Shown here piece after piece: positions 1 to 54,619 of a DNA stretch of 54,619 bases. Positions within the stretch are counted from its first letter, which is position 1. Every line of letters starts with the position of its first letter. The position numbers and the translations under genes were made by a program. The stretch is from a virus: IMG/VR virus record IMGVR_UViG_3300042317_000583, positions 1-54,619 of that record; one strand, written 5' to 3'. Below the pieces are notes generated by a model. The model was not told the origin of the DNA and did not search any database. It saw only the letters and a list, made by a program, of their open reading frames with translations.

Positions 1-127
1 TCCCTCGGTCGGCGTCTCGCCGCGGTCGCACTGGTACGACCAGAACCACTTCAGTCCGGGTCGAGCGGACTGCCGCATGGCGTCAAGCCGATCCCACGAC
101 CCGCGGTCCACAGACAGGTGGACAAAG
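1..127. repeat. Terminal direct repeat, left copy
   Basis: The first 127 bases are identical to the last 127 (54493-54619). A repeat of exactly 127 bp is what a de Bruijn assembler with k=127 leaves at the ends of a circular contig. It most likely marks a circular or circularly permuted molecule of 54,492 bp, not a biological terminal repeat. A reading frame passes through the repeat in register, which supports circular closure. Confidence 0.93.
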
Positions 128-564
128 ACGTTGTCGGCCGGAGCGATGCGGGAGGCAAGGACTGGCTTTCGGGTCACGATCCACTGTGGGATCGCGGCCA
201 TGAGCGGCGCAGCTTTGTTGATGCACTCGACCGATTCGGGGAACAGGTCGCCCCCGCCGTTCCACCGCACGAACGACAGGCCCAGCCGGACGGCCCATCT
301 GGCAATCATAGAGCCGGCGACATCGGGATACTGCTTGACCGTGTTCATGAGCCGGTGCTGCTTCCGCAGACTCGCCGTCCACGTTGACGGCCCGCGAGTA
401 AAGTAGCATCGCTTGCCGCACACCTCGGTCGGCGTGCACGTCCCGATGATCGGGAAGTTCAAGCTGTACCCTGTAACCTTGTTGGTCGAGAACGGGTTCT
501 CCCCGTGCGCGAGCACGTCGCCATTGTCCGGCACGTCTTTGCTAGCGAGCGTTGCGACCGACAT
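1..564 (-). CDS. Gp88-like cysteine-motif protein (residues 1-188 of 244; continues at 54492)
   Basis: The gene starts with ATG at 564, behind a weak AAGGA site, and its frame leaves the window at base 1. On the circular molecule it resumes at 54492 and stops at 54322, giving 244 residues. It resembles the phage GP88 family. A G-Y-S-L-N-F-P segment precedes cysteines C43, C49 and C53 (C-x5-C-x3-C, with CYF), and R-W-N-G-G-G-D-L-F follows near residue 100. This layout resembles the cluster-binding loop of radical-SAM proteins. A further C-x2-C-x2-C lies near the C terminus. The biochemical role of the family is not established; neighbours suggest nucleic-acid metabolism. A 13-bp perfect hairpin lies 20 bp upstream of the start. 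Confidence 0.75.
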   Translation of the reverse strand, partial: MSVATLASKDVPDNGDVLAHGENPFSTNKVTGYSLNFPIIGTCTPTEVCGKRCYFTRGPSTWTASLRKQHRLMNTVKQYPDVAGSMIARWAVRLGLSFVRWNGGGDLFPESVECINKAAPLMAAIPQWIVTRKPVLASRIAPADNVFVHLSVDRGSWDRLDAMRQSARPGLKWFWSYQCDRGETPTEG

Positions 565-583
565 TTTGCATCCTTGCAAAAGT

Positions 584-622
584 GCCCCGCCGGGTGCGGA
601 GGTGCGATACACCCGGCGGGGC
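584..622. other. GC-rich perfect hairpin (13-bp stem) before the Gp88-like gene
   Basis: The arms at 584-596 and 610-622 are perfect reverse complements (GCCCCGCCGGGTG and its partner) with a 13-nt loop. It sits between the stop of the upstream gene (674) and the start at 564. On the transcribed strand it is followed by only a short run of T, so it could be a weak terminator or a 5'-leader structure. Confidence 0.8.
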
Positions 623-656
623 GGCAGGAGCCATCCATGGCTGCGAAAGTGTTGTG

Positions 657-668
657 TACCCTAACAAT
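657..668 (-). promoter_or_regulatory. Intercistronic box ATTGTTAGGGTA (copy 1)
   Basis: Perfect copy of a 12-bp element found about eleven times, always on the coding strand of the early region. It lies 5 bases after the stop codon of the upstream gene and about 90 bases before the Gp88-like start. TGT-TAGGGT resembles an extended -10 promoter (TGn-TAnnnT). Confidence 0.55.
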
Positions 669-673
669 GAGCG

Positions 674-1045
674 TCAGGCAATACCTAGAAACTCCCGCAC
701 TCGCTCCTTCATGAAGGTGCTCTTACCCTCTTTCGCGTACCACTCCAGATACTCTTTACCCTCGCGAGTTGTCGCAACTTCTAATATCTTGCGACCCGAG
801 TACCGCCCGGTCCTGAACTCATGGACTCCGTTCCCGCTGCCGGCCGGTGCCGATGGCCTGTCCTGCACCGGAGGCGAGTACCTCCTCCTCAAGTTGCAAT
901 ACACGCACGACAGCGACCACTGCCACTCGTTGTTGTCCATGACAACGTACGCCGAGCCGCCGCACCGCTCGCACTCCCCGGCGTCGAGCACCAGAGTATC
1001 CGCGGACTCGACCGGCTCGTCCCTGTTCACGATGCGTGCCATCAT
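674..1045 (-). CDS. Small zinc-finger-like hypothetical protein (123 aa)
   Basis: I do not recognise a named family. The start is ATG at 1045, in an ATGA overlap with the stop of the upstream HTH gene; the frame is open further upstream but without a better start. Residues 28-54 carry C-x2-C-G-G and C-x2-C pairs (GECERCGG and SCVYCNLRRR), a probable zinc ribbon. The C-terminal half is basic and helical-looking. It is the last gene of the helicase/HTH group before a gap holding an intercistronic box and a hairpin. A role in nucleic-acid binding is inferred only from the zinc-ribbon pattern. Confidence 0.7.
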   Translation of the reverse strand: MMARIVNRDEPVESADTLVLDAGECERCGGSAYVVMDNNEWQWSLSCVYCNLRRRYSPPVQDRPSAPAGSGNGVHEFRTGRYSGRKILEVATTREGKEYLEWYAKEGKSTFMKERVREFLGIA

Positions 1046-1335
1046 GCTCCGTACCTCACTCTCGCGTAGCCGACCTTCCGGGACATGGTCTCCAGTTCGG
1101 ACCAGCCCGCCCTGATCTCCGCGCACCGTTCCTCAATCTCGCTGGGAGAAGGGTCCGGGGCCTTCGACCCGAGCCGCAGGTCGTTCCTGACATGCGGCCG
1201 CTTCCCGAGCTTCAGCAGTCGAGCCGTAGTGTCCAGCTTCGACCTCGACCATCCGATCTCACGGGCGATCTCCTCAGTCCGCATTTCGCTTGCCCACAGA
1301 ACAGCCAGATCAAATGGTTCCACCTTTTTGATCAT
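1042..1335 (-). CDS. GcrA-like helix-turn-helix protein (97 aa)
   Basis: Starts at ATG 1335, overlapping the helicase stop by one base (TGATG), with GGAGG upstream. Residues 10-40 form a tri-helical HTH of the GcrA/transposase type (LWASEMRTEEIAREIGWSRS). It is followed by a D-P-S-P-S-E-I-E-E-R segment near residue 60. A second copy of this architecture is encoded at 52770-53102, with D-P-T-P-Q-E-I-A-E-R at the same place, so the phage carries two paralogues. The likely role is sequence-specific DNA binding or transcription control; the target is unknown. Confidence 0.75.
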   Translation of the reverse strand: MIKKVEPFDLAVLWASEMRTEEIAREIGWSRSKLDTTARLLKLGKRPHVRNDLRLGSKAPDPSPSEIEERCAEIRAGWSELETMSRKVGYARVRYGA

Positions 1336-2987
1336 CACAAAACCTCCATGCGATGTGTGTTCCACCGTCCCTCGTTCACCACAACGAGCCGCCGACGAGC
1401 CCGCGTCACTGCCACGTACGTGACCCTGCACTCCTCGTCATGCTGCTCCGTTGACTCCATCCCGGCCGCCACCCTAACGCCCGTAGTTGTCAGGAGGGCG
1501 ACGTTGTCCGCCTCCGCCCCCTTGACCGAATGAATTGTTCCGACGCGGACGCCCGGGTTCGCCGCTGTGTCCACGCCCCACTTCTTTGCTGCCCGAACGA
1601 AATGCTCGCCGTAGTCGCAAAGCTCCGCCCATCGCCCGCAGGCGATCATGTCCCGCAGTTCCGGGGAGCAGCCAAGCTCCTCCAAGTCCCGCGGGAAGAT
1701 CGCGTCCCACCGCTCGGCCACGTCCGGTCTGGCGAACGCCGCCTTTGTGCCCCGCTTCAGCATGACGGCACCGTCCCGGCGACGGCTCGGCAGGGCTTCC
1801 AAAACTCGGGCCCAGTCTTCGCCGCTCACGCCCTCGCCGCGCTCAAGGGACCAGAGAGCCTTAAACCCCTGCGTCCGGGCCGTGAGCCCCGGCGGAGACT
1901 TCGTAGAGCGAAACGGGATGCCGCGTTCTGCGAGAGCCCCCATATACCGCTGCGCCTGAAAGTTTGTTCTGGCGATCAGCAGCCACGACTGATCCCCGCG
2001 GACTTCGTCGCACGCCTCGTCAATGCTGCCGCGTTCGTCAATCACGCCGTCGTGATCGGCCGGAGCGATGCCGCGGTCAAAGTACCCGCGGTGCATTCTT
2101 CTCAAGCACTGCTCCCCGAGCTCAAGGATCGGACGCGGGCAGCGGTAGCTCTTTGGCATGATCCGCTCCTTGTGGGCGGGCCAGCCGAGGAAGCAGTCCG
2201 CGTTGGACCCGGCGAATCCATAGATAGCCTGAAACGGGTCGCCCACGACGTAGGCCCACTTCACGCTGGGTGCCGAGACGAGCCGCTTGCATACCGCGTC
2301 AAGCAGCGGGCTCGCATCCTGCTGCTCGTCAAACAGCCATGCCTGAACGGCCGGCGGCTCCCCCTCCGGCTCGCTCTCGGAGATGCCGTACTTCGGCAGG
2401 ACTCGCAGGCCGGCGAACCGGAGCAGCATGTCACTGAAGTCGGCGCGACCGTCAATCCGCTTCGCCGACTCGTACTTGTCGCATACCCTAACAATGGCAC
2501 CGATGTCCGGCACGTTGTCGTCCACGATCCGAGCCAGCCGCACCACGTCCTCAATCGGCCGGAGGGTTGCCCGCGCCAACTCCCAGCAGTTCAGTGCCGA
2601 CGCCACCACCGGGTCCCCGCGGAACGTAGCCTTGCCTGTGTCCTCGTCTATCTCGGCGTGGACCGACACGCCCATCACGTTCGCCAGCCACTCGACGTCC
2701 GCCTTGGAGTCGGTGCGGACCAGTTGCTCAGACGTGACCCCGAGCAGCCGGTACACGATGCTGTGAACAGTCCTGAACCACCCGTCCTTGGTCAGCACGG
2801 TGGAGGGGACGCCCCACGCAAGGCTCGCCCGCTCCGCCGCCTCCTCCCGAGCCGCCCGGGTAAAGCTGGCGAAGCCGAGAGCCATCACGTCGCCCCCAAG
2901 CTTGTCCCGGGCACCCGTCATAATCGACAGGAGTTCGGTCGTCTTGCCTGTCCCAGCCCCGCCGATAAGTCGTCCCAACTGCGTCAT
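1335..2987 (-). CDS. UvrD/PcrA-like superfamily 1 DNA helicase (550 aa)
   Basis: An ATP-dependent 3'-5' helicase for replication or recombination is expected. Walker A is GGAGTGKTT at residues 9-17. Motif II is LFDEQQDAS (DEQQ), motif III is VGDPFQAIYGFAG, and motif VI near the C terminus is VTYVAVTRARRRL, preceded by GTIHSVKGAEA. The protein is shorter than cellular UvrD (about 700 aa) and lacks much of the 2B region. AAGGAG precedes the ATG at 2987. It lies directly downstream of the primase-polymerase, which fits a replication module. The sequence also contains an internal copy of the ATTGTTAGGGTA box (2484-2495). Confidence 0.92.
   Translation of the reverse strand: MTQLGRLIGGAGTGKTTELLSIMTGARDKLGGDVMALGFASFTRAAREEAAERASLAWGVPSTVLTKDGWFRTVHSIVYRLLGVTSEQLVRTDSKADVEWLANVMGVSVHAEIDEDTGKATFRGDPVVASALNCWELARATLRPIEDVVRLARIVDDNVPDIGAIVRVCDKYESAKRIDGRADFSDMLLRFAGLRVLPKYGISESEPEGEPPAVQAWLFDEQQDASPLLDAVCKRLVSAPSVKWAYVVGDPFQAIYGFAGSNADCFLGWPAHKERIMPKSYRCPRPILELGEQCLRRMHRGYFDRGIAPADHDGVIDERGSIDEACDEVRGDQSWLLIARTNFQAQRYMGALAERGIPFRSTKSPPGLTARTQGFKALWSLERGEGVSGEDWARVLEALPSRRRDGAVMLKRGTKAAFARPDVAERWDAIFPRDLEELGCSPELRDMIACGRWAELCDYGEHFVRAAKKWGVDTAANPGVRVGTIHSVKGAEADNVALLTTTGVRVAAGMESTEQHDEECRVTYVAVTRARRRLVVVNEGRWNTHRMEVL
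2484..2495 (-). promoter_or_regulatory. Box ATTGTTAGGGTA inside the helicase gene (copy 2)
   Basis: A perfect 12-bp match read as codons for I-V-R-V. It is the only copy without a start codon within 100 bases downstream, so it may be a chance match or an internal promoter. Confidence 0.3.
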
Positions 2988-3125
2988 GTCAGGGAATCTC
3001 CTTCCATATAAGGGTTTTATTCCGGGTTTTCTGTCGCCCTAAGTCACGCGCCCGGGCCGAGTTGCGTCAAGTTGCCAGAAAACCCACGAAATCTGCGCAA
3101 GAAAAACCAACACGCGCCAGAAATC
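2988..3125. other. 138-bp gap between primase-polymerase and helicase with inverted repeat
   Basis: This non-coding stretch is more AT-rich than its surroundings. It holds a 10-bp inverted repeat GGGTTTTCTG (3024-3033) / CAGAAAACCC (3076-3085), a direct GGGTTTT repeat, and TATATAG at the primase stop. The helicase ribosome-binding site is at its left end. A TTGACG hexamer at 3065-3070 has no convincing -10 partner. The place between primase and helicase makes it a candidate origin or regulatory site, but nothing proves this. Confidence 0.4.
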
Positions 3126-4868
3126 CTATATAGAGGGGGAATTGCTCCCGCCCTCCGTGGCCAGCTTCTCCAGCAGTGCCAGTTCCCGCCTCGTCCAGAC
3201 GACGTAGCTGACGGTCTTGCCGCTGCTGTGCTTGTGCTTGCAGTGCCGGAAGTCCCCGTTAGACCCGAACAGGGCGCAGAGCCTCCGCTTGATTGACAGC
3301 CGCTCGCCCTCGCCCAGTCGGTGCTGCCGCTCAATGTCCTCCCACGTCCGGTTCCACGCGAACCAGAGCGTGCTGTCCCCCCGCCACGTCGCCCTCCCGG
3401 TCGGGCAGGGAGCGTCGTCCTCCTGCGGGGGTTGGGCCTGCAAGAGCCTGTCAAGCAGCCAGCTTGCCAGCACGACGTACCGCAAGCTCGACTCACCCGG
3501 CCATTCCTCGTCGGCGTTGTCCATCAGCTTCGACATGAGCCCCCGCACGGCACGCCTCGGACGCCGGCCGGCTCCACCCGGCCGCGCGGGACGCCCGAGC
3601 CACATCTGCCTCCACTGCTCCGGGTTCTCGTTGAGCAGCACCTTCCCGGTACGCTCCAGCACCGCGGACGCCACCTTGGCCGGCACCTCAAACTGAGCCG
3701 TTGTCAGGCTGACGCTGCCGGTCCCGTCCTGCGTGAGAATCTGCCACGCCGGTACGGTAACCCGGTACTCCCGTGGATCGCTGTGCACGATGGTCAGCTT
3801 CCACTCCCCGGGCCACCACTCGGACTCCCCGTTCGGGTCGTTTCGTGGCGGATGGAACGACAGCCCCCAGCGGGTCAGCTTGTTGAACGTCTCGCTCTCC
3901 TCGGCCCCGCCGGCGTCGGCATCTGCCGCGCCCGGTTCCGCGCCCGGTTTGCGCCCGGTTTGCGCCCGGTTTGCCTCCGGGGCATCCGCCCGCTCAATCG
4001 CCGTAGCCGTCTCAATGCCAGCGGCATCGCACTTCCGGCGGTAGGCAATCGCACTGCGGTAGATGTCCCGCACCTCGTCCCGCTCCATCGGCGGACGGCA
4101 CGACTCCTTGTTCACCATCTGCACCTTAAGGAGCAAGTCGGCCTGCTCCTGCGGATCGTCAAGGTTTGGGATGCGGAACGCCTCCCGGACAGCGAACCGG
4201 TAAAGCTCCGAGTTCCTGCTGCCCTCCTTGATCGCTCCGTCCAGCACCCGGCGAGCGGACGGCCGCGGCGTGCGGCCCCCGCCGTCCGGCGACGAGTCGC
4301 CCTCGTTCCAGAGCATCGCCGACAGGCGTTCCGGGAGCGGCTGAAGCTCAACGTCGTCGGGGCTCAAGCCTGCCACCCACTCGTACTGCACTCCACTGTG
4401 ATGCTTGCTTGGGGGCAGGACGCTCTGCGCCGCCGCTCCGCCGCCGCCAATGCGGACCTCCAGCCCCCGCACCTTCCGCACGGCGACCGGAGGCATGCTC
4501 TCGTCCCACGCGAACAGCCGGTGCACCGACCTCGCTGACTTGTAGGTCGGCGTGGCCGACTTCGACAGGTTCAACTCCTCGGCAAACCGGCGACCCTCGT
4601 CCGAGTCGAACTCAACGTCCACGACCCGCGACTGCGGCCCGAGGAGCAGCCCCACGTTCCACGGCGTGTCGTCCTCGTACAGAGACAGCACCGTGTCCTC
4701 ATCGTCGGTGGCTTCAGCCTGCCAGCGACGAGCCACGGGGTGCTTCCCCGGCGTCGGGCAGTCCCGGCTTTTTCCGCAGGTGCAACTGCCATCCGGCCGC
4801 ACCCCATGAAGTCTGACGATCTTCCAGCCCCTCGCGGCGATCCCCGCCGCTGCATTGCTCATGTGCAT
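3126..4868 (-). CDS. Primase-polymerase (PrimPol-type) replication protein (580 aa)
   Basis: The N-terminal 200 residues match bifunctional primase/polymerase (AEP) domains of phages and plasmids. A CTCGKSRDCPTPGKHP zinc-like loop lies near residue 32. An acidic VVDVEFDSDEG strand carries metal ligands, and SVHRLFAW holds the conserved histidine. A helical PriCT-like segment (MERDEVRDIYRSAIAYRRK) follows near residue 275. The C-terminal 200 residues are unassigned. No separate replicative helicase loader or DNA polymerase is seen, so this is probably the initiator or primase. ATG 4868 was chosen because GGAG lies 8 bases upstream; the in-frame extension has no binding site. Confidence 0.88.
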   Translation of the reverse strand: MHMSNAAAGIAARGWKIVRLHGVRPDGSCTCGKSRDCPTPGKHPVARRWQAEATDDEDTVLSLYEDDTPWNVGLLLGPQSRVVDVEFDSDEGRRFAEELNLSKSATPTYKSARSVHRLFAWDESMPPVAVRKVRGLEVRIGGGGAAAQSVLPPSKHHSGVQYEWVAGLSPDDVELQPLPERLSAMLWNEGDSSPDGGGRTPRPSARRVLDGAIKEGSRNSELYRFAVREAFRIPNLDDPQEQADLLLKVQMVNKESCRPPMERDEVRDIYRSAIAYRRKCDAAGIETATAIERADAPEANRAQTGRKPGAEPGAADADAGGAEESETFNKLTRWGLSFHPPRNDPNGESEWWPGEWKLTIVHSDPREYRVTVPAWQILTQDGTGSVSLTTAQFEVPAKVASAVLERTGKVLLNENPEQWRQMWLGRPARPGGAGRRPRRAVRGLMSKLMDNADEEWPGESSLRYVVLASWLLDRLLQAQPPQEDDAPCPTGRATWRGDSTLWFAWNRTWEDIERQHRLGEGERLSIKRRLCALFGSNGDFRHCKHKHSSGKTVSYVVWTRRELALLEKLATEGGSNSPSI

Positions 4869-4904
4869 GACAAACGCTCCTGTTTTGACTTCCGTGACAA
4901 AAGG

Positions 4905-4948
4905 CCGGTGCCCCGGGCGAGGAGGACAAGTCACTCGCCCGGGGCCGG
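4905..4948. other. GC-rich hairpin upstream of primase-polymerase
   Basis: Perfect 12-bp arms (GCCCCGGGCGAG at 4910-4921 and its complement at 4934-4945), extended by CCGG pairs around a one-base bulge, with a 12-nt loop. It begins 40 bases after the upstream stop (4988) and ends 37 bases before the next start (4868), the position shared by the other intercistronic hairpins of this genome. Confidence 0.75.
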
Positions 4949-4987
4949 CATCACGGCGGGCAGCGGCCCGCCGGAGGACACTCACAC

Positions 4988-5761
4988 TCAGTCGTCCACG
5001 GCAACCCGGGACTCGCTCACCGACTTGCTCAGTGGCAGCGTGTAGCTGTCCCTGACGATCGCACCCTCCTCCGTCGAGAGCGTCCGAATGAGCTTCGGGA
5101 CGATCTGCGAGTAGGGCTGTCCGCCCTTGTTGAACACCTTCTCCAGCCGCAGGCTCACGACCGTCTGGAAGTAGGGCACTCCGAGACTGCTGATCCGCTT
5201 CACGAACTGCGTCACGGTCTTGAGAGAACCCGGCCCTGCGTTGATGAGCAGCGGCAGGATTTCCTCGTTCCGCAGGATCGCCAGCAGCCGGCTCTCCTTC
5301 GCACGCTTCCCGCGGCCACCGGACCCGGACCCGAACTGGGTGTACGCCAGCCGCTTCCAGTCATAGGTCCGATCCCCGGTCCTCGCCTCCTCCAGCACGG
5401 CGGGGTCGAGGTCGCCGAGGTCATCCGACACCCGGGTTCCGACCTCAAAGTCGTGCGTGACGATGACCGGAGAGCGGCCCTGCTCGGGCTGCTCGCTCGG
5501 CCAGATCACGCCCTGCATGGCGACCAGTGCAAGGATGCCGCTGACCTCCTTGCACGTCTCCTCCTCGCCGCGAGCGTTCATGAACGCCCACGTCGTCGCA
5601 CCGCCGGCCGGGATCGGGACGCGGATCAGGTCCGCGGCCGACATCCCGGCACCGCCGGTGTTCCACTTCAACGCCTCCGCCACGCCAGAGCCGTCCCGGA
5701 GGGCGAGGAACGTGTCCACGCCCTGATCATCACCAGCCACCGCCAACTCGTTCTTGCTCAC
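4988..5761 (-). CDS. Hypothetical protein in replication module (257 aa)
   Basis: No family recognised. Start GTG 5761 was chosen because AAGGAG lies six bases upstream. The protein is soluble-looking, with a mixed alpha/beta N-terminal half. A basic linker rich in G, S, K and R (near residues 145-160) precedes a C-terminal helical region of about 100 residues. Its place between the SNF2-like helicase and its small partner on one side and the primase-polymerase on the other suggests a replication or recombination accessory, for example a single-strand-binding or annealing factor. That is inference from context only. Confidence 0.7.
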   Translation of the reverse strand: MSKNELAVAGDDQGVDTFLALRDGSGVAEALKWNTGGAGMSAADLIRVPIPAGGATTWAFMNARGEEETCKEVSGILALVAMQGVIWPSEQPEQGRSPVIVTHDFEVGTRVSDDLGDLDPAVLEEARTGDRTYDWKRLAYTQFGSGSGGRGKRAKESRLLAILRNEEILPLLINAGPGSLKTVTQFVKRISSLGVPYFQTVVSLRLEKVFNKGGQPYSQIVPKLIRTLSTEEGAIVRDSYTLPLSKSVSESRVAVDD

Positions 5762-5782
5762 AAAGCACTCCTTGGTGCAGCG

Positions 5783-5794
5783 CACCATAACAAT
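5783..5794 (-). promoter_or_regulatory. Intercistronic box, variant ATTGTTATGGTG (copy 3)
   Basis: Lies between the stop at 5805 and the GTG start at 5761, 10 bases after the stop. It keeps TGT-TATGGT, an extended -10-like pattern. Confidence 0.45.
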
Positions 5795-5804
5795 TGGGTA
5801 CCAA

Positions 5805-6305
5805 TCAACCGCGCGCCGCACTGTGCAGCGAAGCGGACCTGAACTCCTGAACCAGACCCTCAAACGGCGTGCCATCGGCCAGCCGTGCGTCACCGGAGAC
5901 GCCCTTGTTCTTCGCCTGTTCCTTCAGCCACGCCTTGAGCGTGCCTGTCAGCACCGTGCGAATCTCGTCAGCCATGCTGACGCCGTCCTCATCAACAACA
6001 GTCGCCGCAGCCGCCAGCACCTTGTCACGGTTCTCCTTCAGCACCGAGATGCTCACGTCCTCCTGCACCCACCACGTCCTGTCGTGGGCGATCGCACCGT
6101 CGAGCCCAGCGAGCTTAAGCAGGTCAATGCACTTGACCTCAAGCTCGTCGGCCTCCTTGCCGAGCTTCTTGGCAAGGGCAGACGCTTCCGTGGCCTGCTT
6201 CTTCTTGTCCATAAGCTCCTTGAACTTCGCCTGAAGTGCCGGCAGCACCGGCCCCTCAGTCGCACCGTCCAGAGACGCCGCCAGCGCGGCTCCTGCCTCG
6301 GTCAT
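5805..6305 (-). CDS. Hypothetical coiled-coil protein (166 aa)
   Basis: The start ATG 6305 overlaps the helicase stop (ATGA). Residues 25-60 are rich in K, E and A and look like a coiled coil. They are followed by an AHDRTWWVQEDVSISVLKENRDKV strand-rich part. The layout (coiled coil, beta-rich middle, helix ending in W-L-K) recalls small phage proteins often found beside SNF2 helicases and nucleases, but I cannot name a family. Translational coupling to the helicase suggests a joint role. Confidence 0.7.
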   Translation of the reverse strand: MTEAGAALAASLDGATEGPVLPALQAKFKELMDKKKQATEASALAKKLGKEADELEVKCIDLLKLAGLDGAIAHDRTWWVQEDVSISVLKENRDKVLAAAATVVDEDGVSMADEIRTVLTGTLKAWLKEQAKNKGVSGDARLADGTPFEGLVQEFRSASLHSAARG

Positions 6306-7687
6306 TCCGAGTCCTCCTCATTGGAATCAACCCTTTTCGTGAGGCGGTCCACGACCGCCTGAACCACGTTCTTCCGCTCCCTCAGAGCGGCGTACACATC
6401 CTGATCGACCGTGCCCTTGGCAACGAGGTGGTAGTACCGACAGCACCTCGTCTGCCCCGGGCGGCGCAGCCTCGCAAGGCTCTGCTCGTAGTCCCCGAGC
6501 GACCACGACATTGAGTAGTAGACCGCGTAGCAGGCCCGGGTCAGGTCGATCCCGACTCCGCCGGAGGCAATCTGCACGGCGAGGACAGTCGTGTCTCCAC
6601 CCTGCCATCGCTCCAGAGTGTTCTCGTTTCCGCTGACCTCGCTGCTTGTCCGGCCGAGCCGCCGCGCCGCCGCGTGCACCTCTTGGATGTCCGCCGCGAA
6701 CCGGCAGAACACGACCACCGGCTCGTTGACCGGCAAGTCCTCCATCCACTCCTCAAGTGCCGACGCCTTGCTCGGCGTGCCATCCACAAGCTGCGTCCCG
6801 CCGATGGCGTCCGACGCCGGGAGGTAGCCGCCCGTCAACTGCCCGAGCCGGAGAAGCTTGGTCAGCGTGTTCGCCGCCACGACTTCTCCCCTCTCAAGCA
6901 GTGCCACGCAGTTCTCCTCCAAGTCGCGGTACGCCCGCATGATCTTCGCCGAGAGCTTGACCTCAATCGTTTCGTGGATCGCGTCTGGCAGGTCAAGCAC
7001 CTCGTCCGCCGCAGCCCGCCATGCGTTGCGGTCCAGCTTGGACGTCAACTCGTCCATGTTCCGCCACGACCGGACCTTGCTCTGAAACACCGGGTCGGTG
7101 TCTGCGTACCGCGACCGCATCCTGACGATGGACGTGCCGAACACCGTAGGGTCGAGGAACCGGAACTGGCCGAACAGGTCGAGCGGCGAGTGCGGCATCG
7201 GCGTTCCGGTCAAGCACAGCCTCCGGGCCTTCGGGTGCTTCCTCGAAAGCTCGTAGAGCCAGCGAGACGCCCTGCCCATCGCGGCCTTGATGCGGTGGCT
7301 CTCGTCAAGGACGATGGCATCCCACTGCACCTGCGTGATGACTTCCGCCAGCCCCTTCCGCCAGACGGCCTCGTAGTTCACGACGACCGCCAGCTTCCCG
7401 CCCCGGGCCAGTGCCTCCGTCAGCAGTTGCCCCCGCTTCGCAACGGAGTGCCGCGTCAGGTTCAGCACGAAACGCCCCGGGTCAAACATCCGGTGCTGCT
7501 TGACCCACGCCGGCCCCACGGCCGGCGGGCAGCAATACAGCACCACGTTCGCGTCGGCCACGGCGAGGATGGCCGCGCCGCTCTTTCCGACTCCCATGTC
7601 CGCGGCGAACATCCCGGACTGCCGGGATGCGTACCACTCAATCATGCTGACCTGATGACCCCACGGCTTGACGGCTTCCATAGTCAT
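6302..7687 (-). CDS. SNF2-like DEAD/DEAH helicase-ATPase (461 aa)
   Basis: Superfamily 2 ATPase. Walker A is ADMGVGKS (near residues 29-36), motif II is VLDESHR, motif III is LCLTGTP, and the C-terminal lobe carries QIASGGVGIDLT and a final QSLARLRRPGQ arginine motif. Such short phage SNF2 proteins act on double-stranded DNA in replication or repair. The start ATG 7687 overlaps the preceding stop (ATGA) and has a strong GGAGGT site. The open frame continues 56 codons upstream inside the previous gene, with no good start. Confidence 0.9.
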   Translation of the reverse strand: MTMEAVKPWGHQVSMIEWYASRQSGMFAADMGVGKSGAAILAVADANVVLYCCPPAVGPAWVKQHRMFDPGRFVLNLTRHSVAKRGQLLTEALARGGKLAVVVNYEAVWRKGLAEVITQVQWDAIVLDESHRIKAAMGRASRWLYELSRKHPKARRLCLTGTPMPHSPLDLFGQFRFLDPTVFGTSIVRMRSRYADTDPVFQSKVRSWRNMDELTSKLDRNAWRAAADEVLDLPDAIHETIEVKLSAKIMRAYRDLEENCVALLERGEVVAANTLTKLLRLGQLTGGYLPASDAIGGTQLVDGTPSKASALEEWMEDLPVNEPVVVFCRFAADIQEVHAAARRLGRTSSEVSGNENTLERWQGGDTTVLAVQIASGGVGIDLTRACYAVYYSMSWSLGDYEQSLARLRRPGQTRCCRYYHLVAKGTVDQDVYAALRERKNVVQAVVDRLTKRVDSNEEDSE

Positions 7688-7968
7688 GCCACCTCCTCGG
7701 TCGTGAGGCTTTCGTGCATCACCTCGTCGCGGAGCTTGTCGATCTTCGCCTGCAGTTCGCCGATCTGGCGAACCATCCCCTTGATCACGTCGTCTGCGGC
7801 TCTGGCCTTGGTGGCGTGCCATCGGTCGTTCAGCGGCACAAGCGAGTCGTACCACCGCACCAGCGGCACCCCGTCAACCACGATCTCGCTGACCGTGCCC
7901 TCGTCAAACCAGTAGGTCCCGGGCTGCAATCCAACGTATGCCCGGTAGACCTTCGTGCCCTTGTCCAT
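7684..7968 (-). CDS. Hypothetical protein (94 aa)
   Basis: Not recognised. Start ATG 7968 follows GGAGG at a good distance; other in-frame ATGs at 7983 and 8022 are possible. The N-terminal half is beta-rich and aromatic (YRAYVGLQPGTYWFDEG). The C-terminal half is a helix with heptad-like spacing (IKGMVRQIGELQAKIDKL). It is translationally coupled to the SNF2-like helicase. Confidence 0.65.
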   Translation of the reverse strand: MDKGTKVYRAYVGLQPGTYWFDEGTVSEIVVDGVPLVRWYDSLVPLNDRWHATKARAADDVIKGMVRQIGELQAKIDKLRDEVMHESLTTEEVA

Positions 7969-8034
7969 CTCTCTGTCCTCCATGCTTTCAGTAGGCGTCA
8001 GGTACGCCGCGGCTCGCTCCAAGCGGCCGCAGCG

Positions 8035-8046
8035 TACACTAACAAT
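8035..8046 (-). promoter_or_regulatory. Intercistronic box, variant ATTGTTAGTGTA (copy 4)
   Basis: Sits 3 bases after the stop of the DUF932 gene and about 65 bases before the start at 7968. It is a one-base variant of the consensus. Confidence 0.5.
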
Positions 8047-8049
8047 AGG

Positions 8050-9021
8050 TCACTTCGTCAATGCCAGAGCCGCCGAGAATGCGTTCTCCTTCAGTCGAGC
8101 CGCCGAGCCGAACAGGACGGATGACACCCTGTTGTCCCTGCGGTTCTCCGCCGACGTGCCGCGGGTGCCCATCCCGTGATCCGCGTACTCGGACACCGCG
8201 TTGTAAGCGGTCCACGCGGAGAACCGTCCGTCGAGCCCCGAGTTCCTCTCGTTGTGGAGCATCGCGTAGAACGATCCCACCACCCGCTCGACGCCGCGGT
8301 CAGACAGTGCCGATGGGACGACCGACCGGAAATAGCCCTCGACGGCACCCGTATCCATCGCGTGCCTCGCCAGAGCCTCGACCTGCTCCTTGAACAGGTC
8401 GTGCCTCTGTTCGATGATCCCGAGGCAGTCCCGAGCCCGGGAGACTCGTTGCGACAGCGGCTCCGCCCGGTGGATGAGCCGGACCATGGCCGACCCGGCC
8501 GACAGCGACTCGGCGAGCCGGAGCGTGTTGGCACACACCACCCGGATCGACGTGGGGAACAACGTGAGAGCCTTCGTCCCGTCGTGGCCGTTCACGACCA
8601 GCACGTACTGCTCCAGAATGTCCCTGTCCGTCACCCGGATCACCTTCGGCAGCTTCGCCAGCATGAACACATGCCGTCCGCCGCGGAGAGCCCCGGCGGT
8701 ATGCCAGTGCGCCAGTCCTTCCCCGGCGATGCTGTCCATCCATCCAAACGCCTCGCTGTTCTGGAGCGGTGCGTACTTGTGCCCCACGCAGCCGAGGACG
8801 GCCCCGGTGTCCGACCGGACCACAGCCCGGTGCGACGGCACTTCGATGCCACTGAGCGTCGTCAGGTGTTGCGTCTGCACCTCCCAGTCGAGCCCCGCCA
8901 GCTTGATAGCGTCGGCACTGGTCTGAGCCGAGTCCACAACCTGTCCGAGTCCGTGCCACGCCTGACTTCCGACCGCCATGAACGCGGCCCTTCCTGTCGT
9001 CTGGTCAATTTCATGAGCCAT
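8050..9021 (-). CDS. DUF932 phage/plasmid-like protein (323 aa)
   Basis: Full-length member of the DUF932 (phage/plasmid-like TIGR03299) family, normally 300-380 residues. Diagnostic parts are AWHGLGQVV near residue 20, the Y-A-P-L-Q-N motif with a following F near residue 85, GGRHVFMLAKLP, LVVNGHDGTKALTLFPTSIRVVC in the middle, and the WTAYNAVSEYADH region near the end. Members are common in phages and plasmids beside replication genes; the biochemical activity is unknown. A GGGAG site precedes ATG 9021. Confidence 0.9.
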   Translation of the reverse strand: MAHEIDQTTGRAAFMAVGSQAWHGLGQVVDSAQTSADAIKLAGLDWEVQTQHLTTLSGIEVPSHRAVVRSDTGAVLGCVGHKYAPLQNSEAFGWMDSIAGEGLAHWHTAGALRGGRHVFMLAKLPKVIRVTDRDILEQYVLVVNGHDGTKALTLFPTSIRVVCANTLRLAESLSAGSAMVRLIHRAEPLSQRVSRARDCLGIIEQRHDLFKEQVEALARHAMDTGAVEGYFRSVVPSALSDRGVERVVGSFYAMLHNERNSGLDGRFSAWTAYNAVSEYADHGMGTRGTSAENRRDNRVSSVLFGSAARLKENAFSAALALTK

Positions 9022-9059
9022 TGCACACTCCCTTTCTTAGCCACTGCGGCTTGTTTGTG

Positions 9060-9071
9060 AACACTAACAAC
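9060..9071 (-). promoter_or_regulatory. Intercistronic box, variant GTTGTTAGTGTT (copy 5)
   Basis: Located about 38 bases before the DUF932 start, in the 85-bp gap 9022-9106. As an extended -10 it would give a leader of about 30 nt. Confidence 0.45.
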
Positions 9072-9106
9072 TGAACCGTAGCATCTTACACGACTGAAAA
9101 CATATG

Positions 9107-9325
9107 TCAACGGGTGCGGCGAGAATTTTGGTCCGCCCCAGCCATGGCCGCAGCCGCATCGCCCACTTCAATGAGAGCGAGAGCGAGCCGCCTGACGGGC
9201 GACTCGTACTTGCCGTATTCCCGGGCGATGCTGCTCGGGTATCGCAGCGTAGGGCGAGCCTGCGAGCCGACGATGACACCCGCAGCCAACGCCACCAGAA
9301 CAGCCAGAGTCAGTCCGTACTTCAT
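9107..9325 (-). CDS. Small membrane or secreted protein (72 aa)
   Basis: Begins with one hydrophobic segment (YGLTLAVLVALAAGVIVGSQ, residues 3-22) and continues as a hydrophilic tail ending in S-R-R-T-R. It could be a membrane-anchored protein or an exported one. ATG 9325 overlaps the previous stop (ATGA) and follows AAGGAG. Function unknown. Confidence 0.7.
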   Translation of the reverse strand: MKYGLTLAVLVALAAGVIVGSQARPTLRYPSSIAREYGKYESPVRRLALALIEVGDAAAAMAGADQNSRRTR

Positions 9326-9618
9326 GACTTTCTCCTTGCTTCAGCGCGTTTGATCTTCCGCTCCTGCTTCTTCCGACGCCGCTGCATCATCCGCTCCGCC
9401 CGGTCGCCCAGCCACGCGGCGAGCCCGGTCGCCTCCTCAGCGGTCATGAGGATGACCGACTCCTCCGGCGGCGCGGCGTTCCCGCGGTACCCGGGACGCA
9501 CCCCGACCGCAATTACGTCTTCCAGACCGTAGCTGCCTTCAAGCTCCCTCGCGTGAATAAACGCTGGCAGGAAGCATGCCTGCGTCTGCCGCCTGTAGAA
9601 GTCTCGCCTGATAGCCAT
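9322..9618 (-). CDS. Hypothetical basic protein (98 aa)
   Basis: Not recognised. The last 30 residues are strongly basic (MMQRRRKKQERKIKRAEARR), suggesting nucleic-acid or acidic-partner binding. The centre has E-E-S-V-I-L-M-T-A-E-E-A, a strand followed by a helix. It starts with ATG 9618, overlapping the preceding stop by one base (TAATG). Confidence 0.65.
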   Translation of the reverse strand: MAIRRDFYRRQTQACFLPAFIHARELEGSYGLEDVIAVGVRPGYRGNAAPPEESVILMTAEEATGLAAWLGDRAERMMQRRRKKQERKIKRAEARRKS

Positions 9619-9968
9619 TACACAGCCCTCCTTGGTGTGACGCGAACCCTAACAATTCCTTCGGCACGCTGCTTGCGAATCTTCGACGTAACTCGGTAGG
9701 GGCGTGCCACGACCCCACCGGGCAGGATGCTCTTGCGACGTGTCAGCGGCAGGACAGAGAACCCGCCATCGCGGTTGCTGTATGCCACGATCCACTTGCG
9801 ACCCCTGCGTTCCTCGTACTCCACGAACGTAAACGGCCCGCGAGCCGCCATACTTACCTTCTTGCGTTCCCCGCCGTCAAGCCGCACGACGTAGTAGGGA
9901 CCGCCCGTCACGCGGAACTGGTCCCCCGGCTCCAGCAGTACCCGCTCGCTCACTCTGTACGATTTCAT
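9618..9968 (-). CDS. Hypothetical beta-rich protein (116 aa)
   Basis: Starts at ATG 9968 with AAGGAGG upstream and an ATGA overlap with a 36-residue gene. The protein is basic and beta-rich, with E-P-G-D-Q-F-R-V-T-G-G-P-Y-Y-V-V-R near the start and an RKWIVAYSNRDGGF strand. It could be a small SH3-like or OB-like fold, but no family can be named. The 3' end of the gene contains an intercistronic box that would serve the next gene. Confidence 0.65.
   Translation of the reverse strand: MKSYRVSERVLLEPGDQFRVTGGPYYVVRLDGGERKKVSMAARGPFTFVEYEERRGRKWIVAYSNRDGGFSVLPLTRRKSILPGGVVARPYRVTSKIRKQRAEGIVRVRVTPRRAV
9645..9656 (-). promoter_or_regulatory. Box ATTGTTAGGGTT in the 3' end of a gene (copy 6)
   Basis: Coding (I-V-R-V) but placed 27 bases before the start of the next gene at 9618, matching the spacing of the non-coding copies. 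Confidence 0.45.
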
Positions 9969-10075
9969 TTGCGTTCCTCCTTCTTCTTGTTTCGGCTTTC
10001 TGCCGCGGCCTTGGCTTTCTTCGCCCACCGCTCCCGCATCCACATGCGGTATCGCTCCTGCTTGATTCCTTTCAT
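9965..10075 (-). CDS. Very small basic protein (36 aa)
   Basis: A 36-codon gene from ATG 10075 to TGA 9965. ATGA overlaps at both ends link it to genes on either side, the pattern of real genes in this genome. The product is rich in K, R and E (ERYRMWMRERWAKKAKAA) and probably a single helix. Its coding region also supplies the ribosome-binding site of the next gene, so it may serve partly for translational coupling. Function unknown. Confidence 0.55.
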   Translation of the reverse strand: MKGIKQERYRMWMRERWAKKAKAAAESRNKKKEERK

Positions 10076-10539
10076 GCACCCCTCCATGCCGGCTTGGGGG
10101 AGGGGATCGCCATGGCGTAAACGTCGTCCCACGTCAGCGTCCTCGCGAACTCGCTACCCTTCTCCGCAAGTGCCGCGACGAACTCGGCCCGCTCCGGCAG
10201 GGGCTCAAAGCGTCCCTCCGCAATCAGCGTCTTGAGGCTGTACGCATTTGTCTGAATGCCGTACTGGACGGACTCCCCAGCCGGGAGCTCGGTCTTGCTG
10301 AAGTTCACGCCGCCGAACCCGCTATACAACGCCCCCTCGACCCGCGTGGCGTCCACCGACGCCAGCAGCCAGTACGGCATCGGGCAGGTGTACCCCCCGA
10401 CGAACATGACCGTCATCTCGTACTTGCCCGGGACGAGCCGCAGTATCTCGTAGTCCGCGGCGTAGTAGGACGGGCAGTGCTGAAACTCCTTGGGCTCCGT
10501 GACGACGTAGTGGCCGATAATGATTCTTGGTTCTGACAT
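10072..10539 (-). CDS. Hypothetical protein (155 aa)
   Basis: ATG 10539 follows AAGGA at good spacing. The sequence has a beta-rich N-terminal half (IIIGHYVVTEP, EMTVMFVGGYTC) and a helical C terminus (ERAEFVAALAEKGSEFART). No family recognised. A variant intercistronic box lies about 37 bases upstream, so the gene may have its own promoter inside the operon driven by promoter cassette A. Confidence 0.65.
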   Translation of the reverse strand: MSEPRIIIGHYVVTEPKEFQHCPSYYAADYEILRLVPGKYEMTVMFVGGYTCPMPYWLLASVDATRVEGALYSGFGGVNFSKTELPAGESVQYGIQTNAYSLKTLIAEGRFEPLPERAEFVAALAEKGSEFARTLTWDDVYAMAIPSPKPAWRGA

Positions 10540-10575
10540 GACTGGTTCCTTGTGACTGATGGTGATGGTGATTGG

Positions 10576-10587
10576 TAAGCAAACAAT
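10576..10587 (-). promoter_or_regulatory. Intercistronic box, degenerate ATTGTTTGCTTA (copy 8)
   Basis: Nine bases after the stop codon at 10596 and about 37 before the start at 10539. The first six bases match the consensus; the rest diverge. Confidence 0.35.
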
Positions 10588-10595
10588 TAGTCCGA

Positions 10596-10805
10596 CTACA
10601 GAAGCCACTCGACATCCACGCCGGCGATCAGGAGCCGCTCCAGCACGAACTGATACCAGACCCGCTCCTTCGTGCTGACGCCGTGGCCCGACTCCCGGCA
10701 ATCCTGAAAGCCCCGCTCCAGCCAGTCCTTCTTGGCGAGAAGTTGCTCGACGGTCATCTCGGCGATTTCCTGCATAGGGGCGGGGAGTGCTTTGTTGTTT
10801 TCCAC
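10596..10805 (-). CDS. Hypothetical protein, first gene after promoter A (69 aa)
   Basis: Start GTG 10805 was chosen for its GAGGA site and because a -10 hexamer lies 56 bases upstream. The product is helical and acidic, with APMQEIAEMTVEQLLAKKDW and a C-terminal V-D-V-E-W-L-L. No family recognised. As the first gene under a duplicated, operator-bearing promoter, it is probably expressed early or on induction. Confidence 0.65.
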   Translation of the reverse strand: MENNKALPAPMQEIAEMTVEQLLAKKDWLERGFQDCRESGHGVSTKERVWYQFVLERLLIAGVDVEWLL

Positions 10806-10860
10806 GTTCTTGTCCTCGTAAAAGTGTTCGCGGCGGGCACCACGCCAACCGCATGACCCT

Positions 10861-10889
10861 AGTATACCGACATCGGAATACTCTGTCAA
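10861..10889 (-). promoter_or_regulatory. Promoter-operator cassette A
   Basis: On the minus strand TTGACA (10889-10884), a 17-bp spacer and TATACT (10866-10861) form a near-consensus sigma70-type promoter. A 22-bp imperfect palindrome (half-sites AGTATTCCGA and TCGGTATACT around TG) fills the spacer and the -10, so a bound protein would block RNA polymerase. An A/T-rich tract upstream of the -35 looks like an UP element. Predicted transcription start about 10854, leader about 49 nt. Confidence 0.85.
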
Positions 10890-10905
10890 GGGGCAGGAGA
10901 AAAAA

Positions 10906-11733
10906 TTATTTGCTGCTCGTCCAGACGCACTCGGCTGCTGTCTTGTCGTTGCGGAATCGGACGGCGTTCGGGTGCCGCATGGAGCCGGATTCGAACACCT
11001 GAAATCCCTTGACCTCCAGCACTTGACCGACGTAGAGCGACGGCTCCGCCCAGATGGCTTCCCGCATCGCGTCGGTCCAGCCGCCGCCGACCCGCACCTT
11101 CTCGGTCAGCGTGCCGCGGACGTACATGCCGCAGACCACTGCACCGGCGCGGCCGGCGTGCTTGCCCTCGCCCTCGACCACGCTCATGACGACGTAGTCC
11201 ATCGTGAACTGCTTCTTCACGCGGCCGATGATCGCGGAGGAGTAGGCGTCCGTAGACCTGCGGAATACGAGCCCCTCGGCTCCGTCTCGCTCCACGTACT
11301 CGTCCCACAGCTTCCGAGCCGCCCCGGCTGGCTCCGACCGCGTAGCGACGAGCCATTCAACGCCAGATGCAGCGATGGCCCCCGCGGCCATCCGCCACTC
11401 GTACTGCTCGCTCTCCGCGATGTTCGTGCCTTCGATCTCCAGCACGTCAAACACCCGGACGACTCCGCAGTTGCCGCTGTCGGCCCCGCTCGTAGCCCGC
11501 TGCGTGCCGATGAGGTACTCGCCGACCAGCACCATGTCCACGGTGCCCTGCGGCACTGGCTTCGTGTGCTTGAGCATGCCCTGCCGCGAGTAAATGCTGG
11601 CGGTGCCGTCCTTGATGACGACCCGAGCCCACCAGCCGTCGTACTTCGGCTGCACAAGGTCAAAGCCGGCCTTCATGGCATCGGCCACGGTGGCAAAGTT
11701 CTGGTACTTCTGGATTCGCTTCTCGTAGTTCAT
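10906..11733 (-). CDS. ATP-dependent DNA ligase (275 aa)
   Basis: Seals nicks in duplex DNA with ATP. Motif I (adenylated lysine) is QPKYDGWWAR near residue 30, motif IIIa is V-F-D-V-L-E-I-E-G, motif IV is D-G-A-E-G-L-V-F-R-R, and motif V is GRVKKQFTMDYVV. An OB-fold C terminus includes GQVLEVKGFQVFESG and the closing RHPNAVRFRNDK. The size fits minimal phage ligases (T7 type is longer, about 350 aa). ATG 11733 follows GAGGA. The gene probably supports replication or repair. Confidence 0.9.
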   Translation of the reverse strand: MNYEKRIQKYQNFATVADAMKAGFDLVQPKYDGWWARVVIKDGTASIYSRQGMLKHTKPVPQGTVDMVLVGEYLIGTQRATSGADSGNCGVVRVFDVLEIEGTNIAESEQYEWRMAAGAIAASGVEWLVATRSEPAGAARKLWDEYVERDGAEGLVFRRSTDAYSSAIIGRVKKQFTMDYVVMSVVEGEGKHAGRAGAVVCGMYVRGTLTEKVRVGGGWTDAMREAIWAEPSLYVGQVLEVKGFQVFESGSMRHPNAVRFRNDKTAAECVWTSSK

Positions 11734-11763
11734 CGTCTTGTCCTCGGTTGGTGATTGTGGGTG

Positions 11764-11775
11764 ATCCATAACAAT
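11764..11775 (-). promoter_or_regulatory. Intercistronic box, variant ATTGTTATGGAT (copy 7)
   Basis: Its first bases overlap the TAA stop of the upstream gene, and it ends about 30 bases before the ligase start at 11733. Confidence 0.45.
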
Positions 11776-12137
11776 TAGCGAGCGTTGACCTTGCGGGCCT
11801 TCTTGCGGGTGTTCTTGATCCACAGCAGGAGCCCTTCCATGGTGCGGATGACGTTGTTCGACTCGACCTCAAACTCGCCCTCAAGGTAGGGGCTGTCCTG
11901 ATACAGGGCGGAGGCACCGACGATCTGGAGGTTCTTGCTGACCAGATCAAGCTCAACGTGGGCCCCGTCGTGAAACGCGATGACGACCACGGTGTCGCTG
12001 CTCAGCGATACGGGCTGCGTGTAGACCACCCAGTCCGTGTGCCGCTTCAGCCATGCGACGAGCGGCTGCTCGACCCGGCACTCCAGACCCTTGCACATGT
12101 CTTTGATGCTCGTCTTGGCGGCTTCAGTCTTGCTCAT
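11775..12137 (-). CDS. Hypothetical protein, first gene after promoter B (120 aa)
   Basis: Not recognised. It starts at ATG 12137 with AAGGAA upstream, about 46 nt after the predicted transcription start of promoter cassette B. A cysteine pair (CKGLEC) lies near residue 15. A beta-rich core (WVVYTQPVSLSSDTVVVIAF) follows, then a basic helical C terminus (LLWIKNTRKKARKV). It precedes the DNA ligase and could share its pathway. Confidence 0.65.
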   Translation of the reverse strand: MSKTEAAKTSIKDMCKGLECRVEQPLVAWLKRHTDWVVYTQPVSLSSDTVVVIAFHDGAHVELDLVSKNLQIVGASALYQDSPYLEGEFEVESNNVIRTMEGLLLWIKNTRKKARKVNAR

Positions 12138-12189
12138 TGTTTGTTCCTTGTTGCAGTGTTCGCGGCCGCACCGGCGACCGCATGACCCT

Positions 12190-12218
12190 AGTATACCGCT
12201 ATCGGAATACTAGGTCAA
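12190..12218 (-). promoter_or_regulatory. Promoter-operator cassette B
   Basis: Same architecture as cassette A: TTGACC, 17-bp spacer, TATACT, with the 22-bp palindrome at 12190-12211 and an A/T tract upstream. The conserved block extends into the leader (GTTCGCGGC, then a purine-rich site), so promoter and leader were duplicated together. It drives the gene starting at 12137. Confidence 0.85.
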
Positions 12219-12262
12219 GGGGGGGGAGAAAAAATTATTTGGTGAGCCATTCGCCCAGTGAG

Positions 12263-12451
12263 TCAGCCGGGCATCCGTCGCTGCAAGTCTTCCAGCCTGC
12301 CGATGATCGTCGCCAATCGCCGCGTCAGCCGTGCGTCAAGCTTCTCGTCTTCCATCACGGTCAGGCACTCGATGAGCCTTGACTTCGCGGGGCGGAGCGA
12401 CTCTTTCACCTCGGCCAACCTCCGCAGCTTGTTTCCGTTTTTCGTTGCCAT
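12263..12451 (-). CDS. Small helical protein (62 aa)
   Basis: ATG 12451 follows GAGGAAAG. The product is basic and fully helical in appearance (KLRRLAEVKESLRPAKSRL then KLDARLTRRLATIIGRLEDL). Function unknown. It is the last gene of the operon driven by cassette C and is followed by cassette B. Confidence 0.6.
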   Translation of the reverse strand: MATKNGNKLRRLAEVKESLRPAKSRLIECLTVMEDEKLDARLTRRLATIIGRLEDLQRRMPG

Positions 12452-12478
12452 CGTTCTTTCCTCGTTAGTTGGTTAGTG

Positions 12479-12805
12479 TCACTCGTCAATCCACGCGGCC
12501 CACGCGGCCACGCAGTCGTATCGCACGCCGCCGCGTACCGGCGACCGGTCGCGGCCCGTCGTCGTCCAGCCGTCGTCGCCGCCTGCACGCGGCTGGTAGT
12601 AGCCAGCCGCGATCAGCACGTCGATAGCGGTGCGTGCCATCGCCCGATCCTTCTCCCGCTCGGCGTAGTCCAGCACGTCGGACAGTGCGTCTGCCATGTC
12701 GTAGTCGTACTCTCGGTCGCCGTCCATGAAGTAGTCAAGCTCGTCGCGGAGCCGCTGCGTGGCGTGCTGCTCAATCGCTGCGGTCACTCGTTCGCGGTTG
12801 GTCAT
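12479..12805 (-). CDS. Hypothetical protein (108 aa)
   Basis: Start ATG 12805 overlaps the preceding stop (ATGA) and follows GGAGG at good spacing. A helical acidic N-terminal half (DYFMDGDREYDYDMADALSD) is followed by a G- and R-rich C terminus ending YDCVAAWAAWIDE. No family recognised. It belongs to the operon of small accessory genes driven by cassette C. Confidence 0.65.
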   Translation of the reverse strand: MTNRERVTAAIEQHATQRLRDELDYFMDGDREYDYDMADALSDVLDYAEREKDRAMARTAIDVLIAAGYYQPRAGGDDGWTTTGRDRSPVRGGVRYDCVAAWAAWIDE

Positions 12806-13056
12806 CGTGCGGCCCTCCTGCTGCACTCGTCGCAATCGCACGGCACCGCCCACTTGACTGCTTTGGCGAGGTCGGCCACTGAATACTCGTGGCATGCGTG
12901 CGAGTCAGCCAGCGTGCATTTCAACCCGGGCTTGAGGTACGCCCACAGCCCGTTCCCGTCCTCGGGGGCTTCGCCCGGTCGTCGCTCGTCACGGAAGTCA
13001 ATCACGCGGCCCGTCGCCAGCATCCGGGCTACCGTTTGTTGTTCTCGCTTGGTCAT
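12802..13056 (-). CDS. Small cysteine-containing protein (84 aa)
   Basis: ATG 13056 follows AAGGGA. The C terminus carries PCDCDECSRR, and there are further C and H residues in CTLADSHACHEY, which could form a zinc site. The N terminus is basic and helical (TKREQQTVARMLATGRVI). Function unknown. A perfect hairpin lies 32 bases upstream. Confidence 0.65.
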   Translation of the reverse strand: MTKREQQTVARMLATGRVIDFRDERRPGEAPEDGNGLWAYLKPGLKCTLADSHACHEYSVADLAKAVKWAVPCDCDECSRRAAR

Positions 13057-13087
13057 CGTGCTTGTCCCTTGTGTCTTGTGGTTCCGA

Positions 13088-13112
13088 GCCCCGCCGCACT
13101 GTGCGGCGGGGC
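13088..13112. other. Perfect GC-rich hairpin between two small genes
   Basis: GCCCCGCCGC arms around an ACTGT loop (12 bp counting the closing pairs). It begins 12 bases after the stop at 13124 and ends 32 before the start at 13056. No U-tract follows, so classical intrinsic termination is doubtful. Confidence 0.8.
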
Positions 13113-13123
13113 GTGATCGCGTC

Positions 13124-13288
13124 TCAGCCGCCGGCGTTCCGCGGGCAGCTCCAGTTGATGTTCTCCCTGATCCACCGCTGCATCGCTCCGACCGAGTAAA
13201 ACCGGGGAGCGTCCTTGCAATTGTCGATGAAGTAAACCCCGTCGCACTCGGTGTAGCGGACGCCGTTGTAGTTGCCAGTGCTTGTCAT
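13124..13288 (-). CDS. Small protein, first gene after promoter C (54 aa)
   Basis: ATG 13288 follows AAGGACAAG, 48 nt after the predicted start of transcript C. The product has G-V-Y-F-I-D-N strands and a C-terminal MQRWIRENINWSCP helix. It is short but has the same promoter, leader and ribosome-binding arrangement as the other cassette-driven genes. Function unknown. Confidence 0.6.
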   Translation of the reverse strand: MTSTGNYNGVRYTECDGVYFIDNCKDAPRFYSVGAMQRWIRENINWSCPRNAGG

Positions 13289-13342
13289 CTGCTTGTCCTT
13301 TTGTAGAAGTGTTGCCGGCCGCACCAGCGACCGACTGACCCT

Positions 13343-13371
13343 AGTATACCGATATCGGAATACTCTGTCAA
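13343..13371 (-). promoter_or_regulatory. Promoter-operator cassette C
   Basis: TTGACA, 17 bp, TATACT with the operator at 13343-13364. This copy has a perfect ten-base core CCGATATCGG, making it the most symmetric of the four operators. The A/T tract upstream of the -35 is present. It drives the gene starting at 13288 and probably the small genes to 12263. Confidence 0.87.
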
Positions 13372-13412
13372 GGGGGCACAGAAAAAATATTTTCAGGTGT
13401 CCGCGTGCGCGG

Positions 13413-13583
13413 CTAGTGGTGCTGCCACATGTCTCGGTGCATGCCGCTGATAAGTGCACCAGCCAGTGCCCAGTCAAGCGACTCCACGCACCCCGAGCCA
13501 GACTCGCCGTCCAGCACGGCAGCACACAAGCAGCCGTAGTGCATCACCCCGACGTAGATGCGCCCGGTCTGAATGAGGCTCAT
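13413..13583 (-). CDS. Small hypothetical protein (56 aa)
   Basis: ATG 13583 overlaps the stop of the leaderless HTH gene (ATGA). The product has Y-V-G-V-M-H-Y-G-C-L-C and a C-terminal MHRDMWQHH. Function unknown. Translational coupling suggests co-expression with the regulator. Confidence 0.55.
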   Translation of the reverse strand: MSLIQTGRIYVGVMHYGCLCAAVLDGESGSGCVESLDWALAGALISGMHRDMWQHH

Positions 13584-13822
13584 TTCGTCTTCCGTCGCTT
13601 GGGCTCGGAGTCGCGAGGCCTGCCCATAGAAGGATGCCGCTTGAACTGAGCGGCAGCGACCCCGTCGACGAGCCAGTTCCGGCCGATGCGTCGGCCCGGG
13701 ACGAGCCCCGTCTGCACAAGGTGTCTCATCCAGCGATCGGACACGTCCGCCAGCGCAGCCGCCTCCGGGAGAGGGATTGCGTTGTCCAGACTGAAGTCGT
13801 TGTCTTTCTTCTTTTCTGCCAT
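13580..13822 (-). CDS. HTH regulator with AT-hook-like tail, leaderless mRNA (80 aa)
   Basis: A MerR/excisionase-type winged-helix protein. LPEAAALADVSDRWMRHLV is the HTH, followed by the G-R-R-I-G-R-N-W-L-V wing. The tail M-G-R-P-R with S-E-P-K-R-R-K-T-K resembles an AT-hook. ATG 13822 lies exactly six bases after a TATACT -10 hexamer, so transcription should begin at the start codon, giving a leaderless message as for lambda cI from PRM. The promoter contains the half-site AGTATACCG of the four cassette operators. This makes the protein the best candidate for the cassette regulator and suggests autoregulation. Both are inferences. Confidence 0.75.
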   Translation of the reverse strand: MAEKKKDNDFSLDNAIPLPEAAALADVSDRWMRHLVQTGLVPGRRIGRNWLVDGVAAAQFKRHPSMGRPRDSEPKRRKTK

Positions 13823-13828
13823 GGTCAT

Positions 13829-13857
13829 AGTATACCGCCTTACGGATAATGCTCCAA
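13829..13857 (-). promoter_or_regulatory. Promoter E with degenerate operator (leaderless regulator gene)
   Basis: On the minus strand TTGGAG (13857-13852), 17 bp, TATACT (13834-13829), then six bases and the ATG at 13822. The left half AGTATACCG equals that of cassettes A-D; the right half is degenerate (ACGGATAAT). An additional ATG at 13828 touches the -10 and is unlikely to be transcribed. Confidence 0.75.
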
Positions 13858-13886
13858 CACCTCCCACGCACGCGCAATGGGCTCAA

Positions 13887-14108
13887 ATGACGATCACCAC
13901 CTACCACTGTCCTAAATGCTCTGCCGCACTGGAGTCGGCGGGGGAGGTCGTCGTTGACGGCTCCCCGCTGCCGGTGTTCCAGTGCGACACATGCACCGTG
14001 ACTCGCTCGGTGTTCGGCCCGGGGTCAAAGGAGTACCGGATGTCGTTTACGTTCGCCGTAAACGCTGCCGGCCAGCCTGTTGACCCCGGGGACGACACCC
14101 TCATCTAA
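13887..14108 (+). CDS. Zinc-ribbon protein, plus strand (73 aa)
   Basis: One of only three plus-strand genes. C-P-K-C near residue 8 and C-D-T-C near residue 33 form a zinc ribbon (YHCPKCSAALES ... FQCDTCTVTRSVFG). The rest is a beta-rich tail ending D-P-G-D-D-T-L-I. It diverges from the leaderless regulator gene 64 bases away, a Cro/CI-like geometry, and overlaps its convergent neighbour by four bases. It could be a transcription-associated factor, but no family is named. Confidence 0.65.
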   Translation: MTITTYHCPKCSAALESAGEVVVDGSPLPVFQCDTCTVTRSVFGPGSKEYRMSFTFAVNAAGQPVDPGDDTLI

Positions 14109-14338
14109 ACGTCTCCCAGCCAGCCCGGGTGAACCCGGAAGTCGGGTCCGTCGTACTCGTCGTACTCGTCGTACTCGTCGTCCGGCTCCCCGCAGTCGTC
14201 GTCCGGCTCGCCGTCCTTGAGCAGCGAGCTCGCGTGCTCCAGAGCGTCGTCGTACGCCGCGTCGAGTTGCTTGATCTCAGCCATCAACTCGCCCATTGCT
14301 TCTGCCGACAGGTTCTCCTGAAACTTCAGCCTTGCCAT
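14105..14338 (-). CDS. Small acidic repeat protein next to the amidotransferase (77 aa)
   Basis: Starts with ATG 14338, directly abutting the amidotransferase stop. A helical N-terminal half (residues 1-40) is followed by an acidic stretch P-D-D-D-C-G-E-P-D-D with DEYDEYDEYDG, encoded by a 9-bp tandem repeat near 14152-14180. The C terminus is PDFRVHPGWLGDV. No family recognised. Its place behind an amidoligase/amidotransferase pair makes it a possible peptide substrate or tag precursor; this is inference. Confidence 0.65.
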   Translation of the reverse strand: MARLKFQENLSAEAMGELMAEIKQLDAAYDDALEHASSLLKDGEPDDDCGEPDDEYDEYDEYDGPDFRVHPGWLGDV

Positions 14339-14977
14339 TCAGTCCTCCGCGATCTCAAGGTTGCGTCCCTCCCGCACCGGGGTCACGCGCCCCGGCAGTC
14401 CGTACGGCAGGCTCGCCAGATAAAACGACTCCTTCGTCTCGCCCATGTGCAGCGGTTGCCCGTTCTCTCGGGCCGCTATAAGCCGATCTGGCCACAGTGC
14501 CAGCATCACGAAGGGAGAGACGCCCTTCGCCTCGTCCACGGCCCTACGGAAGCGGTGATGCGGCTCTCCGTTAAACTCCCGCAGCATGAGCCCCAGCACC
14601 TCGCTATCGCAGTCCGTGCTTGCCGTCAGGCGGTGCCGGTCGAGCAGGGATCGGTAATGGCCGATGACTCCGTTGTGCACCACCCATGCGTCTCCGCCGT
14701 CGTGCGGGTGGTTGTTGAGGTTGTTCGCCGGGTCGCCGTGAGTCGCATACCGGCAGTGCCCGATGAGCAGCCTCGCGTCCTTCGCCATGGCGAGCAGTCC
14801 GAGCGAGTCGGTGATTGCACCGCTCTGCTTGAATGACCGCATCCGCCCCCGGGCGTCCACCCATGCCAGCCCCCATGCGTGCGGCCCACGCATCTCAGTC
14901 GTCCTTGCCAGCATCTTCAGGATGCCGAGGTTGACCGGCTCGTCGTTCTTCGCAGCGAATCCAAAAACTCCGCACAT
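14339..14977 (-). CDS. Class II glutamine amidotransferase (Ntn hydrolase) (212 aa)
   Basis: MCGVFGF at the start gives the catalytic Cys2 after removal of Met, which fixes the start at 14977 (strong AAGGAG). Typical class II motifs follow: R-G-P-H-A-W-G-L-A-W, I-G-H-C-R-Y-A-T-H-G, NNHPH and WVVHNGVIGHY. It hydrolyses glutamine to release ammonia for a partner ligase. It has no synthase domain of its own, and the gene before it is an amidoligase, so the two probably form an amide-bond-forming pair. An intercistronic box and a hairpin precede it. Confidence 0.9.
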   Translation of the reverse strand: MCGVFGFAAKNDEPVNLGILKMLARTTEMRGPHAWGLAWVDARGRMRSFKQSGAITDSLGLLAMAKDARLLIGHCRYATHGDPANNLNNHPHDGGDAWVVHNGVIGHYRSLLDRHRLTASTDCDSEVLGLMLREFNGEPHHRFRRAVDEAKGVSPFVMLALWPDRLIAARENGQPLHMGETKESFYLASLPYGLPGRVTPVREGRNLEIAED

Positions 14978-15009
14978 CGTCGTTCTCCTTGTTGTGTCTG
15001 TTGTTCCGG

Positions 15010-15034
15010 CCCTCCCGGCACCATGCCGGGAGGG
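15010..15034. other. Perfect hairpin upstream of the amidotransferase
   Basis: CCCTCCCGGCA (15010-15020) pairs with TGCCGGGAGGG (15024-15034) around a 3-base loop. It lies 32 bases before the start codon and 8 bases after an intercistronic box, so it would sit in the 5' leader of a transcript from that box. Confidence 0.75.
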
Positions 15035-15041
15035 TGATTCG

Positions 15042-15053
15042 TACCCTAACAAT
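15042..15053 (-). promoter_or_regulatory. Intercistronic box ATTGTTAGGGTA (copy 9)
   Basis: Perfect copy whose first A overlaps the TGA stop of the amidoligase gene. The amidotransferase starts 65 bases downstream. Confidence 0.55.
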
Positions 15054-15892
15054 CAGGCCTGAGCGTCGTACTGAACTGCCAGCCGGCGGAGCGTCTTGAC
15101 CACCTTCTTGATGACTTCCTGACGGTCAGTGCAGCTAACACGCAGCATCCCGGTGCCGACTGCGACTCGCCCGATCCAGCCCAGCCGGCGGAACAGCCGC
15201 TCAAGCTCAACCTGACCCTCGTTGGCCTGCGTGCAGTTGACCCGCTGGTTCCAGTTGACGCGGCGACCGGTGGTGGCCTGATCGTATGCCTTCTCAACCA
15301 GTCCGAGGCAGATGCCGATGGCTCCGAGCACCTTGTCGATGTTGAGCGTGCCTGCGAAAGCCCGGAACTCGACGGTCGGCTTGGTGGTGGCGAGGTTCAG
15401 GACGTGGTAGCGGTCGCGGCTGGCACGGCGGACGGCAGCGGTGTTGCCGCCGTAGTGCTTGATCGGCTTGGAGTAGGTGCCACGCTCGCGGCTCTTGGTG
15501 CCAGTCGAGGCGTAGATGGCCTTCTCATGGTTGGCGATCAGTGCGACGAGGTGCTGGAGGATGTTGTAGTTGTTCTTGTCGAACCCGACGTGAACGTGCA
15601 GGCCGCAGGTGACGTTCACCACGCCGCCCCGCTGCTTGATGGCGGCGACGACAGCCACCACCTGATCAAACCCGCTCTCGCCGCGGAGCAGCAGGTCGCC
15701 GCTCGGGCTGATGATCTCCACGCCCCGCATGCCGGCCGGAGCCGCGGTCAGCGAGCCATCGGGCTTGACCATCCAGCCGGCGGGTAGCCAGAGGTTTCCG
15801 CCTGACGGGTTGCCCCAGCTACCGACAACGACGTTGCCGACTGGCATGTAGCACTCGATCTCAACGCCGAAGGTCATTTCATGAGCTTTCAT
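15053..15892 (-). CDS. Amidoligase family protein (279 aa)
   Basis: Matches the amidoligase_2 (COOH-NH2 ligase type) family. TFGVEIECYM at residues 7-16 holds the metal/ATP-binding E-x-E, C-G-L-H-V-H-V-G near residue 97 the conserved histidines, and T-V-E-F-R-A-F-A-G the E-x-R motif. Members form amide bonds using ATP and occur in phages beside class II amidotransferases. The product is thought to be a modified peptide or wall component; the substrate here is unknown. ATG 15892 lies 48 nt after the predicted start of promoter D. Confidence 0.85.
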   Translation of the reverse strand: MKAHEMTFGVEIECYMPVGNVVVGSWGNPSGGNLWLPAGWMVKPDGSLTAAPAGMRGVEIISPSGDLLLRGESGFDQVVAVVAAIKQRGGVVNVTCGLHVHVGFDKNNYNILQHLVALIANHEKAIYASTGTKSRERGTYSKPIKHYGGNTAAVRRASRDRYHVLNLATTKPTVEFRAFAGTLNIDKVLGAIGICLGLVEKAYDQATTGRRVNWNQRVNCTQANEGQVELERLFRRLGWIGRVAVGTGMLRVSCTDRQEVIKKVVKTLRRLAVQYDAQA

Positions 15893-16065
15893 CTTCTTGT
15901 CCTCTTGAAGGTTTCGCGGCGACCGACGCGGCCGCCACATGCCACTAGTATACCGACATCGGAATACTCGTCAAGGGGAGAGCAGAAAAAATATTTCTTG
16001 TGCGGAAATAGCCGCGAAACAGCAAAGTCGTCCTGAATGGACACTTTGGAGCGTGAGAAAAACGC
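15893..16065. other. 173-bp gap holding promoter D
   Basis: Contains the amidoligase leader, promoter cassette D with its operator, and an A/T-rich upstream tract. A short GCGG/CCGC stem also lies near 16000-16015, downstream of the double-HTH gene ending at 16066. Nothing else is recognised. Confidence 0.6.
15947..15974 (-). promoter_or_regulatory. Promoter-operator cassette D
   Basis: TTGACG, 16-bp spacer, TATACT, with the operator palindrome at 15947-15968 identical to that of cassette A. The spacer is one base shorter than in A-C, so this copy may be weaker. It drives the amidoligase operon. Confidence 0.83.
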
Positions 16066-16473
16066 CTACAGAGAGGCTCGCGGGCGACCCATTTTGGGAC
16101 GCCGGCCCCGCTTCATGTAGCGAGCCACGCTGGACTCGTACACCATCCAGCCGTTGCCCCACTTCTCGCCAAGCAGCCCGCCGCGGCGCAGAAGGTGCGT
16201 AACGTGTGCCTCCCGGACGCCCAGCCGCGAAGCGGCCGACGCCACGCTGACCACGGCCGCGCGGGGCTGAGGTCGAGCCGCGTCGTTTGATGCCTGTTTT
16301 CGTGGCCCGCCAGAGTTCTGCCACTCAAGCAGGCTCTTGCGGTCAATCATCCAGAACCGGAGCCACCGCCGGCCGGTCAGGTGCCCTCGCTTCAGCAGCC
16401 ATGAAACGTGCTTAGGCTCGCAGCCCAGCCGCCCAGCCGCCTCGCTTGTCGTGCAGTACCCGGTTGTCCTCAT
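16066..16473 (-). CDS. Tandem HTH protein with AT-hook-like tail, probably leaderless (135 aa)
   Basis: Two MerR/excisionase-type HTH domains in a row: TTSEAAGRLGCEPKHVSWLL (residues 8-27) and SVASAASRLGVREAHVTHLL (about 76-95), each followed by a wing (F-W-M-I-D and N-G-W-M-V-Y). The tail G-R-R-P-K-M-G-R-P-R resembles an AT-hook. ATG 16473 lies six bases after a TACAAT hexamer, the same spacing as the leaderless gene at 13822, and it lacks a ribosome-binding site. The likely role is transcription control or directionality factor for the integrase. Confidence 0.72.
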   Translation of the reverse strand: MRTTGYCTTSEAAGRLGCEPKHVSWLLKRGHLTGRRWLRFWMIDRKSLLEWQNSGGPRKQASNDAARPQPRAAVVSVASAASRLGVREAHVTHLLRRGGLLGEKWGNGWMVYESSVARYMKRGRRPKMGRPRASL

Positions 16474-16479
16474 GCACCG

Positions 16480-16485
16480 ATTGTA
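16480..16485 (-). promoter_or_regulatory. Putative -10 (TACAAT) for a leaderless HTH transcript
   Basis: TACAAT followed by CGGTGC and then the ATG at 16473. No good -35 is seen 16-18 bases upstream, so it would depend on an activator or be weak. Confidence 0.45.
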
Positions 16486-16498
16486 GCGGCTGCACGGA

Positions 16499-16723
16499 TC
16501 ACCCGGCAGACCGAGGGCGTCCAACTCGCTTTTTTCGGGATGCCACTTCGCGCTGATACTGCGCCGCGTCCTTCTCGCAGGCCAGCCGCTCGACCGCCCA
16601 CGCACGCCCGTTGATTTTGAATCCCGGCAGCGTGCCGTCGTTAAGTCGCCTGAGAACCCACACTTGCGTCACGTTCATGATCTTCGCAGCGTCCTGCACG
16701 CTGATCCACGCTCGTTTTTCCAT
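16499..16723 (-). CDS. Excisionase/MerR-type HTH protein with AT-hook-like tail (74 aa)
   Basis: WISVQDAAKIMNVTQVWVLR is an excisionase-type HTH, followed by the LPGFKINGRAWAV wing. The C terminus S-R-K-K-R-V-G-R-P-R resembles an AT-hook. Size and its place back to back with the integrase gene fit a recombination directionality factor or lysogeny-switch regulator. ATG 16723 follows AGAGGAA. Confidence 0.75.
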   Translation of the reverse strand: MEKRAWISVQDAAKIMNVTQVWVLRRLNDGTLPGFKINGRAWAVERLACEKDAAQYQREVASRKKRVGRPRSAG

Positions 16724-16741
16724 TTGCGTTCCTCTGTCTGC

Positions 16742-16753
16742 CATGCTAACAAT
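16742..16753 (-). promoter_or_regulatory. Intercistronic box, variant ATTGTTAGCATG (copy 10)
   Basis: Ends 19 bases before the HTH start at 16723. As the first element upstream of this minus-strand unit it most directly supports a promoter role. Confidence 0.45.
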
Positions 16754-16864
16754 TCCGGTACAGGGATAACCCCCCCCGCCAGCGTGGCGAGAGGGGGCAA
16801 ACCTGAATGGCGGGGACAGGATTCCGCGCCGGGAGGATTGCATACGCACGAAGCGTGTCCTACT

Positions 16865-16882
16865 TCTGAGGTACACCTCAGA
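16865..16882. promoter_or_regulatory. Perfect palindrome upstream of integrase
   Basis: TCTGAGGT and ACCTCAGA flank a central AC (8-bp arms). It ends 20 bases before the integrase ATG, in a leader without a clear ribosome-binding site. It may be an operator or an RNA hairpin limiting integrase expression. Confidence 0.6.
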
Positions 16883-16901
16883 GAAAGTAACTGGATTCGC
16901 T

Positions 16902-17759
16902 ATGTTGCTCATCGACCTGTTCACGAACTACTACCGCCCGCTGCGTCTGCGGGGCAAGTCGCTCCAGACGTGCCGGTTGTACGGCTGCACAATCCGTACA
17001 TTCGGCAAATGGCTCCAGTACCCCGCTACCGTGGACGACTTGTCCGACCTCATGCTCTCCCGCTTTCTAGAGGAGCGAGCGGCGACCCGCAGCCCCTACA
17101 CGGCTGAGAAGGAACGCACTCAGCTTGTGTCGCTCGCACGGTTCGCACGGGATCGAGGGATTATCCCGATCATGCCGGAAGTTCCGCCCGCTCCGCTGCC
17201 CGAGCGAGTGCCGAGAGCGTTCACTCTGCCCGAGCTTCAAGGCATCATGCGCGCCGCTGCGGCGACTCGCGGAACGGTAGGACACGTCGCGGCTGGCGTC
17301 TGGTTCACCGCGTTGATCAGTGTTCTTTGGGAGACGGCGGAGCGTATCGGTGCGGTGCTAGAGTGCGTGCCGGGAGACTTCACAGCACCGCACCTCCTCG
17401 TCCGTGCCGAGGTGCGGAAGGGTGGGAAGCGCGACAAGGCATATCGGCTGTCCGCACGCACTGCCGCCTTGGTGCGTCAGGTCTGCGGCGAGCGGCGCAT
17501 CTTTGAGTGGCCGCAGGGCCGCACATACTTGTGGGCGAAGTACGCCGACATTGTCGCCCGTGCCGGGCTAGGGAAAGGCAGGCACCTGTCGTTTCACGCA
17601 CTGCGCCGCTCGGCAGCAAGTCACTACGCTAGCCTTGGCGGTGACGCCGTGGCGTTGCTAGACCACTCAAACCCGCGAATCACGCACCGCTGGTACCTCG
17701 ACCGCCGCATGACCGACCGAGGGCCGCAGCCGTGCGACTTGCTGCCAGACATTTCTTGA
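16902..17759 (+). CDS. int: Tyrosine recombinase / integrase (285 aa)
   Basis: Phage integrase family. An N-terminal SAM-like core-binding domain occupies residues 1-85 (KSLQTCRLYGCTIRTFGKWL). The catalytic domain carries W-E-T-A-E-R-I-G (first Arg), K-G-G-K-R-D (Lys), H-A-L-R-R-S-A (H-x-x-R), L-L-D-H-S-N (second His) and R-W-Y-L-D (nucleophile Tyr). It performs site-specific integration and, with a directionality factor, excision. The protein is compact and has no long arm-binding domain. It is divergent from the HTH genes; no strong ribosome-binding site precedes ATG 16902. Confidence 0.92.
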   Translation: MLLIDLFTNYYRPLRLRGKSLQTCRLYGCTIRTFGKWLQYPATVDDLSDLMLSRFLEERAATRSPYTAEKERTQLVSLARFARDRGIIPIMPEVPPAPLPERVPRAFTLPELQGIMRAAAATRGTVGHVAAGVWFTALISVLWETAERIGAVLECVPGDFTAPHLLVRAEVRKGGKRDKAYRLSARTAALVRQVCGERRIFEWPQGRTYLWAKYADIVARAGLGKGRHLSFHALRRSAASHYASLGGDAVALLDHSNPRITHRWYLDRRMTDRGPQPCDLLPDIS

Positions 17760-17784
17760 CAGCTACGTCAATTCGGGCATATTG
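17756..17784 (+). promoter_or_regulatory. Putative promoter with TTGAC/GTCAA inverted repeat
   Basis: TTGACA at 17756-17761 overlaps the integrase stop. A weak -10 (ATATTG at 17-bp spacing, or CATATT at 16) lies only 5-6 bases before the ATG at 17790, again suggesting a leaderless transcript. TTGAC/GTCAA (17756-17771) forms a small inverted repeat. Confidence 0.45.
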
Positions 17785-17789
17785 CCTGC

Positions 17790-18191
17790 ATGCACGACAT
17801 CGTTGACAGGCTCCGCGACCGCTCGTTTTCCACCAAGGCCCGCGACCCGCTGTGTGAGGAAGCTGCCACCGAGATAGAGCGGCTGCGAAATGGTGCAGCA
17901 GAAGGCTGCGAAACGCTGCACTGCAACGCATTGGTGGGTGTGCCCGAGATGGACTCGGGGGCTGATCGTAAATCAGTCGCCACGCAAGGGAGTGCGCACT
18001 CCTGTGGACAGCCGTTCGATTCGGCCCCCACCACTCAGGTCTGCCCGCACGTTCGCGGCACGGTCACGCAGCATTGCACCTTGAACTTCACGCTCACCGA
18101 CGAGGAGCGGAACGCGATTGAGTGGTACGCGGAGTTTGTCGACGGGCTACATGCCGACACGCTCCGCTCGCTGCTACAGCGGGTGGCCTAG
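17790..18191 (+). CDS. Hypothetical protein, plus strand (133 aa)
   Basis: The N terminus M-H-D-I-V-D-R-L-R-D with C-E-E-A-A-T-E-I-E-R-L-R is of a kind common in small phage proteins. The middle is low in structure and contains several cysteines. The C terminus is LTDEERNAIEWYAEFVDGLH with a final T-L-R-S-L-L-Q-R. It follows the integrase by 30 bases and ends in an 18-bp convergent overlap with the minus-strand operon. Function unknown. Confidence 0.7.
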   Translation: MHDIVDRLRDRSFSTKARDPLCEEAATEIERLRNGAAEGCETLHCNALVGVPEMDSGADRKSVATQGSAHSCGQPFDSAPTTQVCPHVRGTVTQHCTLNFTLTDEERNAIEWYAEFVDGLHADTLRSLLQRVA

Positions 18192-18359
18192 CCGCTCGGC
18201 CTGCCGTGCTAATTCGGCCATAAGCCTCTGCCGCTCGTAGAGCAGCCGGATCACGTCTGCCGCGAGCGTGCCAGACGTGCCGGTGTATGCTCCGCTAAAA
18301 CGCCGCGCCCGGTGTTCCATTTGAGCGAGGTCGTCACTTGTCAGAGGCGGATGGCTCAT
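18174..18359 (-). CDS. Small helical protein, end of the minus-strand operon (61 aa)
   Basis: ATG 18359 follows AGGAG and overlaps the 3' end of the preceding gene by 26 bases. The product has S-D-D-L-A-Q-M-E-H-R-A-R-R-F-S-G, a pattern common in small phage proteins, and a C-terminal helix (IRLLYERQRLMAELARQAER). Last gene of the long leftward unit; function unknown. Confidence 0.6.
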   Translation of the reverse strand: MSHPPLTSDDLAQMEHRARRFSGAYTGTSGTLAADVIRLLYERQRLMAELARQAERLGHPL

Positions 18360-18735
18360 CGTCCTGCTCCTTGTCGTGTTCTTCGCGGTACAGCAGGAGT
18401 GCCAACAGGCTGTAGCTGGCAAGGTCGAGCAGCGAGTCCTCGACGCCTTCGTGCCGGAGACGCCCCGTGCGGTTGAACGTCGCCAACCTCGTCACTTTGT
18501 CGGACAAGCGAACCATCGCGGCCTTCCACGCCGGGATGCCGACGAACGTGGCTCCGTTCCTGATGTTTGCCAGCGGGTCCGTCTCGCTGCCGTAGTCGGC
18601 ACTCTTAGACGAGTGAAGCTCCCGGAGCGTGTCGAGCAGGTCAAAGTACGCCCGGGATGACGGGTGTACCTTCCGCTCCGAGTGCTTCTTCGCCGACGAC
18701 GCCGTGATTGCCGCCCAGTTTTCTGCGATGGTCAT
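18334..18735 (-). CDS. DUF1599/Nmad1-like protein (133 aa)
   Basis: K-S-A-D-Y-G-S-E-T-D-P-L-A-N near residue 45, followed by K-A-A-M-V-R-L-S-D-K-V-T-R and VEDSLLDLASYSLLALLL, matches the phage DUF1599 (nucleotide modification associated) pattern. The D-L-A-S-Y helix is a diagnostic acidic motif, related to all-alpha NTP pyrophosphatases. It could act in nucleotide metabolism. The start ATG 18735 overlaps the phosphoesterase stop. Confidence 0.65.
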   Translation of the reverse strand: MTIAENWAAITASSAKKHSERKVHPSSRAYFDLLDTLRELHSSKSADYGSETDPLANIRNGATFVGIPAWKAAMVRLSDKVTRLATFNRTGRLRHEGVEDSLLDLASYSLLALLLYREEHDKEQDDEPSASDK

Positions 18736-19913
18736 GAGTCCCTCCTTGGTGATGCAACGTGCATGGCAATAAGTCCACCATCACGCGAGTAGCAGAACGT
18801 CTCCATCGCCTGTCTGGACCCGATAAATCCGCTCGCCGAGTGCCAGTCGTCCGGCGGGCAGATTGCCGGAGCCGTCCTTGTCACTACGCCGTCGAGCGTC
18901 TCTATCGGCCGGCTCCACTCCGCTGCCTGTGAGTGATAGTGTCCTGTGTGCCACTCGCGGTACGGGCACCTGCTCCACTCTGCCGCGGCCTCCAGAGCCA
19001 TCAGTTGCGGCAGTTTTCGCTTTGCACGATGTCCGTGCGCGAAGCCTAAGAGATTTCTCCCATATGAGAAATACTGCCTCGGGGTAAAGTCGTCCCGAAC
19101 GCTCACGCCCCGAGCCCCGTGAAATCGTTCCCGCATGATCCGCTGGAATGCCCACGTCAAAACCTCATCGTGGTTCCCGTTGACGACCACGACTTCCGTT
19201 GGCGTCTGCTCCGCTGACCGCTGCACAAGCCCCAAGAGCGTGTCGCAGCCGACCGCGATCATCTTCTGGAGCCGGCCGTCCCTCTCCAGCGGCGTGCCGC
19301 TTGTCGTCGTGCCGCTTGGCGTGTCGTAATGAAATAGGTCGCCTAGAAATGCGATGACCCGCTTCTCCGGCTTGTAGGCATCGCCGGAGGCCAGAAGCTC
19401 ATTGCCGGCCTCAGTCACCAATCTCTCGGCGATTCCTAAGTCGTAGTCATCGCCGCCGGTCGTCTGCGCCCATGCGTATTTGCCGAAATGAGTGTCGGCG
19501 ACCACGACAAGCTGCATCACGCCCGTCTGAGCCGCCTTGACGCGGCGTGGCGGGCTCTTTTGCTTCTTGCGAAGCCCAGCACCTTCGATCATTGCTGCCA
19601 CCACGTCGCGTGTGGCGAGCCCTCCGCGGGGGCGGAGGCGGACAAACACCCGATGAAGCTCGGTCGTTCCGCCACTGCCGTCCCCGCACTCCCATTTCGT
19701 AGCCTCGCTGGCTGCAACCTCGTACCGGGTCAGGTCGGCCTCAATGTGCCGCAGTAAATCCTCGACGGTCCTGATGCGGGTGCTTGTCGAGCGGGCCTCA
19801 AGCACGTCCCCCTCTTGCCGCTTCGTCACCTGTTCCGCGTCCGCCGCCGGCTTCGGAGCCGGGAGCTTCTCGGCGACGGCTGCTATGGCTGCTTTGATTT
19901 TGCGTTTAGCCAC
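18732..19913 (-). CDS. Calcineurin-like metallophosphoesterase (393 aa)
   Basis: The metal ligands are visible in order from residue ~135: V-V-A-D-T-H-F-G-K, F-L-G-D-L-F-H-Y-D, V-N-G-N-H-D, a later G-H-G-H-R-A-K and G-H-Y-H-S. The N-terminal 130 residues are a separate basic domain with an A-P-K-P-A linker and possibly an HTH-like fold. Start GTG 19913 follows AAGGGG; an ATG 33 bases upstream is possible. Substrate unknown. It sits behind the fibre genes, so it may be virion-associated or a late DNA-processing enzyme. Confidence 0.85.
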   Translation of the reverse strand: MAKRKIKAAIAAVAEKLPAPKPAADAEQVTKRQEGDVLEARSTSTRIRTVEDLLRHIEADLTRYEVAASEATKWECGDGSGGTTELHRVFVRLRPRGGLATRDVVAAMIEGAGLRKKQKSPPRRVKAAQTGVMQLVVVADTHFGKYAWAQTTGGDDYDLGIAERLVTEAGNELLASGDAYKPEKRVIAFLGDLFHYDTPSGTTTSGTPLERDGRLQKMIAVGCDTLLGLVQRSAEQTPTEVVVVNGNHDEVLTWAFQRIMRERFHGARGVSVRDDFTPRQYFSYGRNLLGFAHGHRAKRKLPQLMALEAAAEWSRCPYREWHTGHYHSQAAEWSRPIETLDGVVTRTAPAICPPDDWHSASGFIGSRQAMETFCYSRDGGLIAMHVASPRRDS

Positions 19914-20164
19914 GCAATGACCCCTTGGATGCCAGACGTTTTCCACCCACGCTCGGCGGCTGTCTCCATGACGGCCGCGGCGACGGCACGCTTCTGCGCC
20001 CCTCGCATAATTCCGCTGCCAGCGTGATACGCGTCACGCACTGCCGAAAGCTCGTCCTTGGCTATCTGCGGGAGCGAGTCAAACCACGTCCGATACCCGG
20101 GGCCGCGGTTCTTAATCTTTCCCGCGACTTCTTCCAGAAGGCTTTTTTGCTTTCTTTGTTTCAT
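19883..20164 (-). CDS. Hypothetical small helical protein (93 aa)
   Basis: Basic N terminus (KQRKQKSLLEEVAGKI), then W-F-D-S-L-P-Q and VRDAYHAGSGIMRGAQKRAV, which together look like an HTH found in small phage proteins. It overlaps the phosphoesterase start by 31 bases and the preceding gene by 53. DNA binding is possible, but the family is not recognised. Confidence 0.65.
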   Translation of the reverse strand: MKQRKQKSLLEEVAGKIKNRGPGYRTWFDSLPQIAKDELSAVRDAYHAGSGIMRGAQKRAVAAAVMETAAERGWKTSGIQGVIAWLNAKSKQP

Positions 20165-20300
20165 TGCCCGCCTTTGCTGCCTTAGTTCTGCGCCGCTTGT
20201 TGAGGTAAATCATCCCGTCCTCGTCCGGGATGCCGCCGCCCGTAACTTCGTCGTCCTCGTCGATGCCAGACCAGAACCGCTTTTTGACTTGCTTTGCCAT
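20112..20300 (-). CDS. Small charged protein (62 aa)
   Basis: Acidic centre (G-I-D-E-D-D-E-V) and a strongly basic C terminus (NKRRRTKAAKAGNETKKAKK). It overlaps the following gene by 53 bases in another frame, so one of the two starts may be misplaced. Likely disordered; function unknown. Confidence 0.55.
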   Translation of the reverse strand: MAKQVKKRFWSGIDEDDEVTGGGIPDEDGMIYLNKRRRTKAAKAGNETKKAKKPSGRSRGKD

Positions 20301-20315
20301 GACTGCGCCCAGCGG

Positions 20316-20675
20316 TTAGATCACAGCGGCCTCAATAAACGCTTGGTCAACCTGCTGCTCGGTCAGCCCGAGAGCCGCCGCGAGCGGCACCAGCATGAAG
20401 TGCGTACGCTCGACGTACGGGGCGTAGTCCCACTCCACACGTACCGAGTCTCGCTGAAGCGGGTCGGGGATGGTGTCAATAACGGCATCGACCGCAGCGA
20501 GTGAAATGCCGTGCCGCACCAGCCAGAGGCGAATCTGTCGAGCAGAGATGCTTACCGGCACCGGCGGCGTGAGGTCGGCGGATTGGTTCATGCCGATCAC
20601 GGTGCCGCTTTCGTCGCGCACCTCGTAGGTGTGCAGCCCTTCAATAACGCCCAGATAGGTCGTAGTCACGCTCAC
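20316..20675 (-). CDS. Hypothetical tail-region protein (119 aa)
   Basis: GTG 20675 overlaps the preceding stop (GTGA) with GAGG upstream. Residues 20-45 are a short beta region (LHTYEVRDESGTVIG). A helical part with I-S-A-R-Q-I-R-L-W-L follows (SARQIRLWLVRHGISLAAVD), then a W-D-Y-A-P-Y-V-E-R strand and helices. Proteins with this Q-I-R-L-W-L segment are frequent behind tail-fibre genes, but function is unknown. An in-frame N-terminal extension into the fibre gene was rejected. Confidence 0.7.
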   Translation of the reverse strand: MSVTTTYLGVIEGLHTYEVRDESGTVIGMNQSADLTPPVPVSISARQIRLWLVRHGISLAAVDAVIDTIPDPLQRDSVRVEWDYAPYVERTHFMLVPLAAALGLTEQQVDQAFIEAAVI

Positions 20676-21424
20676 GTCAGCCTCGCCCACGGTTGGCCTT
20701 GCGCACCGGAGAATGTCGTAGTCGACGCAACTAGGTCGGTCTGCGACGCGAGCGAGGAATTGACCCTCGGCGAAAGGGCAGATACGCCCGCGTTCATCGC
20801 TCTTCCAGCGTACAGCGGCGCGGTTGTCCCAACAGAAATCACCGCGACCCCATACCGCGATCCAGCGTTCAGGGTATAGCTTGCAGGAAAGCCGCCAGCC
20901 GTAGACAGGCTGCGGGTGTAGGCCGTGCTTGCTGCGGTGAATAACGTGGTGTCGGATGCCGTACGCGCCACCAGCGTGGCCGTTGTCTCGTCCATCGTAT
21001 AAATGCCCATTCGCGCAAGAGTCAGCCCTGCCGCCGCTGTCGTGCCAGACACCATCGTGATAGCCGACGCAGTGAACGAGACGCTCGGCGTGAAGTAGAC
21101 AAAAAATATTGTGCCAGAGCCTTGCGCGACGCCTGTACTGACAGCCTCGCCGCGCGGGTAGACGTCTAGGGCAGAGGCTGGTTGATAAGCGGCCCTTGCC
21201 AGAGTTGTCCACGTCGGGACGTTGCTACTGAGTCTTGCGTCGTCCAGAGTTCCCGAACCGATCTGCGAGGCCGCGAGCGTCAGGACATCGCTGCCACCAG
21301 CCGCGTGGGTTGCCGCGTGCCCCGCGACGTTGGCGACCAGCGACCATGCGTAGCCGTCCCACTCGTAGAGCCTGCCGCCCTCCGTGGCTTGCTGGCCGTT
21401 TGTCGGCGATGCCGGGAAGGTCAT
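20672..21424 (-). CDS. Tail fibre/tip protein with HAATHAAGGSD motif (250 aa)
   Basis: The N terminus (SPTNGQQATEGGRLYEWDG) and the segment G-H-A-A-T-H-A-A-G-G-S-D-V-L-T-L are hallmarks of phage fibre proteins. The C-terminal 150 residues form a beta-rich head (FTASAITMVSGTTAAAGLTL) that may bind the host. It is the most distal protein of the fibre cluster and a good candidate for the receptor-binding tip. Confidence 0.78.
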   Translation of the reverse strand: MTFPASPTNGQQATEGGRLYEWDGYAWSLVANVAGHAATHAAGGSDVLTLAASQIGSGTLDDARLSSNVPTWTTLARAAYQPASALDVYPRGEAVSTGVAQGSGTIFFVYFTPSVSFTASAITMVSGTTAAAGLTLARMGIYTMDETTATLVARTASDTTLFTAASTAYTRSLSTAGGFPASYTLNAGSRYGVAVISVGTTAPLYAGRAMNAGVSALSPRVNSSLASQTDLVASTTTFSGAQGQPWARLT

Positions 21425-21747
21425 GCGTAGGTGCCTCCGTCGGCAGACGAGATACCGCCGATTGTCCCGATCTCAGCGTACACGCTGTCGCTAGCCACCC
21501 AGCGGTACAGCCGTGATGACGACGTGACGAGGTACAGCGTGGACGCCGACCCGGCCCCGGGGAGGTTGGCCGTAGTCGCAACAGACGCGAGCGACGAGCC
21601 GCCAGCCGCGAACTGCGTCACGGTGCCGTTTGCCGCCCGGTAGAACAGCTTGCCGTCCGCTTCGTTGATCGCGATCTGCCCAGACGCGAGCGACGGCGGC
21701 ACGTTGCCCGCCGTCGTGCTGCGAAGGATTTTGGTCGTGTTCGCCAC
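21421..21747 (-). CDS. Fibre protein with adhesin-type N-terminal module (108 aa)
   Basis: The first 45 residues (STTAGNVPPSLASGQIAINE followed by D-G-K-L-F-Y) form the module found at the start of many phage fibres, including the major tropism determinant type. The rest, with AGSASTLYLVTSSSRLYRW, looks like a connector strand pair. It overlaps the next fibre gene by ATGA and is probably part of a multi-subunit fibre. Confidence 0.75.
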   Translation of the reverse strand: MANTTKILRSTTAGNVPPSLASGQIAINEADGKLFYRAANGTVTQFAAGGSSLASVATTANLPGAGSASTLYLVTSSSRLYRWVASDSVYAEIGTIGGISSADGGTYA

Positions 21748-21755
21748 GGTCGCTC

Positions 21756-22397
21756 CTAGAACACGCCGCCGTCAAACGTGATGCCGTCGATGGCACCGCC
21801 CGTGATGTTCACGCTGGACGCTGACTGCGTTGCCATGCTGCCCAGCCCGAGGTTCGTGCGAGCGGTCGCCGCATCGGTCAAGTCAGATAGGTTAGACGCC
21901 TTGGCGAGCTTGCCGCCGATGCTGTTGCTGATCGTCGTGGAGAACGACGCATCGTTTCCGAGAGCCGCCGCAAGCTCATTGAGCGTGTCCAGTGCTGCCG
22001 GGGACGACGCTACCAGTGCTGCCACCGCAGCCGAGACGAACGCCGTCGTAGCGACCTGCGTGCTGTTCGTGCCAGCGGTCGCGGTCGGTGCGGTCGGCAC
22101 TCCGGTGAGCGATGGGCTGGCAAGAGGAGCATAGGTCGCCGTCGCCGTTGCCGTGGTCAAGTAGCTCGCAAGCTGCGACGACACGTCCACCGCAGCCACC
22201 GCCGACGTAACGTACGCCTTGGTCGCGTAGCTGCCGGGGCCACCGATGGCGACGACCGACGCCGAGCCGCCGCTGCCCTGACCGATGTAGAGAATCTGAT
22301 CAACTTCCGACCATGCAAGCTCGGACTGCAGGAGCGAACTCGGTGCCCCGCTTGCCCCGCCAGTTGCGCGCCGTCGAACGCGAAAAGGAGATGCCAT
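21756..22397 (-). CDS. Tail fibre protein (213 aa)
   Basis: Carries the fibre repeat S-P-S-L-T-G-V-P-T-A-P-T-A with V-A-T-T-A-F-V, then LDTLNELAAALGNDASF and A-R-T-N-L-G-L-G, as in phage long-tail-fibre shafts. The N-terminal 80 residues include I-L-Y-I-G-Q-G, typical of trimerising fibre starts. Translation is coupled to the previous gene (TAATG). Confidence 0.8.
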   Translation of the reverse strand: MASPFRVRRRATGGASGAPSSLLQSELAWSEVDQILYIGQGSGGSASVVAIGGPGSYATKAYVTSAVAAVDVSSQLASYLTTATATATYAPLASPSLTGVPTAPTATAGTNSTQVATTAFVSAAVAALVASSPAALDTLNELAAALGNDASFSTTISNSIGGKLAKASNLSDLTDAATARTNLGLGSMATQSASSVNITGGAIDGITFDGGVF

Positions 22398-22660
22398 TAC
22401 CAGTTCCCTCCGTCAAGAATCGGGTTGTTGTTCCACTTGTTGCCGTTGCCGTACTGCAGCACGTCACCCGGCTGCGGCGAGACAATCTGCACGTTGCTCA
22501 GTTGCTCAATCGCCCCGCCGTCCGTACCCGCCGGTCCTTGCGGCCCGATGCCGCCGCTCGCCGATGCTGACACGGTAGACGAGCCGACGCTGACCGACAC
22601 GCCGGTGCTGCTGACGCTGGCCGTAATGGGCTGCGACTGAACCGTTGCCGTGATGCTCAT
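22397..22660 (-). CDS. Small collagen-like fibre protein (87 aa)
   Basis: A beta-rich N terminus (TASVSSTGVSVSVGSSTVSA) leads into a short Gly-x-y run (G-I-G-P-Q-G-P-A-G), then a Q-P-G-D-V-L-Q-Y-G-N-G-N-K-W-N module. Its arrangement matches the first 70 residues of the large fibre at 24864-26705, which follows a paralogue of this gene's partner. The two gene pairs probably arose by duplication. Confidence 0.72.
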   Translation of the reverse strand: MSITATVQSQPITASVSSTGVSVSVGSSTVSASASGGIGPQGPAGTDGGAIEQLSNVQIVSPQPGDVLQYGNGNKWNNNPILDGGNW

Positions 22661-22980
22661 GCCGTCACCTCCACGGTGCCTTGCAGTGCTGTGCGCTTCA
22701 CGTCGCCCGGTGCCGTCCAGTCGAGCCGCCAGCCGTATGTGCCAGCGGGCATCGCGGCGGTCTGAGTGTCTGTGAGCGACACGCCCACCTGACCTGCGGC
22801 AGCGTCGGCCACGGTCGTCGTCATCGGCACGACGGTCGCCCCGGTGACTTGGCTCACGACGCTTGCCGTGACTGCGTAGCCGACGAGCGTCGTGCCGTCG
22901 AAGTCGATCACGGTGGCGAAGTCGTTGCCGCGACGGAAGGCGAGGTTCATGCTGCCGGGAAGCTGGGCGTAAGTCGCCAT
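22657..22980 (-). CDS. Fibre-base beta-sandwich protein, copy 2 (107 aa)
   Basis: The pattern F-R-R-G-N-D-F-A-T-V-I-D-F-D, L-T-D-T-Q-T-A-A-M-P-A-G-T-Y-G-W and V-E-V-T-A is shared with the protein at 26702-27067 and resembles baseplate upper proteins that anchor fibres. ATG 22980 overlaps the previous stop by one base. Probably an adaptor between tail tip and a collagen-like fibre. Confidence 0.7.
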   Translation of the reverse strand: MATYAQLPGSMNLAFRRGNDFATVIDFDGTTLVGYAVTASVVSQVTGATVVPMTTTVADAAAGQVGVSLTDTQTAAMPAGTYGWRLDWTAPGDVKRTALQGTVEVTA

Positions 22981-23831
22981 CAAGTGATCCCCCACTTGTT
23001 CATGAGGTACGAGTCAATAGCAGACGCGGTGCCGCTCGACAACGCACCCGTGTAGAACACAAGCTCGCCAACTTGGAAAACGCCCTGCAGCCAAATGTCG
23101 CCGCACGGGTGCGTGAAGGCGGCGTCGGCAATGCCGCTCATCGGAGCCTCGTATGCTCCGTTGACGTGCAGTGACGAGCTTGTGCCATTCAGCGTTGCCC
23201 GCATGAGGAACCACTGCTGATTGCGTATCGACTGGCCGGTCCAGTTGCTTTGGGTCGGTGTTTCAAAAGCGGGTTTTCCCCAATCCAGATACAGCCGAAC
23301 GGCGGAGGCCCAATCGTTTCCTCCCCAACTGTATTCAAGGTTGCGGATCAGAGTGTCAAACTGCGTGTTTGGCCTCCAGACCGCGAATACAGTCATCGGA
23401 TTGGTGACAAGGAACGAACCGCTCTCCCGGTTCGCCGCTGTCCGCAGGTTCGTTGGGTTGTTGCCCGGTCCCATCTGGAGGTAGTTGCGACCGTTTTGCC
23501 CAGCGGCCACAAGCGAACTCGGCCCTCCGATACCATACGTCTGCAAGTGCCGACCGTTGCCGCTGGAGTCCTCCAGCCTGCGGACGCCGCCACCGTCCGC
23601 CGTGACGAGCGAGCCGCCCGTGTCGGCACTGTAGAGCGATGCAGAGCTTGCGTCGTACCACGCATAGAGGCCGCTTGTGGTCTGGATGATATTGCCAACC
23701 GCAGGCGTGACGGAATTGCTGGCCGACGACCAAGCCCCCTGCCCAATGCCATTCACCGCAGCCACGCGGAATGTGTACGCCGTGCCGTTTGTCAGGCCCG
23801 CGATGGTTCTTGTTGTTGCTGTGGATGGCAT
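22980..23831 (-). CDS. FnIII-fragment plus LamG-like fibre protein (283 aa)
   Basis: The first 45 residues are only the second half of a fibronectin type III domain (TIAGLTNGTAYTFRVAAVNG). The missing first half lies in the upstream gene at 23842-24855. A LamG/concanavalin-like domain follows (residues 55-283), with an ANRESGSFLVTNPMTVFAVW core and a carbohydrate-binding look. AAGGA precedes ATG 23831. It is possibly an adhesin on the virion surface. Confidence 0.75.
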   Translation of the reverse strand: MPSTATTRTIAGLTNGTAYTFRVAAVNGIGQGAWSSASNSVTPAVGNIIQTTSGLYAWYDASSASLYSADTGGSLVTADGGGVRRLEDSSGNGRHLQTYGIGGPSSLVAAGQNGRNYLQMGPGNNPTNLRTAANRESGSFLVTNPMTVFAVWRPNTQFDTLIRNLEYSWGGNDWASAVRLYLDWGKPAFETPTQSNWTGQSIRNQQWFLMRATLNGTSSSLHVNGAYEAPMSGIADAAFTHPCGDIWLQGVFQVGELVFYTGALSSGTASAIDSYLMNKWGIT

Positions 23832-23841
23832 TAGTGTTTCC

Positions 23842-24855
23842 TTACGCGATGCTCAGCGTTGCGGTGATGCGGTCGTTCAACTCACTGTCTTCAGAATCCT
23901 TGGTGTAAACGAGGACGATATGCTGCCCAGCAGTGACCGACAGAGTGCCACTCGATGTCTGCGTGCCGCTGACCTCGCCCGACACGGCTGTGATCGCCGC
24001 GTTGCTAGATGGGGAGGCTGACGTTACATACAGCCGCCCAATGTCAAAGCTCGCCTGCGAACTCGCAGTCACGTTGTAGCTGAGAGTGCCAGTAGTTCCA
24101 ACAAGCAGCCAGAGCCGAGTTTCGGTGGTATTGTAGCCAGTCCCTGTCAGAGTCGCCGTCACGGTGCTAGTGCCTGTTACTGAGTGAGTGAAGGGACCGT
24201 ACTTGTTCGCATATGTCAAAGGCACCGCCGGTGCAGGCACAGTCAGCGCGACCGCATTGCTCGTCACGCTTGCCGCGCCGACAGCACTGACTACCACTCG
24301 GTAGCGGTCGTCGTTGTCTGCTCCGTTGGTCAGCCCTGTGAGCGACAGTGTTGCCGACGTGGCACCGCTGACAGGGGTGAACGTAGTGCCGCCGTTGTCG
24401 CTTCGTTCCCACTGGTAAGTTGCTGAAACGCTGCTCGGTGTCACCGATGCGGTCACGCTGAACGTCGCCGCGCCGCTGGATGCCGTCTGGTTAGTAGGCT
24501 GCGACGTGATGGCGACCGACTCGGCAACGCTTGACCACGTACTGCCGCTGTTGGACGAATACTCAACGATGTAGTCAGTGATCGGAGTCTGAGCGAGAAC
24601 GCTCGGTGCAGTCCATGCGAGCGATGCCTGAGCGTTGCCAGACGATGCCGTGACGCTCGTCGGGGCAGGGGGGAGGAACAGATTCAGCCGCGAGTCTGCG
24701 CCGCCGAGCGTCACGCTGACAATGTTTCCGGCGGGTGTTTTGGTGAATGCCTTGCCGTCAGCCCAGTTGACCGCGAGTTCATGCGTCTGCAGGTCGCTGG
24801 TCGTCGGCACGGCTCCGCTGGTGTACGAGCGTCGCGGGAGAATCTTGTCAGGCAT
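23842..24855 (-). CDS. Modular fibre protein: FnIII half, Ig-like and C-terminal beta domain (337 aa)
   Basis: An N-terminal fibre module (residues 1-60) is followed by the first half of an FnIII domain (LAWTAPSVLAQTPITDYIVE). An Ig-like domain comes next (TSQPTNQTASSGAATFSV to VALTVPAPA), then a C-terminal beta domain (THSVTGTSTVTATLTG to the end). The FnIII domain seems interrupted by the inserted Ig and C-terminal domains, its second half now starting the downstream gene. The role is host binding or decoration. Confidence 0.75.
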   Translation of the reverse strand: MPDKILPRRSYTSGAVPTTSDLQTHELAVNWADGKAFTKTPAGNIVSVTLGGADSRLNLFLPPAPTSVTASSGNAQASLAWTAPSVLAQTPITDYIVEYSSNSGSTWSSVAESVAITSQPTNQTASSGAATFSVTASVTPSSVSATYQWERSDNGGTTFTPVSGATSATLSLTGLTNGADNDDRYRVVVSAVGAASVTSNAVALTVPAPAVPLTYANKYGPFTHSVTGTSTVTATLTGTGYNTTETRLWLLVGTTGTLSYNVTASSQASFDIGRLYVTSASPSSNAAITAVSGEVSGTQTSSGTLSVTAGQHIVLVYTKDSEDSELNDRITATLSIA

Positions 24856-24863
24856 CGCTTACC

Positions 24864-26705
24864 TCAAGAAGTTGGGAACGCCGCAGTGGGCACGGCGAAA
24901 TTGGTGCTGGTGCTGCTGGTCCCGGTGTAGCGTGCGGCAGCGGTGAGCCGAATGTCGTCTATGTTGCCATTCCAGTAGCCCATCAGACCATTCGCCTCAA
25001 GGAAGCTGCTCTCCGCAAACGAGCGGCTAATCCACACTTCGTCGTGCGACAGGTTCACGCTCACGTTTGTCGAGCCGCTAGCAACGCAGATGCCGTTGGC
25101 GTAAAGCCGCATCGTGCCCGCCGACCGCACAAGGGCGACATGGTGCCACGCTGCGGCGTCAAGCGAACCGCCGAGCAGCGTTGCGCCGTTTTGGGTGTCA
25201 CCCCAGTTGGCTCCCAGCTGACCGCTTGAGTTCACGAACACCGCGTAGCCGTATGCGGACGCATAGCCGCTCCGCGTGTCAAACAGCGAGAAATACTGGT
25301 TGCTGCTGTTCGACACCGGCAGGCTGGGGAACCAAATCCACGCCTCGGCTGTGAAGTCACCAGTGCCAAACGGGAACGAACTGCTGCCGGTGACGACACG
25401 CAGGTAGTCGCCGTTGCCATCAAACGCGAGAGACTTCGCCCCCCACTTAGGATTGGCGGTTGTCGCCGCCGCGTTGCCAACTGACGAGACGGTCCAGTTG
25501 TTCGCCGACTGGTCATAGGCGTAAGTCGCCAAGTCAGCGTTGATGAGCAGGCGGACGCTTGAGAACAGCGGGTCGGTCGTCGGGCTTCCGCCGCCGCCGC
25601 CGCCACCGCCGCCGATGATCGTTCCAACGTAATCGCCGCCGTCAACCGTGCCTGCGAATGACCCGCCGCCCGCCGGCACAGCCCACGCCCCGTCACCTCG
25701 CAGGAACGTCGTCGATGAAGCGGTGCCCGAGCTTCCAAGCTGCGCGAGAGTCACGATGCCAGTGCGGCCCGCAACGCTCTGCACAGGAGCCGCCGCGATG
25801 GCGCGAGCGTCGGTAAAATACAAATTCGTTCCTTCCGGCACGTCGGTCGTCGTGCCGGGAGATGAAGAAATCTCGACGTATGTGCTGCCCGCCCACCGAA
25901 AGATTTTCCGTGTGTCCACCGCGACGTAAATGACACCGGCATCGCCGGTCGTTGGGAACGCCGAGAAGCTCGCCGCCTCTCGCACGTCGTCCACGAACGA
26001 CGGCAGCATTGAGGACGGCACTGTGCCGTTGACGAGCGTGGCATACGAGCCTGCCGCCTGTTTGGCGTCCAATGCTGTCTGCAAACCCGTCACGTCACTC
26101 ACGGCGTGCTGATGGGCAGCGGGAGCGAAGGTGGATGGCACGCCCGTCAGCATTGAGTAGGCAATTGCCGGGGCGGCGTGAGTATGGTCTGCCCGCGATG
26201 CCGTCAGTGCCGTGCCGGATGATGCGATGCCGAGCGGCTGCGGCGTCTCGTCGCTAAGGTTGACTGCTGGGCCTGCTGGGCCTGCTGGCCCGGCTGCGCC
26301 AGTTGCTCCGACGGGAAGCACCAGATTCAGCTTTTGCGACGGTGCTGCTCCGGTGATCGTCGCGGACGCCGTAATACCGCTGGCGACCGTGCCGACGGAC
26401 AGTGAGTTGGCGGGGCCAGTGCTGCCCGTAGCCCCAACGCTGCCCACGGGGCCCGCTGGTCCCGTGGCTCCGACCGGCAGCACCAGATTGATCGTCTGCG
26501 ACGGTGCCGTGCCGGTGATCGTAGCGGATGCTGTGCTGCCGCTTGCAACCGTACCGATAGCCAGTGAATTGCTTGGCCCTACTGGCCCCTGCGGACCTGC
26601 TGGGCCGGGCGAGGCGGACGGAGAAACCGTCACGCCAATCGTATCGCCACTCGTTGCTGTGACGCTCGGGCCGCTTTGCCCGTTCACTGTGATGCTGATG
26701 CTCAT
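24864..26705 (-). CDS. Large collagen-like tail fibre with LamG head (613 aa)
   Basis: The N-terminal beta module (residues 1-40) leads to two collagen-like Gly-x-y blocks, each followed by a similar ASATITG-A-P-S-Q linker. Fibre motifs follow: D-E-T-P-Q-P-L-G, A-S-R-A-D-H-T-H-A-A and the Y-F-T-D-A-R-A segment. A nine-glycine hinge encoded by a GGC-like run (25587-25610) precedes a LamG-type C-terminal domain of about 220 residues. It probably projects a carbohydrate-binding head. ATG 26705 overlaps the preceding stop. Confidence 0.85.
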   Translation of the reverse strand: MSISITVNGQSGPSVTATSGDTIGVTVSPSASPGPAGPQGPVGPSNSLAIGTVASGSTASATITGTAPSQTINLVLPVGATGPAGPVGSVGATGSTGPANSLSVGTVASGITASATITGAAPSQKLNLVLPVGATGAAGPAGPAGPAVNLSDETPQPLGIASSGTALTASRADHTHAAPAIAYSMLTGVPSTFAPAAHQHAVSDVTGLQTALDAKQAAGSYATLVNGTVPSSMLPSFVDDVREAASFSAFPTTGDAGVIYVAVDTRKIFRWAGSTYVEISSSPGTTTDVPEGTNLYFTDARAIAAAPVQSVAGRTGIVTLAQLGSSGTASSTTFLRGDGAWAVPAGGGSFAGTVDGGDYVGTIIGGGGGGGGGSPTTDPLFSSVRLLINADLATYAYDQSANNWTVSSVGNAAATTANPKWGAKSLAFDGNGDYLRVVTGSSSFPFGTGDFTAEAWIWFPSLPVSNSSNQYFSLFDTRSGYASAYGYAVFVNSSGQLGANWGDTQNGATLLGGSLDAAAWHHVALVRSAGTMRLYANGICVASGSTNVSVNLSHDEVWISRSFAESSFLEANGLMGYWNGNIDDIRLTAAARYTGTSSTSTNFAVPTAAFPTS

Positions 26706-27067
26706 GTCGACTCCACGGTCACGTCGCCGGCAAGGATCGTTTGCGTCACGGTCCCCGGGGCGACCCAGCGGAAGAACCACCGGTAGGTGCCGACAGGCGA
26801 CAGAGCCGAGGTCTGTGTCTCCGTCAGCCCGACGGACAGCTTGCCTTGCGTCAGGTTCACAACCCCAACAGTAGGCGTTGCTGCCGTCTGCCCCGCGGTG
26901 GGCACGGCAACGCCGCCCGAGGCCGGCACGGTCTGCTTGACGACGTAAATGCGGCAGTCAAACGTGTAGCCTGTCAGGTTCGTGGCGAAGTCGAGAGCAA
27001 TATCGACTTGGTCACCCTGCACGAACGACAGGTTCAGTTCCGCCGGGAGTTGGACGAAATCTGCCAT
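26702..27067 (-). CDS. Fibre-base beta-sandwich protein, copy 1 (121 aa)
   Basis: Paralogue of the protein at 22657-22980: L-N-L-S-F-V-Q-G-D-Q-V-D-I-A-L-D-F, V-G-L-T-E-T-Q-T-S-A and G-T-Y-R-W-F-F-R-W-V-A-P-G match in order. It resembles baseplate upper (BppU-type) domains. The following collagen-like fibre is coupled by ATGA, so this is likely its attachment subunit. Confidence 0.72.
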   Translation of the reverse strand: MADFVQLPAELNLSFVQGDQVDIALDFATNLTGYTFDCRIYVVKQTVPASGGVAVPTAGQTAATPTVGVVNLTQGKLSVGLTETQTSALSPVGTYRWFFRWVAPGTVTQTILAGDVTVEST

Positions 27068-27091
27068 CCCCCGAGCATAGAATTGCGAGAG

Positions 27092-27535
27092 TTATCCGTC
27101 GCTCGCGGGCGGAGGGCCATCCTTCAGCCCTTGGTTCGTGAGAGGGCTGGCTTGCAGGGAGTTTGCAATGGCTGCGAAGTCATCCGGGCCGACCGGAGAC
27201 GGCAGCACGGCATTCAGCATCGCGTTCGCCCCTCGCTCAACGATGGACGATACCGCCGCGCCTGCCGCGTCGAGAATGGCCTGCCGCTTGTCGCAGCCGC
27301 AATCCCTGCCGAGTACCTTCTTGAGCCTCTGCGGAGTCACCCCGATGGCTGCAAGGCTGCGAGATACCGCCGTACCGAGCCGCAGCGGAGGGACGGAAAT
27401 GCGGCGGGAAGTCTGCTCCGTTGCAATCTTCACCGCCATCTCGGGGATCGTGCGGCAGACGCGATACGTCGGCAGACGTTTGGCGAGATACCCGCACCGC
27501 CCGCACCGCAGAGTGTTTGCGTTGAAGTCACACAT
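27092..27535 (-). CDS. Zinc-finger-like tail-region protein (147 aa)
   Basis: C-D-F and C-G-R-C-G at the start, then T-Y-R-V-C-R, form a small cysteine module (residues 1-30). L-G-R-D-C-G-C-D-K-R-Q-A follows near residue 75, a motif common in phage tail-region genes. ATG 27535 overlaps the large upstream gene by one base (TGATG), though starts at 27562 or 27610 are possible. The C terminus is rich in P, A and N. Role unknown. Confidence 0.65.
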   Translation of the reverse strand: MCDFNANTLRCGRCGYLAKRLPTYRVCRTIPEMAVKIATEQTSRRISVPPLRLGTAVSRSLAAIGVTPQRLKKVLGRDCGCDKRQAILDAAGAAVSSIVERGANAMLNAVLPSPVGPDDFAAIANSLQASPLTNQGLKDGPPPASDG

Positions 27536-30486
27536 CACGGTTTCGATTGAATTATCACCCATGACTTCGTCGTCCCGAGGGATGTAATTGTGATGACCGA
27601 CTTGCGGCACAATCGCAAATCTCCAGTCACGAAAAGTCGGTCCGCATAAACAGCCGGAACTCTATCGTCAATCGAAATGGTCAGCAGTCCGTCCTCAGTC
27701 TTGCCAACGATTATCCAGTTCTCGGTCGCCGTGACAGACCACTCGCACCCCGGCTGCTGGGTGTGACTTACCTGCCCAATAATCGGGCATCTCTCAGACG
27801 AAAACCAGCGTCCCGACAGGTCGCCTCCGATGCTGTAAGCCGGAAGTCCGGTGCTGCCGGTGAGCCATATCACATCGAATGGGCATTCAATGCCATCGTA
27901 CCCAGCTTGGGTGACGTATGCCGTCGCCCCAGTCACGCTCTGTATGACAGTGGGCGAATAATAAACCTCGGGTGCTTCAATCAAAATTTCTCTCTCATAC
28001 CTCTCCGTGTGCGCGGGTATTGTTATCGTCTCGGTTAGTTCCGGGCAGCACCGCTGGAGCGTCACGGAACCGCCCTCTCGCGGAACCTGCGGGTGCTGCG
28101 GCGAGACGGTGATCGGCACCGGATCAATTTCCTCGTAAGAGGAAATGTCAAAGTCCGTCCCTTTCACTGGATTGTAGTTCTCTATACCCCCAGTGCTTTT
28201 CTCTCTCCACAGGTGATAGTAAATCACTTGGTTGCCAAATCCAGAGCCTTGGTATGGGAAGAACTCCCACTCGCTCCACTCAGAGCACCATGTCTCGCGT
28301 CCTCTAGATATGTTTATTCGCGCGCGCGCGGCAAAGGAACTACTGCTATTAGGCCATTCAGTATTAGGAACCCATCCGCTGCTTGAATCTATGACCAGCC
28401 AGTACCATTGAAAGTTGCAGTTTCCGTACGGATTAGACCAGCCAGACGATTCGGATTCGTTCTCAAGCAGGAGGACGTACGTTCCGGCGGAGACGGTCCC
28501 CGTGAATCTCCACGCATCGCTGTATGTGCCGTACCCATTCCCGAGCTTCATCTCTTTTTTTACCTCGACCTCGACCTCATGGGGAGGGCACTTCCCATTC
28601 GGGAACTTCGGCGTGCGCCGCTGCTTGCCATTTGCGTCTGAGCAGACCCAGCTTTTTGCCCACAGCGAGTCGTCGTCGCCGCCGATTTCGTACGTCCCAC
28701 TTTGCCACCAGTTCGGGCCGGTTATTTCGTAAGACTCTCGGCATGGCCCATTCTCTATGACCCATAGCAAATCACCGCAGTAGAAATGGCGGACGGACGC
28801 ACTCGGTGAAATGGTGGATTCTGCGCCGTAGTTGCCAGCATGAGAGGCGTACAAGCTCTGGCATGATTTCCTGCTTCCGTAATAGGCGCACCCGCGCTGA
28901 CGCATCGACATCGGCTCTAGGGTGTCTTGCCCGTGGCAGAGGTTCGTGTAAGCACGCGGACCCTTCTCATCACCTATGCTGTATTGGAGCGGCAGCTTGA
29001 CGGTCGGCGTGTACGTCAGAGTCCGCGAAACCGTGTTGGGATACCCTTGAGTCCTCGCCGTCCGGTCGGTCCAGACAAACTCCCGGGCGCAGACGCTAAA
29101 CTCGCAGAACGGCGTCGGCTCTGATACCTGCATCGTGAACGCGGTACTCACCGGCGTCGCATAGCCGGTCTGTATTGGATCAACGCCATACGGGCCGTTA
29201 TCGTACGGAACCGTGATCTCGCCAGCGAGGAAAGACTCAACAACAGAGGAGTCATAAATCCACTGGCTGCGAGGCGATTCGTCCCAAATCTCAAAACCCT
29301 TGATCCGCAGGTCGGCGGGCTTCATGATCCAGCTTTTCTCTAGGACTGAAACAGTCCCAAAGACGGGAGTCATGTACTCACTCTTCTCAGGCGTATGCCG
29401 ACGCCAGAACGACGTAGCTCGCAAGACCCGCCCCTGCGATACGAATTCAACGGTCGGGAAAGGGATTGAATTTGACGACCCGCCGAATCCATTGTCGCTG
29501 TAAAGGACTGCCGTCTTGGTCGTGGCAGTGTTCCCCGCAAACTCCGGCGGCGTAGCAGTAAACAGCGTGTCAGAGAACGGTCGCTGCTGGATCGGAGCCA
29601 TTGGCGGCAGCCCGCCTTCCGGCAGTGCCGTGGCTGGATTGCGGCCATAGACAGTCACCTGCCACGTCGTGTACCTGCGGGTCGCCCCTCGTGAATGCTC
29701 AATGACATAGCTGAGAACCACGCCGCTGGCAGACGCGGGCATGTACCCGAATATGGAGTCCGATGCCGCGAATGATGCCGTGGCGATTCGATCTCGCCCA
29801 GCAACGCGAAACGAAACGGTCAGCAGAGCCTTCAGCGAGTCCTCTGTGACGACGGAGCCGTCGAGCCACTGAGAGCCGGAAACGACTCGGCAACTATACA
29901 CCGACACCGAGGCAGCAGCGTTCTCGCTGAATGTCTTCCAGCCAACTTCGTACTCCCTATTGAGCGTCTCGCCTCGCAGCATCGTCGAGTTGCTGAGTGA
30001 GGGCGGAGGTTCCATCGGCAGCGTCACTCCTCTCAGGGTGACATTCCATACGACGGCATCTTCCTCAGTCTGGTCGAACAGCAGATGCTTGAGCCGAAAC
30101 GTCGCGGTCTGCGTCTCGCCGTCGCTCATTGAGGACGCCGCCCTCCCGGCCCCGTCGTTGCCTACAAGTGCCACCGAGAACGGCACCTCTTGCTTCGACG
30201 GGACTCGCACCGCACCGACCTGATAGGGGCTAGTCACGGCTCGCGAGTACCCATGCAGCGGCATGGAAACGGCCTCGCCGTTGGCGTACGTCGTGGGCGG
30301 CGCAGAGGTGTCAGTGCTCACAAAACGAATGCAGCGATTGAACTCAATGTAGTCGTCTAAATCGCACTTCGCCTTGCAGCATGTATTGCATGACGACCCG
30401 AGCATAAACCCGAGTGGGTACATGCCGGCCGCAAAAAAGAACACTGACCAGATGACGAGAGAGAGAGGCTCCACGGCGTCGATCAT
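27535..30486 (-). CDS. Large tail protein with hydrophobic N terminus and BACON-like end (983 aa)
   Basis: Residues 8-30 (LSLVIWSVFFFAAGMYPLGF) are strongly hydrophobic and are followed by a cluster of six cysteines (SSCNTCCKAKC), unusual for a virion protein. Most of the length is beta-rich and aromatic, with cysteine-containing loops (residues ~470-640). The last 90 residues (CEWSVTATENWIIVGK) recall BACON domains, found in phage adhesins. Position downstream of the tape measure suggests a tail-tip or central-fibre protein. I do not recognise a specific family. Confidence 0.7.
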   Translation of the reverse strand: MIDAVEPLSLVIWSVFFFAAGMYPLGFMLGSSCNTCCKAKCDLDDYIEFNRCIRFVSTDTSAPPTTYANGEAVSMPLHGYSRAVTSPYQVGAVRVPSKQEVPFSVALVGNDGAGRAASSMSDGETQTATFRLKHLLFDQTEEDAVVWNVTLRGVTLPMEPPPSLSNSTMLRGETLNREYEVGWKTFSENAAASVSVYSCRVVSGSQWLDGSVVTEDSLKALLTVSFRVAGRDRIATASFAASDSIFGYMPASASGVVLSYVIEHSRGATRRYTTWQVTVYGRNPATALPEGGLPPMAPIQQRPFSDTLFTATPPEFAGNTATTKTAVLYSDNGFGGSSNSIPFPTVEFVSQGRVLRATSFWRRHTPEKSEYMTPVFGTVSVLEKSWIMKPADLRIKGFEIWDESPRSQWIYDSSVVESFLAGEITVPYDNGPYGVDPIQTGYATPVSTAFTMQVSEPTPFCEFSVCAREFVWTDRTARTQGYPNTVSRTLTYTPTVKLPLQYSIGDEKGPRAYTNLCHGQDTLEPMSMRQRGCAYYGSRKSCQSLYASHAGNYGAESTISPSASVRHFYCGDLLWVIENGPCRESYEITGPNWWQSGTYEIGGDDDSLWAKSWVCSDANGKQRRTPKFPNGKCPPHEVEVEVKKEMKLGNGYGTYSDAWRFTGTVSAGTYVLLLENESESSGWSNPYGNCNFQWYWLVIDSSSGWVPNTEWPNSSSSFAARARINISRGRETWCSEWSEWEFFPYQGSGFGNQVIYYHLWREKSTGGIENYNPVKGTDFDISSYEEIDPVPITVSPQHPQVPREGGSVTLQRCCPELTETITIPAHTERYEREILIEAPEVYYSPTVIQSVTGATAYVTQAGYDGIECPFDVIWLTGSTGLPAYSIGGDLSGRWFSSERCPIIGQVSHTQQPGCEWSVTATENWIIVGKTEDGLLTISIDDRVPAVYADRLFVTGDLRLCRKSVITITSLGTTKSWVIIQSKP

Positions 30487-30837
30487 CTAGCACTCCGCTG
30501 CGATGACGTAGAAGGAGCCGTTGCATCTGGCGAGCATCACCCACTTGCCGGATGCAATCTTCGCAAATTTATTGCATGCGACGACGGTGTCGCCGGACGA
30601 CGCAGTCTCGCTGCCGGGTGTGCCGACGTACAGCGTCAGCGTTTGGTTCTGGCCGACCGCCCACTCAGCAGTAGTCTTGCTCAGGTAATGCGACGAGGCG
30701 TACGGAGCGTTTCGCCCGCCCATCCCGGGTTGCTTGCGGTCGCCGCCGCGCACGACGCGAACCGTCTCCGCGATTTCCTTTGCGGCACTGCGGGTAAACT
30801 GCACCCCGGCGTTTGTGTTGGCTTTGTCGCGTGGCAT
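30487..30837 (-). CDS. Tail-tip region protein (116 aa)
   Basis: A basic N terminus (T-R-S-A-A-K-E-I-A-E-T-V-R-V-V) is followed by a compact beta domain (Q-T-L-T-L-Y-V-G-T with KFAKIASGKWVMLARCNG-S-F-Y). The pattern is frequent in short proteins between tape measure and fibres. No activity is inferred. Its stop lies one base from the next gene's start. Confidence 0.65.
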   Translation of the reverse strand: MPRDKANTNAGVQFTRSAAKEIAETVRVVRGGDRKQPGMGGRNAPYASSHYLSKTTAEWAVGQNQTLTLYVGTPGSETASSGDTVVACNKFAKIASGKWVMLARCNGSFYVIAAEC

Positions 30838-30839
30838 GA

Positions 30840-31706
30840 TCAGCTTGGCAGTGCCGTAAATACATTGGTAAATGGCAACTGATCGTAGACCTTGAACGTG
30901 AGCATGTCAGGCGGCGAGCCAGCGGACTTCGCAACGCCGCCGCTCAACGCCACGGGGTCGCTGACTGGTTCCTTGAGTTGATCCAGAATTTTCTTCCGAC
31001 GGCCGCCGGAGATTTCGTTGAACCCAATGTCCCACAGCTTCAGCGCGAATCCCTCGGGCCGGTAGGCGATGTCAACTGTCACTGTCCAGTAAGTAACCTC
31101 ACTGCCATTGACCTGCTCAACCTCGCGTTGCCCGCTGATGCTCTGAACCTTCAACGTGCCGGGAGGAAAGCCGCTCCATGTATCGGAGTTCACGGTGTTC
31201 ATGTAATCCATTGCGGTCGCGTACGGGAACGCCTGCCGGTTCCCGGTAATCTGAATCTGCCACTGCGAAAACTCCTTCTCGGCACCCTCCAGCGGGTCGC
31301 CGGCGGAGTTGACGATCAGCTTGGGCGACTCAAATCCGTCGTTGTAGTGAACGATTGCAGGACCGGTGGTTGTGCTGCCGCTGAACTGAAACTTGTCGAG
31401 CCGATCCCACGGCATCGGCTCGCGGTCTTCTGGCTTGATGAGGTCGTACGTCGCCTCAACCTTGTAGTGCAGCGGGTCGCCGTCGTTGCTGCACGCGATG
31501 TCAGTGACGTATACAGCGGGGAACTCGGGGTGCGACGTCAGCCACCTCACGCCGTACGACGAGTAGACGGAGCCGGATATCTCGCTCACTGAGGTGCTCG
31601 GCTCGTCAACCGTCACCATGAACGTCCGCTTGCACTTCACGTTCTCGCCGAACCTCTGCGTGGCCCCCCGGCCGTCAATGATCTCGCGGACGGCAGTAAC
31701 GGTCAT
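30840..31706 (-). CDS. Tail-tip region protein (288 aa)
   Basis: Lies directly after the tape measure, where distal tail or hub proteins are found. Beta-rich throughout, with SSYGVRWLTSHPEFPAVYV, VEATYDLIKPEDREPMPWD and a WTVTVDIAYRPEGFALKLWD segment. No classical distal-tail (Dit) sequence signature is seen, so the call rests on position. ATG 31706 overlaps the tape-measure stop. Confidence 0.65.
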   Translation of the reverse strand: MTVTAVREIIDGRGATQRFGENVKCKRTFMVTVDEPSTSVSEISGSVYSSYGVRWLTSHPEFPAVYVTDIACSNDGDPLHYKVEATYDLIKPEDREPMPWDRLDKFQFSGSTTTGPAIVHYNDGFESPKLIVNSAGDPLEGAEKEFSQWQIQITGNRQAFPYATAMDYMNTVNSDTWSGFPPGTLKVQSISGQREVEQVNGSEVTYWTVTVDIAYRPEGFALKLWDIGFNEISGGRRKKILDQLKEPVSDPVALSGGVAKSAGSPPDMLTFKVYDQLPFTNVFTALPS

Positions 31707-34438
31707 ATCTGCACAACCTCCTGATCGCGGAGAGCCGCCTCAACGTTGGCGAGCAACTTCGACTGCTTCTCAAGCTCCTTGAGTTGCTTCTTGGTTGGGT
31801 CGTCTTGCCCGCGAAGCAGCCTGAAGAACGTGCTGGCCCCCTCGCTGGAGTTCACGTCCACGGCACCAACGGCACGCCGATCTACGCCCTTGCCCCTCTC
31901 CTGCTTGTCTTTCGCGTCTGCGATGGAGTCTTCAAGCTCTCCGCGAATCTCCTTTTGGCGACCCGCGAGCTCCTGCTTAGAAATGACTCCCTCCTCAAAT
32001 GCCTTGCGAAGCTCCGCGTCCTGCTTCCTGAACTCCGACGCGGGGTCTTTTGCGCCGCCGGGGAGCCCTTCCTTCGCCTTCTCTCTGGCCTTGGACTGCG
32101 CGGCATTCTTCTCGCTGCGAGACAGCGTGGCGTTCTTCTCAATGGCGTCCAGTTCCTCTTTCAGCTTCTCCCCGGTGGACTTCAACCCTTCCCTGATCTT
32201 CTCGGCGAACTTCTGATCCTCGCCGAGCTTCTTGAGCTCGTCATTCATGCCCTCGACGGCATCCGCCATTTGCTTCTTGGCGTCCTCCGGCGAGATCAGG
32301 CCCCGAGAGAGCTTGTCCTTAATTTCATCGGCGGTGGCCTTAAACTTCTCCTTGATTGGGTTTGCCGCAGCACCAAGGTCGGCACCCGCCTTCGCCGACC
32401 TTTCCATCTGATTGGCAATGTCTTCAACGGCCGCCTTCTGGTCGGCCTGCGCCTTCGCCAGTGCCTTGCCGGCCGGAGTCTGCGCCGCGTACTCATCGGT
32501 AATCTTCTTCTCGGCGGCCGCTCGCTCCTCGGCGGTCAGCAGCCCCTTTTTCTCAAGCTCGTAGAGCTCGTCCACGGAACGACGCATCTTTTCGTACGGT
32601 GAAACCAATCCCTCTCGGATGGCCGCGGCCCGCTTTGCTTCTTCGTTAGCTAGTGCCTTTGTTGATTCGGCTGCCTTCTCGTCAACCACCGGCTTCGCGT
32701 TCTCCGTGTTTGGCCGCACGCTGCCGCCGCCGCCTTCGCTCGACGCGAACACCTTGCCGAACATGGGGATTTTCGACATCCAGTTCATCAGGCCCGTAAT
32801 CTTCTGCTGCGCGTAATCAATCCAGCCGCTCAGATACTCAAATGCGGCCCCGACGCCGGAGCGAATCGTGTCGGCGAAGTTGTTAAATCCTACGATGACC
32901 GGGGCCAGAATGATTTGTGCAACGGCCCCGGCGAGCCGCAGCGTGACGGCGATAAAATCCCCAATCAGGGCGACGGTCTTGAGAACTCCCTCTGCGAGAG
33001 CCCCGATCAAGGTGCCGAACGGTCGCAGGACTTGTGCTATGGGTGCGGCAATGGCGTTGAGCCCGCCGACGATGTTGGCGAACGAGCCAACCACGGCCGC
33101 CGACCCGTCCGAGATGCCAGCGAACAGTCCGGTGAACGTTGACGCCAGCGTCACGCCGATGGCACCAACAGCCTGCCCCGCCCTAGCGTTCTCTGCTCCA
33201 AACTTCTCCGATGACACCGCTAGGTTGTCAAAGGCCTCGGCGTCCAGCGACGACAGCGCGAGCCCGAGCCGGGAGATGTCCTCCCTCGCCGTTCCGGCGT
33301 CCAGTTGCTTCTGAATCTGCACGTCTTGAAACGACACCCCGAGCTTCTGTGCCTCCGCTCCAATTTCGGCGACGGCAGCGGCAGTCTCGTAGCATGTGTC
33401 CCGAGCCGCCAGAGTGGCCTTGACGACCGTATACGCCGTCGCTGCCAGTTGGCCGAACCCGGGGATGGAGAACGCCAACAGCCGCCCAAACACGGCACTA
33501 GTCGCCGCTCCTGCGGCCCCCATGCCAGAGAGCGTTGCCGTTGTGGCGGCCGCCGAAAATCCTAGCCTGCCCATCACGGTAGTCAGGCCGCGGGTGATCC
33601 CGAGCGTAGTGTTAAGGTTGGACGCAAAGCTCGACACGCTTGCCCCGGTCACGCCGGCCGCGGCTGCAATCTTGAACGCCCCGAACGCGAGCGTGGCCTT
33701 TGTGGCGAAGTCAGCCAGCCCACCCATTTCGATGCCGAGCGCGCCGAACGCTGCCTCGGCAACCTTGATGACCGTAATCGTTCTTCCGATTCCCAGCACC
33801 ATGCCGAGGATGCCCGTCGGCGTAGCGAACGACCCGGTTATTGCCCTGAACGCCCTGAACGCTGCTGTAGCTGCGGCCGTCCTTGCAGCGAAGTCAATTA
33901 CCGAGGAGCCCGCGGTCGCCACTGAGTCCACGGCGTCGCCGACGCCCTTGATGGCCGCAGAGAGTCCGTTGATTGTCCTTTCTGCAACTGCCGCAACCCG
34001 GGTCCAGCCCTGCAGTGCTTTCCCACTCTCATTAGCTGACTCGGCCGCGTCGTCCAATTCCGACTTGGCACGCGCAACGGCCCGGTTGTATACGTCCTGC
34101 GTGAGCAGCCCCCGCTTCAGGTACGAGTCGAGCTTGGCGACAGTTTCCGCGTACTTCTCCGACGGCGTGCGGACCTCTCTGGCAATTCTCGCTGCCTCTC
34201 GCATGGCAGACGAGGACTTGTCAACGCTCTGTGTCACTGCTTTTTGGGCCGACGCGCTCTGAGACATGGAGGCCCGGAGCGCAGCCTGCTGCCCGTCGTA
34301 CTCCTTGGCCTGCTGCATGGTGGCCTGCTGCGCAGACCGCAGGGAGTCTAGCGATGCCACCGACTCGCCAATGGCCCCGACAAGCCCCGCCGCGGAGGCG
34401 GTAAATGTCGCTTTGACGCTGCCGATCTCGCCAGCCAT
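31703..34438 (-). CDS. Tail tape measure protein (911 aa)
   Basis: Long helical protein. An N-terminal coiled coil (residues 20-130) is followed by a hydrophobic A/G-rich centre (residues 160-520), and a K/E-rich coiled coil fills residues 560-911. It sets tail length and may help DNA entry. At about 0.15 nm per residue, 911 residues predict a tail near 135 nm, in the siphovirus range. It follows the chaperone pair as in lambda. Short repeats such as E-K-Y/E-K-M-R with G-L-L-T-x-E/Q are seen in the C-terminal part. Confidence 0.9.
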   Translation of the reverse strand: MAGEIGSVKATFTASAAGLVGAIGESVASLDSLRSAQQATMQQAKEYDGQQAALRASMSQSASAQKAVTQSVDKSSSAMREAARIAREVRTPSEKYAETVAKLDSYLKRGLLTQDVYNRAVARAKSELDDAAESANESGKALQGWTRVAAVAERTINGLSAAIKGVGDAVDSVATAGSSVIDFAARTAAATAAFRAFRAITGSFATPTGILGMVLGIGRTITVIKVAEAAFGALGIEMGGLADFATKATLAFGAFKIAAAAGVTGASVSSFASNLNTTLGITRGLTTVMGRLGFSAAATTATLSGMGAAGAATSAVFGRLLAFSIPGFGQLAATAYTVVKATLAARDTCYETAAAVAEIGAEAQKLGVSFQDVQIQKQLDAGTAREDISRLGLALSSLDAEAFDNLAVSSEKFGAENARAGQAVGAIGVTLASTFTGLFAGISDGSAAVVGSFANIVGGLNAIAAPIAQVLRPFGTLIGALAEGVLKTVALIGDFIAVTLRLAGAVAQIILAPVIVGFNNFADTIRSGVGAAFEYLSGWIDYAQQKITGLMNWMSKIPMFGKVFASSEGGGGSVRPNTENAKPVVDEKAAESTKALANEEAKRAAAIREGLVSPYEKMRRSVDELYELEKKGLLTAEERAAAEKKITDEYAAQTPAGKALAKAQADQKAAVEDIANQMERSAKAGADLGAAANPIKEKFKATADEIKDKLSRGLISPEDAKKQMADAVEGMNDELKKLGEDQKFAEKIREGLKSTGEKLKEELDAIEKNATLSRSEKNAAQSKAREKAKEGLPGGAKDPASEFRKQDAELRKAFEEGVISKQELAGRQKEIRGELEDSIADAKDKQERGKGVDRRAVGAVDVNSSEGASTFFRLLRGQDDPTKKQLKELEKQSKLLANVEAALRDQEVVQI

Positions 34439-34439
34439 T

Positions 34440-34748
34440 TCACTTGCCTTCTTGTTCCGGCGTAAAGATGCCGCCCAGCTTCATCAACTCCATCTGAATC
34501 TGCTCCTCGGTCATCTGTCTCTCGTACACGACCGGAAGGAACGTGTTTTCATCCACGTCCTTCGCGCCCGCGCTCCATGCCACAGTAGCGGCAATCCGAG
34601 CCGACTGAGCCCATTCCTGTCCCCACGGTTCGTGTATGTAGTACGCCGCCCAGTCCACCAGTTCCCTGCTGTCAACGGTCGCCAGAAGCTCTTTCACACT
34701 GCGGCCCAGTGCCAGAGCCAGCCGGTGATAAAAGACCTTCGACAGCAT
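34440..34748 (-). CDS. Tail assembly chaperone T domain, made by -1 frameshift as G-T (102 aa extension)
   Basis: RELVDWAAYYIHEPWGQEWA is a typical minor-tail T segment. The ATG at 34748 sits inside a hairpin with no usable ribosome-binding site. Upstream, the G gene ends with A-AAA-AAC-TAG, and a -1 shift there leads in frame (eight extra codons) into this sequence. The product is therefore expected as a G-T fusion of about 224 residues, as in lambda and many siphoviruses. It would guide polymerisation of tail-tube protein around the tape measure. Confidence 0.8.
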   Translation of the reverse strand: MLSKVFYHRLALALGRSVKELLATVDSRELVDWAAYYIHEPWGQEWAQSARIAATVAWSAGAKDVDENTFLPVVYERQMTEEQIQMELMKLGGIFTPEQEGK

Positions 34749-34778
34749 GCCCTCGCGAGGAGGGCGATCTAGTTTTTT
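34749..34778 (-). promoter_or_regulatory. Programmed -1 frameshift signal
   Basis: Slippery heptamer A-AAA-AAC (34778-34772) in the correct phase, immediately followed by the TAG stop of G. Six nucleotides of spacer (TAGATC) precede a perfect 6-bp hairpin, GCCCTC, loop CTCGC, GAGGGC (34765-34749). Heptamer, 6-nt spacer and stem are the textbook elements of a bacterial -1 site. Confidence 0.85.
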
Positions 34779-35113
34779 GCTGCCTCCTCCACGCTGTCTT
34801 TCTCAAAGCCATTGAGCTTCATGCAGTCGTGAAACAACCTGTCGAGCACCAGTGCGTTTTTCTCCCCGAGGGCGGCAAGGTCGTCGTTGCTAAACAGCGT
34901 CTCCCCCTTCTCGTCGCACAGGCACCGACGCAGCATCTTGGTCTTATACTGCGGCAGGAGCTTCTCCTCGGTGCTTGTCCATTCGCGCTCAAAAGACTCT
35001 CGCTCCGTTCCACTCATCACGCGGAGGAAAACGCTCCCGCCCCACTCCGGCACATCGGTCTCGGCCGACTTGCGGTCGTTTGCGGAAAGAATCTGATCCC
35101 TAGTCAACGGCAT
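34769..35113 (-). CDS. Tail assembly chaperone G (114 aa)
   Basis: D-Q-I-L-S-A-N-D with D-V-P-E-W-G-G-S-V-F-L-R and R-E-S-F-E-R-E-W identifies the short tail-chaperone family. It is followed by C-D-E-K-G-E-T-L-F-S as in siphophage G proteins. It ends at a slippery sequence, so both G and G-T are made. It sits between the tail-tube genes and tape measure as expected. Confidence 0.85.
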   Translation of the reverse strand: MPLTRDQILSANDRKSAETDVPEWGGSVFLRVMSGTERESFEREWTSTEEKLLPQYKTKMLRRCLCDEKGETLFSNDDLAALGEKNALVLDRLFHDCMKLNGFEKDSVEEAAKN

Positions 35114-35127
35114 AACAACTCCATTTG

Positions 35128-35496
35128 TTATTCGGCACTGCGCCTAAAGGAATAGTTCAACCGCAGAACGTCGCCCACCTTTGCGGTGACCTTTACGTTC
35201 TCGCAGATGGCAATTCCAAAGTTCAAGTACCAGCCAGAGCCCGACACCGACAACGCGCCGGTGCTACCTACGATGCTCAAGCTAAACGATGTTGCCATCG
35301 CTTCTACTTCGATTATCTGCTCGCAGAGCGTCTGCTCAAACACGCAGAGGTACTGCCCCGTGTCTCTGTCAACGCCGATGGTAAGGGGTCGGATTTCCTT
35401 GAGCGGCGACACGAACGAACCGCTGACCCCGACAACCTTCCCCAGCACGCTTCCGCGGAACGTAACGCCTGTTCCCTGTGACGTGATAACGGGCAT
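35128..35496 (-). CDS. Tail-tube-like protein, copy 3 (122 aa)
   Basis: Beta-rich. G-T-G-V-T-F-R-G-S-V-L-G-K-V-V-G-V aligns with the N-terminal motif of the next two proteins, and A-K-V-G-D-V-L-R-L-N-Y-S-F aligns with their C termini. Together they look like small tail-tube or tube-decorating proteins. It is nearest the chaperones, where lambda has its major tail protein on the far side, so it could be the major subunit or a cap. Confidence 0.65.
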   Translation of the reverse strand: MPVITSQGTGVTFRGSVLGKVVGVSGSFVSPLKEIRPLTIGVDRDTGQYLCVFEQTLCEQIIEVEAMATSFSLSIVGSTGALSVSGSGWYLNFGIAICENVKVTAKVGDVLRLNYSFRRSAE

Positions 35497-35508
35497 CCCA
35501 AACCCCGT

Positions 35509-35868
35509 TTAGTCAAGCGTTCCGCCGAGCGTAAACGACAGGCTCAATTTCACGACCTCGCCGACCGCGTACTTCACCGACACAGCCGTGCACACGGCGG
35601 AGCCGGAGAGTGTCCCGACGCTCGTAGTAAGCGTCCCCGAGTCGCCGATTTGCGGGTACGCCTCCGCGGTTGAATACAGGGCTTCCACCTTAACCTCGTC
35701 GCCTTCGATCAGCTGCGCCGCCTCGTACGACCGAGGGTCGCCGTCGACGAGCGACAGGTCGCTGGTGTCAATGGTCCCGGACGACCGGCTCACGTCGATG
35801 CCAGTGATGTGGCCGATGGTGCCGTTGAACGACAGCGTTGCGCCTTGACTGGTTCCGGTGGTGGGCAT
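35509..35868 (-). CDS. Tail-tube-like protein, copy 2 (119 aa)
   Basis: N-terminal G-A-T-L-S-F-N-G-T-I-G-H-I-T-G-I-D-V-S and C-terminal A-V-G-E-V-V-K-L-S-L-S-F match copies 1 and 3. D-T-S-D-L-S-L in the middle is the typical tail-tube loop sequence (T-S-x-L). Of the three paralogues it looks most like a canonical tube subunit. Confidence 0.7.
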   Translation of the reverse strand: MPTTGTSQGATLSFNGTIGHITGIDVSRSSGTIDTSDLSLVDGDPRSYEAAQLIEGDEVKVEALYSTAEAYPQIGDSGTLTTSVGTLSGSAVCTAVSVKYAVGEVVKLSLSFTLGGTLD

Positions 35869-35878
35869 TTGATTATCC

Positions 35879-36280
35879 TCAGTTCTTGGAGAGCTTGAAC
35901 GTAGCGGAGCCCTTGATCAGGTCGCCGACAGCCGCCTTTACTGACGCCTGCGTGCAGATGGCCTTAGTGCATGAGCTTGCTTTGGTTGAGGCGAAGCTCC
36001 CCGTAAGGGTAAACGTGGCCTTCGTGCCGACCGGCGGAAGCGCGGAGCCAATAAAGTCGATCTTCACTTCGGGGCTATCCGAAAGCGGCGACTTACTGAA
36101 AATCTTTTTTGACCCTTCGGCCAGACCGAGGTGCGACACGTCCGTCTGCGGGGCGGAGGCAGACACGTCAATGGCCGTAATCTTTCCCGTTAGGCCGGAA
36201 AACGTGAACGCAGCCGCAGTACCGGTGCCGCTTACGTGCGACGAGAGAATCGTGCTAACTGCGGGGGTCGGGTCTGGCAT
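35879..36280 (-). CDS. Tail-tube-like protein, copy 1 (133 aa)
   Basis: A-A-F-T-F-S-G-L-T-G-K-I-T-A-I-D-V-S near residue 25, D-V-S-H-L-G-L and A-V-G-D-L-I-K-G-S-A-T-F align with copies 2 and 3. It has a longer proline- and serine-rich N terminus and an extra KIFSKSPLSDSPEVKID insertion. It follows the tail terminator, the normal place of the tube gene. Confidence 0.7.
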   Translation of the reverse strand: MPDPTPAVSTILSSHVSGTGTAAAFTFSGLTGKITAIDVSASAPQTDVSHLGLAEGSKKIFSKSPLSDSPEVKIDFIGSALPPVGTKATFTLTGSFASTKASSCTKAICTQASVKAAVGDLIKGSATFKLSKN

Positions 36281-36293
36281 GACGTGTCCCTTG

Positions 36294-36740
36294 TTACGCG
36301 GACTCTGCTATTCGGACCTCGTAGGTCTGACCTACGCTGTAGATCGGCATAGCCTTCCCGTCGATAGGGACGACTAGGTCGTCTTGCTCTGCTTTTTGCA
36401 GCACATAAAGCACTGTATTCCCCCAGCCCGATGCCGTCGCTCTGTGCAAGACGTTGCTTACAACGGCGGCGACCCGCCTTGCCTCCCCGTACGTCTCCGC
36501 GTACAGGTCAACTTGAATCTGAATCGCCGGAGCCTCCGCCCCGTCAAGCGTCAAGGTCACGGTGTCTCGCGTCGTGCTGATTCTCTTGTAGACGGCAAAG
36601 GAGAGGACGCCGCCTGCGTCCGACCGCGTCGCCCCCTGCGGTGCGATAATCGGATACACCCGGAAGCCGAGAAGGTCCGCGGATGCCGGGTCGCTCGTCA
36701 GCTTCCAGTGGATGTATCGCTCCGGGGCATCTTGCATCAT
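36294..36740 (-). CDS. Tail terminator-like protein (148 aa)
   Basis: Position after the gp10-like protein and before the tube genes marks the tail terminator. Fitting features are the strand I-Q-I-Q-V-D-L-Y-A, the helix E-A-R-R-V-A-A-V-V-S-N-V-L-H and the final V-G-Q-T-Y-E-V-R-I, a DUF3168-like layout. It caps the tube and joins it to the head. ATGATG at 36740 overlaps the preceding stop. Confidence 0.75.
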   Translation of the reverse strand: MMQDAPERYIHWKLTSDPASADLLGFRVYPIIAPQGATRSDAGGVLSFAVYKRISTTRDTVTLTLDGAEAPAIQIQVDLYAETYGEARRVAAVVSNVLHRATASGWGNTVLYVLQKAEQDDLVVPIDGKAMPIYSVGQTYEVRIAESA

Positions 36741-37312
36741 CCGCCTCCGCTTCTTGATGCTTCGTCAACGGCCTGCGACAGAGCGTTTTGCATTTCCGAC
36801 AGGAGGATTCCGAGACACGCCGACGACGTGGCCTCGTACGCCCTGCGGAGCGGGTGCTGGGCTCTTGTGCCGCGTACATACCTTGCGACCATAGGCCACC
36901 GTCCCCGCCACCCCGGCGGACGCCAGCCCGATATGCCTTGGCTAGAGAGGAACGGTCCGCTAGTCGGCCTTCTATCCGCCGCCCCGAACTCAATCAGATG
37001 AGAGTGATACCCCTTGTTGTCCGACGTGTCTTCGGAAACGGCCCGCTTGTAGCCCACAACGCCAAACGCCACGCCGGACGGGTAGAACACAACCTTGCTA
37101 TCAACGGCGGCCCTAAGATTCCCCGTTGGGCCGATTGGCGTGTTCGCCATCAGCAGGGCTCGCATCGGCCGGACAGCCTTCTCCATTGCGGCGGACAGGT
37201 GCTTGTCAGCAACTCGCTGCGGCAGCGAGGCGATAGCGGCCTGTATCTGCTCCGCTCCCTCAAACCGAATGGAGTTCGACTTGTTTCCCTGAAAGCCGGC
37301 GGATGACCTCAT
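36737..37312 (-). CDS. HK97 gp10-like tail completion protein (191 aa)
   Basis: I-R-F-E-G-A-E-Q-I-Q-A-A-I-A-S-L-P at the N terminus, A-V-R-P-M-R-A-L-L-M-A-N-T-P-I-G-P-T-G-N-L-R in the middle, then V-G-Y-K and H-L-I-E-F-G, are the gp10/HK97 family pattern. It takes part in the head-tail joint. The N terminus starts one base after the head-closure gene ends (shared base 37312). Confidence 0.85.
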   Translation of the reverse strand: MRSSAGFQGNKSNSIRFEGAEQIQAAIASLPQRVADKHLSAAMEKAVRPMRALLMANTPIGPTGNLRAAVDSKVVFYPSGVAFGVVGYKRAVSEDTSDNKGYHSHLIEFGAADRRPTSGPFLSSQGISGWRPPGWRGRWPMVARYVRGTRAQHPLRRAYEATSSACLGILLSEMQNALSQAVDEASRSGGG

Positions 37313-37650
37313 TAGTCCGTCTCCTCCGTGCAGAGAATTTCCTGCTCCTCAAGCCTGATCCCGCGGAGCAGGATGCTTTGGATGTTAAGGACGCCGCCCT
37401 GCCACCGGAAACGGTGCTTCGTCGTCAACTCCGAGATTGTTCTAATGCGGACACGGTAGGTCACAGCCGTCTGCGTACGGTCTGACTGCACCGCTTCCCG
37501 TGCGCTAAAAGCCTCCACGCCGGCCCACACCGTCCACACGGGAACCCAGTTGTCGGTCGTCTGGACGGACTCGCCGAAAGCATTGAGGATTTGCTCCTTC
37601 AGTGCCTCGACCGTAACCCGCCTCCTGATTGACCCGGCGGTCATTGTCAT
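37312..37650 (-). CDS. Head closure / head-tail adaptor protein (112 aa)
   Basis: I-R-R-R-V-T-V-E at the start, W-A-G-V-E-A-F-S-A-R-E, T-Y-R-V-R-I-R and the final V-L-N-I-Q-S-I-L-L-R match the phage head-closure (SPP1 gp16/HK97 gp7-like) family in size (about 110 aa) and order. It seals the connector after packaging. Confidence 0.85.
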   Translation of the reverse strand: MTMTAGSIRRRVTVEALKEQILNAFGESVQTTDNWVPVWTVWAGVEAFSAREAVQSDRTQTAVTYRVRIRTISELTTKHRFRWQGGVLNIQSILLRGIRLEEQEILCTEETD

Positions 37651-37653
37651 CCG

Positions 37654-38073
37654 CTAGCTCCCGAGTGCGATCAGCTTGTACGTTGTGCCGGCGGTTCCGG
37701 TCAGGGTGATGACGCCCGGAGCCCAGCCGACGACATCGTTTGTTGCCAGCATGACCTGACCCCGCGGCACTGTGCCAGAGACGGGTCCGCCGGCAACGAC
37801 GACGTTCGCGGTGCCCGCAACCGATGGGTCGGACGTGTTCTCAACGTAAAAAAACTTGAGCTTTGTCATCCCGGACGCCGCCAAGTCCACGGTTTTGGCA
37901 GTCGATGACACGGTGCCCGCGTCCCCCGCGGCCTTCGTAATCTGAAACGCCGCCGAGCCGTCAGTCAGGTACCGCTCAAACGACGCGGGGTACGTTGCGG
38001 TAGACGAGAACACTCCGCTGCTCCTTACCTGAGCCGTCACGGCAATAGAGACGCGAGCCGATGTTTCGCTCAT
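37654..38073 (-). CDS. Hypothetical head-region beta protein (139 aa)
   Basis: Not recognised. ATG 38073 overlaps the connector stop (ATGA). A beta-rich protein with S-S-T-A-K-T-V-D-L-A, L-K-F-F-Y-V-E-N-T-S and G-T-A-G-T-T-Y-K-L-I-A-L, similar in look to capsid-decoration or fibre-like jelly rolls. Its place between connector and closure genes suggests a virion protein, perhaps decoration. Confidence 0.65.
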   Translation of the reverse strand: MSETSARVSIAVTAQVRSSGVFSSTATYPASFERYLTDGSAAFQITKAAGDAGTVSSTAKTVDLAASGMTKLKFFYVENTSDPSVAGTANVVVAGGPVSGTVPRGQVMLATNDVVGWAPGVITLTGTAGTTYKLIALGS

Positions 38074-38750
38074 GCGTAGGAGCCCCATGCAAAGGTAGAT
38101 AAAAGCTCGTCCACGCCATACGGGACGGTGTTCTGGCTGCTCGGTGTGACAGCCTCTCGCTGCAGGAACCAGTGAGCCGCAAGCATCAGGATTGCGTGCC
38201 GGATGCCACGGGGCACAGACTGCCCGGAGTCCCCGTAGCCAGCCCACCACCGCACCGTAACGGCTGCTCTCACCGGGCCAGTCACCGGCCAGTAGCCATT
38301 CACGTTTGGGGTCAGGACGCACGGCGTGCTATCCCTCGCCGCGATAAACGTCCCCGGGGAGGACGTAATCACCGGCTGGGTTTCCGCCATGGTCAGTACG
38401 TTCAGTTCTGAGTTCAGGTACTCAACCTCAATGGCCTGCCGGCCGGTAGTCGGGGAGAACGGCGGCAGCGGCAGCGGAAACTCAATAGCCGCCGGAAAAG
38501 TGTCCACTTTCAGCTCAAGTCGCGTGTCCACGAAGCACCTGTCCGTGCGAAGCTCGCAGTATTGCCTCGCTGCCGAAAGCAACCCCTGAAGAAGCTCGTC
38601 CTCGTCGTCGTACTCAACGCGGCAGTGCGACTTCAGTTCCGCGAGCGAAACCGGCTCCACGACCGGCAGCACGATCTTCCGCAGCGACCGGTACCGCCTG
38701 CCGGTGTCGCCGAGGTACAGGTTTGTAAAGACCAGATTGTTGTGCGGCAC
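38070..38750 (-). CDS. Head-tail connector (gp6-like) (226 aa)
   Basis: P-V-S-L-A-E-L-K-S-H-C-R-V near residue 33, with D-D-E-D-E-L-L-Q-G-L-L-S-A-A-R-Q-Y-C-E helices, is the phage gp6-like (HK97) connector signature. The end A-I-L-M-L-A-A-H-W-F with Y-G-V-D-E-L-L is also typical. It forms the ring under the portal. A hairpin separates it from the capsid gene. Confidence 0.87.
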   Translation of the reverse strand: MPHNNLVFTNLYLGDTGRRYRSLRKIVLPVVEPVSLAELKSHCRVEYDDEDELLQGLLSAARQYCELRTDRCFVDTRLELKVDTFPAAIEFPLPLPPFSPTTGRQAIEVEYLNSELNVLTMAETQPVITSSPGTFIAARDSTPCVLTPNVNGYWPVTGPVRAAVTVRWWAGYGDSGQSVPRGIRHAILMLAAHWFLQREAVTPSSQNTVPYGVDELLSTFAWGSYA

Positions 38751-38771
38751 GGCTAGCTCCAGATATGCACA

Positions 38772-38803
38772 CGGGGCGAGCGGTTTTTCGGCCGCCCGCC
38801 CCG
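38772..38803. other. Hairpin downstream of the capsid gene
   Basis: CGGGGCG (38772-38778) pairs with CGCCCCG (38797-38803), with inner CGG/CCG pairs around a T-rich loop. It lies 29 bases after the capsid stop (38832) and 21 before the connector start, so it could stabilise or end a capsid message. Confidence 0.65.
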
Positions 38804-38831
38804 CGCGAGGTCATTTATCGCAGCCGCCGGA

Positions 38832-40268
38832 TCAGGTGCCGGCCTTGGTCTTCATGGCGACGTAGGCACCGGCCTCGGTGTTGCTGCCGACGCCGTGCAC
38901 CTGAATGTCCAGACGGGTCGTGGCGACCATGAGGGTCTGGTCGAGCTCGGCGTACCGCTCGGTGCTGGTGCGGATGTTGACGGCCTTGCGGTCGCCGTAG
39001 ATCGCACCGAGTTCAAGGTCGCCGAACAGAATCTTGTTCTTCGCCGCGTCGGCACCCAGCACCGAGTCCATGACGTTGACCAAGACCACTGGGTAGCCCA
39101 TGAACCGCAGGCCGAGTGCGTTCTGCACGTCGTTCTGCGTGTTGCCGCCGGACAGGCCGGTGCCGCTGCCGCTGGTGAGAGCGAGCCGCTGCATCGACGC
39201 CGCGAAGCCGGCAGGCGAGATGAACCACTTGGCGTTAGCCCGGGCGTAGAGCGGGAGTGCCGCCATCGCTGCCGTGAAGTCGCCGATGGAGAACGTCTCA
39301 AAGGACGTTGCCGTGGCGGACTGCACGATGCCCTTAGCACCCGACACCGCGGCGAGTGCGGGGATCACGCCGGTGATGCCGCCGTAGCCGGCAGCACCCG
39401 TCCCGTTGAATCCGCAGTCGTCGATGGTCTTGGCGAAGGCACGCCCGATCTCGACCGTGATGTACGAGGCGAGGTCGATGATGGAGTCGGCGAGGATTTC
39501 CGACGACATCCGGTTGCTCACCGCGAGCTTCTTTGCGACGAGGTTGACCCGGTCCCACGCTGCGTCCGAGTCCGCGATGGTCGCGTTCTCATTGACCCAG
39601 TAGGTCGTGAGGCCGCCGGCCCGACGCGGGATCGCGAGCGTTTCGTTGGTCATCGTCACGGTGCGGACGTTCGGGACGAACTGACCGAACTCGTTGACGA
39701 GGACGATCACCTGATCCAGAAGCTCGTCGGGAATCAGTGCGCCGCCGAGCGTGGCCGAGCCTTCGCTCTGGGCACGGGTCTGGACGCCATGATCCTTGCA
39801 CCACCGGCGGCTCTCGGCATCGCCGAAGATGTAGCCCCGGTACCACTGGCCTGCGCGGTAGGCCCGCTCCTCGGCGTTGGGGCCGTTGAAGCCCTTGATG
39901 CTCGCGACACGGGGCATGGCTGGGACGCTCATCCGCTTCTCCTGAGTGGGGGCTTCGTCGTTCTTCACGACCGGGGCAGGGGTGGTGGACGGGGCGGTGC
40001 GATTCAGCACGGCACGAAGCTCTCGCTCCTTGACCGCGATCTTGCGGAGCCGGTCGATCTGGCCCTTGAGCGACTCGGCCCGCTTGCACAGGTCGTCCAG
40101 CTTGGCGGAGTTCTCCTCCGTCATCGGCTCCTCGGACGCTTCCGACTCGTCGGTCAGCACGCCCATCTCAGCCAGCACAGACGCCAGCGTGTCGAGAAGC
40201 ATCTTGACCTGCTTGCCGTCAGCGACAACCTCGGCAGCGGGATCAACGGGGAGCGATTCTTCGGCCAC
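38832..40268 (-). CDS. HK97-family major capsid protein (478 aa)
   Basis: An N-terminal delta (scaffold) domain of about 115 residues is helical and acidic (LDTLASVLAEMGVLTDE, A-K-L-D-D-L-C-K-R-A). It is probably cut by the S78 protease before S-V-P-A-M-P-R. The HK97 core follows (GALIPDELLDQVIVLVNEFG, A-I-P-R-R-A-G-G-L-T, AVSNRMSSEILADSIIDL, and a final LDIQVHGVGSNTEAGAY). Start GTG 40268 follows AGGAGG. The gene lies between two hairpins, 40299-40317 upstream and 38772-38803 downstream. Confidence 0.93.
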   Translation of the reverse strand: MAEESLPVDPAAEVVADGKQVKMLLDTLASVLAEMGVLTDESEASEEPMTEENSAKLDDLCKRAESLKGQIDRLRKIAVKERELRAVLNRTAPSTTPAPVVKNDEAPTQEKRMSVPAMPRVASIKGFNGPNAEERAYRAGQWYRGYIFGDAESRRWCKDHGVQTRAQSEGSATLGGALIPDELLDQVIVLVNEFGQFVPNVRTVTMTNETLAIPRRAGGLTTYWVNENATIADSDAAWDRVNLVAKKLAVSNRMSSEILADSIIDLASYITVEIGRAFAKTIDDCGFNGTGAAGYGGITGVIPALAAVSGAKGIVQSATATSFETFSIGDFTAAMAALPLYARANAKWFISPAGFAASMQRLALTSGSGTGLSGGNTQNDVQNALGLRFMGYPVVLVNVMDSVLGADAAKNKILFGDLELGAIYGDRKAVNIRTSTERYAELDQTLMVATTRLDIQVHGVGSNTEAGAYVAMKTKAGT

Positions 40269-40298
40269 GGGGGAGCCTCCTGCAGATGACTTGTGGGC

Positions 40299-40317
40299 GG
40301 AGGGCTCTTTGCCCTCC
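40299..40317. other. Hairpin in the capsid gene leader
   Basis: GGAGGGC and GCCCTCC (7-bp arms) flank a TCTTT loop, 30 bases upstream of the capsid GTG. With the hairpin after the gene it brackets the capsid message. Confidence 0.6.
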
Positions 40318-40359
40318 TGTCTCTCACAGGCTACGCGGGCAGGAGGTGACTGTCGTTCC

Positions 40360-40545
40360 TCATCCGTTGTAATTACAACGACGGCGAACCTGATCCGCTC
40401 GGACGACGCACCGGCACCCGGAGCCGCACCGCGGGCACTGCAGGTACCGTAGCTGAAACTCTCCCAGCGACTTGCTGGTGCGGATTCGCATATGCCCGTT
40501 CCCGCAGTCGCAGCGGTCCCCGGGTTTCTTCTTATCGCTTGCCAT
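40360..40545 (-). CDS. Small zinc-finger protein (Ogr/Delta-like pattern) (61 aa)
   Basis: R-C-D-C-G-N-G-H and R-I-R-T-S-K-S, then R-Y-L-Q-C-P-R-C-G-S-G-C-R, recall the Ogr/Delta zinc finger of late-gene activators, which has C-x2-C, an S-x3 basic stretch and Y-x-Q-C-x4-C. ATG 40545 is inside the 3' end of the protease gene (14-base overlap). It could be a late transcription activator or a simple zinc ribbon. Confidence 0.65.
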   Translation of the reverse strand: MASDKKKPGDRCDCGNGHMRIRTSKSLGEFQLRYLQCPRCGSGCRCVVRADQVRRRCNYNG

Positions 40546-41221
40546 TCTTGTGCAGCCACTCCTCATGCAGCGAGATGACCGAGCGATAGCCTTGCACGGC
40601 TTTCCTTCTCTCCGCGGCGGCAAGCGACCGCAGGTCGTATGACCTACGAGCCACGGTAACGCTTGAATCCGGGTACGCCGGGTACGTGACTGGGCCCACG
40701 TCGAGCAGGTCCGAGACGCGGGTGATCGTCCTGATGTGCCGGCCCCGCTCGTCCACCGTCCAAGACTCGCCGTCTCTTGCCACGATAAACGCGAATGACG
40801 ACCCGCGAACGTCGCCTCGGCGGATGCTTTCAACGATTCCGGCGTGCGCGGCCGGCGGCTTAACCTCGTACCGGAGCCCCACCTCGTCCACCGTCATTCG
40901 GAGCGTGTCCGGGAGGCGACCAAGGACGTAGTTGGGGTCGTGGTTAAACAGGGCTCGCGTATCCAGCGGGTTCTTCCGGCCGCGCCGCTCCGTCACAAGC
41001 CCGAAGGCCTCCGGTGCAATTCGCTCGGTAAACTCTCCGAGGTCAAGGCTGTCCGTGTCGAAGCGTGCCGCGTATCCGACGATCCACTCCTCCGGTTCCC
41101 CGTCAGAGCCGTCCTCGTTCTTGGCGGAACGGGTTTCCACGGTCAGCAGGGGCACAGCGGCTTCCTGCTCAATGGTCACGAAACGCCGCTCCAGCATGGG
41201 GTCGTCACTAATCTTTGGCAC
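40532..41221 (-). CDS. HK97-type prohead protease (S78) (229 aa)
   Basis: I-V-G-Y-A-A-R-F-D, F-N-H-D-P near residue 93 (catalytic His), R-G-D-V-R-G-S-S-F-A-F near residue 138 (catalytic Ser) and D-V-G-P-V-T-Y-P-A-Y near 172 give the family pattern. It matures the capsid by removing the delta domain and self-destructs. It overlaps the portal stop by 14 bases. Confidence 0.92.
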   Translation of the reverse strand: MPKISDDPMLERRFVTIEQEAAVPLLTVETRSAKNEDGSDGEPEEWIVGYAARFDTDSLDLGEFTERIAPEAFGLVTERRGRKNPLDTRALFNHDPNYVLGRLPDTLRMTVDEVGLRYEVKPPAAHAGIVESIRRGDVRGSSFAFIVARDGESWTVDERGRHIRTITRVSDLLDVGPVTYPAYPDSSVTVARRSYDLRSLAAAERRKAVQGYRSVISLHEEWLHKNGKR

Positions 41222-42719
41222 GCCTACTCCTCCTTTTTCTTGGTTCCTGCGGTGCTAATGCTTCCGGTTGCGGAGCGGGCTCCGCCTCGGCGGTCGGCTG
41301 AATTGCTTCCGGCAACGAGGGAGCCGGGGTCGGCACCCCGGCGACGATGGTCGCCACCTGCTCGGGAGTCAGGCTGGGAAACGCCGCGGAGATCACAGTG
41401 GACGCTGCGTCCGGGGCAAGCAGCCCGCTGGCGACGGCACTCAGCACTTGCAGGATTGGTGCCACTTGCGTGTCCGGCTGCTGCTCTGCGGGCGGCTCCG
41501 CGGCAGCGACTTCCTCTTGCTTGTCGCTTGCCATTGCCTCAACGGTCGTCATGTTTAGCGGGAAGTAATGCGAGTCCCCGCCTTCGATGGGGTTCAGGTT
41601 TTCCCTGCTCCGCACCTCGTTGATCGACATAATCCCGCGGTCAATCATCGCCGTGAAGTACGCCGACCGGGCGGCTGCGTCCCCCCGCATGAGGTGCGAC
41701 ACGTCAAAATCGGCGAAGTAAAGCTCCGGCTGCGCAATCAAGTCCCGGGTGAACGCCTTCTCAAACCGGCGGAGCCACGGCAGGATCGAATACTGCACGA
41801 AATCAATGCTCTGCTGCTCAATGTTGCTGAACGTCGAGCGGGACAGGTCTTGAATCATGTGAGGCGGGCACCTGTAGAGCCTGCAGATTTCTTCGACCTG
41901 AAATCGCCTAGCCTCAAGGAATTGGGACTCCGTATTGCTCGTCCCGAGTTCGTGGGCCTTGAGCCCACCCGTCAGCACGGCTGTCTTGGATGACTTGTCC
42001 GGGCCGCGGTGCAGCCGCTCCCAGTTCTCCCGCAGTCGCTCCGCAGCCTCCACCGCCATGCTGGAGTCCGTCTCCAGCACGACCCCGGGGCGGGCTCCAT
42101 TCCCGAAATACCTTGCTCCGTGCAGTTCGCACGCCCGGGCCAGACCAATCGCCTCTTTCCCAAGCTGCACCGGGATGCTGCCGGACACGCCATCGCTGCT
42201 CATCCAGCTAACGCGAAAAATCTGATCTTGGTTGTAGACGGTCTTGCCCCCGTCCGGCTCGGTGTAAGTAAACCGCAGCCGTCCGTTTTCAATCTTCTCC
42301 ACCTTCATCCTCGACGGGTGAAGCGGGAGAAGTTCCTTGGTAACACCGGCCGCCCCCTCGACGATTTCCGAGTAGCACGCCCCGTACAGACCCAAATGGA
42401 TCATGCACGTCTCCAGCCACTCAAAGCTCGTCTGCCATGCGTTCGGGGCGGACGACAGGAGCGTGTCGAGCCAGCCCGGAGATCGCTCGCGGCCGCCGTT
42501 GGGGAGCCGGCGATAGACGTGCAGCGGCAGGCTGGCGACGGTTTCGGCTAGAACCCTGACACACGCCAGCACGGCCGTTGACTGCAGTGCGTTTTCGCTG
42601 GTGATTCGGACGCCGGACGACGCACCCCGAGCAAAACCGTAGTCGTCGTCCAGCAGGGAGCCGAAGAACCGGAGCTCCGGCGACACGTCGTAGACTCTGC
42701 TTTCGGTTTCCATGCTCAT
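41208..42719 (-). CDS. HK97-family portal protein (503 aa)
   Basis: Dodecameric portal vertex. The central part reads A-L-Q-S-T-A-V-L-A-C-V-R-V-L-A-E-T-V-A-S-L-P and Q-F-L-E-A-R-R-F-Q-V-E-E-I-C-R, with V-P/C-P-P-H-M-I. This is followed by SNIEQQSIDFVQYSILPWLR and N-E-V-R-S-R-E-N-L-N-P. An 80-residue A/P/E-rich tail after residue 410 is extra. ATG 42719 overlaps the TerL stop (ATGA). Confidence 0.92.
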   Translation of the reverse strand: MSMETESRVYDVSPELRFFGSLLDDDYGFARGASSGVRITSENALQSTAVLACVRVLAETVASLPLHVYRRLPNGGRERSPGWLDTLLSSAPNAWQTSFEWLETCMIHLGLYGACYSEIVEGAAGVTKELLPLHPSRMKVEKIENGRLRFTYTEPDGGKTVYNQDQIFRVSWMSSDGVSGSIPVQLGKEAIGLARACELHGARYFGNGARPGVVLETDSSMAVEAAERLRENWERLHRGPDKSSKTAVLTGGLKAHELGTSNTESQFLEARRFQVEEICRLYRCPPHMIQDLSRSTFSNIEQQSIDFVQYSILPWLRRFEKAFTRDLIAQPELYFADFDVSHLMRGDAAARSAYFTAMIDRGIMSINEVRSRENLNPIEGGDSHYFPLNMTTVEAMASDKQEEVAAAEPPAEQQPDTQVAPILQVLSAVASGLLAPDAASTVISAAFPSLTPEQVATIVAGVPTPAPSLPEAIQPTAEAEPAPQPEALAPQEPRKRRSRRAKD

Positions 42720-44317
42720 AGCAGGATGATTTGCGGTTCTGGTTCTGCCGGTTTCTGCTGCTCTGCGCTCCACACGCCGAGGGCTTGGACGAGTGCAATG
42801 ATGCCGTCTACTCTCTCGCTACCGTTCTGCCTCGGCTTCAGCGGCCGAATCATTCCCTCCGCGTTCTGCCGCACACTCGCGTTGTTCGCCTGCCAGTTGA
42901 GGACCGGGTTGCCGTTGTGCCGCAGCCGTCCGTTTGCCAGCATGTTCTCTAGCATCCGGCTGGGGGCGTTCATGCCGGCAAAGCCCTGCGGCCACCCGAC
43001 AACGTCCAATCCCATCCCTTGCAATTGGTTGGACAGATGCGTTGCGTTGTACCGGTCAATCGCAATGCGACGGACCTGATACTGCTGCGCGAACTGCTCA
43101 ACGTCCTTCCGAATAAAATCGTAGTCGGTCACATTGCCGCCGGTGGCGACGATGATCCCTTCACGGACATATTGTGAGTACGGGAACCTATCTCGTCGCT
43201 CTCGGTCCACCAGCATGTCGCCCGGGATGTAGAACTTCGCCAGCACGTCCACTGTCCCGTCCGCCGCCGGGAACACCGCGGCCAACGCGCTGGTGTCTTG
43301 TGACCATGCCAAGTCGAGCCCCAGCCAGCACGGCTTGCCGTCGAGCGGCTCCGGGGGCGGCTTGTTGCACGAATCCCACACCTCCATCTTGATCCATCGC
43401 GTGTCCTGTGCCGTCCACTGATTGAGTCGGTACCGGCGAAACGAGTTTTCCTTTGTGGTCGAGAGCTGCGCCTCGCGGAAGTCCGCCGCGAAGTCGTCCG
43501 GGCTTATCGTCGTCCCCCATGACGGGTTGGCCTTCGCCCACGTCTCTGGCTTTGTCCAGTCGTCGTCATCGTCTGCCCCGCCGATAAAAGCGTAAAAGGT
43601 CGGGTCCACGGTCCAGTCGGACAGCACCCGCTTGGCGTAGACGTGCTGCTCGTAGCAGATGGAGTTCCTGTCGTACCCCGCCGTTGTGATGGAAAGCAGG
43701 AGCGGCTGGGTCCGGCTTGCGCCGCCGTACCGGAGCGAGTCCCACAGCGAACGCGACCGCTGCGCGTGAAGCTCGTCAAAGAGCAGCCCGTGGATATTCA
43801 AACCTTCCGCCCGGAACGAGTCGCCAGCCAGCACCTTGTAGAACGACGCCTTCCTCAAGCACGACACCGTCCTGCGGCTCTCCACCACTTCCAGTGAGCG
43901 GGACAGGGACGGGGAGGCCCGGACCATGCTCGCCGCCTCGCGGAACACGATGGACGCCTGCTCGCGGTCTACGCCGCAGCCATACACCTCGGCCCCGGGC
44001 TCTTGGTCGGCGACAAGGAGATACAGGCCGATGCCGGCAAGGAGCGTGCTTTTTCCGTTCTTCTTTGGGGTCGTTATGTACCCCACGCGATACCGGCGTG
44101 TGTTGTCGGCGACCCGCAGCCAGCCAAAAAGCTCCTCAATGACCTCCGTCTTTTGCCACTGGAGGAGCGAGAACCTTTGGCCCGACCAGCGACCCTTGGA
44201 GTGAACGAGGTACTTTTCAATAAAGTCCACCGCATGATCTGCGTGGGTCTTTGAAAAGTAGTAATCAATTCCCTCGTCACGCGCCTCTTGTAGCGATAAA
44301 CGTCTCAAACGGGTCAT
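42716..44317 (-). CDS. terL: Terminase large subunit (533 aa)
   Basis: Terminase_1-type packaging ATPase-nuclease. Walker A is T-P-K-K-N-G-K-S-T near residue 82, Walker B plus Glu is L-L-F-D-E-L-H-A-Q near 180, and the coupling motif is S-I-T-T-A-G. The RNase H-like nuclease residues are G-L-D-L-A-W-S-Q-D near 340 and V-D-G-I-I-A-L near the end. The gene overlaps TerS by 41 bases. The family is frequent among HK97-like phages with cos ends. Confidence 0.93.
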   Translation of the reverse strand: MTRLRRLSLQEARDEGIDYYFSKTHADHAVDFIEKYLVHSKGRWSGQRFSLLQWQKTEVIEELFGWLRVADNTRRYRVGYITTPKKNGKSTLLAGIGLYLLVADQEPGAEVYGCGVDREQASIVFREAASMVRASPSLSRSLEVVESRRTVSCLRKASFYKVLAGDSFRAEGLNIHGLLFDELHAQRSRSLWDSLRYGGASRTQPLLLSITTAGYDRNSICYEQHVYAKRVLSDWTVDPTFYAFIGGADDDDDWTKPETWAKANPSWGTTISPDDFAADFREAQLSTTKENSFRRYRLNQWTAQDTRWIKMEVWDSCNKPPPEPLDGKPCWLGLDLAWSQDTSALAAVFPAADGTVDVLAKFYIPGDMLVDRERRDRFPYSQYVREGIIVATGGNVTDYDFIRKDVEQFAQQYQVRRIAIDRYNATHLSNQLQGMGLDVVGWPQGFAGMNAPSRMLENMLANGRLRHNGNPVLNWQANNASVRQNAEGMIRPLKPRQNGSERVDGIIALVQALGVWSAEQQKPAEPEPQIILL

Positions 44318-44765
44318 CTTCGGCCCCGCGGTGAATCTGTACCTGCGACCGGCTGCTGGGCGTCAGCCCGAACTGCTGCTCTATCCTGAGCAGGCTTGCA
44401 GCCAGCTTCATCATCTGAGTGGCGAACGGGCTCACCTGCATGTACGGTGCTTCGCCCTCGGCTTTCGGCTTAAACCGCATCACGTCTCCGTACTTGTTCA
44501 CCATCTCGACGTTCCGCTTCCACAGCGCGAACTCAATGCAGTACCGATGCCACGTCCCCCTGTCGGCCTCGGTAAACACCCCCATGGCCTGCAGCTTCGG
44601 CACTGTGTCCATCCATTTGTCGAGGGCCACGCCCTCAAGGTCATCCGGCGGAGACAGGGACGCCGGCAGCGGCTTAGGCTCATTTGCACTGAACCCTTCC
44701 TTGCTCGGGTCGCCCCGGACGTACCGCACGATAGACGGCTGTTTGGCCGGGCCTCGCTGCCCCAT
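44277..44765 (-). CDS. terS: Terminase small subunit, P27 family (162 aa)
   Basis: G-Q-R-G-P-A-K-Q-P near the N terminus, G-V-A-L-D-K-W-M-D-T-V-P-K-L-Q and L-R-I-E-Q-Q-F-G-L-T-P-S-S-R are P27-family features. It recognises the packaging start on phage DNA. An HNH nuclease gene lies about 4.5 kb upstream, beyond the modification cassette. Confidence 0.9.
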   Translation of the reverse strand: MGQRGPAKQPSIVRYVRGDPSKEGFSANEPKPLPASLSPPDDLEGVALDKWMDTVPKLQAMGVFTEADRGTWHRYCIEFALWKRNVEMVNKYGDVMRFKPKAEGEAPYMQVSPFATQMMKLAASLLRIEQQFGLTPSSRSQVQIHRGAEDDPFETFIATRGA

Positions 44766-44768
44766 GGA

Positions 44769-45344
44769 TTACTCCTCGTCTCTCAACGCTTCGCGGATGG
44801 CTTCGTTCCGGTCAACGTAGAACTCACCGCTGCACGACGGGCACCGGACGTGCGAGTACCTTTCCTGAGTGCTTTCGCTTCTGTCGGAGTACGCCGAGTC
44901 CATCTGATCCTTTGCCCGGTCGATCTCCTGCTGCTGCGGCGAATGAAAGTCCGACGCACCAGCCGTGTCGGCGAGCAGCCGCTTCACGTCAAGCATCGGG
45001 AAGAACTCGGCCATGTCACCGACCTCGCGGAGCTCTGCCACAAGGTCCGCCATGTGCCACTCGGCGAACTCCGCCGTTTTGTTGTCAGCGATCCGGTACT
45101 CCCGTGCCTTTGCCTCCGTCAGCGTGACCGTGACGGTCGGGACGGACTCCATGCCGAGAAGCTGCGCCGCCTTGAGCCGCGTATGCCCCGAGATCACGAC
45201 GCCGTCGTGGTCAATCAGGATAGGTGAGTTAAACCCGTAGTCCCGGATGGAGCGGGCGACGGCACCCACGGCTTCGTCATTGTTTCGCGGGTTCCGCCAG
45301 TACGGCTTGATGCTAGCCACGCTTGTCATTCGTGCTTCGATCAC
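44769..45344 (-). CDS. ParB/Srx-fold protein with zinc finger, copy 2 (191 aa)
   Basis: I-K-P-Y-W-R-N-P-R-N-N with I-R-D-Y-G-F-N-S-P-I-L-I-D, then V-I-S-G-H-T-R-L-K-A-A is the ParB-nuclease fold (G-H-x-R). The C terminus carries C-P-S-C and a preceding R-Y-S-H, a zinc-finger-like end. GTG 45344 overlaps the paralogue's stop. Such proteins often accompany phage methyltransferases, but their substrate is unknown. Confidence 0.85.
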   Translation of the reverse strand: MIEARMTSVASIKPYWRNPRNNDEAVGAVARSIRDYGFNSPILIDHDGVVISGHTRLKAAQLLGMESVPTVTVTLTEAKAREYRIADNKTAEFAEWHMADLVAELREVGDMAEFFPMLDVKRLLADTAGASDFHSPQQQEIDRAKDQMDSAYSDRSESTQERYSHVRCPSCSGEFYVDRNEAIREALRDEE

Positions 45345-45856
45345 AGTGAGTTAGCCTCCACCTTAAACGAGTGCGAGCAGTGCGGGCAGTCAAGGCACAC
45401 CTCAAGCGGCCCAGCCGGTTCCTCCGGCTCGTCTTCGACCGTCACGCCGTCCATTGCATCGTCAAAGGACTCCGCGGTCATAAGTCCGGCGAGCTCTCCC
45501 TCCTTGAAGAACACCTGCATGACCCCGACGTTTGCCATCTCCTCAAGCTCTTTGACGAGCGATTCGTGGTTCCACGACGCGATGCTCCCCGCCGCGTTGT
45601 CCGCAATCCGGTACGCCTTGGCTTTCTGAGGAGGCAGGTCAATGACGACGACCGGCACCTCTGGCATTTCAAGCTGCCGCGCCGCCCGGAGCCGTGTGTG
45701 CCCAGCGACGACGACGAAATCGGAGTCCACCACGATGGGCGAGTTGAATCCGTACCTCTTGATCGACGCCTTCACGGCGTCAACCGCTGCGTCATTCCTT
45801 CTTGGATTCCGCCAGTACGGCTTCACCTTCTCCACCGGAACGCTGACGATCTTCAT
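45341..45856 (-). CDS. ParB/Srx-fold protein with zinc finger, copy 1 (171 aa)
   Basis: V-K-P-Y-W-R-N-P-R-R-N, I-K-R-Y-G-F-N-S-P-I-V-V-D and V-V-A-G-H-T-R-L-R-A-A match the paralogue at 44769 almost word for word. The acidic C terminus carries C-L-D-C-P-H-C-S-H-S-F, again a zinc ribbon. Tandem duplication is likely. It overlaps the IbrB-like gene by 65 bases. Confidence 0.85.
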   Translation of the reverse strand: MKIVSVPVEKVKPYWRNPRRNDAAVDAVKASIKRYGFNSPIVVDSDFVVVAGHTRLRAARQLEMPEVPVVVIDLPPQKAKAYRIADNAAGSIASWNHESLVKELEEMANVGVMQVFFKEGELAGLMTAESFDDAMDGVTVEDEPEEPAGPLEVCLDCPHCSHSFKVEANSL

Positions 45857-46490
45857 ACGCCTTCCTTATCTCCAGTTGCTTCTTGGCTTCCCACGCCCTG
45901 CGATACTCAACGTCCTCAAACAGCTTGCTGAATCCGGTGACGTGCTTCAGGCGGATGAGCTCGTCGGCCTCCAGCCCTAGCTCCGCACAGATGGCCTCGT
46001 CGCCCCACCCGTTGTCCAGCATGGAGAACACCATGCTTGCCATGCCCGACACGCTGTGCTTGCCCCGGGCACGGTTGTGCCGGACGGTGCTTGCCATCCG
46101 GTCGTTGATCGACTTGTCAATGACGACGACGGGGAGGAGCCCGCCGTTTCTCTCGCGAATGTCATCGTGCAGCCTCATCGTGGTGTACCGATGAAAGCCG
46201 TCCACGATGACGTATGAGTCTGAGTCCTCGTCGTACACAGTGACCACCGGCTGCGTGTACCCATCATGCAGGATGCTCACGTACAGCAGCCTCATTTCGT
46301 TCTTGGCAACGCTATTTGGGTTGTAGTCATTTGCCTTGACCTTCTCAATCGGAACCCAGCGAACGTAATCGACGGGTTGCGACTTCAAGCCGCTCAACTC
46401 GGCGTGAATCCACTTCCGCAGATTGTCCACGAACGCTGCCTTGTCGTCGGCTGCGTCAAACTCAGCCTTGATTGCTTGCCGCCCGCTCAC
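45792..46490 (-). CDS. ibrB: IbrB-like ParB-domain protein (232 aa)
   Basis: W-V-P-I-E-K-V-K-A-N-D-Y-N-P-N near residue 50, D-G-F-H-R-Y-T-T-M (the G-F-H-R replaces G-H-x-R) and N-R-A-R-G-K-H-S-V are typical of IbrB. IbrB partners IbrA as an activator pair of prophage gene expression in E. coli. Start GTG 46490 follows AAAGGAGG. Confidence 0.85.
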   Translation of the reverse strand: MSGRQAIKAEFDAADDKAAFVDNLRKWIHAELSGLKSQPVDYVRWVPIEKVKANDYNPNSVAKNEMRLLYVSILHDGYTQPVVTVYDEDSDSYVIVDGFHRYTTMRLHDDIRERNGGLLPVVVIDKSINDRMASTVRHNRARGKHSVSGMASMVFSMLDNGWGDEAICAELGLEADELIRLKHVTGFSKLFEDVEYRRAWEAKKQLEIRKAYEDRQRSGGEGEAVLAESKKE

Positions 46491-47595
46491 GCTTCCTCCT
46501 TTGCCATGCCCGCTTGTATTTGAGGTTCTGTGGTGCCGTCTCAAAGTTCTTGAGCTTGATGTGCTCCCAGTCGTTCGTCAGGATCGACGCGATGTGCAGC
46601 CGGTAGATGGCGTCCCCCATCTCCGAATACATCTCGTCGTGGCGGGCGAATCGCTTCTTGAATCCTTCTTTCCACTCGTCGTTCCCAATCAGCTTGTCGA
46701 GCAGGAAGTCTCGGTACTCCCTCCAGCCGGAGAACATGTACGGCAGGCCGCCTCCGAAGTAATCGGCCGCGCCGAGCTTGCCCGCCATGTCGATGCCGGC
46801 GATCCTCTGTGTCAATTTCTGGTACGTCTCGCCCTCAATTTCCTGAAGGTAGAACAGCGAGTGAACCGCGGTTTCGTGGTGCACGTTGCTGACCCGCATC
46901 TTCTGCACCGGGATGCCGTACTGGTGCATGGCGTCGTACAGCTTGTTGTACGACCAGCCGTTGTTGTGAATGGCCTTCCACACGTCCATGTACGACCAGT
47001 CGTAGATCGGGTACATGGTGTAATGGTTCCGCTTCTTGTCGAGGATCGTCCCCCACGTCTCGCCGCAGAACGCCTCGCTCTGCGTCAGCCCCATGTACCG
47101 ACCCGGGCTCTCCTCCGCCCGCACACCTGCGATGTAGCAGGTCGGCGTGTCTGGGTATTCCTTCTTGATGATGGCGGAGAACATTTTGGAGAACCGGTCG
47201 GTGCCGTAGACGTTCTCATGCACCGAGTACGTCTCCCGGGGACGCATCCACCGCTCCTCATCCTCCGGGTTCCAGCACTGGAGCCAATGCTCGACGGTGC
47301 TTGTGGCGTTGAACAGCCTGATCGGCATTTGGTACCACTTCGGCTCCACCTCCGGGTTCTCCATGATCTCCCGGATGGTGTCGATCGTTGACTGCCACTC
47401 GGCTTCCTGATCCACGAACAGGCACTTGAGCGGGAGCCGGCCCTTCTCCCGGGCGACGGCGAGTGCAAGGTTGTAGACGACGGTGCTATCCTTGCCGCCG
47501 CTCACGCCGACGATGATGTTCGGGAACTTGTCAAACAGCCAGCGAACTCGGTCCATGGCTGCTTCGTGCACGGTCTTGGGAAGGTAGATTTTCAC
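46462..47595 (-). CDS. ibrA: IbrA-like PAPS-reductase-family protein (377 aa)
   Basis: G-V-S-G-G-K-D-S-T near residue 30 is the PP-loop of ATP pyrophosphatases. It is followed by F-V-D-Q-E-A-E-W-Q and W-Q-C-W/CWNPEDEERW as in IbrA (DUF3440). G-V-R-A-E-E-S and P-I-Y-D-W-S-Y-M-D-V-W complete the pattern. The fold is shared with DndC, which makes phosphorothioate DNA. Whether this one acts on DNA is unknown. GTG 47595 overlaps the methyltransferase stop (GTGA). Confidence 0.9.
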   Translation of the reverse strand: MKIYLPKTVHEAAMDRVRWLFDKFPNIIVGVSGGKDSTVVYNLALAVAREKGRLPLKCLFVDQEAEWQSTIDTIREIMENPEVEPKWYQMPIRLFNATSTVEHWLQCWNPEDEERWMRPRETYSVHENVYGTDRFSKMFSAIIKKEYPDTPTCYIAGVRAEESPGRYMGLTQSEAFCGETWGTILDKKRNHYTMYPIYDWSYMDVWKAIHNNGWSYNKLYDAMHQYGIPVQKMRVSNVHHETAVHSLFYLQEIEGETYQKLTQRIAGIDMAGKLGAADYFGGGLPYMFSGWREYRDFLLDKLIGNDEWKEGFKKRFARHDEMYSEMGDAIYRLHIASILTNDWEHIKLKNFETAPQNLKYKRAWQRRKRERAASNQG

Positions 47596-48161
47596 TTGCC
47601 CTCCAGCCAGTTGCCGATGGCACCGATGCACTCGGCGTTGTAGTCACTGACGACAAAACGCTTCCCTGCATCGGCGAACACCTTGGCCGAGCGGCCGTAC
47701 CCGCAGCAGAAATCACCGATGCACCCATAGCTCTGTGACAGCGATGCAAGGATGTCCCATGCGGGGCGACCCGGCTCCCACGGCTGAATATCGCCGTACA
47801 CGATAGCCATGGCCGGAGCCCCATTGAGCTTTGTGGGCAGCACGAACCGGGGTTGGGGGAGGAGCGGGACTGCTCGCTTGCCAGCGACGATCACGACCGG
47901 AACGGAGAGCCCGCGGATGATCTCTGCAACTCGGGCCATGAATGTTGAGTAAGTCCGGCCGTCCTCAACATTTGCCCGTTTGTCGAACTCGGCGAAGCCG
48001 TCCTTCCACGGCAGGTCCGTGTAGAACACGTCGCAGCCATCAAACTCGGGCGGCAGACGGGACGACGACATGAGGTCGTGAGCCATGGCGACCGACTGCC
48101 CAGCCGAGACATACTGCCTCGGCGTGTGCTTCAGTGCAGCGTGCAGTGCTGAGTGGTACAT
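47592..48161 (-). CDS. DNA methyltransferase-like protein with YTDLPW motif (189 aa)
   Basis: F-Y-T-D-L-P-W near residue 46 replaces the usual [DNS]-P-P-[YFW] motif IV. A SAM-binding motif I, D-F-C-C-G-Y-G-R, appears near residue 150, after motif IV, giving the beta-class order. The Leu in D-L-P-W could alter activity. It overlaps the previous methyltransferase gene by one base. Confidence 0.75.
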   Translation of the reverse strand: MYHSALHAALKHTPRQYVSAGQSVAMAHDLMSSSRLPPEFDGCDVFYTDLPWKDGFAEFDKRANVEDGRTYSTFMARVAEIIRGLSVPVVIVAGKRAVPLLPQPRFVLPTKLNGAPAMAIVYGDIQPWEPGRPAWDILASLSQSYGCIGDFCCGYGRSAKVFADAGKRFVVSDYNAECIGAIGNWLEGK

Positions 48162-48775
48162 CACCCTGCCGACTTCTTTAGGAAGGCGATTGTCTTTGAC
48201 AGCCGCTTCTCGTTGAACTCGTTGCCCCGGAAACGCATGCCGGCAGCGACCGCCGCCCGTGCCGTGTATCCCATGCCGCAGCATGGATCGCAGCAGAGCC
48301 CGCCCTCGACCGCTACGCTCTTGACGGCCTGCACCACCATCGGGAGGCCAATGGCCCCGGAGAGCGAAACTCTCGCGACGTAGGATGGCGATGTGCCGCC
48401 GTAGACGACTGAGCTCTCCAGAATCTTGCTGCCGGAGCGGTACTTGACCCGTTCAATCTTGATGTTGTGCAGGACGGCACTGAGGGCGGAGGCCAGTTCG
48501 TCCTCCCACTTCACCCCTGTCTCCACGAACGCGAACCCGTCCACGTACCTGCCGATCAGGGAGACGAACCGGGCCTGAAGCTCCGCGTACGTCAGCGGGC
48601 GGAAGTCTCGTCCGGTGTGCCGCTTGTTGACGGTCACCCAGTACCGCAGGTTGCCCGTGCCCCACGGCGGGTCGGAGTAGAGAACCTTGATCTTCTCGCC
48701 GGACAGGAGCGAATCAACGACAGGATCATCAACGCTTGCGCACGTCACTGCGTGCGGGCCGATGTGCTGTATCAC
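48161..48775 (-). CDS. Beta-class-like DNA methyltransferase (204 aa)
   Basis: Y-S-D-P-P-W-G-T-G near residue 33 is motif IV of N6-adenine or N4-cytosine methyltransferases. C-D-P-C-C-G-M-G-Y near residue 165 is motif I, placed after IV (beta order). No cognate restriction enzyme is nearby, so it is an orphan modification enzyme, probably self-protecting the phage. ATG 48775. Confidence 0.88.
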   Translation of the reverse strand: MIQHIGPHAVTCASVDDPVVDSLLSGEKIKVLYSDPPWGTGNLRYWVTVNKRHTGRDFRPLTYAELQARFVSLIGRYVDGFAFVETGVKWEDELASALSAVLHNIKIERVKYRSGSKILESSVVYGGTSPSYVARVSLSGAIGLPMVVQAVKSVAVEGGLCCDPCCGMGYTARAAVAAGMRFRGNEFNEKRLSKTIAFLKKSAG

Positions 48776-49061
48776 CAGAATCCTCCTTGATCTCAGCCCG
48801 GTTGATCAGAATTGTCTGATCCAGCGGGCTTCCCATCGTCCAGTACGTGAATCCATCCACGTCCAGATATTTGTATTCCCTGCCGCCGAACTTCTTGGCG
48901 TATCCGCGACGGCGGATTTCCATGACGAAGTTCTCAAACTGTTTTTCGTCCGACGCACGACGCCGCAGCGCATACCAGTGCGGCGTCTTGGGCATCGTCT
49001 TTGCAAATGTCCATGTATTAAGAGCGATAAACTCGCGTATTTCTTGGTCAGTCACGCGCAT
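48729..49061 (-). CDS. Methyltransferase-associated phage protein (110 aa)
   Basis: N-T-W-T-F-A-K-T-M-P, P-H-W-Y-A-L-R-R-R-A and K-Y-L-D-V-D-G-F-T-Y-W-T-M-G-S-P-L are strongly conserved-looking blocks that I have seen in small proteins beside phage methylases, without a known function. The gene overlaps the methyltransferase start by 47 bases. ATG 49061 is preceded by no clear ribosome-binding site, although a CTCCTCCC sequence lies upstream. Confidence 0.75.
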   Translation of the reverse strand: MRVTDQEIREFIALNTWTFAKTMPKTPHWYALRRRASDEKQFENFVMEIRRRGYAKKFGGREYKYLDVDGFTYWTMGSPLDQTILINRAEIKEDSGDTAHRPARSDVRKR

Positions 49062-49243
49062 GCACCACAAGCGGGAGGAGTGTTTGTCGCACCGTAAACA
49101 CCGTACAGCGAATCTTACGGAGCGTTTTCCGAGAGGAAAGACCCCCCCACCAAAACCTCCGGCGGCGCGAGCATGAGGTAAGCACGGGGTTTACTCCTGA
49201 GTTGAGGTCCGCGATAGCGATGCCCCCACCCCCTCACCGTTTG
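49062..49243. other. 182-bp gap upstream of the methylase cassette
   Basis: The largest non-coding gap on the virion side. It contains a C-run (49142-49148) and an ACCGTAAACACCGTAC direct repeat near 49090. The HNH gene lies on the far side. It is a plausible place for a promoter or packaging (cos) site, but no consensus promoter is visible. Confidence 0.4.
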
Positions 49244-49555
49244 TTATCTATCGCTTCTTGTTTCCTCCTCGGTCTTCCTGCCATGGCACGCTGAACATAA
49301 GCACTGACCATTCAATAGGTCGTACCTGCTGCCGCCTCGCGAGACAGGCACGATGTGGTCGGCGTGTGCTTCGCCCTTGCCCCCGCACACTCGCTTGCAG
49401 ACCCGGCACTCCCAGCAGTCTCTTGCCAGCACAGCCTTCCTCCACGCCCGGTGCCGCGAGTCGCAGTACCCTCTTGCCGCAGCGTTGGGTCGACGTTCGA
49501 CGCGGCCTGCCTTGGGGGCTTGTGCCGGCCGGTGCATGGGAACCTTGTAGGGCAT
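49244..49555 (-). CDS. HNH endonuclease (103 aa)
   Basis: C-W-E-C-R-V-C near residue 50 and H-A-D-H-I-V-P-V-S-R-G-G, then L-C-S-A-C-H-G-R-K, form a zinc-bound HNH nuclease (beta-beta-alpha-metal). Phage HNH proteins often assist terminase at cos sites. Starts at ATG 49555, overlapping the upstream stop by one base (TGATG). It is separated from TerS by the accessory cassette, an unusual order. Confidence 0.88.
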   Translation of the reverse strand: MPYKVPMHRPAQAPKAGRVERRPNAAARGYCDSRHRAWRKAVLARDCWECRVCKRVCGGKGEAHADHIVPVSRGGSRYDLLNGQCLCSACHGRKTEEETRSDR

Positions 49556-49866
49556 CAGTTCGTTGCCGTGTCCTTGGGCCTCACCATCAGTACCGACTTG
49601 ATTTCCCGCTGCCCGTTCGCCAGCTCTTGCATCGTCTCGGCCTGCTGTTCCTGTGTGTGCCCTATTTCCTTGAGCGTCTCCTGCGTTGTCTCCAGAAACT
49701 TGGTATGTGCTGTCACGACCGGGACGACGACCGTCGAGTGCACCGACACTGCCACGTCCCTCGCCATCCACAGGACTGCGACAAGGATCAGCACCGGTAC
49801 CCCGAACCGCTCGGCGAGCCGCAGGAAAAAGTCCAGTGTCCCGACCTGCTTCTCTGAGTCTGTCAT
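49555..49866 (-). CDS. Single-pass membrane protein with coiled coil (103 aa)
   Basis: Hydrophobic segment F-G-V-P-V-L-I-L-V-A-V-L-W-M-A (residues 21-36) followed by a helical, Q- and E-rich tail (LETTQETLKEIGHTQEQQAE). The layout matches small holin-like or spanin-like lysis accessories. ATG 49866 overlaps the previous stop (ATGA). Confidence 0.7.
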   Translation of the reverse strand: MTDSEKQVGTLDFFLRLAERFGVPVLILVAVLWMARDVAVSVHSTVVVPVVTAHTKFLETTQETLKEIGHTQEQQAETMQELANGQREIKSVLMVRPKDTATN

Positions 49867-50255
49867 GTAGCCTCCCACCCGCACTGCCGGCGAAGCTCAC
49901 CCACGTCGAGCCGCCCGGAGAACCACCGCGACAGTAGGTACCTGACAATGGCCTCGACCGCCCACGCCAGCACTACCGACATAAACACGAACCCGTAGTT
50001 GTTGTCCTTCTGCATGCCGTGGTCCCGCAGGTACCCTGACATGACCTGAGCCTCCAGCAGCTTCTTGCGATCCTGCACGCCCTGCGACTTGGCGGAGAGT
50101 GCCGAGAGCTCCGCATCGGGGAAATGAGCACACGCTCGCATGAGCAGTTCCGCACACCGCTTCTTCCCCAGCACTGCCCGTCGGCAGAGCGACGGACGCA
50201 ACGCCTTCCAGCAGTCGTCAATGAGTTCGTCCAGCGTCACTTGGTTTTCTGGCAT
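49863..50255 (-). CDS. Membrane protein of the lysis region (130 aa)
   Basis: A hydrophilic N-terminal 85 residues (helical, several C) is followed by a transmembrane helix F-V-F-M-S-V-V-L-A-W-A-V-E-A-I (residues 90-110). The end is basic. Holin-type function is possible. ATG 50255 lies inside the preceding small gene (19-base overlap). Confidence 0.65.
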   Translation of the reverse strand: MPENQVTLDELIDDCWKALRPSLCRRAVLGKKRCAELLMRACAHFPDAELSALSAKSQGVQDRKKLLEAQVMSGYLRDHGMQKDNNYGFVFMSVVLAWAVEAIVRYLLSRWFSGRLDVGELRRQCGWEAT

Positions 50256-50527
50256 GATCCGTCCTTGCACTTGCATTTGCACGTCGGCGGGCATGGGCAC
50301 GGCACCCACGCGATTCCGTCCCCGCTCCGCACCTTCCCGTTGACGCACTTCTGGCAGCACTTATCCGTGGCGGGAGGCCCGGGGCTGAACGTTCTCCGGG
50401 CACGCACCGTCTCGTACGCCGTGCGTGCGGCAATCTCTGCCGTCACCTCTGGAGAGTTAGCCGGTTGAACGCGGCACCCGTCAAACCACATCAGCGAGAG
50501 GGCCGTCACCAGCGTCGCCGTTTTCAT
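50237..50527 (-). CDS. Small cysteine-rich exported protein (96 aa)
   Basis: The first 18 residues (KTATLVTALSLMWFDGC) look like a signal with a possible but non-ideal lipobox at C18. The C-terminal part is cysteine-rich (C-C-Q-K-C and C-P-C-P-P-T-C-K-C-K-C). It overlaps the protease gene's end by 4 bases. Perhaps a periplasmic or membrane-attached lysis protein. Confidence 0.6.
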   Translation of the reverse strand: MKTATLVTALSLMWFDGCRVQPANSPEVTAEIAARTAYETVRARRTFSPGPPATDKCCQKCVNGKVRSGDGIAWVPCPCPPTCKCKCKDGSCQKTK

Positions 50528-51435
50528 AGCCAGCCCCCGGTCCAGTTTGGCAGCTGCGTTGGAGAGAATCCGGTGTACCCCGCAAGTGCGTAGCTATCGT
50601 CGCCAGCGACCAGACGGTCAATCACGTCGGCATCGACCCAGCCTCCGCTCCGCTGAAACTGCACCGGCAGTGCCGTGTCAACCGTGCCCTCGTAGCAGTC
50701 GCCCCATGAGTTCTCTACGAACGCCCCGGGGCGGTCGCCGAACCGCACGCCGCAGATCATTTGGCAATGAGCCCATGACCCGGACTGACGCAGCCAGCCG
50801 TCGCGCAGGTTCATGTTGAAGCCGAGCCCGCTGCACACTGCCACCGGGTACCCATTGCTGATGGCCTTCGCCACGTCCTTAAAATCTTGGACGAGCGTGA
50901 CTTCGCCAACCTTGTGTCGAGCGGCAAACGGCTCCAGCGCGTCGGGCACACCGTTGCGTCCCCAGTCCCGTTCCAGCGACCCGGGGGAGCGGTCAAACAC
51001 CTTGCCGTCGTAACTCTGCCCGCAGTGCAGCGTGCCGTACTTCGTCACTGCCTTGGCGGCCGCGGCTCCGTAGCTGCCGTCCCCGCCGTTGTTTGCTTTC
51101 TGGCCCCGAGCCTCAACGCGGCTAAACCCGTATGTGCCTGCTTCAAGCACCCGGCCGCCGAACGACTCGCGTTCTCCTCGCAGCAAAATGTCACATGCCG
51201 CCAGTACGTCGCATGAAAGACTCCAGCCCCAGCCAACGCAGGAGCCGATCTCCTGCCTGCCTCGTTGCCAGTGCGGGTTCACTTTCAGCAGGTAATGCCC
51301 GAGGAACACGTCGTGCTGCGCCACCTCAAGGGCTGGCCCAGCGTCCGCCATCGTCGGTTTCGCCAGCGACGAGACGAACTTGCTTTGTGCTTTCGGGTCG
51401 GATTCGTACCCGAACAATGGCGTGAACTCTGCCAT
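50524..51435 (-). CDS. Papain-like (C1-type) cysteine peptidase (303 aa)
   Basis: Catalytic pattern of C1A proteases: G-R-Q-E-I-G-S-C-V-G-W near residue 64 (Gln and Cys), W-A-H-C-Q-M near 222 (His) and V-E-N-S-W-G-D-C near 244 (Asn). No signal peptide. Sits with small membrane proteins in the probable lysis region, so it could cut peptidoglycan or S-layer-like cell-wall protein. A host-like C1A fold in a phage is uncommon compared with CHAP. ATG 51435 follows AAGGGG. Confidence 0.83.
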   Translation of the reverse strand: MAEFTPLFGYESDPKAQSKFVSSLAKPTMADAGPALEVAQHDVFLGHYLLKVNPHWQRGRQEIGSCVGWGWSLSCDVLAACDILLRGERESFGGRVLEAGTYGFSRVEARGQKANNGGDGSYGAAAAKAVTKYGTLHCGQSYDGKVFDRSPGSLERDWGRNGVPDALEPFAARHKVGEVTLVQDFKDVAKAISNGYPVAVCSGLGFNMNLRDGWLRQSGSWAHCQMICGVRFGDRPGAFVENSWGDCYEGTVDTALPVQFQRSGGWVDADVIDRLVAGDDSYALAGYTGFSPTQLPNWTGGWL

Positions 51436-51437
51436 GT

Positions 51438-51932
51438 TCACCCCTTGTTAATGCCGGCCCATGCCAGCGACTTCGCGGCCTTGATGTACGCCTTGCGGAG
51501 TTCGGGCGTCACCGCCACGTCATCCTTGCCCAGCACTGCCGGGTCGGCCAGAAAAGCCTCGGTCGCTTCCCGCAGGCCGACGTACTTGCCCGGGGCATTG
51601 CCCGCGATGCGGTTCCACGCGATGTCAAAGCAGATGACGGTAAATGCCCGCAGTGATTTCGTGTCGGTCAGGATCACGTCATTCCCGTACTGCCCAACCT
51701 CGTCCCCGGCAACGACGCCTGCCGCCTTTTCCCATACCTCCGCCCACAAAGCCCGGTCCACGGCCGACGCTTGCCGCAGTGCCGCGGCGACCGGGGCCAG
51801 CTTCCCCGTGCTGTCCGCCGCCGGCGAGTCATGCTCAGGCGAGGGGGCAGGGGAGTGCTGCTTGTCAATTCCGTAAATGGCAAACCAGACGAGAACCACG
51901 GCGGCACCGATTCGCAGGATGTGGGCAGTCAT
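51438..51932 (-). CDS. N-terminally anchored protein of the lysis region (164 aa)
   Basis: Residues 3-20 (ILRIGAAVVLVWFAIYGI) form a membrane anchor or signal. A P-S-P-E linker and a helical domain with ADPAVLGKDDVAVTPELRKA follow. Function unknown; it is translationally linked to the papain-like protease and may be its partner. ATG 51932. Confidence 0.7.
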   Translation of the reverse strand: MTAHILRIGAAVVLVWFAIYGIDKQHSPAPSPEHDSPAADSTGKLAPVAAALRQASAVDRALWAEVWEKAAGVVAGDEVGQYGNDVILTDTKSLRAFTVICFDIAWNRIAGNAPGKYVGLREATEAFLADPAVLGKDDVAVTPELRKAYIKAAKSLAWAGINKG

Positions 51933-51933
51933 T

Positions 51934-52239
51934 TCAGGCCTTCGGCTGCTTGAGCATTTGGTCAATGAGTTGCTGACAGAGCTTGACGGCCTCCGCCTTA
52001 CCCTGTGCCTGCAGCTTGGCCGCAAGCTCCAGCACGGTGTGCATGTCTGCTTCGCCGGGGGGCGAGATGTCCGGGATCAGGTTCTCCACCTGCTCGGCGA
52101 GTGCCGGGAACGCCTTCTTGACTTCAGCCTCTACAAACGACATTACCCACGACAGGAGCCAACGCCCCACGATTCGCAGCGTAGGTGAGACGACGAGCGC
52201 GACGGCCACGCCTACCATTGCCATTTGAACGAGCGTCAT
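51934..52239 (-). CDS. Holin-like membrane protein (101 aa)
   Basis: Residues 3-22 (LVQMAMVGVAVALVVSPTLR) and 24-37 (IVGRWLLSWVMSFV) are hydrophobic; the rest is helical and charged. One long or two short helices at the N terminus fit a small holin. ATG 52239 overlaps the previous stop (ATGA). Confidence 0.7.
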   Translation of the reverse strand: MTLVQMAMVGVAVALVVSPTLRIVGRWLLSWVMSFVEAEVKKAFPALAEQVENLIPDISPPGEADMHTVLELAAKLQAQGKAEAVKLCQQLIDQMLKQPKA

Positions 52240-52541
52240 TGAATTGCCTCTGCCTTCTGAACGGCCCAGCGGATAAATTGCTCGCCCTGCGGCGTACGCA
52301 ACAGTTCGGTGACAAGTCGCACGGCCTCATCGTCCAGCCCGGTCTTGCTTTTGCTGGCCAGCCACTCGGCCCCGTCGGCGATCAGCATGGCCCGCTTGTA
52401 CGTGTCCTGCTCGCCCAGCACCCGGCGGCCGAGCGTGACGAGCGGCCAATACTCATGCACAAGCCTCACCTGCTCGACGATGTTCGCCTGCGATTCTTGC
52501 ATCCCCATAGGGTATGCCCGCCGGCGGATACCGTCGCTCAC
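52236..52541 (-). CDS. Hypothetical protein (101 aa)
   Basis: Helical, soluble protein with W-P-L-V-T-L-G-R-R-V-L-G-E and the helices DDEAVRLVTELLRTPQGEQF. GTG 52541 overlaps the previous stop (GTGA), the most frequent start pattern here; ATG 52508 is an alternative. Function unknown. Confidence 0.6.
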   Translation of the reverse strand: MSDGIRRRAYPMGMQESQANIVEQVRLVHEYWPLVTLGRRVLGEQDTYKRAMLIADGAEWLASKSKTGLDDEAVRLVTELLRTPQGEQFIRWAVQKAEAIQ

Positions 52542-52783
52542 GGCTCCTTGTGCGTCGAGTCGCTGACGCACTGGTAAATCAGGTTAAAAACGTCCCGGAT
52601 GACGTGCTGCGGGGACATGGGGTCCGCCCCGTCAGGGAGGGCGAACTTCTCCTTCTCAGCCGTCCTCCCCATGGCATCAAGCAGCGTCAGCACCACTTCT
52701 GTGGAACTGACCGACACGATGAAACGGTGGTGGCCCTCGCTCGACTTCATGCCACGAATTCTACGAGCCTTAGCCTTGCGCAT
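52538..52783 (-). CDS. Hypothetical protein (81 aa)
   Basis: R-K-A-K-A-R-R-I-R-G-M-K at the N terminus is basic, followed by HHRFIVSVSSTEVVLTLLDA strands and a C-terminal helix. No family recognised. ATG 52783 lies in the 3' end of the HTH gene. Confidence 0.6.
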   Translation of the reverse strand: MRKAKARRIRGMKSSEGHHRFIVSVSSTEVVLTLLDAMGRTAEKEKFALPDGADPMSPQHVIRDVFNLIYQCVSDSTHKEP

Positions 52784-53102
52784 CGTCAATGTCTTTCTCG
52801 CGGACGACAGGGAACTCGTACAGTGCTGGCTTAGACACTCGCCGACGCTCCTCCACTTCAGGCGACCACGACATTCTGATAGCCAGCGACCGCTCCGCTA
52901 TCTCCTGCGGCGTAGGGTCTTTGTATGGCTGAGACGGTCGCGCTCTCGTCAGCGGCGTTCTTGGCTGCAGCCCCAGCCGGATGCGGACGCGATTGCATGA
53001 GTCGGCAGCGAGTCCAAGCTCCTCGGAGATGGACGCGACCGGCTTCCCGGCGAGCCACATTTCACGAAAGCGTTTCTCATCAACCTCAATCCGCCTTGGC
53101 AT
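52770..53102 (-). CDS. GcrA-like helix-turn-helix protein, copy 2 (110 aa)
   Basis: FREMWLAGKPVASISEELGL is the HTH, followed by A-D-S-C-N-R-V-R-I-R-L-G-L-Q-P-R (recognition helix and linker) and D-P-T-P-Q-E-I-A-E-R. It has the same order as the 97-residue protein at 1042-1335. A 15-bp hairpin lies 22 bases upstream of the start. Probable transcription regulator of the late or lysis region. Confidence 0.75.
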   Translation of the reverse strand: MPRRIEVDEKRFREMWLAGKPVASISEELGLAADSCNRVRIRLGLQPRTPLTRARPSQPYKDPTPQEIAERSLAIRMSWSPEVEERRRVSKPALYEFPVVREKDIDDAQG

Positions 53103-53124
53103 CCTGCCGGCCTTTCGCACGGTA

Positions 53125-53158
53125 GCGGGCCTCCGGCAGCGCACTGCCGGAGGCCCGC
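53125..53158. other. 15-bp perfect hairpin before the HTH gene
   Basis: GCGGGCCTCCGGCAG pairs with its exact complement around a four-base loop; arms at 53125-53139 and 53144-53158. The strongest of the intercistronic hairpins, placed 24 bases after the stop at 53182 and 22 before the start at 53102. Confidence 0.85.
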
Positions 53159-53181
53159 CGTTCGCGTCAGTCCTGTGTGGC

Positions 53182-53502
53182 CTAGTAGTAGCGGACCACC
53201 GCCACCCAGCCTCGCTTCAGCGGGGACCACGCCACGCCGATGTCTCGGACCCGCCGCTTACCCCAGAAGCAGCAGTTGTGGATCGCGTGCTCGCTCGACA
53301 CGGTGCTGAACCCGATCCCCTCGGTTTGCCCGCCCGCGTTTCGGCAGTGGGCAAAGATTCCCCGTCGAGCCATTTGCTCCGCCGCTTCTTGGGCCGGGAT
53401 GTACGCCGTCGTTGTCGTCTGCTGCACGATCACAACGCCGTCCGCCATGACCGACGCACAGCACGAAACCGCCAGAACAAGCCCGCAAATCACTGATTTC
53501 AT
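53182..53502 (-). CDS. Exported CAP-like protein (106 aa)
   Basis: A signal peptide (K-S-V-I-C-G-L-V-L-A-V-S-C-C-A-S-V-M-A) is followed by a small domain. It carries A-E-Q-M-A-R-R-G-I-F-A-H, E-G-I-G-F-S-T and I-G-V-A-W-S, the order seen in degenerate CAP/SCP proteins. A C-C-F-W-G-K motif sits where CAP proteins have a helix. AAGGAG precedes ATG 53502. Secreted moron or lysis accessory; exact role unknown. Confidence 0.65.
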   Translation of the reverse strand: MKSVICGLVLAVSCCASVMADGVVIVQQTTTTAYIPAQEAAEQMARRGIFAHCRNAGGQTEGIGFSTVSSEHAIHNCCFWGKRRVRDIGVAWSPLKRGWVAVVRYY

Positions 53503-53555
53503 AAGAAATCTCCTTGTCGCCAAAGAACCGCAAGTGCACCACGCACTCGCACCAC

Positions 53556-53729
53556 TCACCTCCGCTCAACGCCCGCGTCATGCCAGTACCCGGGTTCCCC
53601 GCTCTTGCCTCTGACAACCTTGTCCGGCTCGCGTCGGAGCGCAGCCCCGACGAGCAGCCCGATAGAGAACGTCAGTGCTTGCAGGATCACACCCAGCGAC
53701 ACGCACACTGCTTGCTCAACTGTTGACAT
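53556..53729 (-). CDS. Small single-pass membrane protein (57 aa)
   Basis: ATG 53729 with AGGAGG and TGA at 53556 encode 57 residues. VCVSLGVILQALTFSIGLLV (residues 8-27) is a clear membrane helix, followed by a basic tail (LRREPDKVVRGKSGEP). It overlaps the preceding zinc-ribbon gene by 14 bases. Possibly holin-like. Confidence 0.6.
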   Translation of the reverse strand: MSTVEQAVCVSLGVILQALTFSIGLLVGAALRREPDKVVRGKSGEPGYWHDAGVERR

Positions 53730-53820
53730 GGTTCCTCCTGAACTCCGGGCACCCGCACGCCCCGCACGGCAGCGTGTTCTCCTTCTCTGAATTGCACCTG
53801 TTGCAGAACATGCGGATCAC
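53716..53820 (-). CDS. Mini zinc ribbon (34 aa)
   Basis: GTG 53820 overlaps the HTH-gene stop (GTGA). The 34 residues carry C-N-R-C near residue 6 and C-G-A-C-G-C near 19, a compact zinc-ribbon. Very short, but the coupling and the two clean cysteine pairs favour a real gene. Function unknown. Confidence 0.5.
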   Translation of the reverse strand: MIRMFCNRCNSEKENTLPCGACGCPEFRRNHVNS

Positions 53821-54059
53821 CAGTTGGCCTTCGGCCGGCCCTGCCGGCGTGGGTTCTGGAAGTACGCTGCAATCACGTCGAGGTCGCTTTCTTTCCATCC
53901 GCAGTCCCCCGATGCTGTCGTGTACGGTTTCGGTATCACGCCCGTCCTCACCGCGTGCCGCAGTCTGTGCCGGCGCACTCGCAGCCCATGCTGCACCCAC
54001 AGCCACGCCATTACGTCGCTGACGTGCACACCGACTTGCGGCAGCATCCGTGCCTTCAC
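53817..54059 (-). CDS. Small HTH-like protein with G-R-P-K tail (80 aa)
   Basis: V-H-V-S-D-V-M-A-W-L-W-V-Q-H-G-L looks like the start of a winged HTH, followed by H-R-L-R-H-A-V-R-T-G-V-I-P-K-P. The tail N-P-R-R-Q-G-R-P-K matches the AT-hook-like tails of the three HTH proteins in 13.5-16.7 kb. GTG 54059 overlaps the VRR-NUC stop (GTGA). Probably DNA binding. Confidence 0.6.
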   Translation of the reverse strand: MKARMLPQVGVHVSDVMAWLWVQHGLRVRRHRLRHAVRTGVIPKPYTTASGDCGWKESDLDVIAAYFQNPRRQGRPKANW

Positions 54060-54340
54060 GGCTGCACCAGCGAGAGGAACGCGGCCGCCGCCTCCTTCGA
54101 CGTGACGACGCAGCACGGCGCGCCGCCCTTCTCCATGATCTCCTGCATCTGATGGGCCTGAAGCTTCGTCGGCTTCTTCCCCGGCTGCTTCACCTCCATG
54201 AATGCTGCTGCACCATTTTTGATACACAGCACGTCGGGGAGCCCGACTTGGAACTGGTTGCCGTGGAGCTTCTTGGCCCACCAGCCCAGCCCCGTAGCCG
54301 TCTTGATGATGGACGCGACGATCACTGATTCCCGTGGCAT
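54056..54340 (-). CDS. VRR-NUC-type nuclease (94 aa)
   Basis: Q-V-G-L-P-D-V-L-C-I near residue 32 and F-M-E-V-K-Q-P-G-K-K near 48 are the PD-(D/E)-x-K core of VRR-NUC domains; L-Q-A-H-Q-M-Q-E-I follows as in the family. Acts on branched DNA in replication or recombination. ATG 54340 lies inside the preceding Gp88-like gene's end. Confidence 0.88.
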   Translation of the reverse strand: MPRESVIVASIIKTATGLGWWAKKLHGNQFQVGLPDVLCIKNGAAAFMEVKQPGKKPTKLQAHQMQEIMEKGGAPCCVVTSKEAAAAFLSLVQP

Positions 54341-54619
54341 TGCCTTGCCCTTTCCACCGCCGCGCCGCTAAAGCACCGGCGGCAGGTGTTGCATACCCCA
54401 ACAATTGACTCGGACAGATTCAGCATGCAGTCGTCTGCCACTGGGTCCGCCCCCGCCAGCATGTAGCTATCTCGGAAAACGACGGGTGCCATTCCCTCGG
54501 TCGGCGTCTCGCCGCGGTCGCACTGGTACGACCAGAACCACTTCAGTCCGGGTCGAGCGGACTGCCGCATGGCGTCAAGCCGATCCCACGACCCGCGGTC
54601 CACAGACAGGTGGACAAAG
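54322..54619 (-). CDS. Gp88-like protein, C-terminal part (continues from base 1)
   Basis: Residues 189-244 of the Gp88-like protein are encoded here from 54492 to 54322; bases 54493-54619 duplicate the first 127 bases. The end carries C-N-T-C-R-R-C, a possible metal site. The stop lies 19 bases inside the VRR-NUC gene. An ATTGTTGGGGTA box lies in this segment. Confidence 0.75.
   Translation of the reverse strand, partial: FVHLSVDRGSWDRLDAMRQSARPGLKWFWSYQCDRGETPTEGMAPVVFRDSYMLAGADPVADDCMLNLSESIVGVCNTCRRCFSGAAVERARQCHGNQ
54394..54405 (-). promoter_or_regulatory. Box ATTGTTGGGGTA inside the Gp88-like gene (copy 11)
   Basis: A one-base variant, about 54 bases before the VRR-NUC start at 54340, matching the spacing of the intercistronic copies although it is coding. 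Confidence 0.4.
54493..54619. repeat. Terminal direct repeat, right copy
   Basis: Exact copy of bases 1-127. It lies inside the coding sequence of the Gp88-like protein, so the overlap should be collapsed before that gene is annotated. Headful packaging or a cos-ended genome joined in the assembly would both give this picture; the sequence alone does not separate them. Confidence 0.93.

Follow-up and report, generated by a model that had tools for sequence, protein, structure and literature searches.

Bacteriophage P1, through its C1 protein, and phiC31, through its conserved inverted repeats, are examples of one repressor serving many operators dispersed over early promoters. In the SPbeta prophage, the repressor MrpR (YopR) acts at the SPBRE element in about ten promoter regions and holds several operons jointly; the binder was discovered only long after the element had been predicted (PMC10516654). 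Cluster A mycobacteriophages such as L5 and Bxb1 carry many dispersed operators or stoperators, 13-bp sites that lie mostly outside promoters, predominantly in one orientation, and serve as roadblocks; site and repressor diverge in parallel, setting immunity specificity (PMC6550527). Among small winged helix-turn-helix (HTH) proteins, 186 Apl and BldC multimerise on direct repeats spaced by about one helical turn, and RdfS, for which an extended filament has been proposed, regulates its own promoter (PMC7498355, PMC11963761). The window analysed here, a complete stand-alone IMG/VR record of 54,619 bases, has one operator in several promoters of a phage genome. A first-pass annotation found this arrangement impossible to match to any known phage regulon, which was too strong a statement, since SPbeta and the cluster A phages have dispersed repeated operators.

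Promoter-operator units and their relatives

A pattern scan with AGTATTCCGAT(NN)CGGTATACT placed four 22-bp operators on the minus strand, at 10861-10882 (P1), 12190-12211 (P2), 13343-13364 (P3) and 15947-15968 (P4). The reversed control pattern gave no match in the window, and the arm pattern with one mismatch allowed gave 11 matches against 0.69 expected. A sigma-70 scan of positions 1-17500 that was blind to the palindrome returned exactly P1-P4 as the best minus-strand promoters, so that the four copies reported in the first-pass annotation were borne out by both scans. The sigma-70 and terminator scan of this 17.5 kb showed no terminator-like site on the minus strand between P1 and P4. 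From 5' to 3', each unit consists of an A/T tract, a C-run, TTGACN, a 16-17 bp spacer and TATACT, and the palindrome (AGTATTCCGATNNCGGTATACT) spans the -10 element and the greater part of the spacer, as had been described. The -10 TATACT, the -35 element and the A/T tract lie at 10861-10866, 10884-10889 (TTGACA) and 10900-10911 in P1, at 12190-12195, 12213-12218 (TTGACC) and 12229-12240 in P2, at 13343-13348, 13366-13371 (TTGACA) and 13382-13393 in P3, which has the best palindrome, and at 15947-15952, 15969-15974 (TTGACG) and 15986-15996 in P4; the spacer is 17 bp in P1-P3 and 16 bp in P4. The mirror-image arms held as a palindrome but not as identical sequences: the arms are unequal (AGTATTCCG versus AGTATACCG) because TATACT must fit within one of them. 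Transcription starts are predicted near 10854 for P1, 12183 for P2, 13336 for P3 and 15940 for P4.

Among the four copies, mean pairwise identity reached 0.95 in the operator and -10 and was 0.73 for the A/T tract plus C-run. It stood at 0.68 and 0.54 over the leader's first 40 nt, dropping to 0.42 beyond, and was 0.23 upstream (random, 0.26). The copying therefore involved a discrete unit, about 100 bp long, and the alignment agrees with the earlier proposal that the leader was copied with it.

When IMG/VR was scanned for the bare palindrome, ten contigs were found, eight of them with the palindrome inside a promoter of the window's build; these relatives have one or two copies of the window's operator type (type A) per contig versus four in the window. 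With the upstream framework alone, 17 stretches were found with six operator types (A-F, sorted by eye from the unit sequences of contigs that are fragments) in one framework, and some operator-A contigs had additional framework copies with other operators. Types A, B, C and E are inverted repeats, and D and F are weakly palindromic. The window unit belongs to a promoter family with a constant framework and interchangeable operators A-F, which at least 20 further IMG/VR contigs share. Among 50,697 known phage records, a scan did not find the cassette at the sensitivity used and gave one short weak match only. In 84,980 host genomes the exact bare palindrome occurs in 64 stretches, all of them lacking the promoter framework, and these look like chance matches.

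Many units in the relatives open the leader with a 6-bp hairpin with the loop CRRRUGAGA. Taken over 12 distinct sequences, pairing holds in 98.6% of cells, a value biased upwards since the sequences were chosen for their ability to form the stem; the changes on both sides in four of the six pairs are better evidence. Pairing was destroyed when the partners were slid as a control. In the window, 5' hairpins were predicted in the leaders of P4 (15914-15938, 10 bp, z -2.6), P3 (13314-13335, 9 bp, z -2.5), P2 (12162-12181, 8 bp, z -1.3) and P1 (10830-10852, z 0.1, with stability no better than that of shuffles), all on the minus strand; those of P3 and P4 alone clearly beat the shuffles, and their loops differ from the loop of the relatives. 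No Rfam family was found in the window or in L111, a contig in which an HNH gene adjoins the HTH gene. A leader peptide starting at a conserved ATG near +1 was considered and rejected, as the ATG is absent in P3 and in one copy of contig L093 and the frame is not conserved.

The HTH protein and the operator types

The proposed regulator is an 80-aa winged HTH protein encoded on the minus strand (13580-13822), excisionase-like, with the recognition helix SDRWMRHLV and a basic GRPR tail. It matched phrog_1840 (E 6e-7) and Pfam HTH_17 (E 8e-4, under the curated cut-off), and its PHROG matches are excisionases and one Cox-like excisionase/repressor. The AlphaFold model has a winged HTH fold (mean pLDDT 71), with Pukovnik Xis as its first structural match in the PDB (TM 0.72-0.75 by target, a modest E of 0.04); a PDB sequence search gave no match. 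A search for HTH orthologues or the framework in sampled Planctomycetota, Verrucomicrobiota and Acidobacteriota found neither: the HTH_17 proteins recovered were unrelated, and one further match was put down to chance.

The HTH protein is the sole window protein with a homologue in each of the seven operator-A contigs that cover the region. The eighth, L093, which is a fragment of 18 kb with two type-A operators and no HTH gene, stands outside this count. When 2.9 million contigs were searched at the protein level with the HTH alignment, eight contigs came up; seven of these were operator-A contigs found independently by their operator, and seven of the eight contigs known from the type-A operator were thus recovered. 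In the remaining hit, L106, the operator is degenerate and the recognition helix altered.

Operator type and recognition helix are paired: A with RWMR, B with RYIR/SYIR, C with RHIR, D with GWVR, E with GYLR and F with GWIR/AWVR. In Mantel tests over 24 pairs, operator distance correlated with HTH distance at r = 0.71 for the whole protein and 0.55 for the helix (p = 1e-4, a value that ignores relatedness and so inflates significance), and framework distance correlated more weakly (0.49 and 0.39). Within loci, r was 0.83 at the A/C locus (p = 4e-4, likewise ignoring relatedness) and 0.67 at the other HTH locus, and the type pairing holds at both of these separate loci per genome. HTH genes of types B-F sit directly at their own operators, and the HTH-A gene of the relatives lies within the operon of its candidate operator, adjoining the integrase. 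The window protein combines a type-C-like tail with a type-A helix and is found with type-A operators, which points to the recognition helix.

Two contigs, L101 and L117, are about 88-100% identical over about 3.5 kb around the operator, leader, first gene, integrase and second HTH gene, with a few lower 60-bp bins. The exchange affects the operator arms (A versus C) and an approximately 1.2-kb block containing the HTH gene, and about 540 bp of near-identical DNA separates the two; this contrast stands independently of any statistics. Since the replaced block of L117 holds further genes besides the HTH gene, the operator might be read by another protein, from that block or from the host, with the HTH gene linked by position only; known members of the HTH family also favour direct repeats. 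We consider this unlikely, as no other protein is common to the window and all A-type contigs covering the region, and the pairing recurs at two loci per genome with the B-F genes directly at their operators. Host LexA or another host regulator is a very improbable reader: the palindrome on a consensus promoter does resemble many SOS boxes, and use of LexA is frequent in prophages, but it is the phage HTH gene that the operator follows in its variation, on a framework that stays constant, and none of the 64 exact-match stretches in the host genomes carries the cassette. The earlier suggestion of LexA is thus unsupported. Because the operator changes in step with the neighbouring HTH protein across about 20 related contigs, the HTH protein is very probably the switch; the shared homologue, the reciprocal search, the Mantel tests and the L101/L117 exchange single it out among the regulators suggested at first, and make control of several operons by one regulator a well-supported reading of the comparative evidence.

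A fifth, weaker site lies on the minus strand within the HTH gene's own promoter (13829-13857, TTGGAG-17-TATACT; operator part 13829-13851), with the right arm intact, the left arm degenerate and one additional central base. The ATG at 13822 coincides with the expected transcription start, so the message would be leaderless. L098, L108 and L095, like the window, have weaker self-operators, each within the promoter that drives the HTH gene, which suggests autoregulation of the HTH gene.

Genes behind the promoters and their proposed control

All four units head genes on the minus strand. The P4 operon encodes an amidoligase (Amidoligase_2, 15053-15892), a class II glutamine amidotransferase (14339-14977) and a 77-aa ORF (14105-14338). 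The P3 operon (12263-13288) encodes four small proteins (13124-13288, 12802-13056, 12479-12805 and 12263-12451), and the P2 operon (10906-12137) a 120-aa ORF (11775-12137) and an ATP-dependent DNA ligase (10906-11733). The first protein of the P3 operon resembled, in a comparison by eye, the protein directly behind the operator in L108. The P1 transcription unit, taken as the run of same-strand genes from 10805 to 1335, would comprise small proteins, DUF932, a helicase (6302-7855), a primase (3126-4985) and a second helicase (1335-2987). Each copy had been said to start an operon of accessory genes; accessory genes are present, but P1 leads on to the replication genes as well. A tyrosine integrase (phrog_1) adjoins the region on the plus strand at 16902-17759, and the amidoligase/amidotransferase, small-protein, ligase and helicase/primase genes form an early region beside it. 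Protein searches with the amidoligase and the ligase gave no useful relatives; L079, obtained in this way, is without the cassette.

The HTH protein probably reads the P1-P4 operators and represses, whether as a repressor of lysogeny or as an early damping regulator. Points against this reading are the direct repeats or filaments used by Apl, BldC and probably RdfS, the weak palindromes of types D and F, the two type-A operators of L093 with no HTH gene in its 18 kb, and the further genes in the replaced block of L117. P1-P4 would be strong early promoters of the sigma-70 type in a temperate-type phage, all with the common operator, and the HTH protein, once bound across the spacer and -10, would exclude RNA polymerase. 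One protein could in this way shut the amidoligase/amidotransferase, small-protein, ligase and replication operons jointly, and the weaker operator in its own promoter would provide autoregulation. With near-consensus hexamers, ideal spacing and an A/T tract, the promoters should be strong unaided, and exclusion of the polymerase is therefore the simplest reading of a site over the spacer and -10. MerR-like activation, in which the HTH protein in the spacer turns the promoters on, accords with HTH_17 being a MerR-like winged HTH and with a site within the spacer. MerR-type promoters have spacers of 19-20 bp, whereas those of P1-P4 are 16-17 bp with near-consensus hexamers that should need no activator, and activation of this kind is quite improbable. 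Binding, repression rather than activation, and a role in lysogeny are all inferred from sequence.

The early genes beside the integrase favour a master repressor of early genes. The main rival overlaps with this explanation: the HTH protein would read the operator as an early lytic damping regulator (Cro/Cox/Apl-like) and excisionase, and another repressor would hold lysogeny. The excisionase and Cox-like PHROG matches, the structural match to Pukovnik Xis, the position of the relatives' HTH-A gene within its would-be operon beside the integrase, and the double roles of Apl and RdfS (PMC7498355, PMC11963761) all fit such a regulator. Common control of four strong promoters suits a master repressor better, and no other repressor-like protein was found among the window ORFs scanned against Pfam, many of which had no match; the damping role is possible, if somewhat doubtful. 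For the wider phage group, a constant framework with operator and HTH gene exchanged jointly would be as expected for immunity-type specificity.

Comparison with known regulons

As in SPbeta, one phage regulator, here a candidate, would act on a repeated element in several promoters. MrpR folds like a tyrosine recombinase and its motif is 15 bp long; in the window the candidate is an 80-aa excisionase-fold winged HTH protein, and a 22-bp inverted repeat overlaps the spacer and -10. With cluster A the locus shares dispersed sites and the parallel divergence of the operator and a DNA-binding protein encoded by the phage, the candidate regulator. It differs in repressor family and in having few sites, palindromic and every one in a promoter. 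The repressor families and sites of bacteriophage P1 C1 and phiC31 are likewise different.

The finding gives an orphan set of repeated operators a testable candidate regulator, and at least six matched protein-operator types with the clean L101/L117 exchange provide material on excisionase-fold specificity and the evolution of phage immunity. We tentatively propose an undescribed, widespread phage group in which single-domain excisionase-fold winged HTH proteins would be master repressors on inverted-repeat operators in a promoter/5'-hairpin cassette, with regulator and operators exchanged as immunity alleles and maybe two switches per genome around the integrase.

The candidate resembles 186 Apl, RdfS, BldC and Pukovnik Xis, which are small winged-HTH proteins, most of them beside an integrase, several of which regulate promoters. 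Apl, BldC and probably RdfS use direct repeats or a filament, whereas the candidate sites of types A, B, C and E are inverted repeats and lack the direct-repeat layout with its spacing of one helical turn; if the HTH protein binds them, an excisionase-fold HTH on inverted repeats would be a departure from the studied family members. If true, excisionase-fold proteins act on inverted as opposed to direct repeats and as wide regulators beyond excision factors. The unusual feature is apparently a single-domain excisionase-fold protein that would read inverted-repeat operators with swappable specificity.

Promoter framework and flanking elements

The constant promoter framework (A/T tract, TTGACN-16/17-TATACT) and the operator are separable, because a promoter at 5312-5345 of L106, a related IMG/VR viral contig, has the complete framework and the start of the leader without the palindrome. 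In L106 and in the relatives L095, L098, and L100, the A/T tract is preceded, at a distance of approximately 20 nt, by a recurring short hairpin like GTTTTCC-TCGG-GGAAAAC, and no such hairpin was seen in the window at P1 (the type-A copy at 10861, minus strand), the sole window copy inspected. The related contig L093 (G+C, 47.6%) carries two type-A operators (215-236 and 799-820) and encodes homologues of the window amidoligase and amidotransferase; an HTH was not found within the L093 fragment covered.

HTH genes beside the integrase and other window genes

HTH genes adjoining the integrase in L098 (11041), L108 (3043), L095 (15070), and L100 (3001) seem to have leaderless promoters, and a degenerate operator is present in most of these. 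Two additional HTH_17 proteins adjoin the integrase in the window (16066-16473 and 16499-16744), both also ending in GRPR (AT-hook-like) tails, and the imperfect palindrome AACAATTCCGGTACAGGGATAA lies at 16749, immediately upstream of the start of the 16499-16744 gene. A small zinc-ribbon-like protein (13889-14104, plus strand) has a divergent promoter-like site with the sequence TGGTCA-17-GATAAT, and this site shares bases with the operator at 13829 that belongs to the 80-aa HTH gene (13580-13822, minus strand). Next to the terminase genes, the segment 44769-47631 encodes proteins resembling ParB and one resembling PAPS reductase.

Apparent junction of type-C and type-A HTH genes

In the relatives L111 (4159-5042) and L116 (5361-6271), the gene for the excisionase-like HTH paired with type-C operators is followed by an ORF with an HNH-like part (assigned by eye), whose C-terminal end is the type-A HTH tail, RSETEGRPRATKPKRAARKRR. 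The arrangement looks like an insertion of a type-C HTH together with an HNH gene within a gene for a type-A HTH, and regulator specificity was possibly exchanged by a homing-type event.
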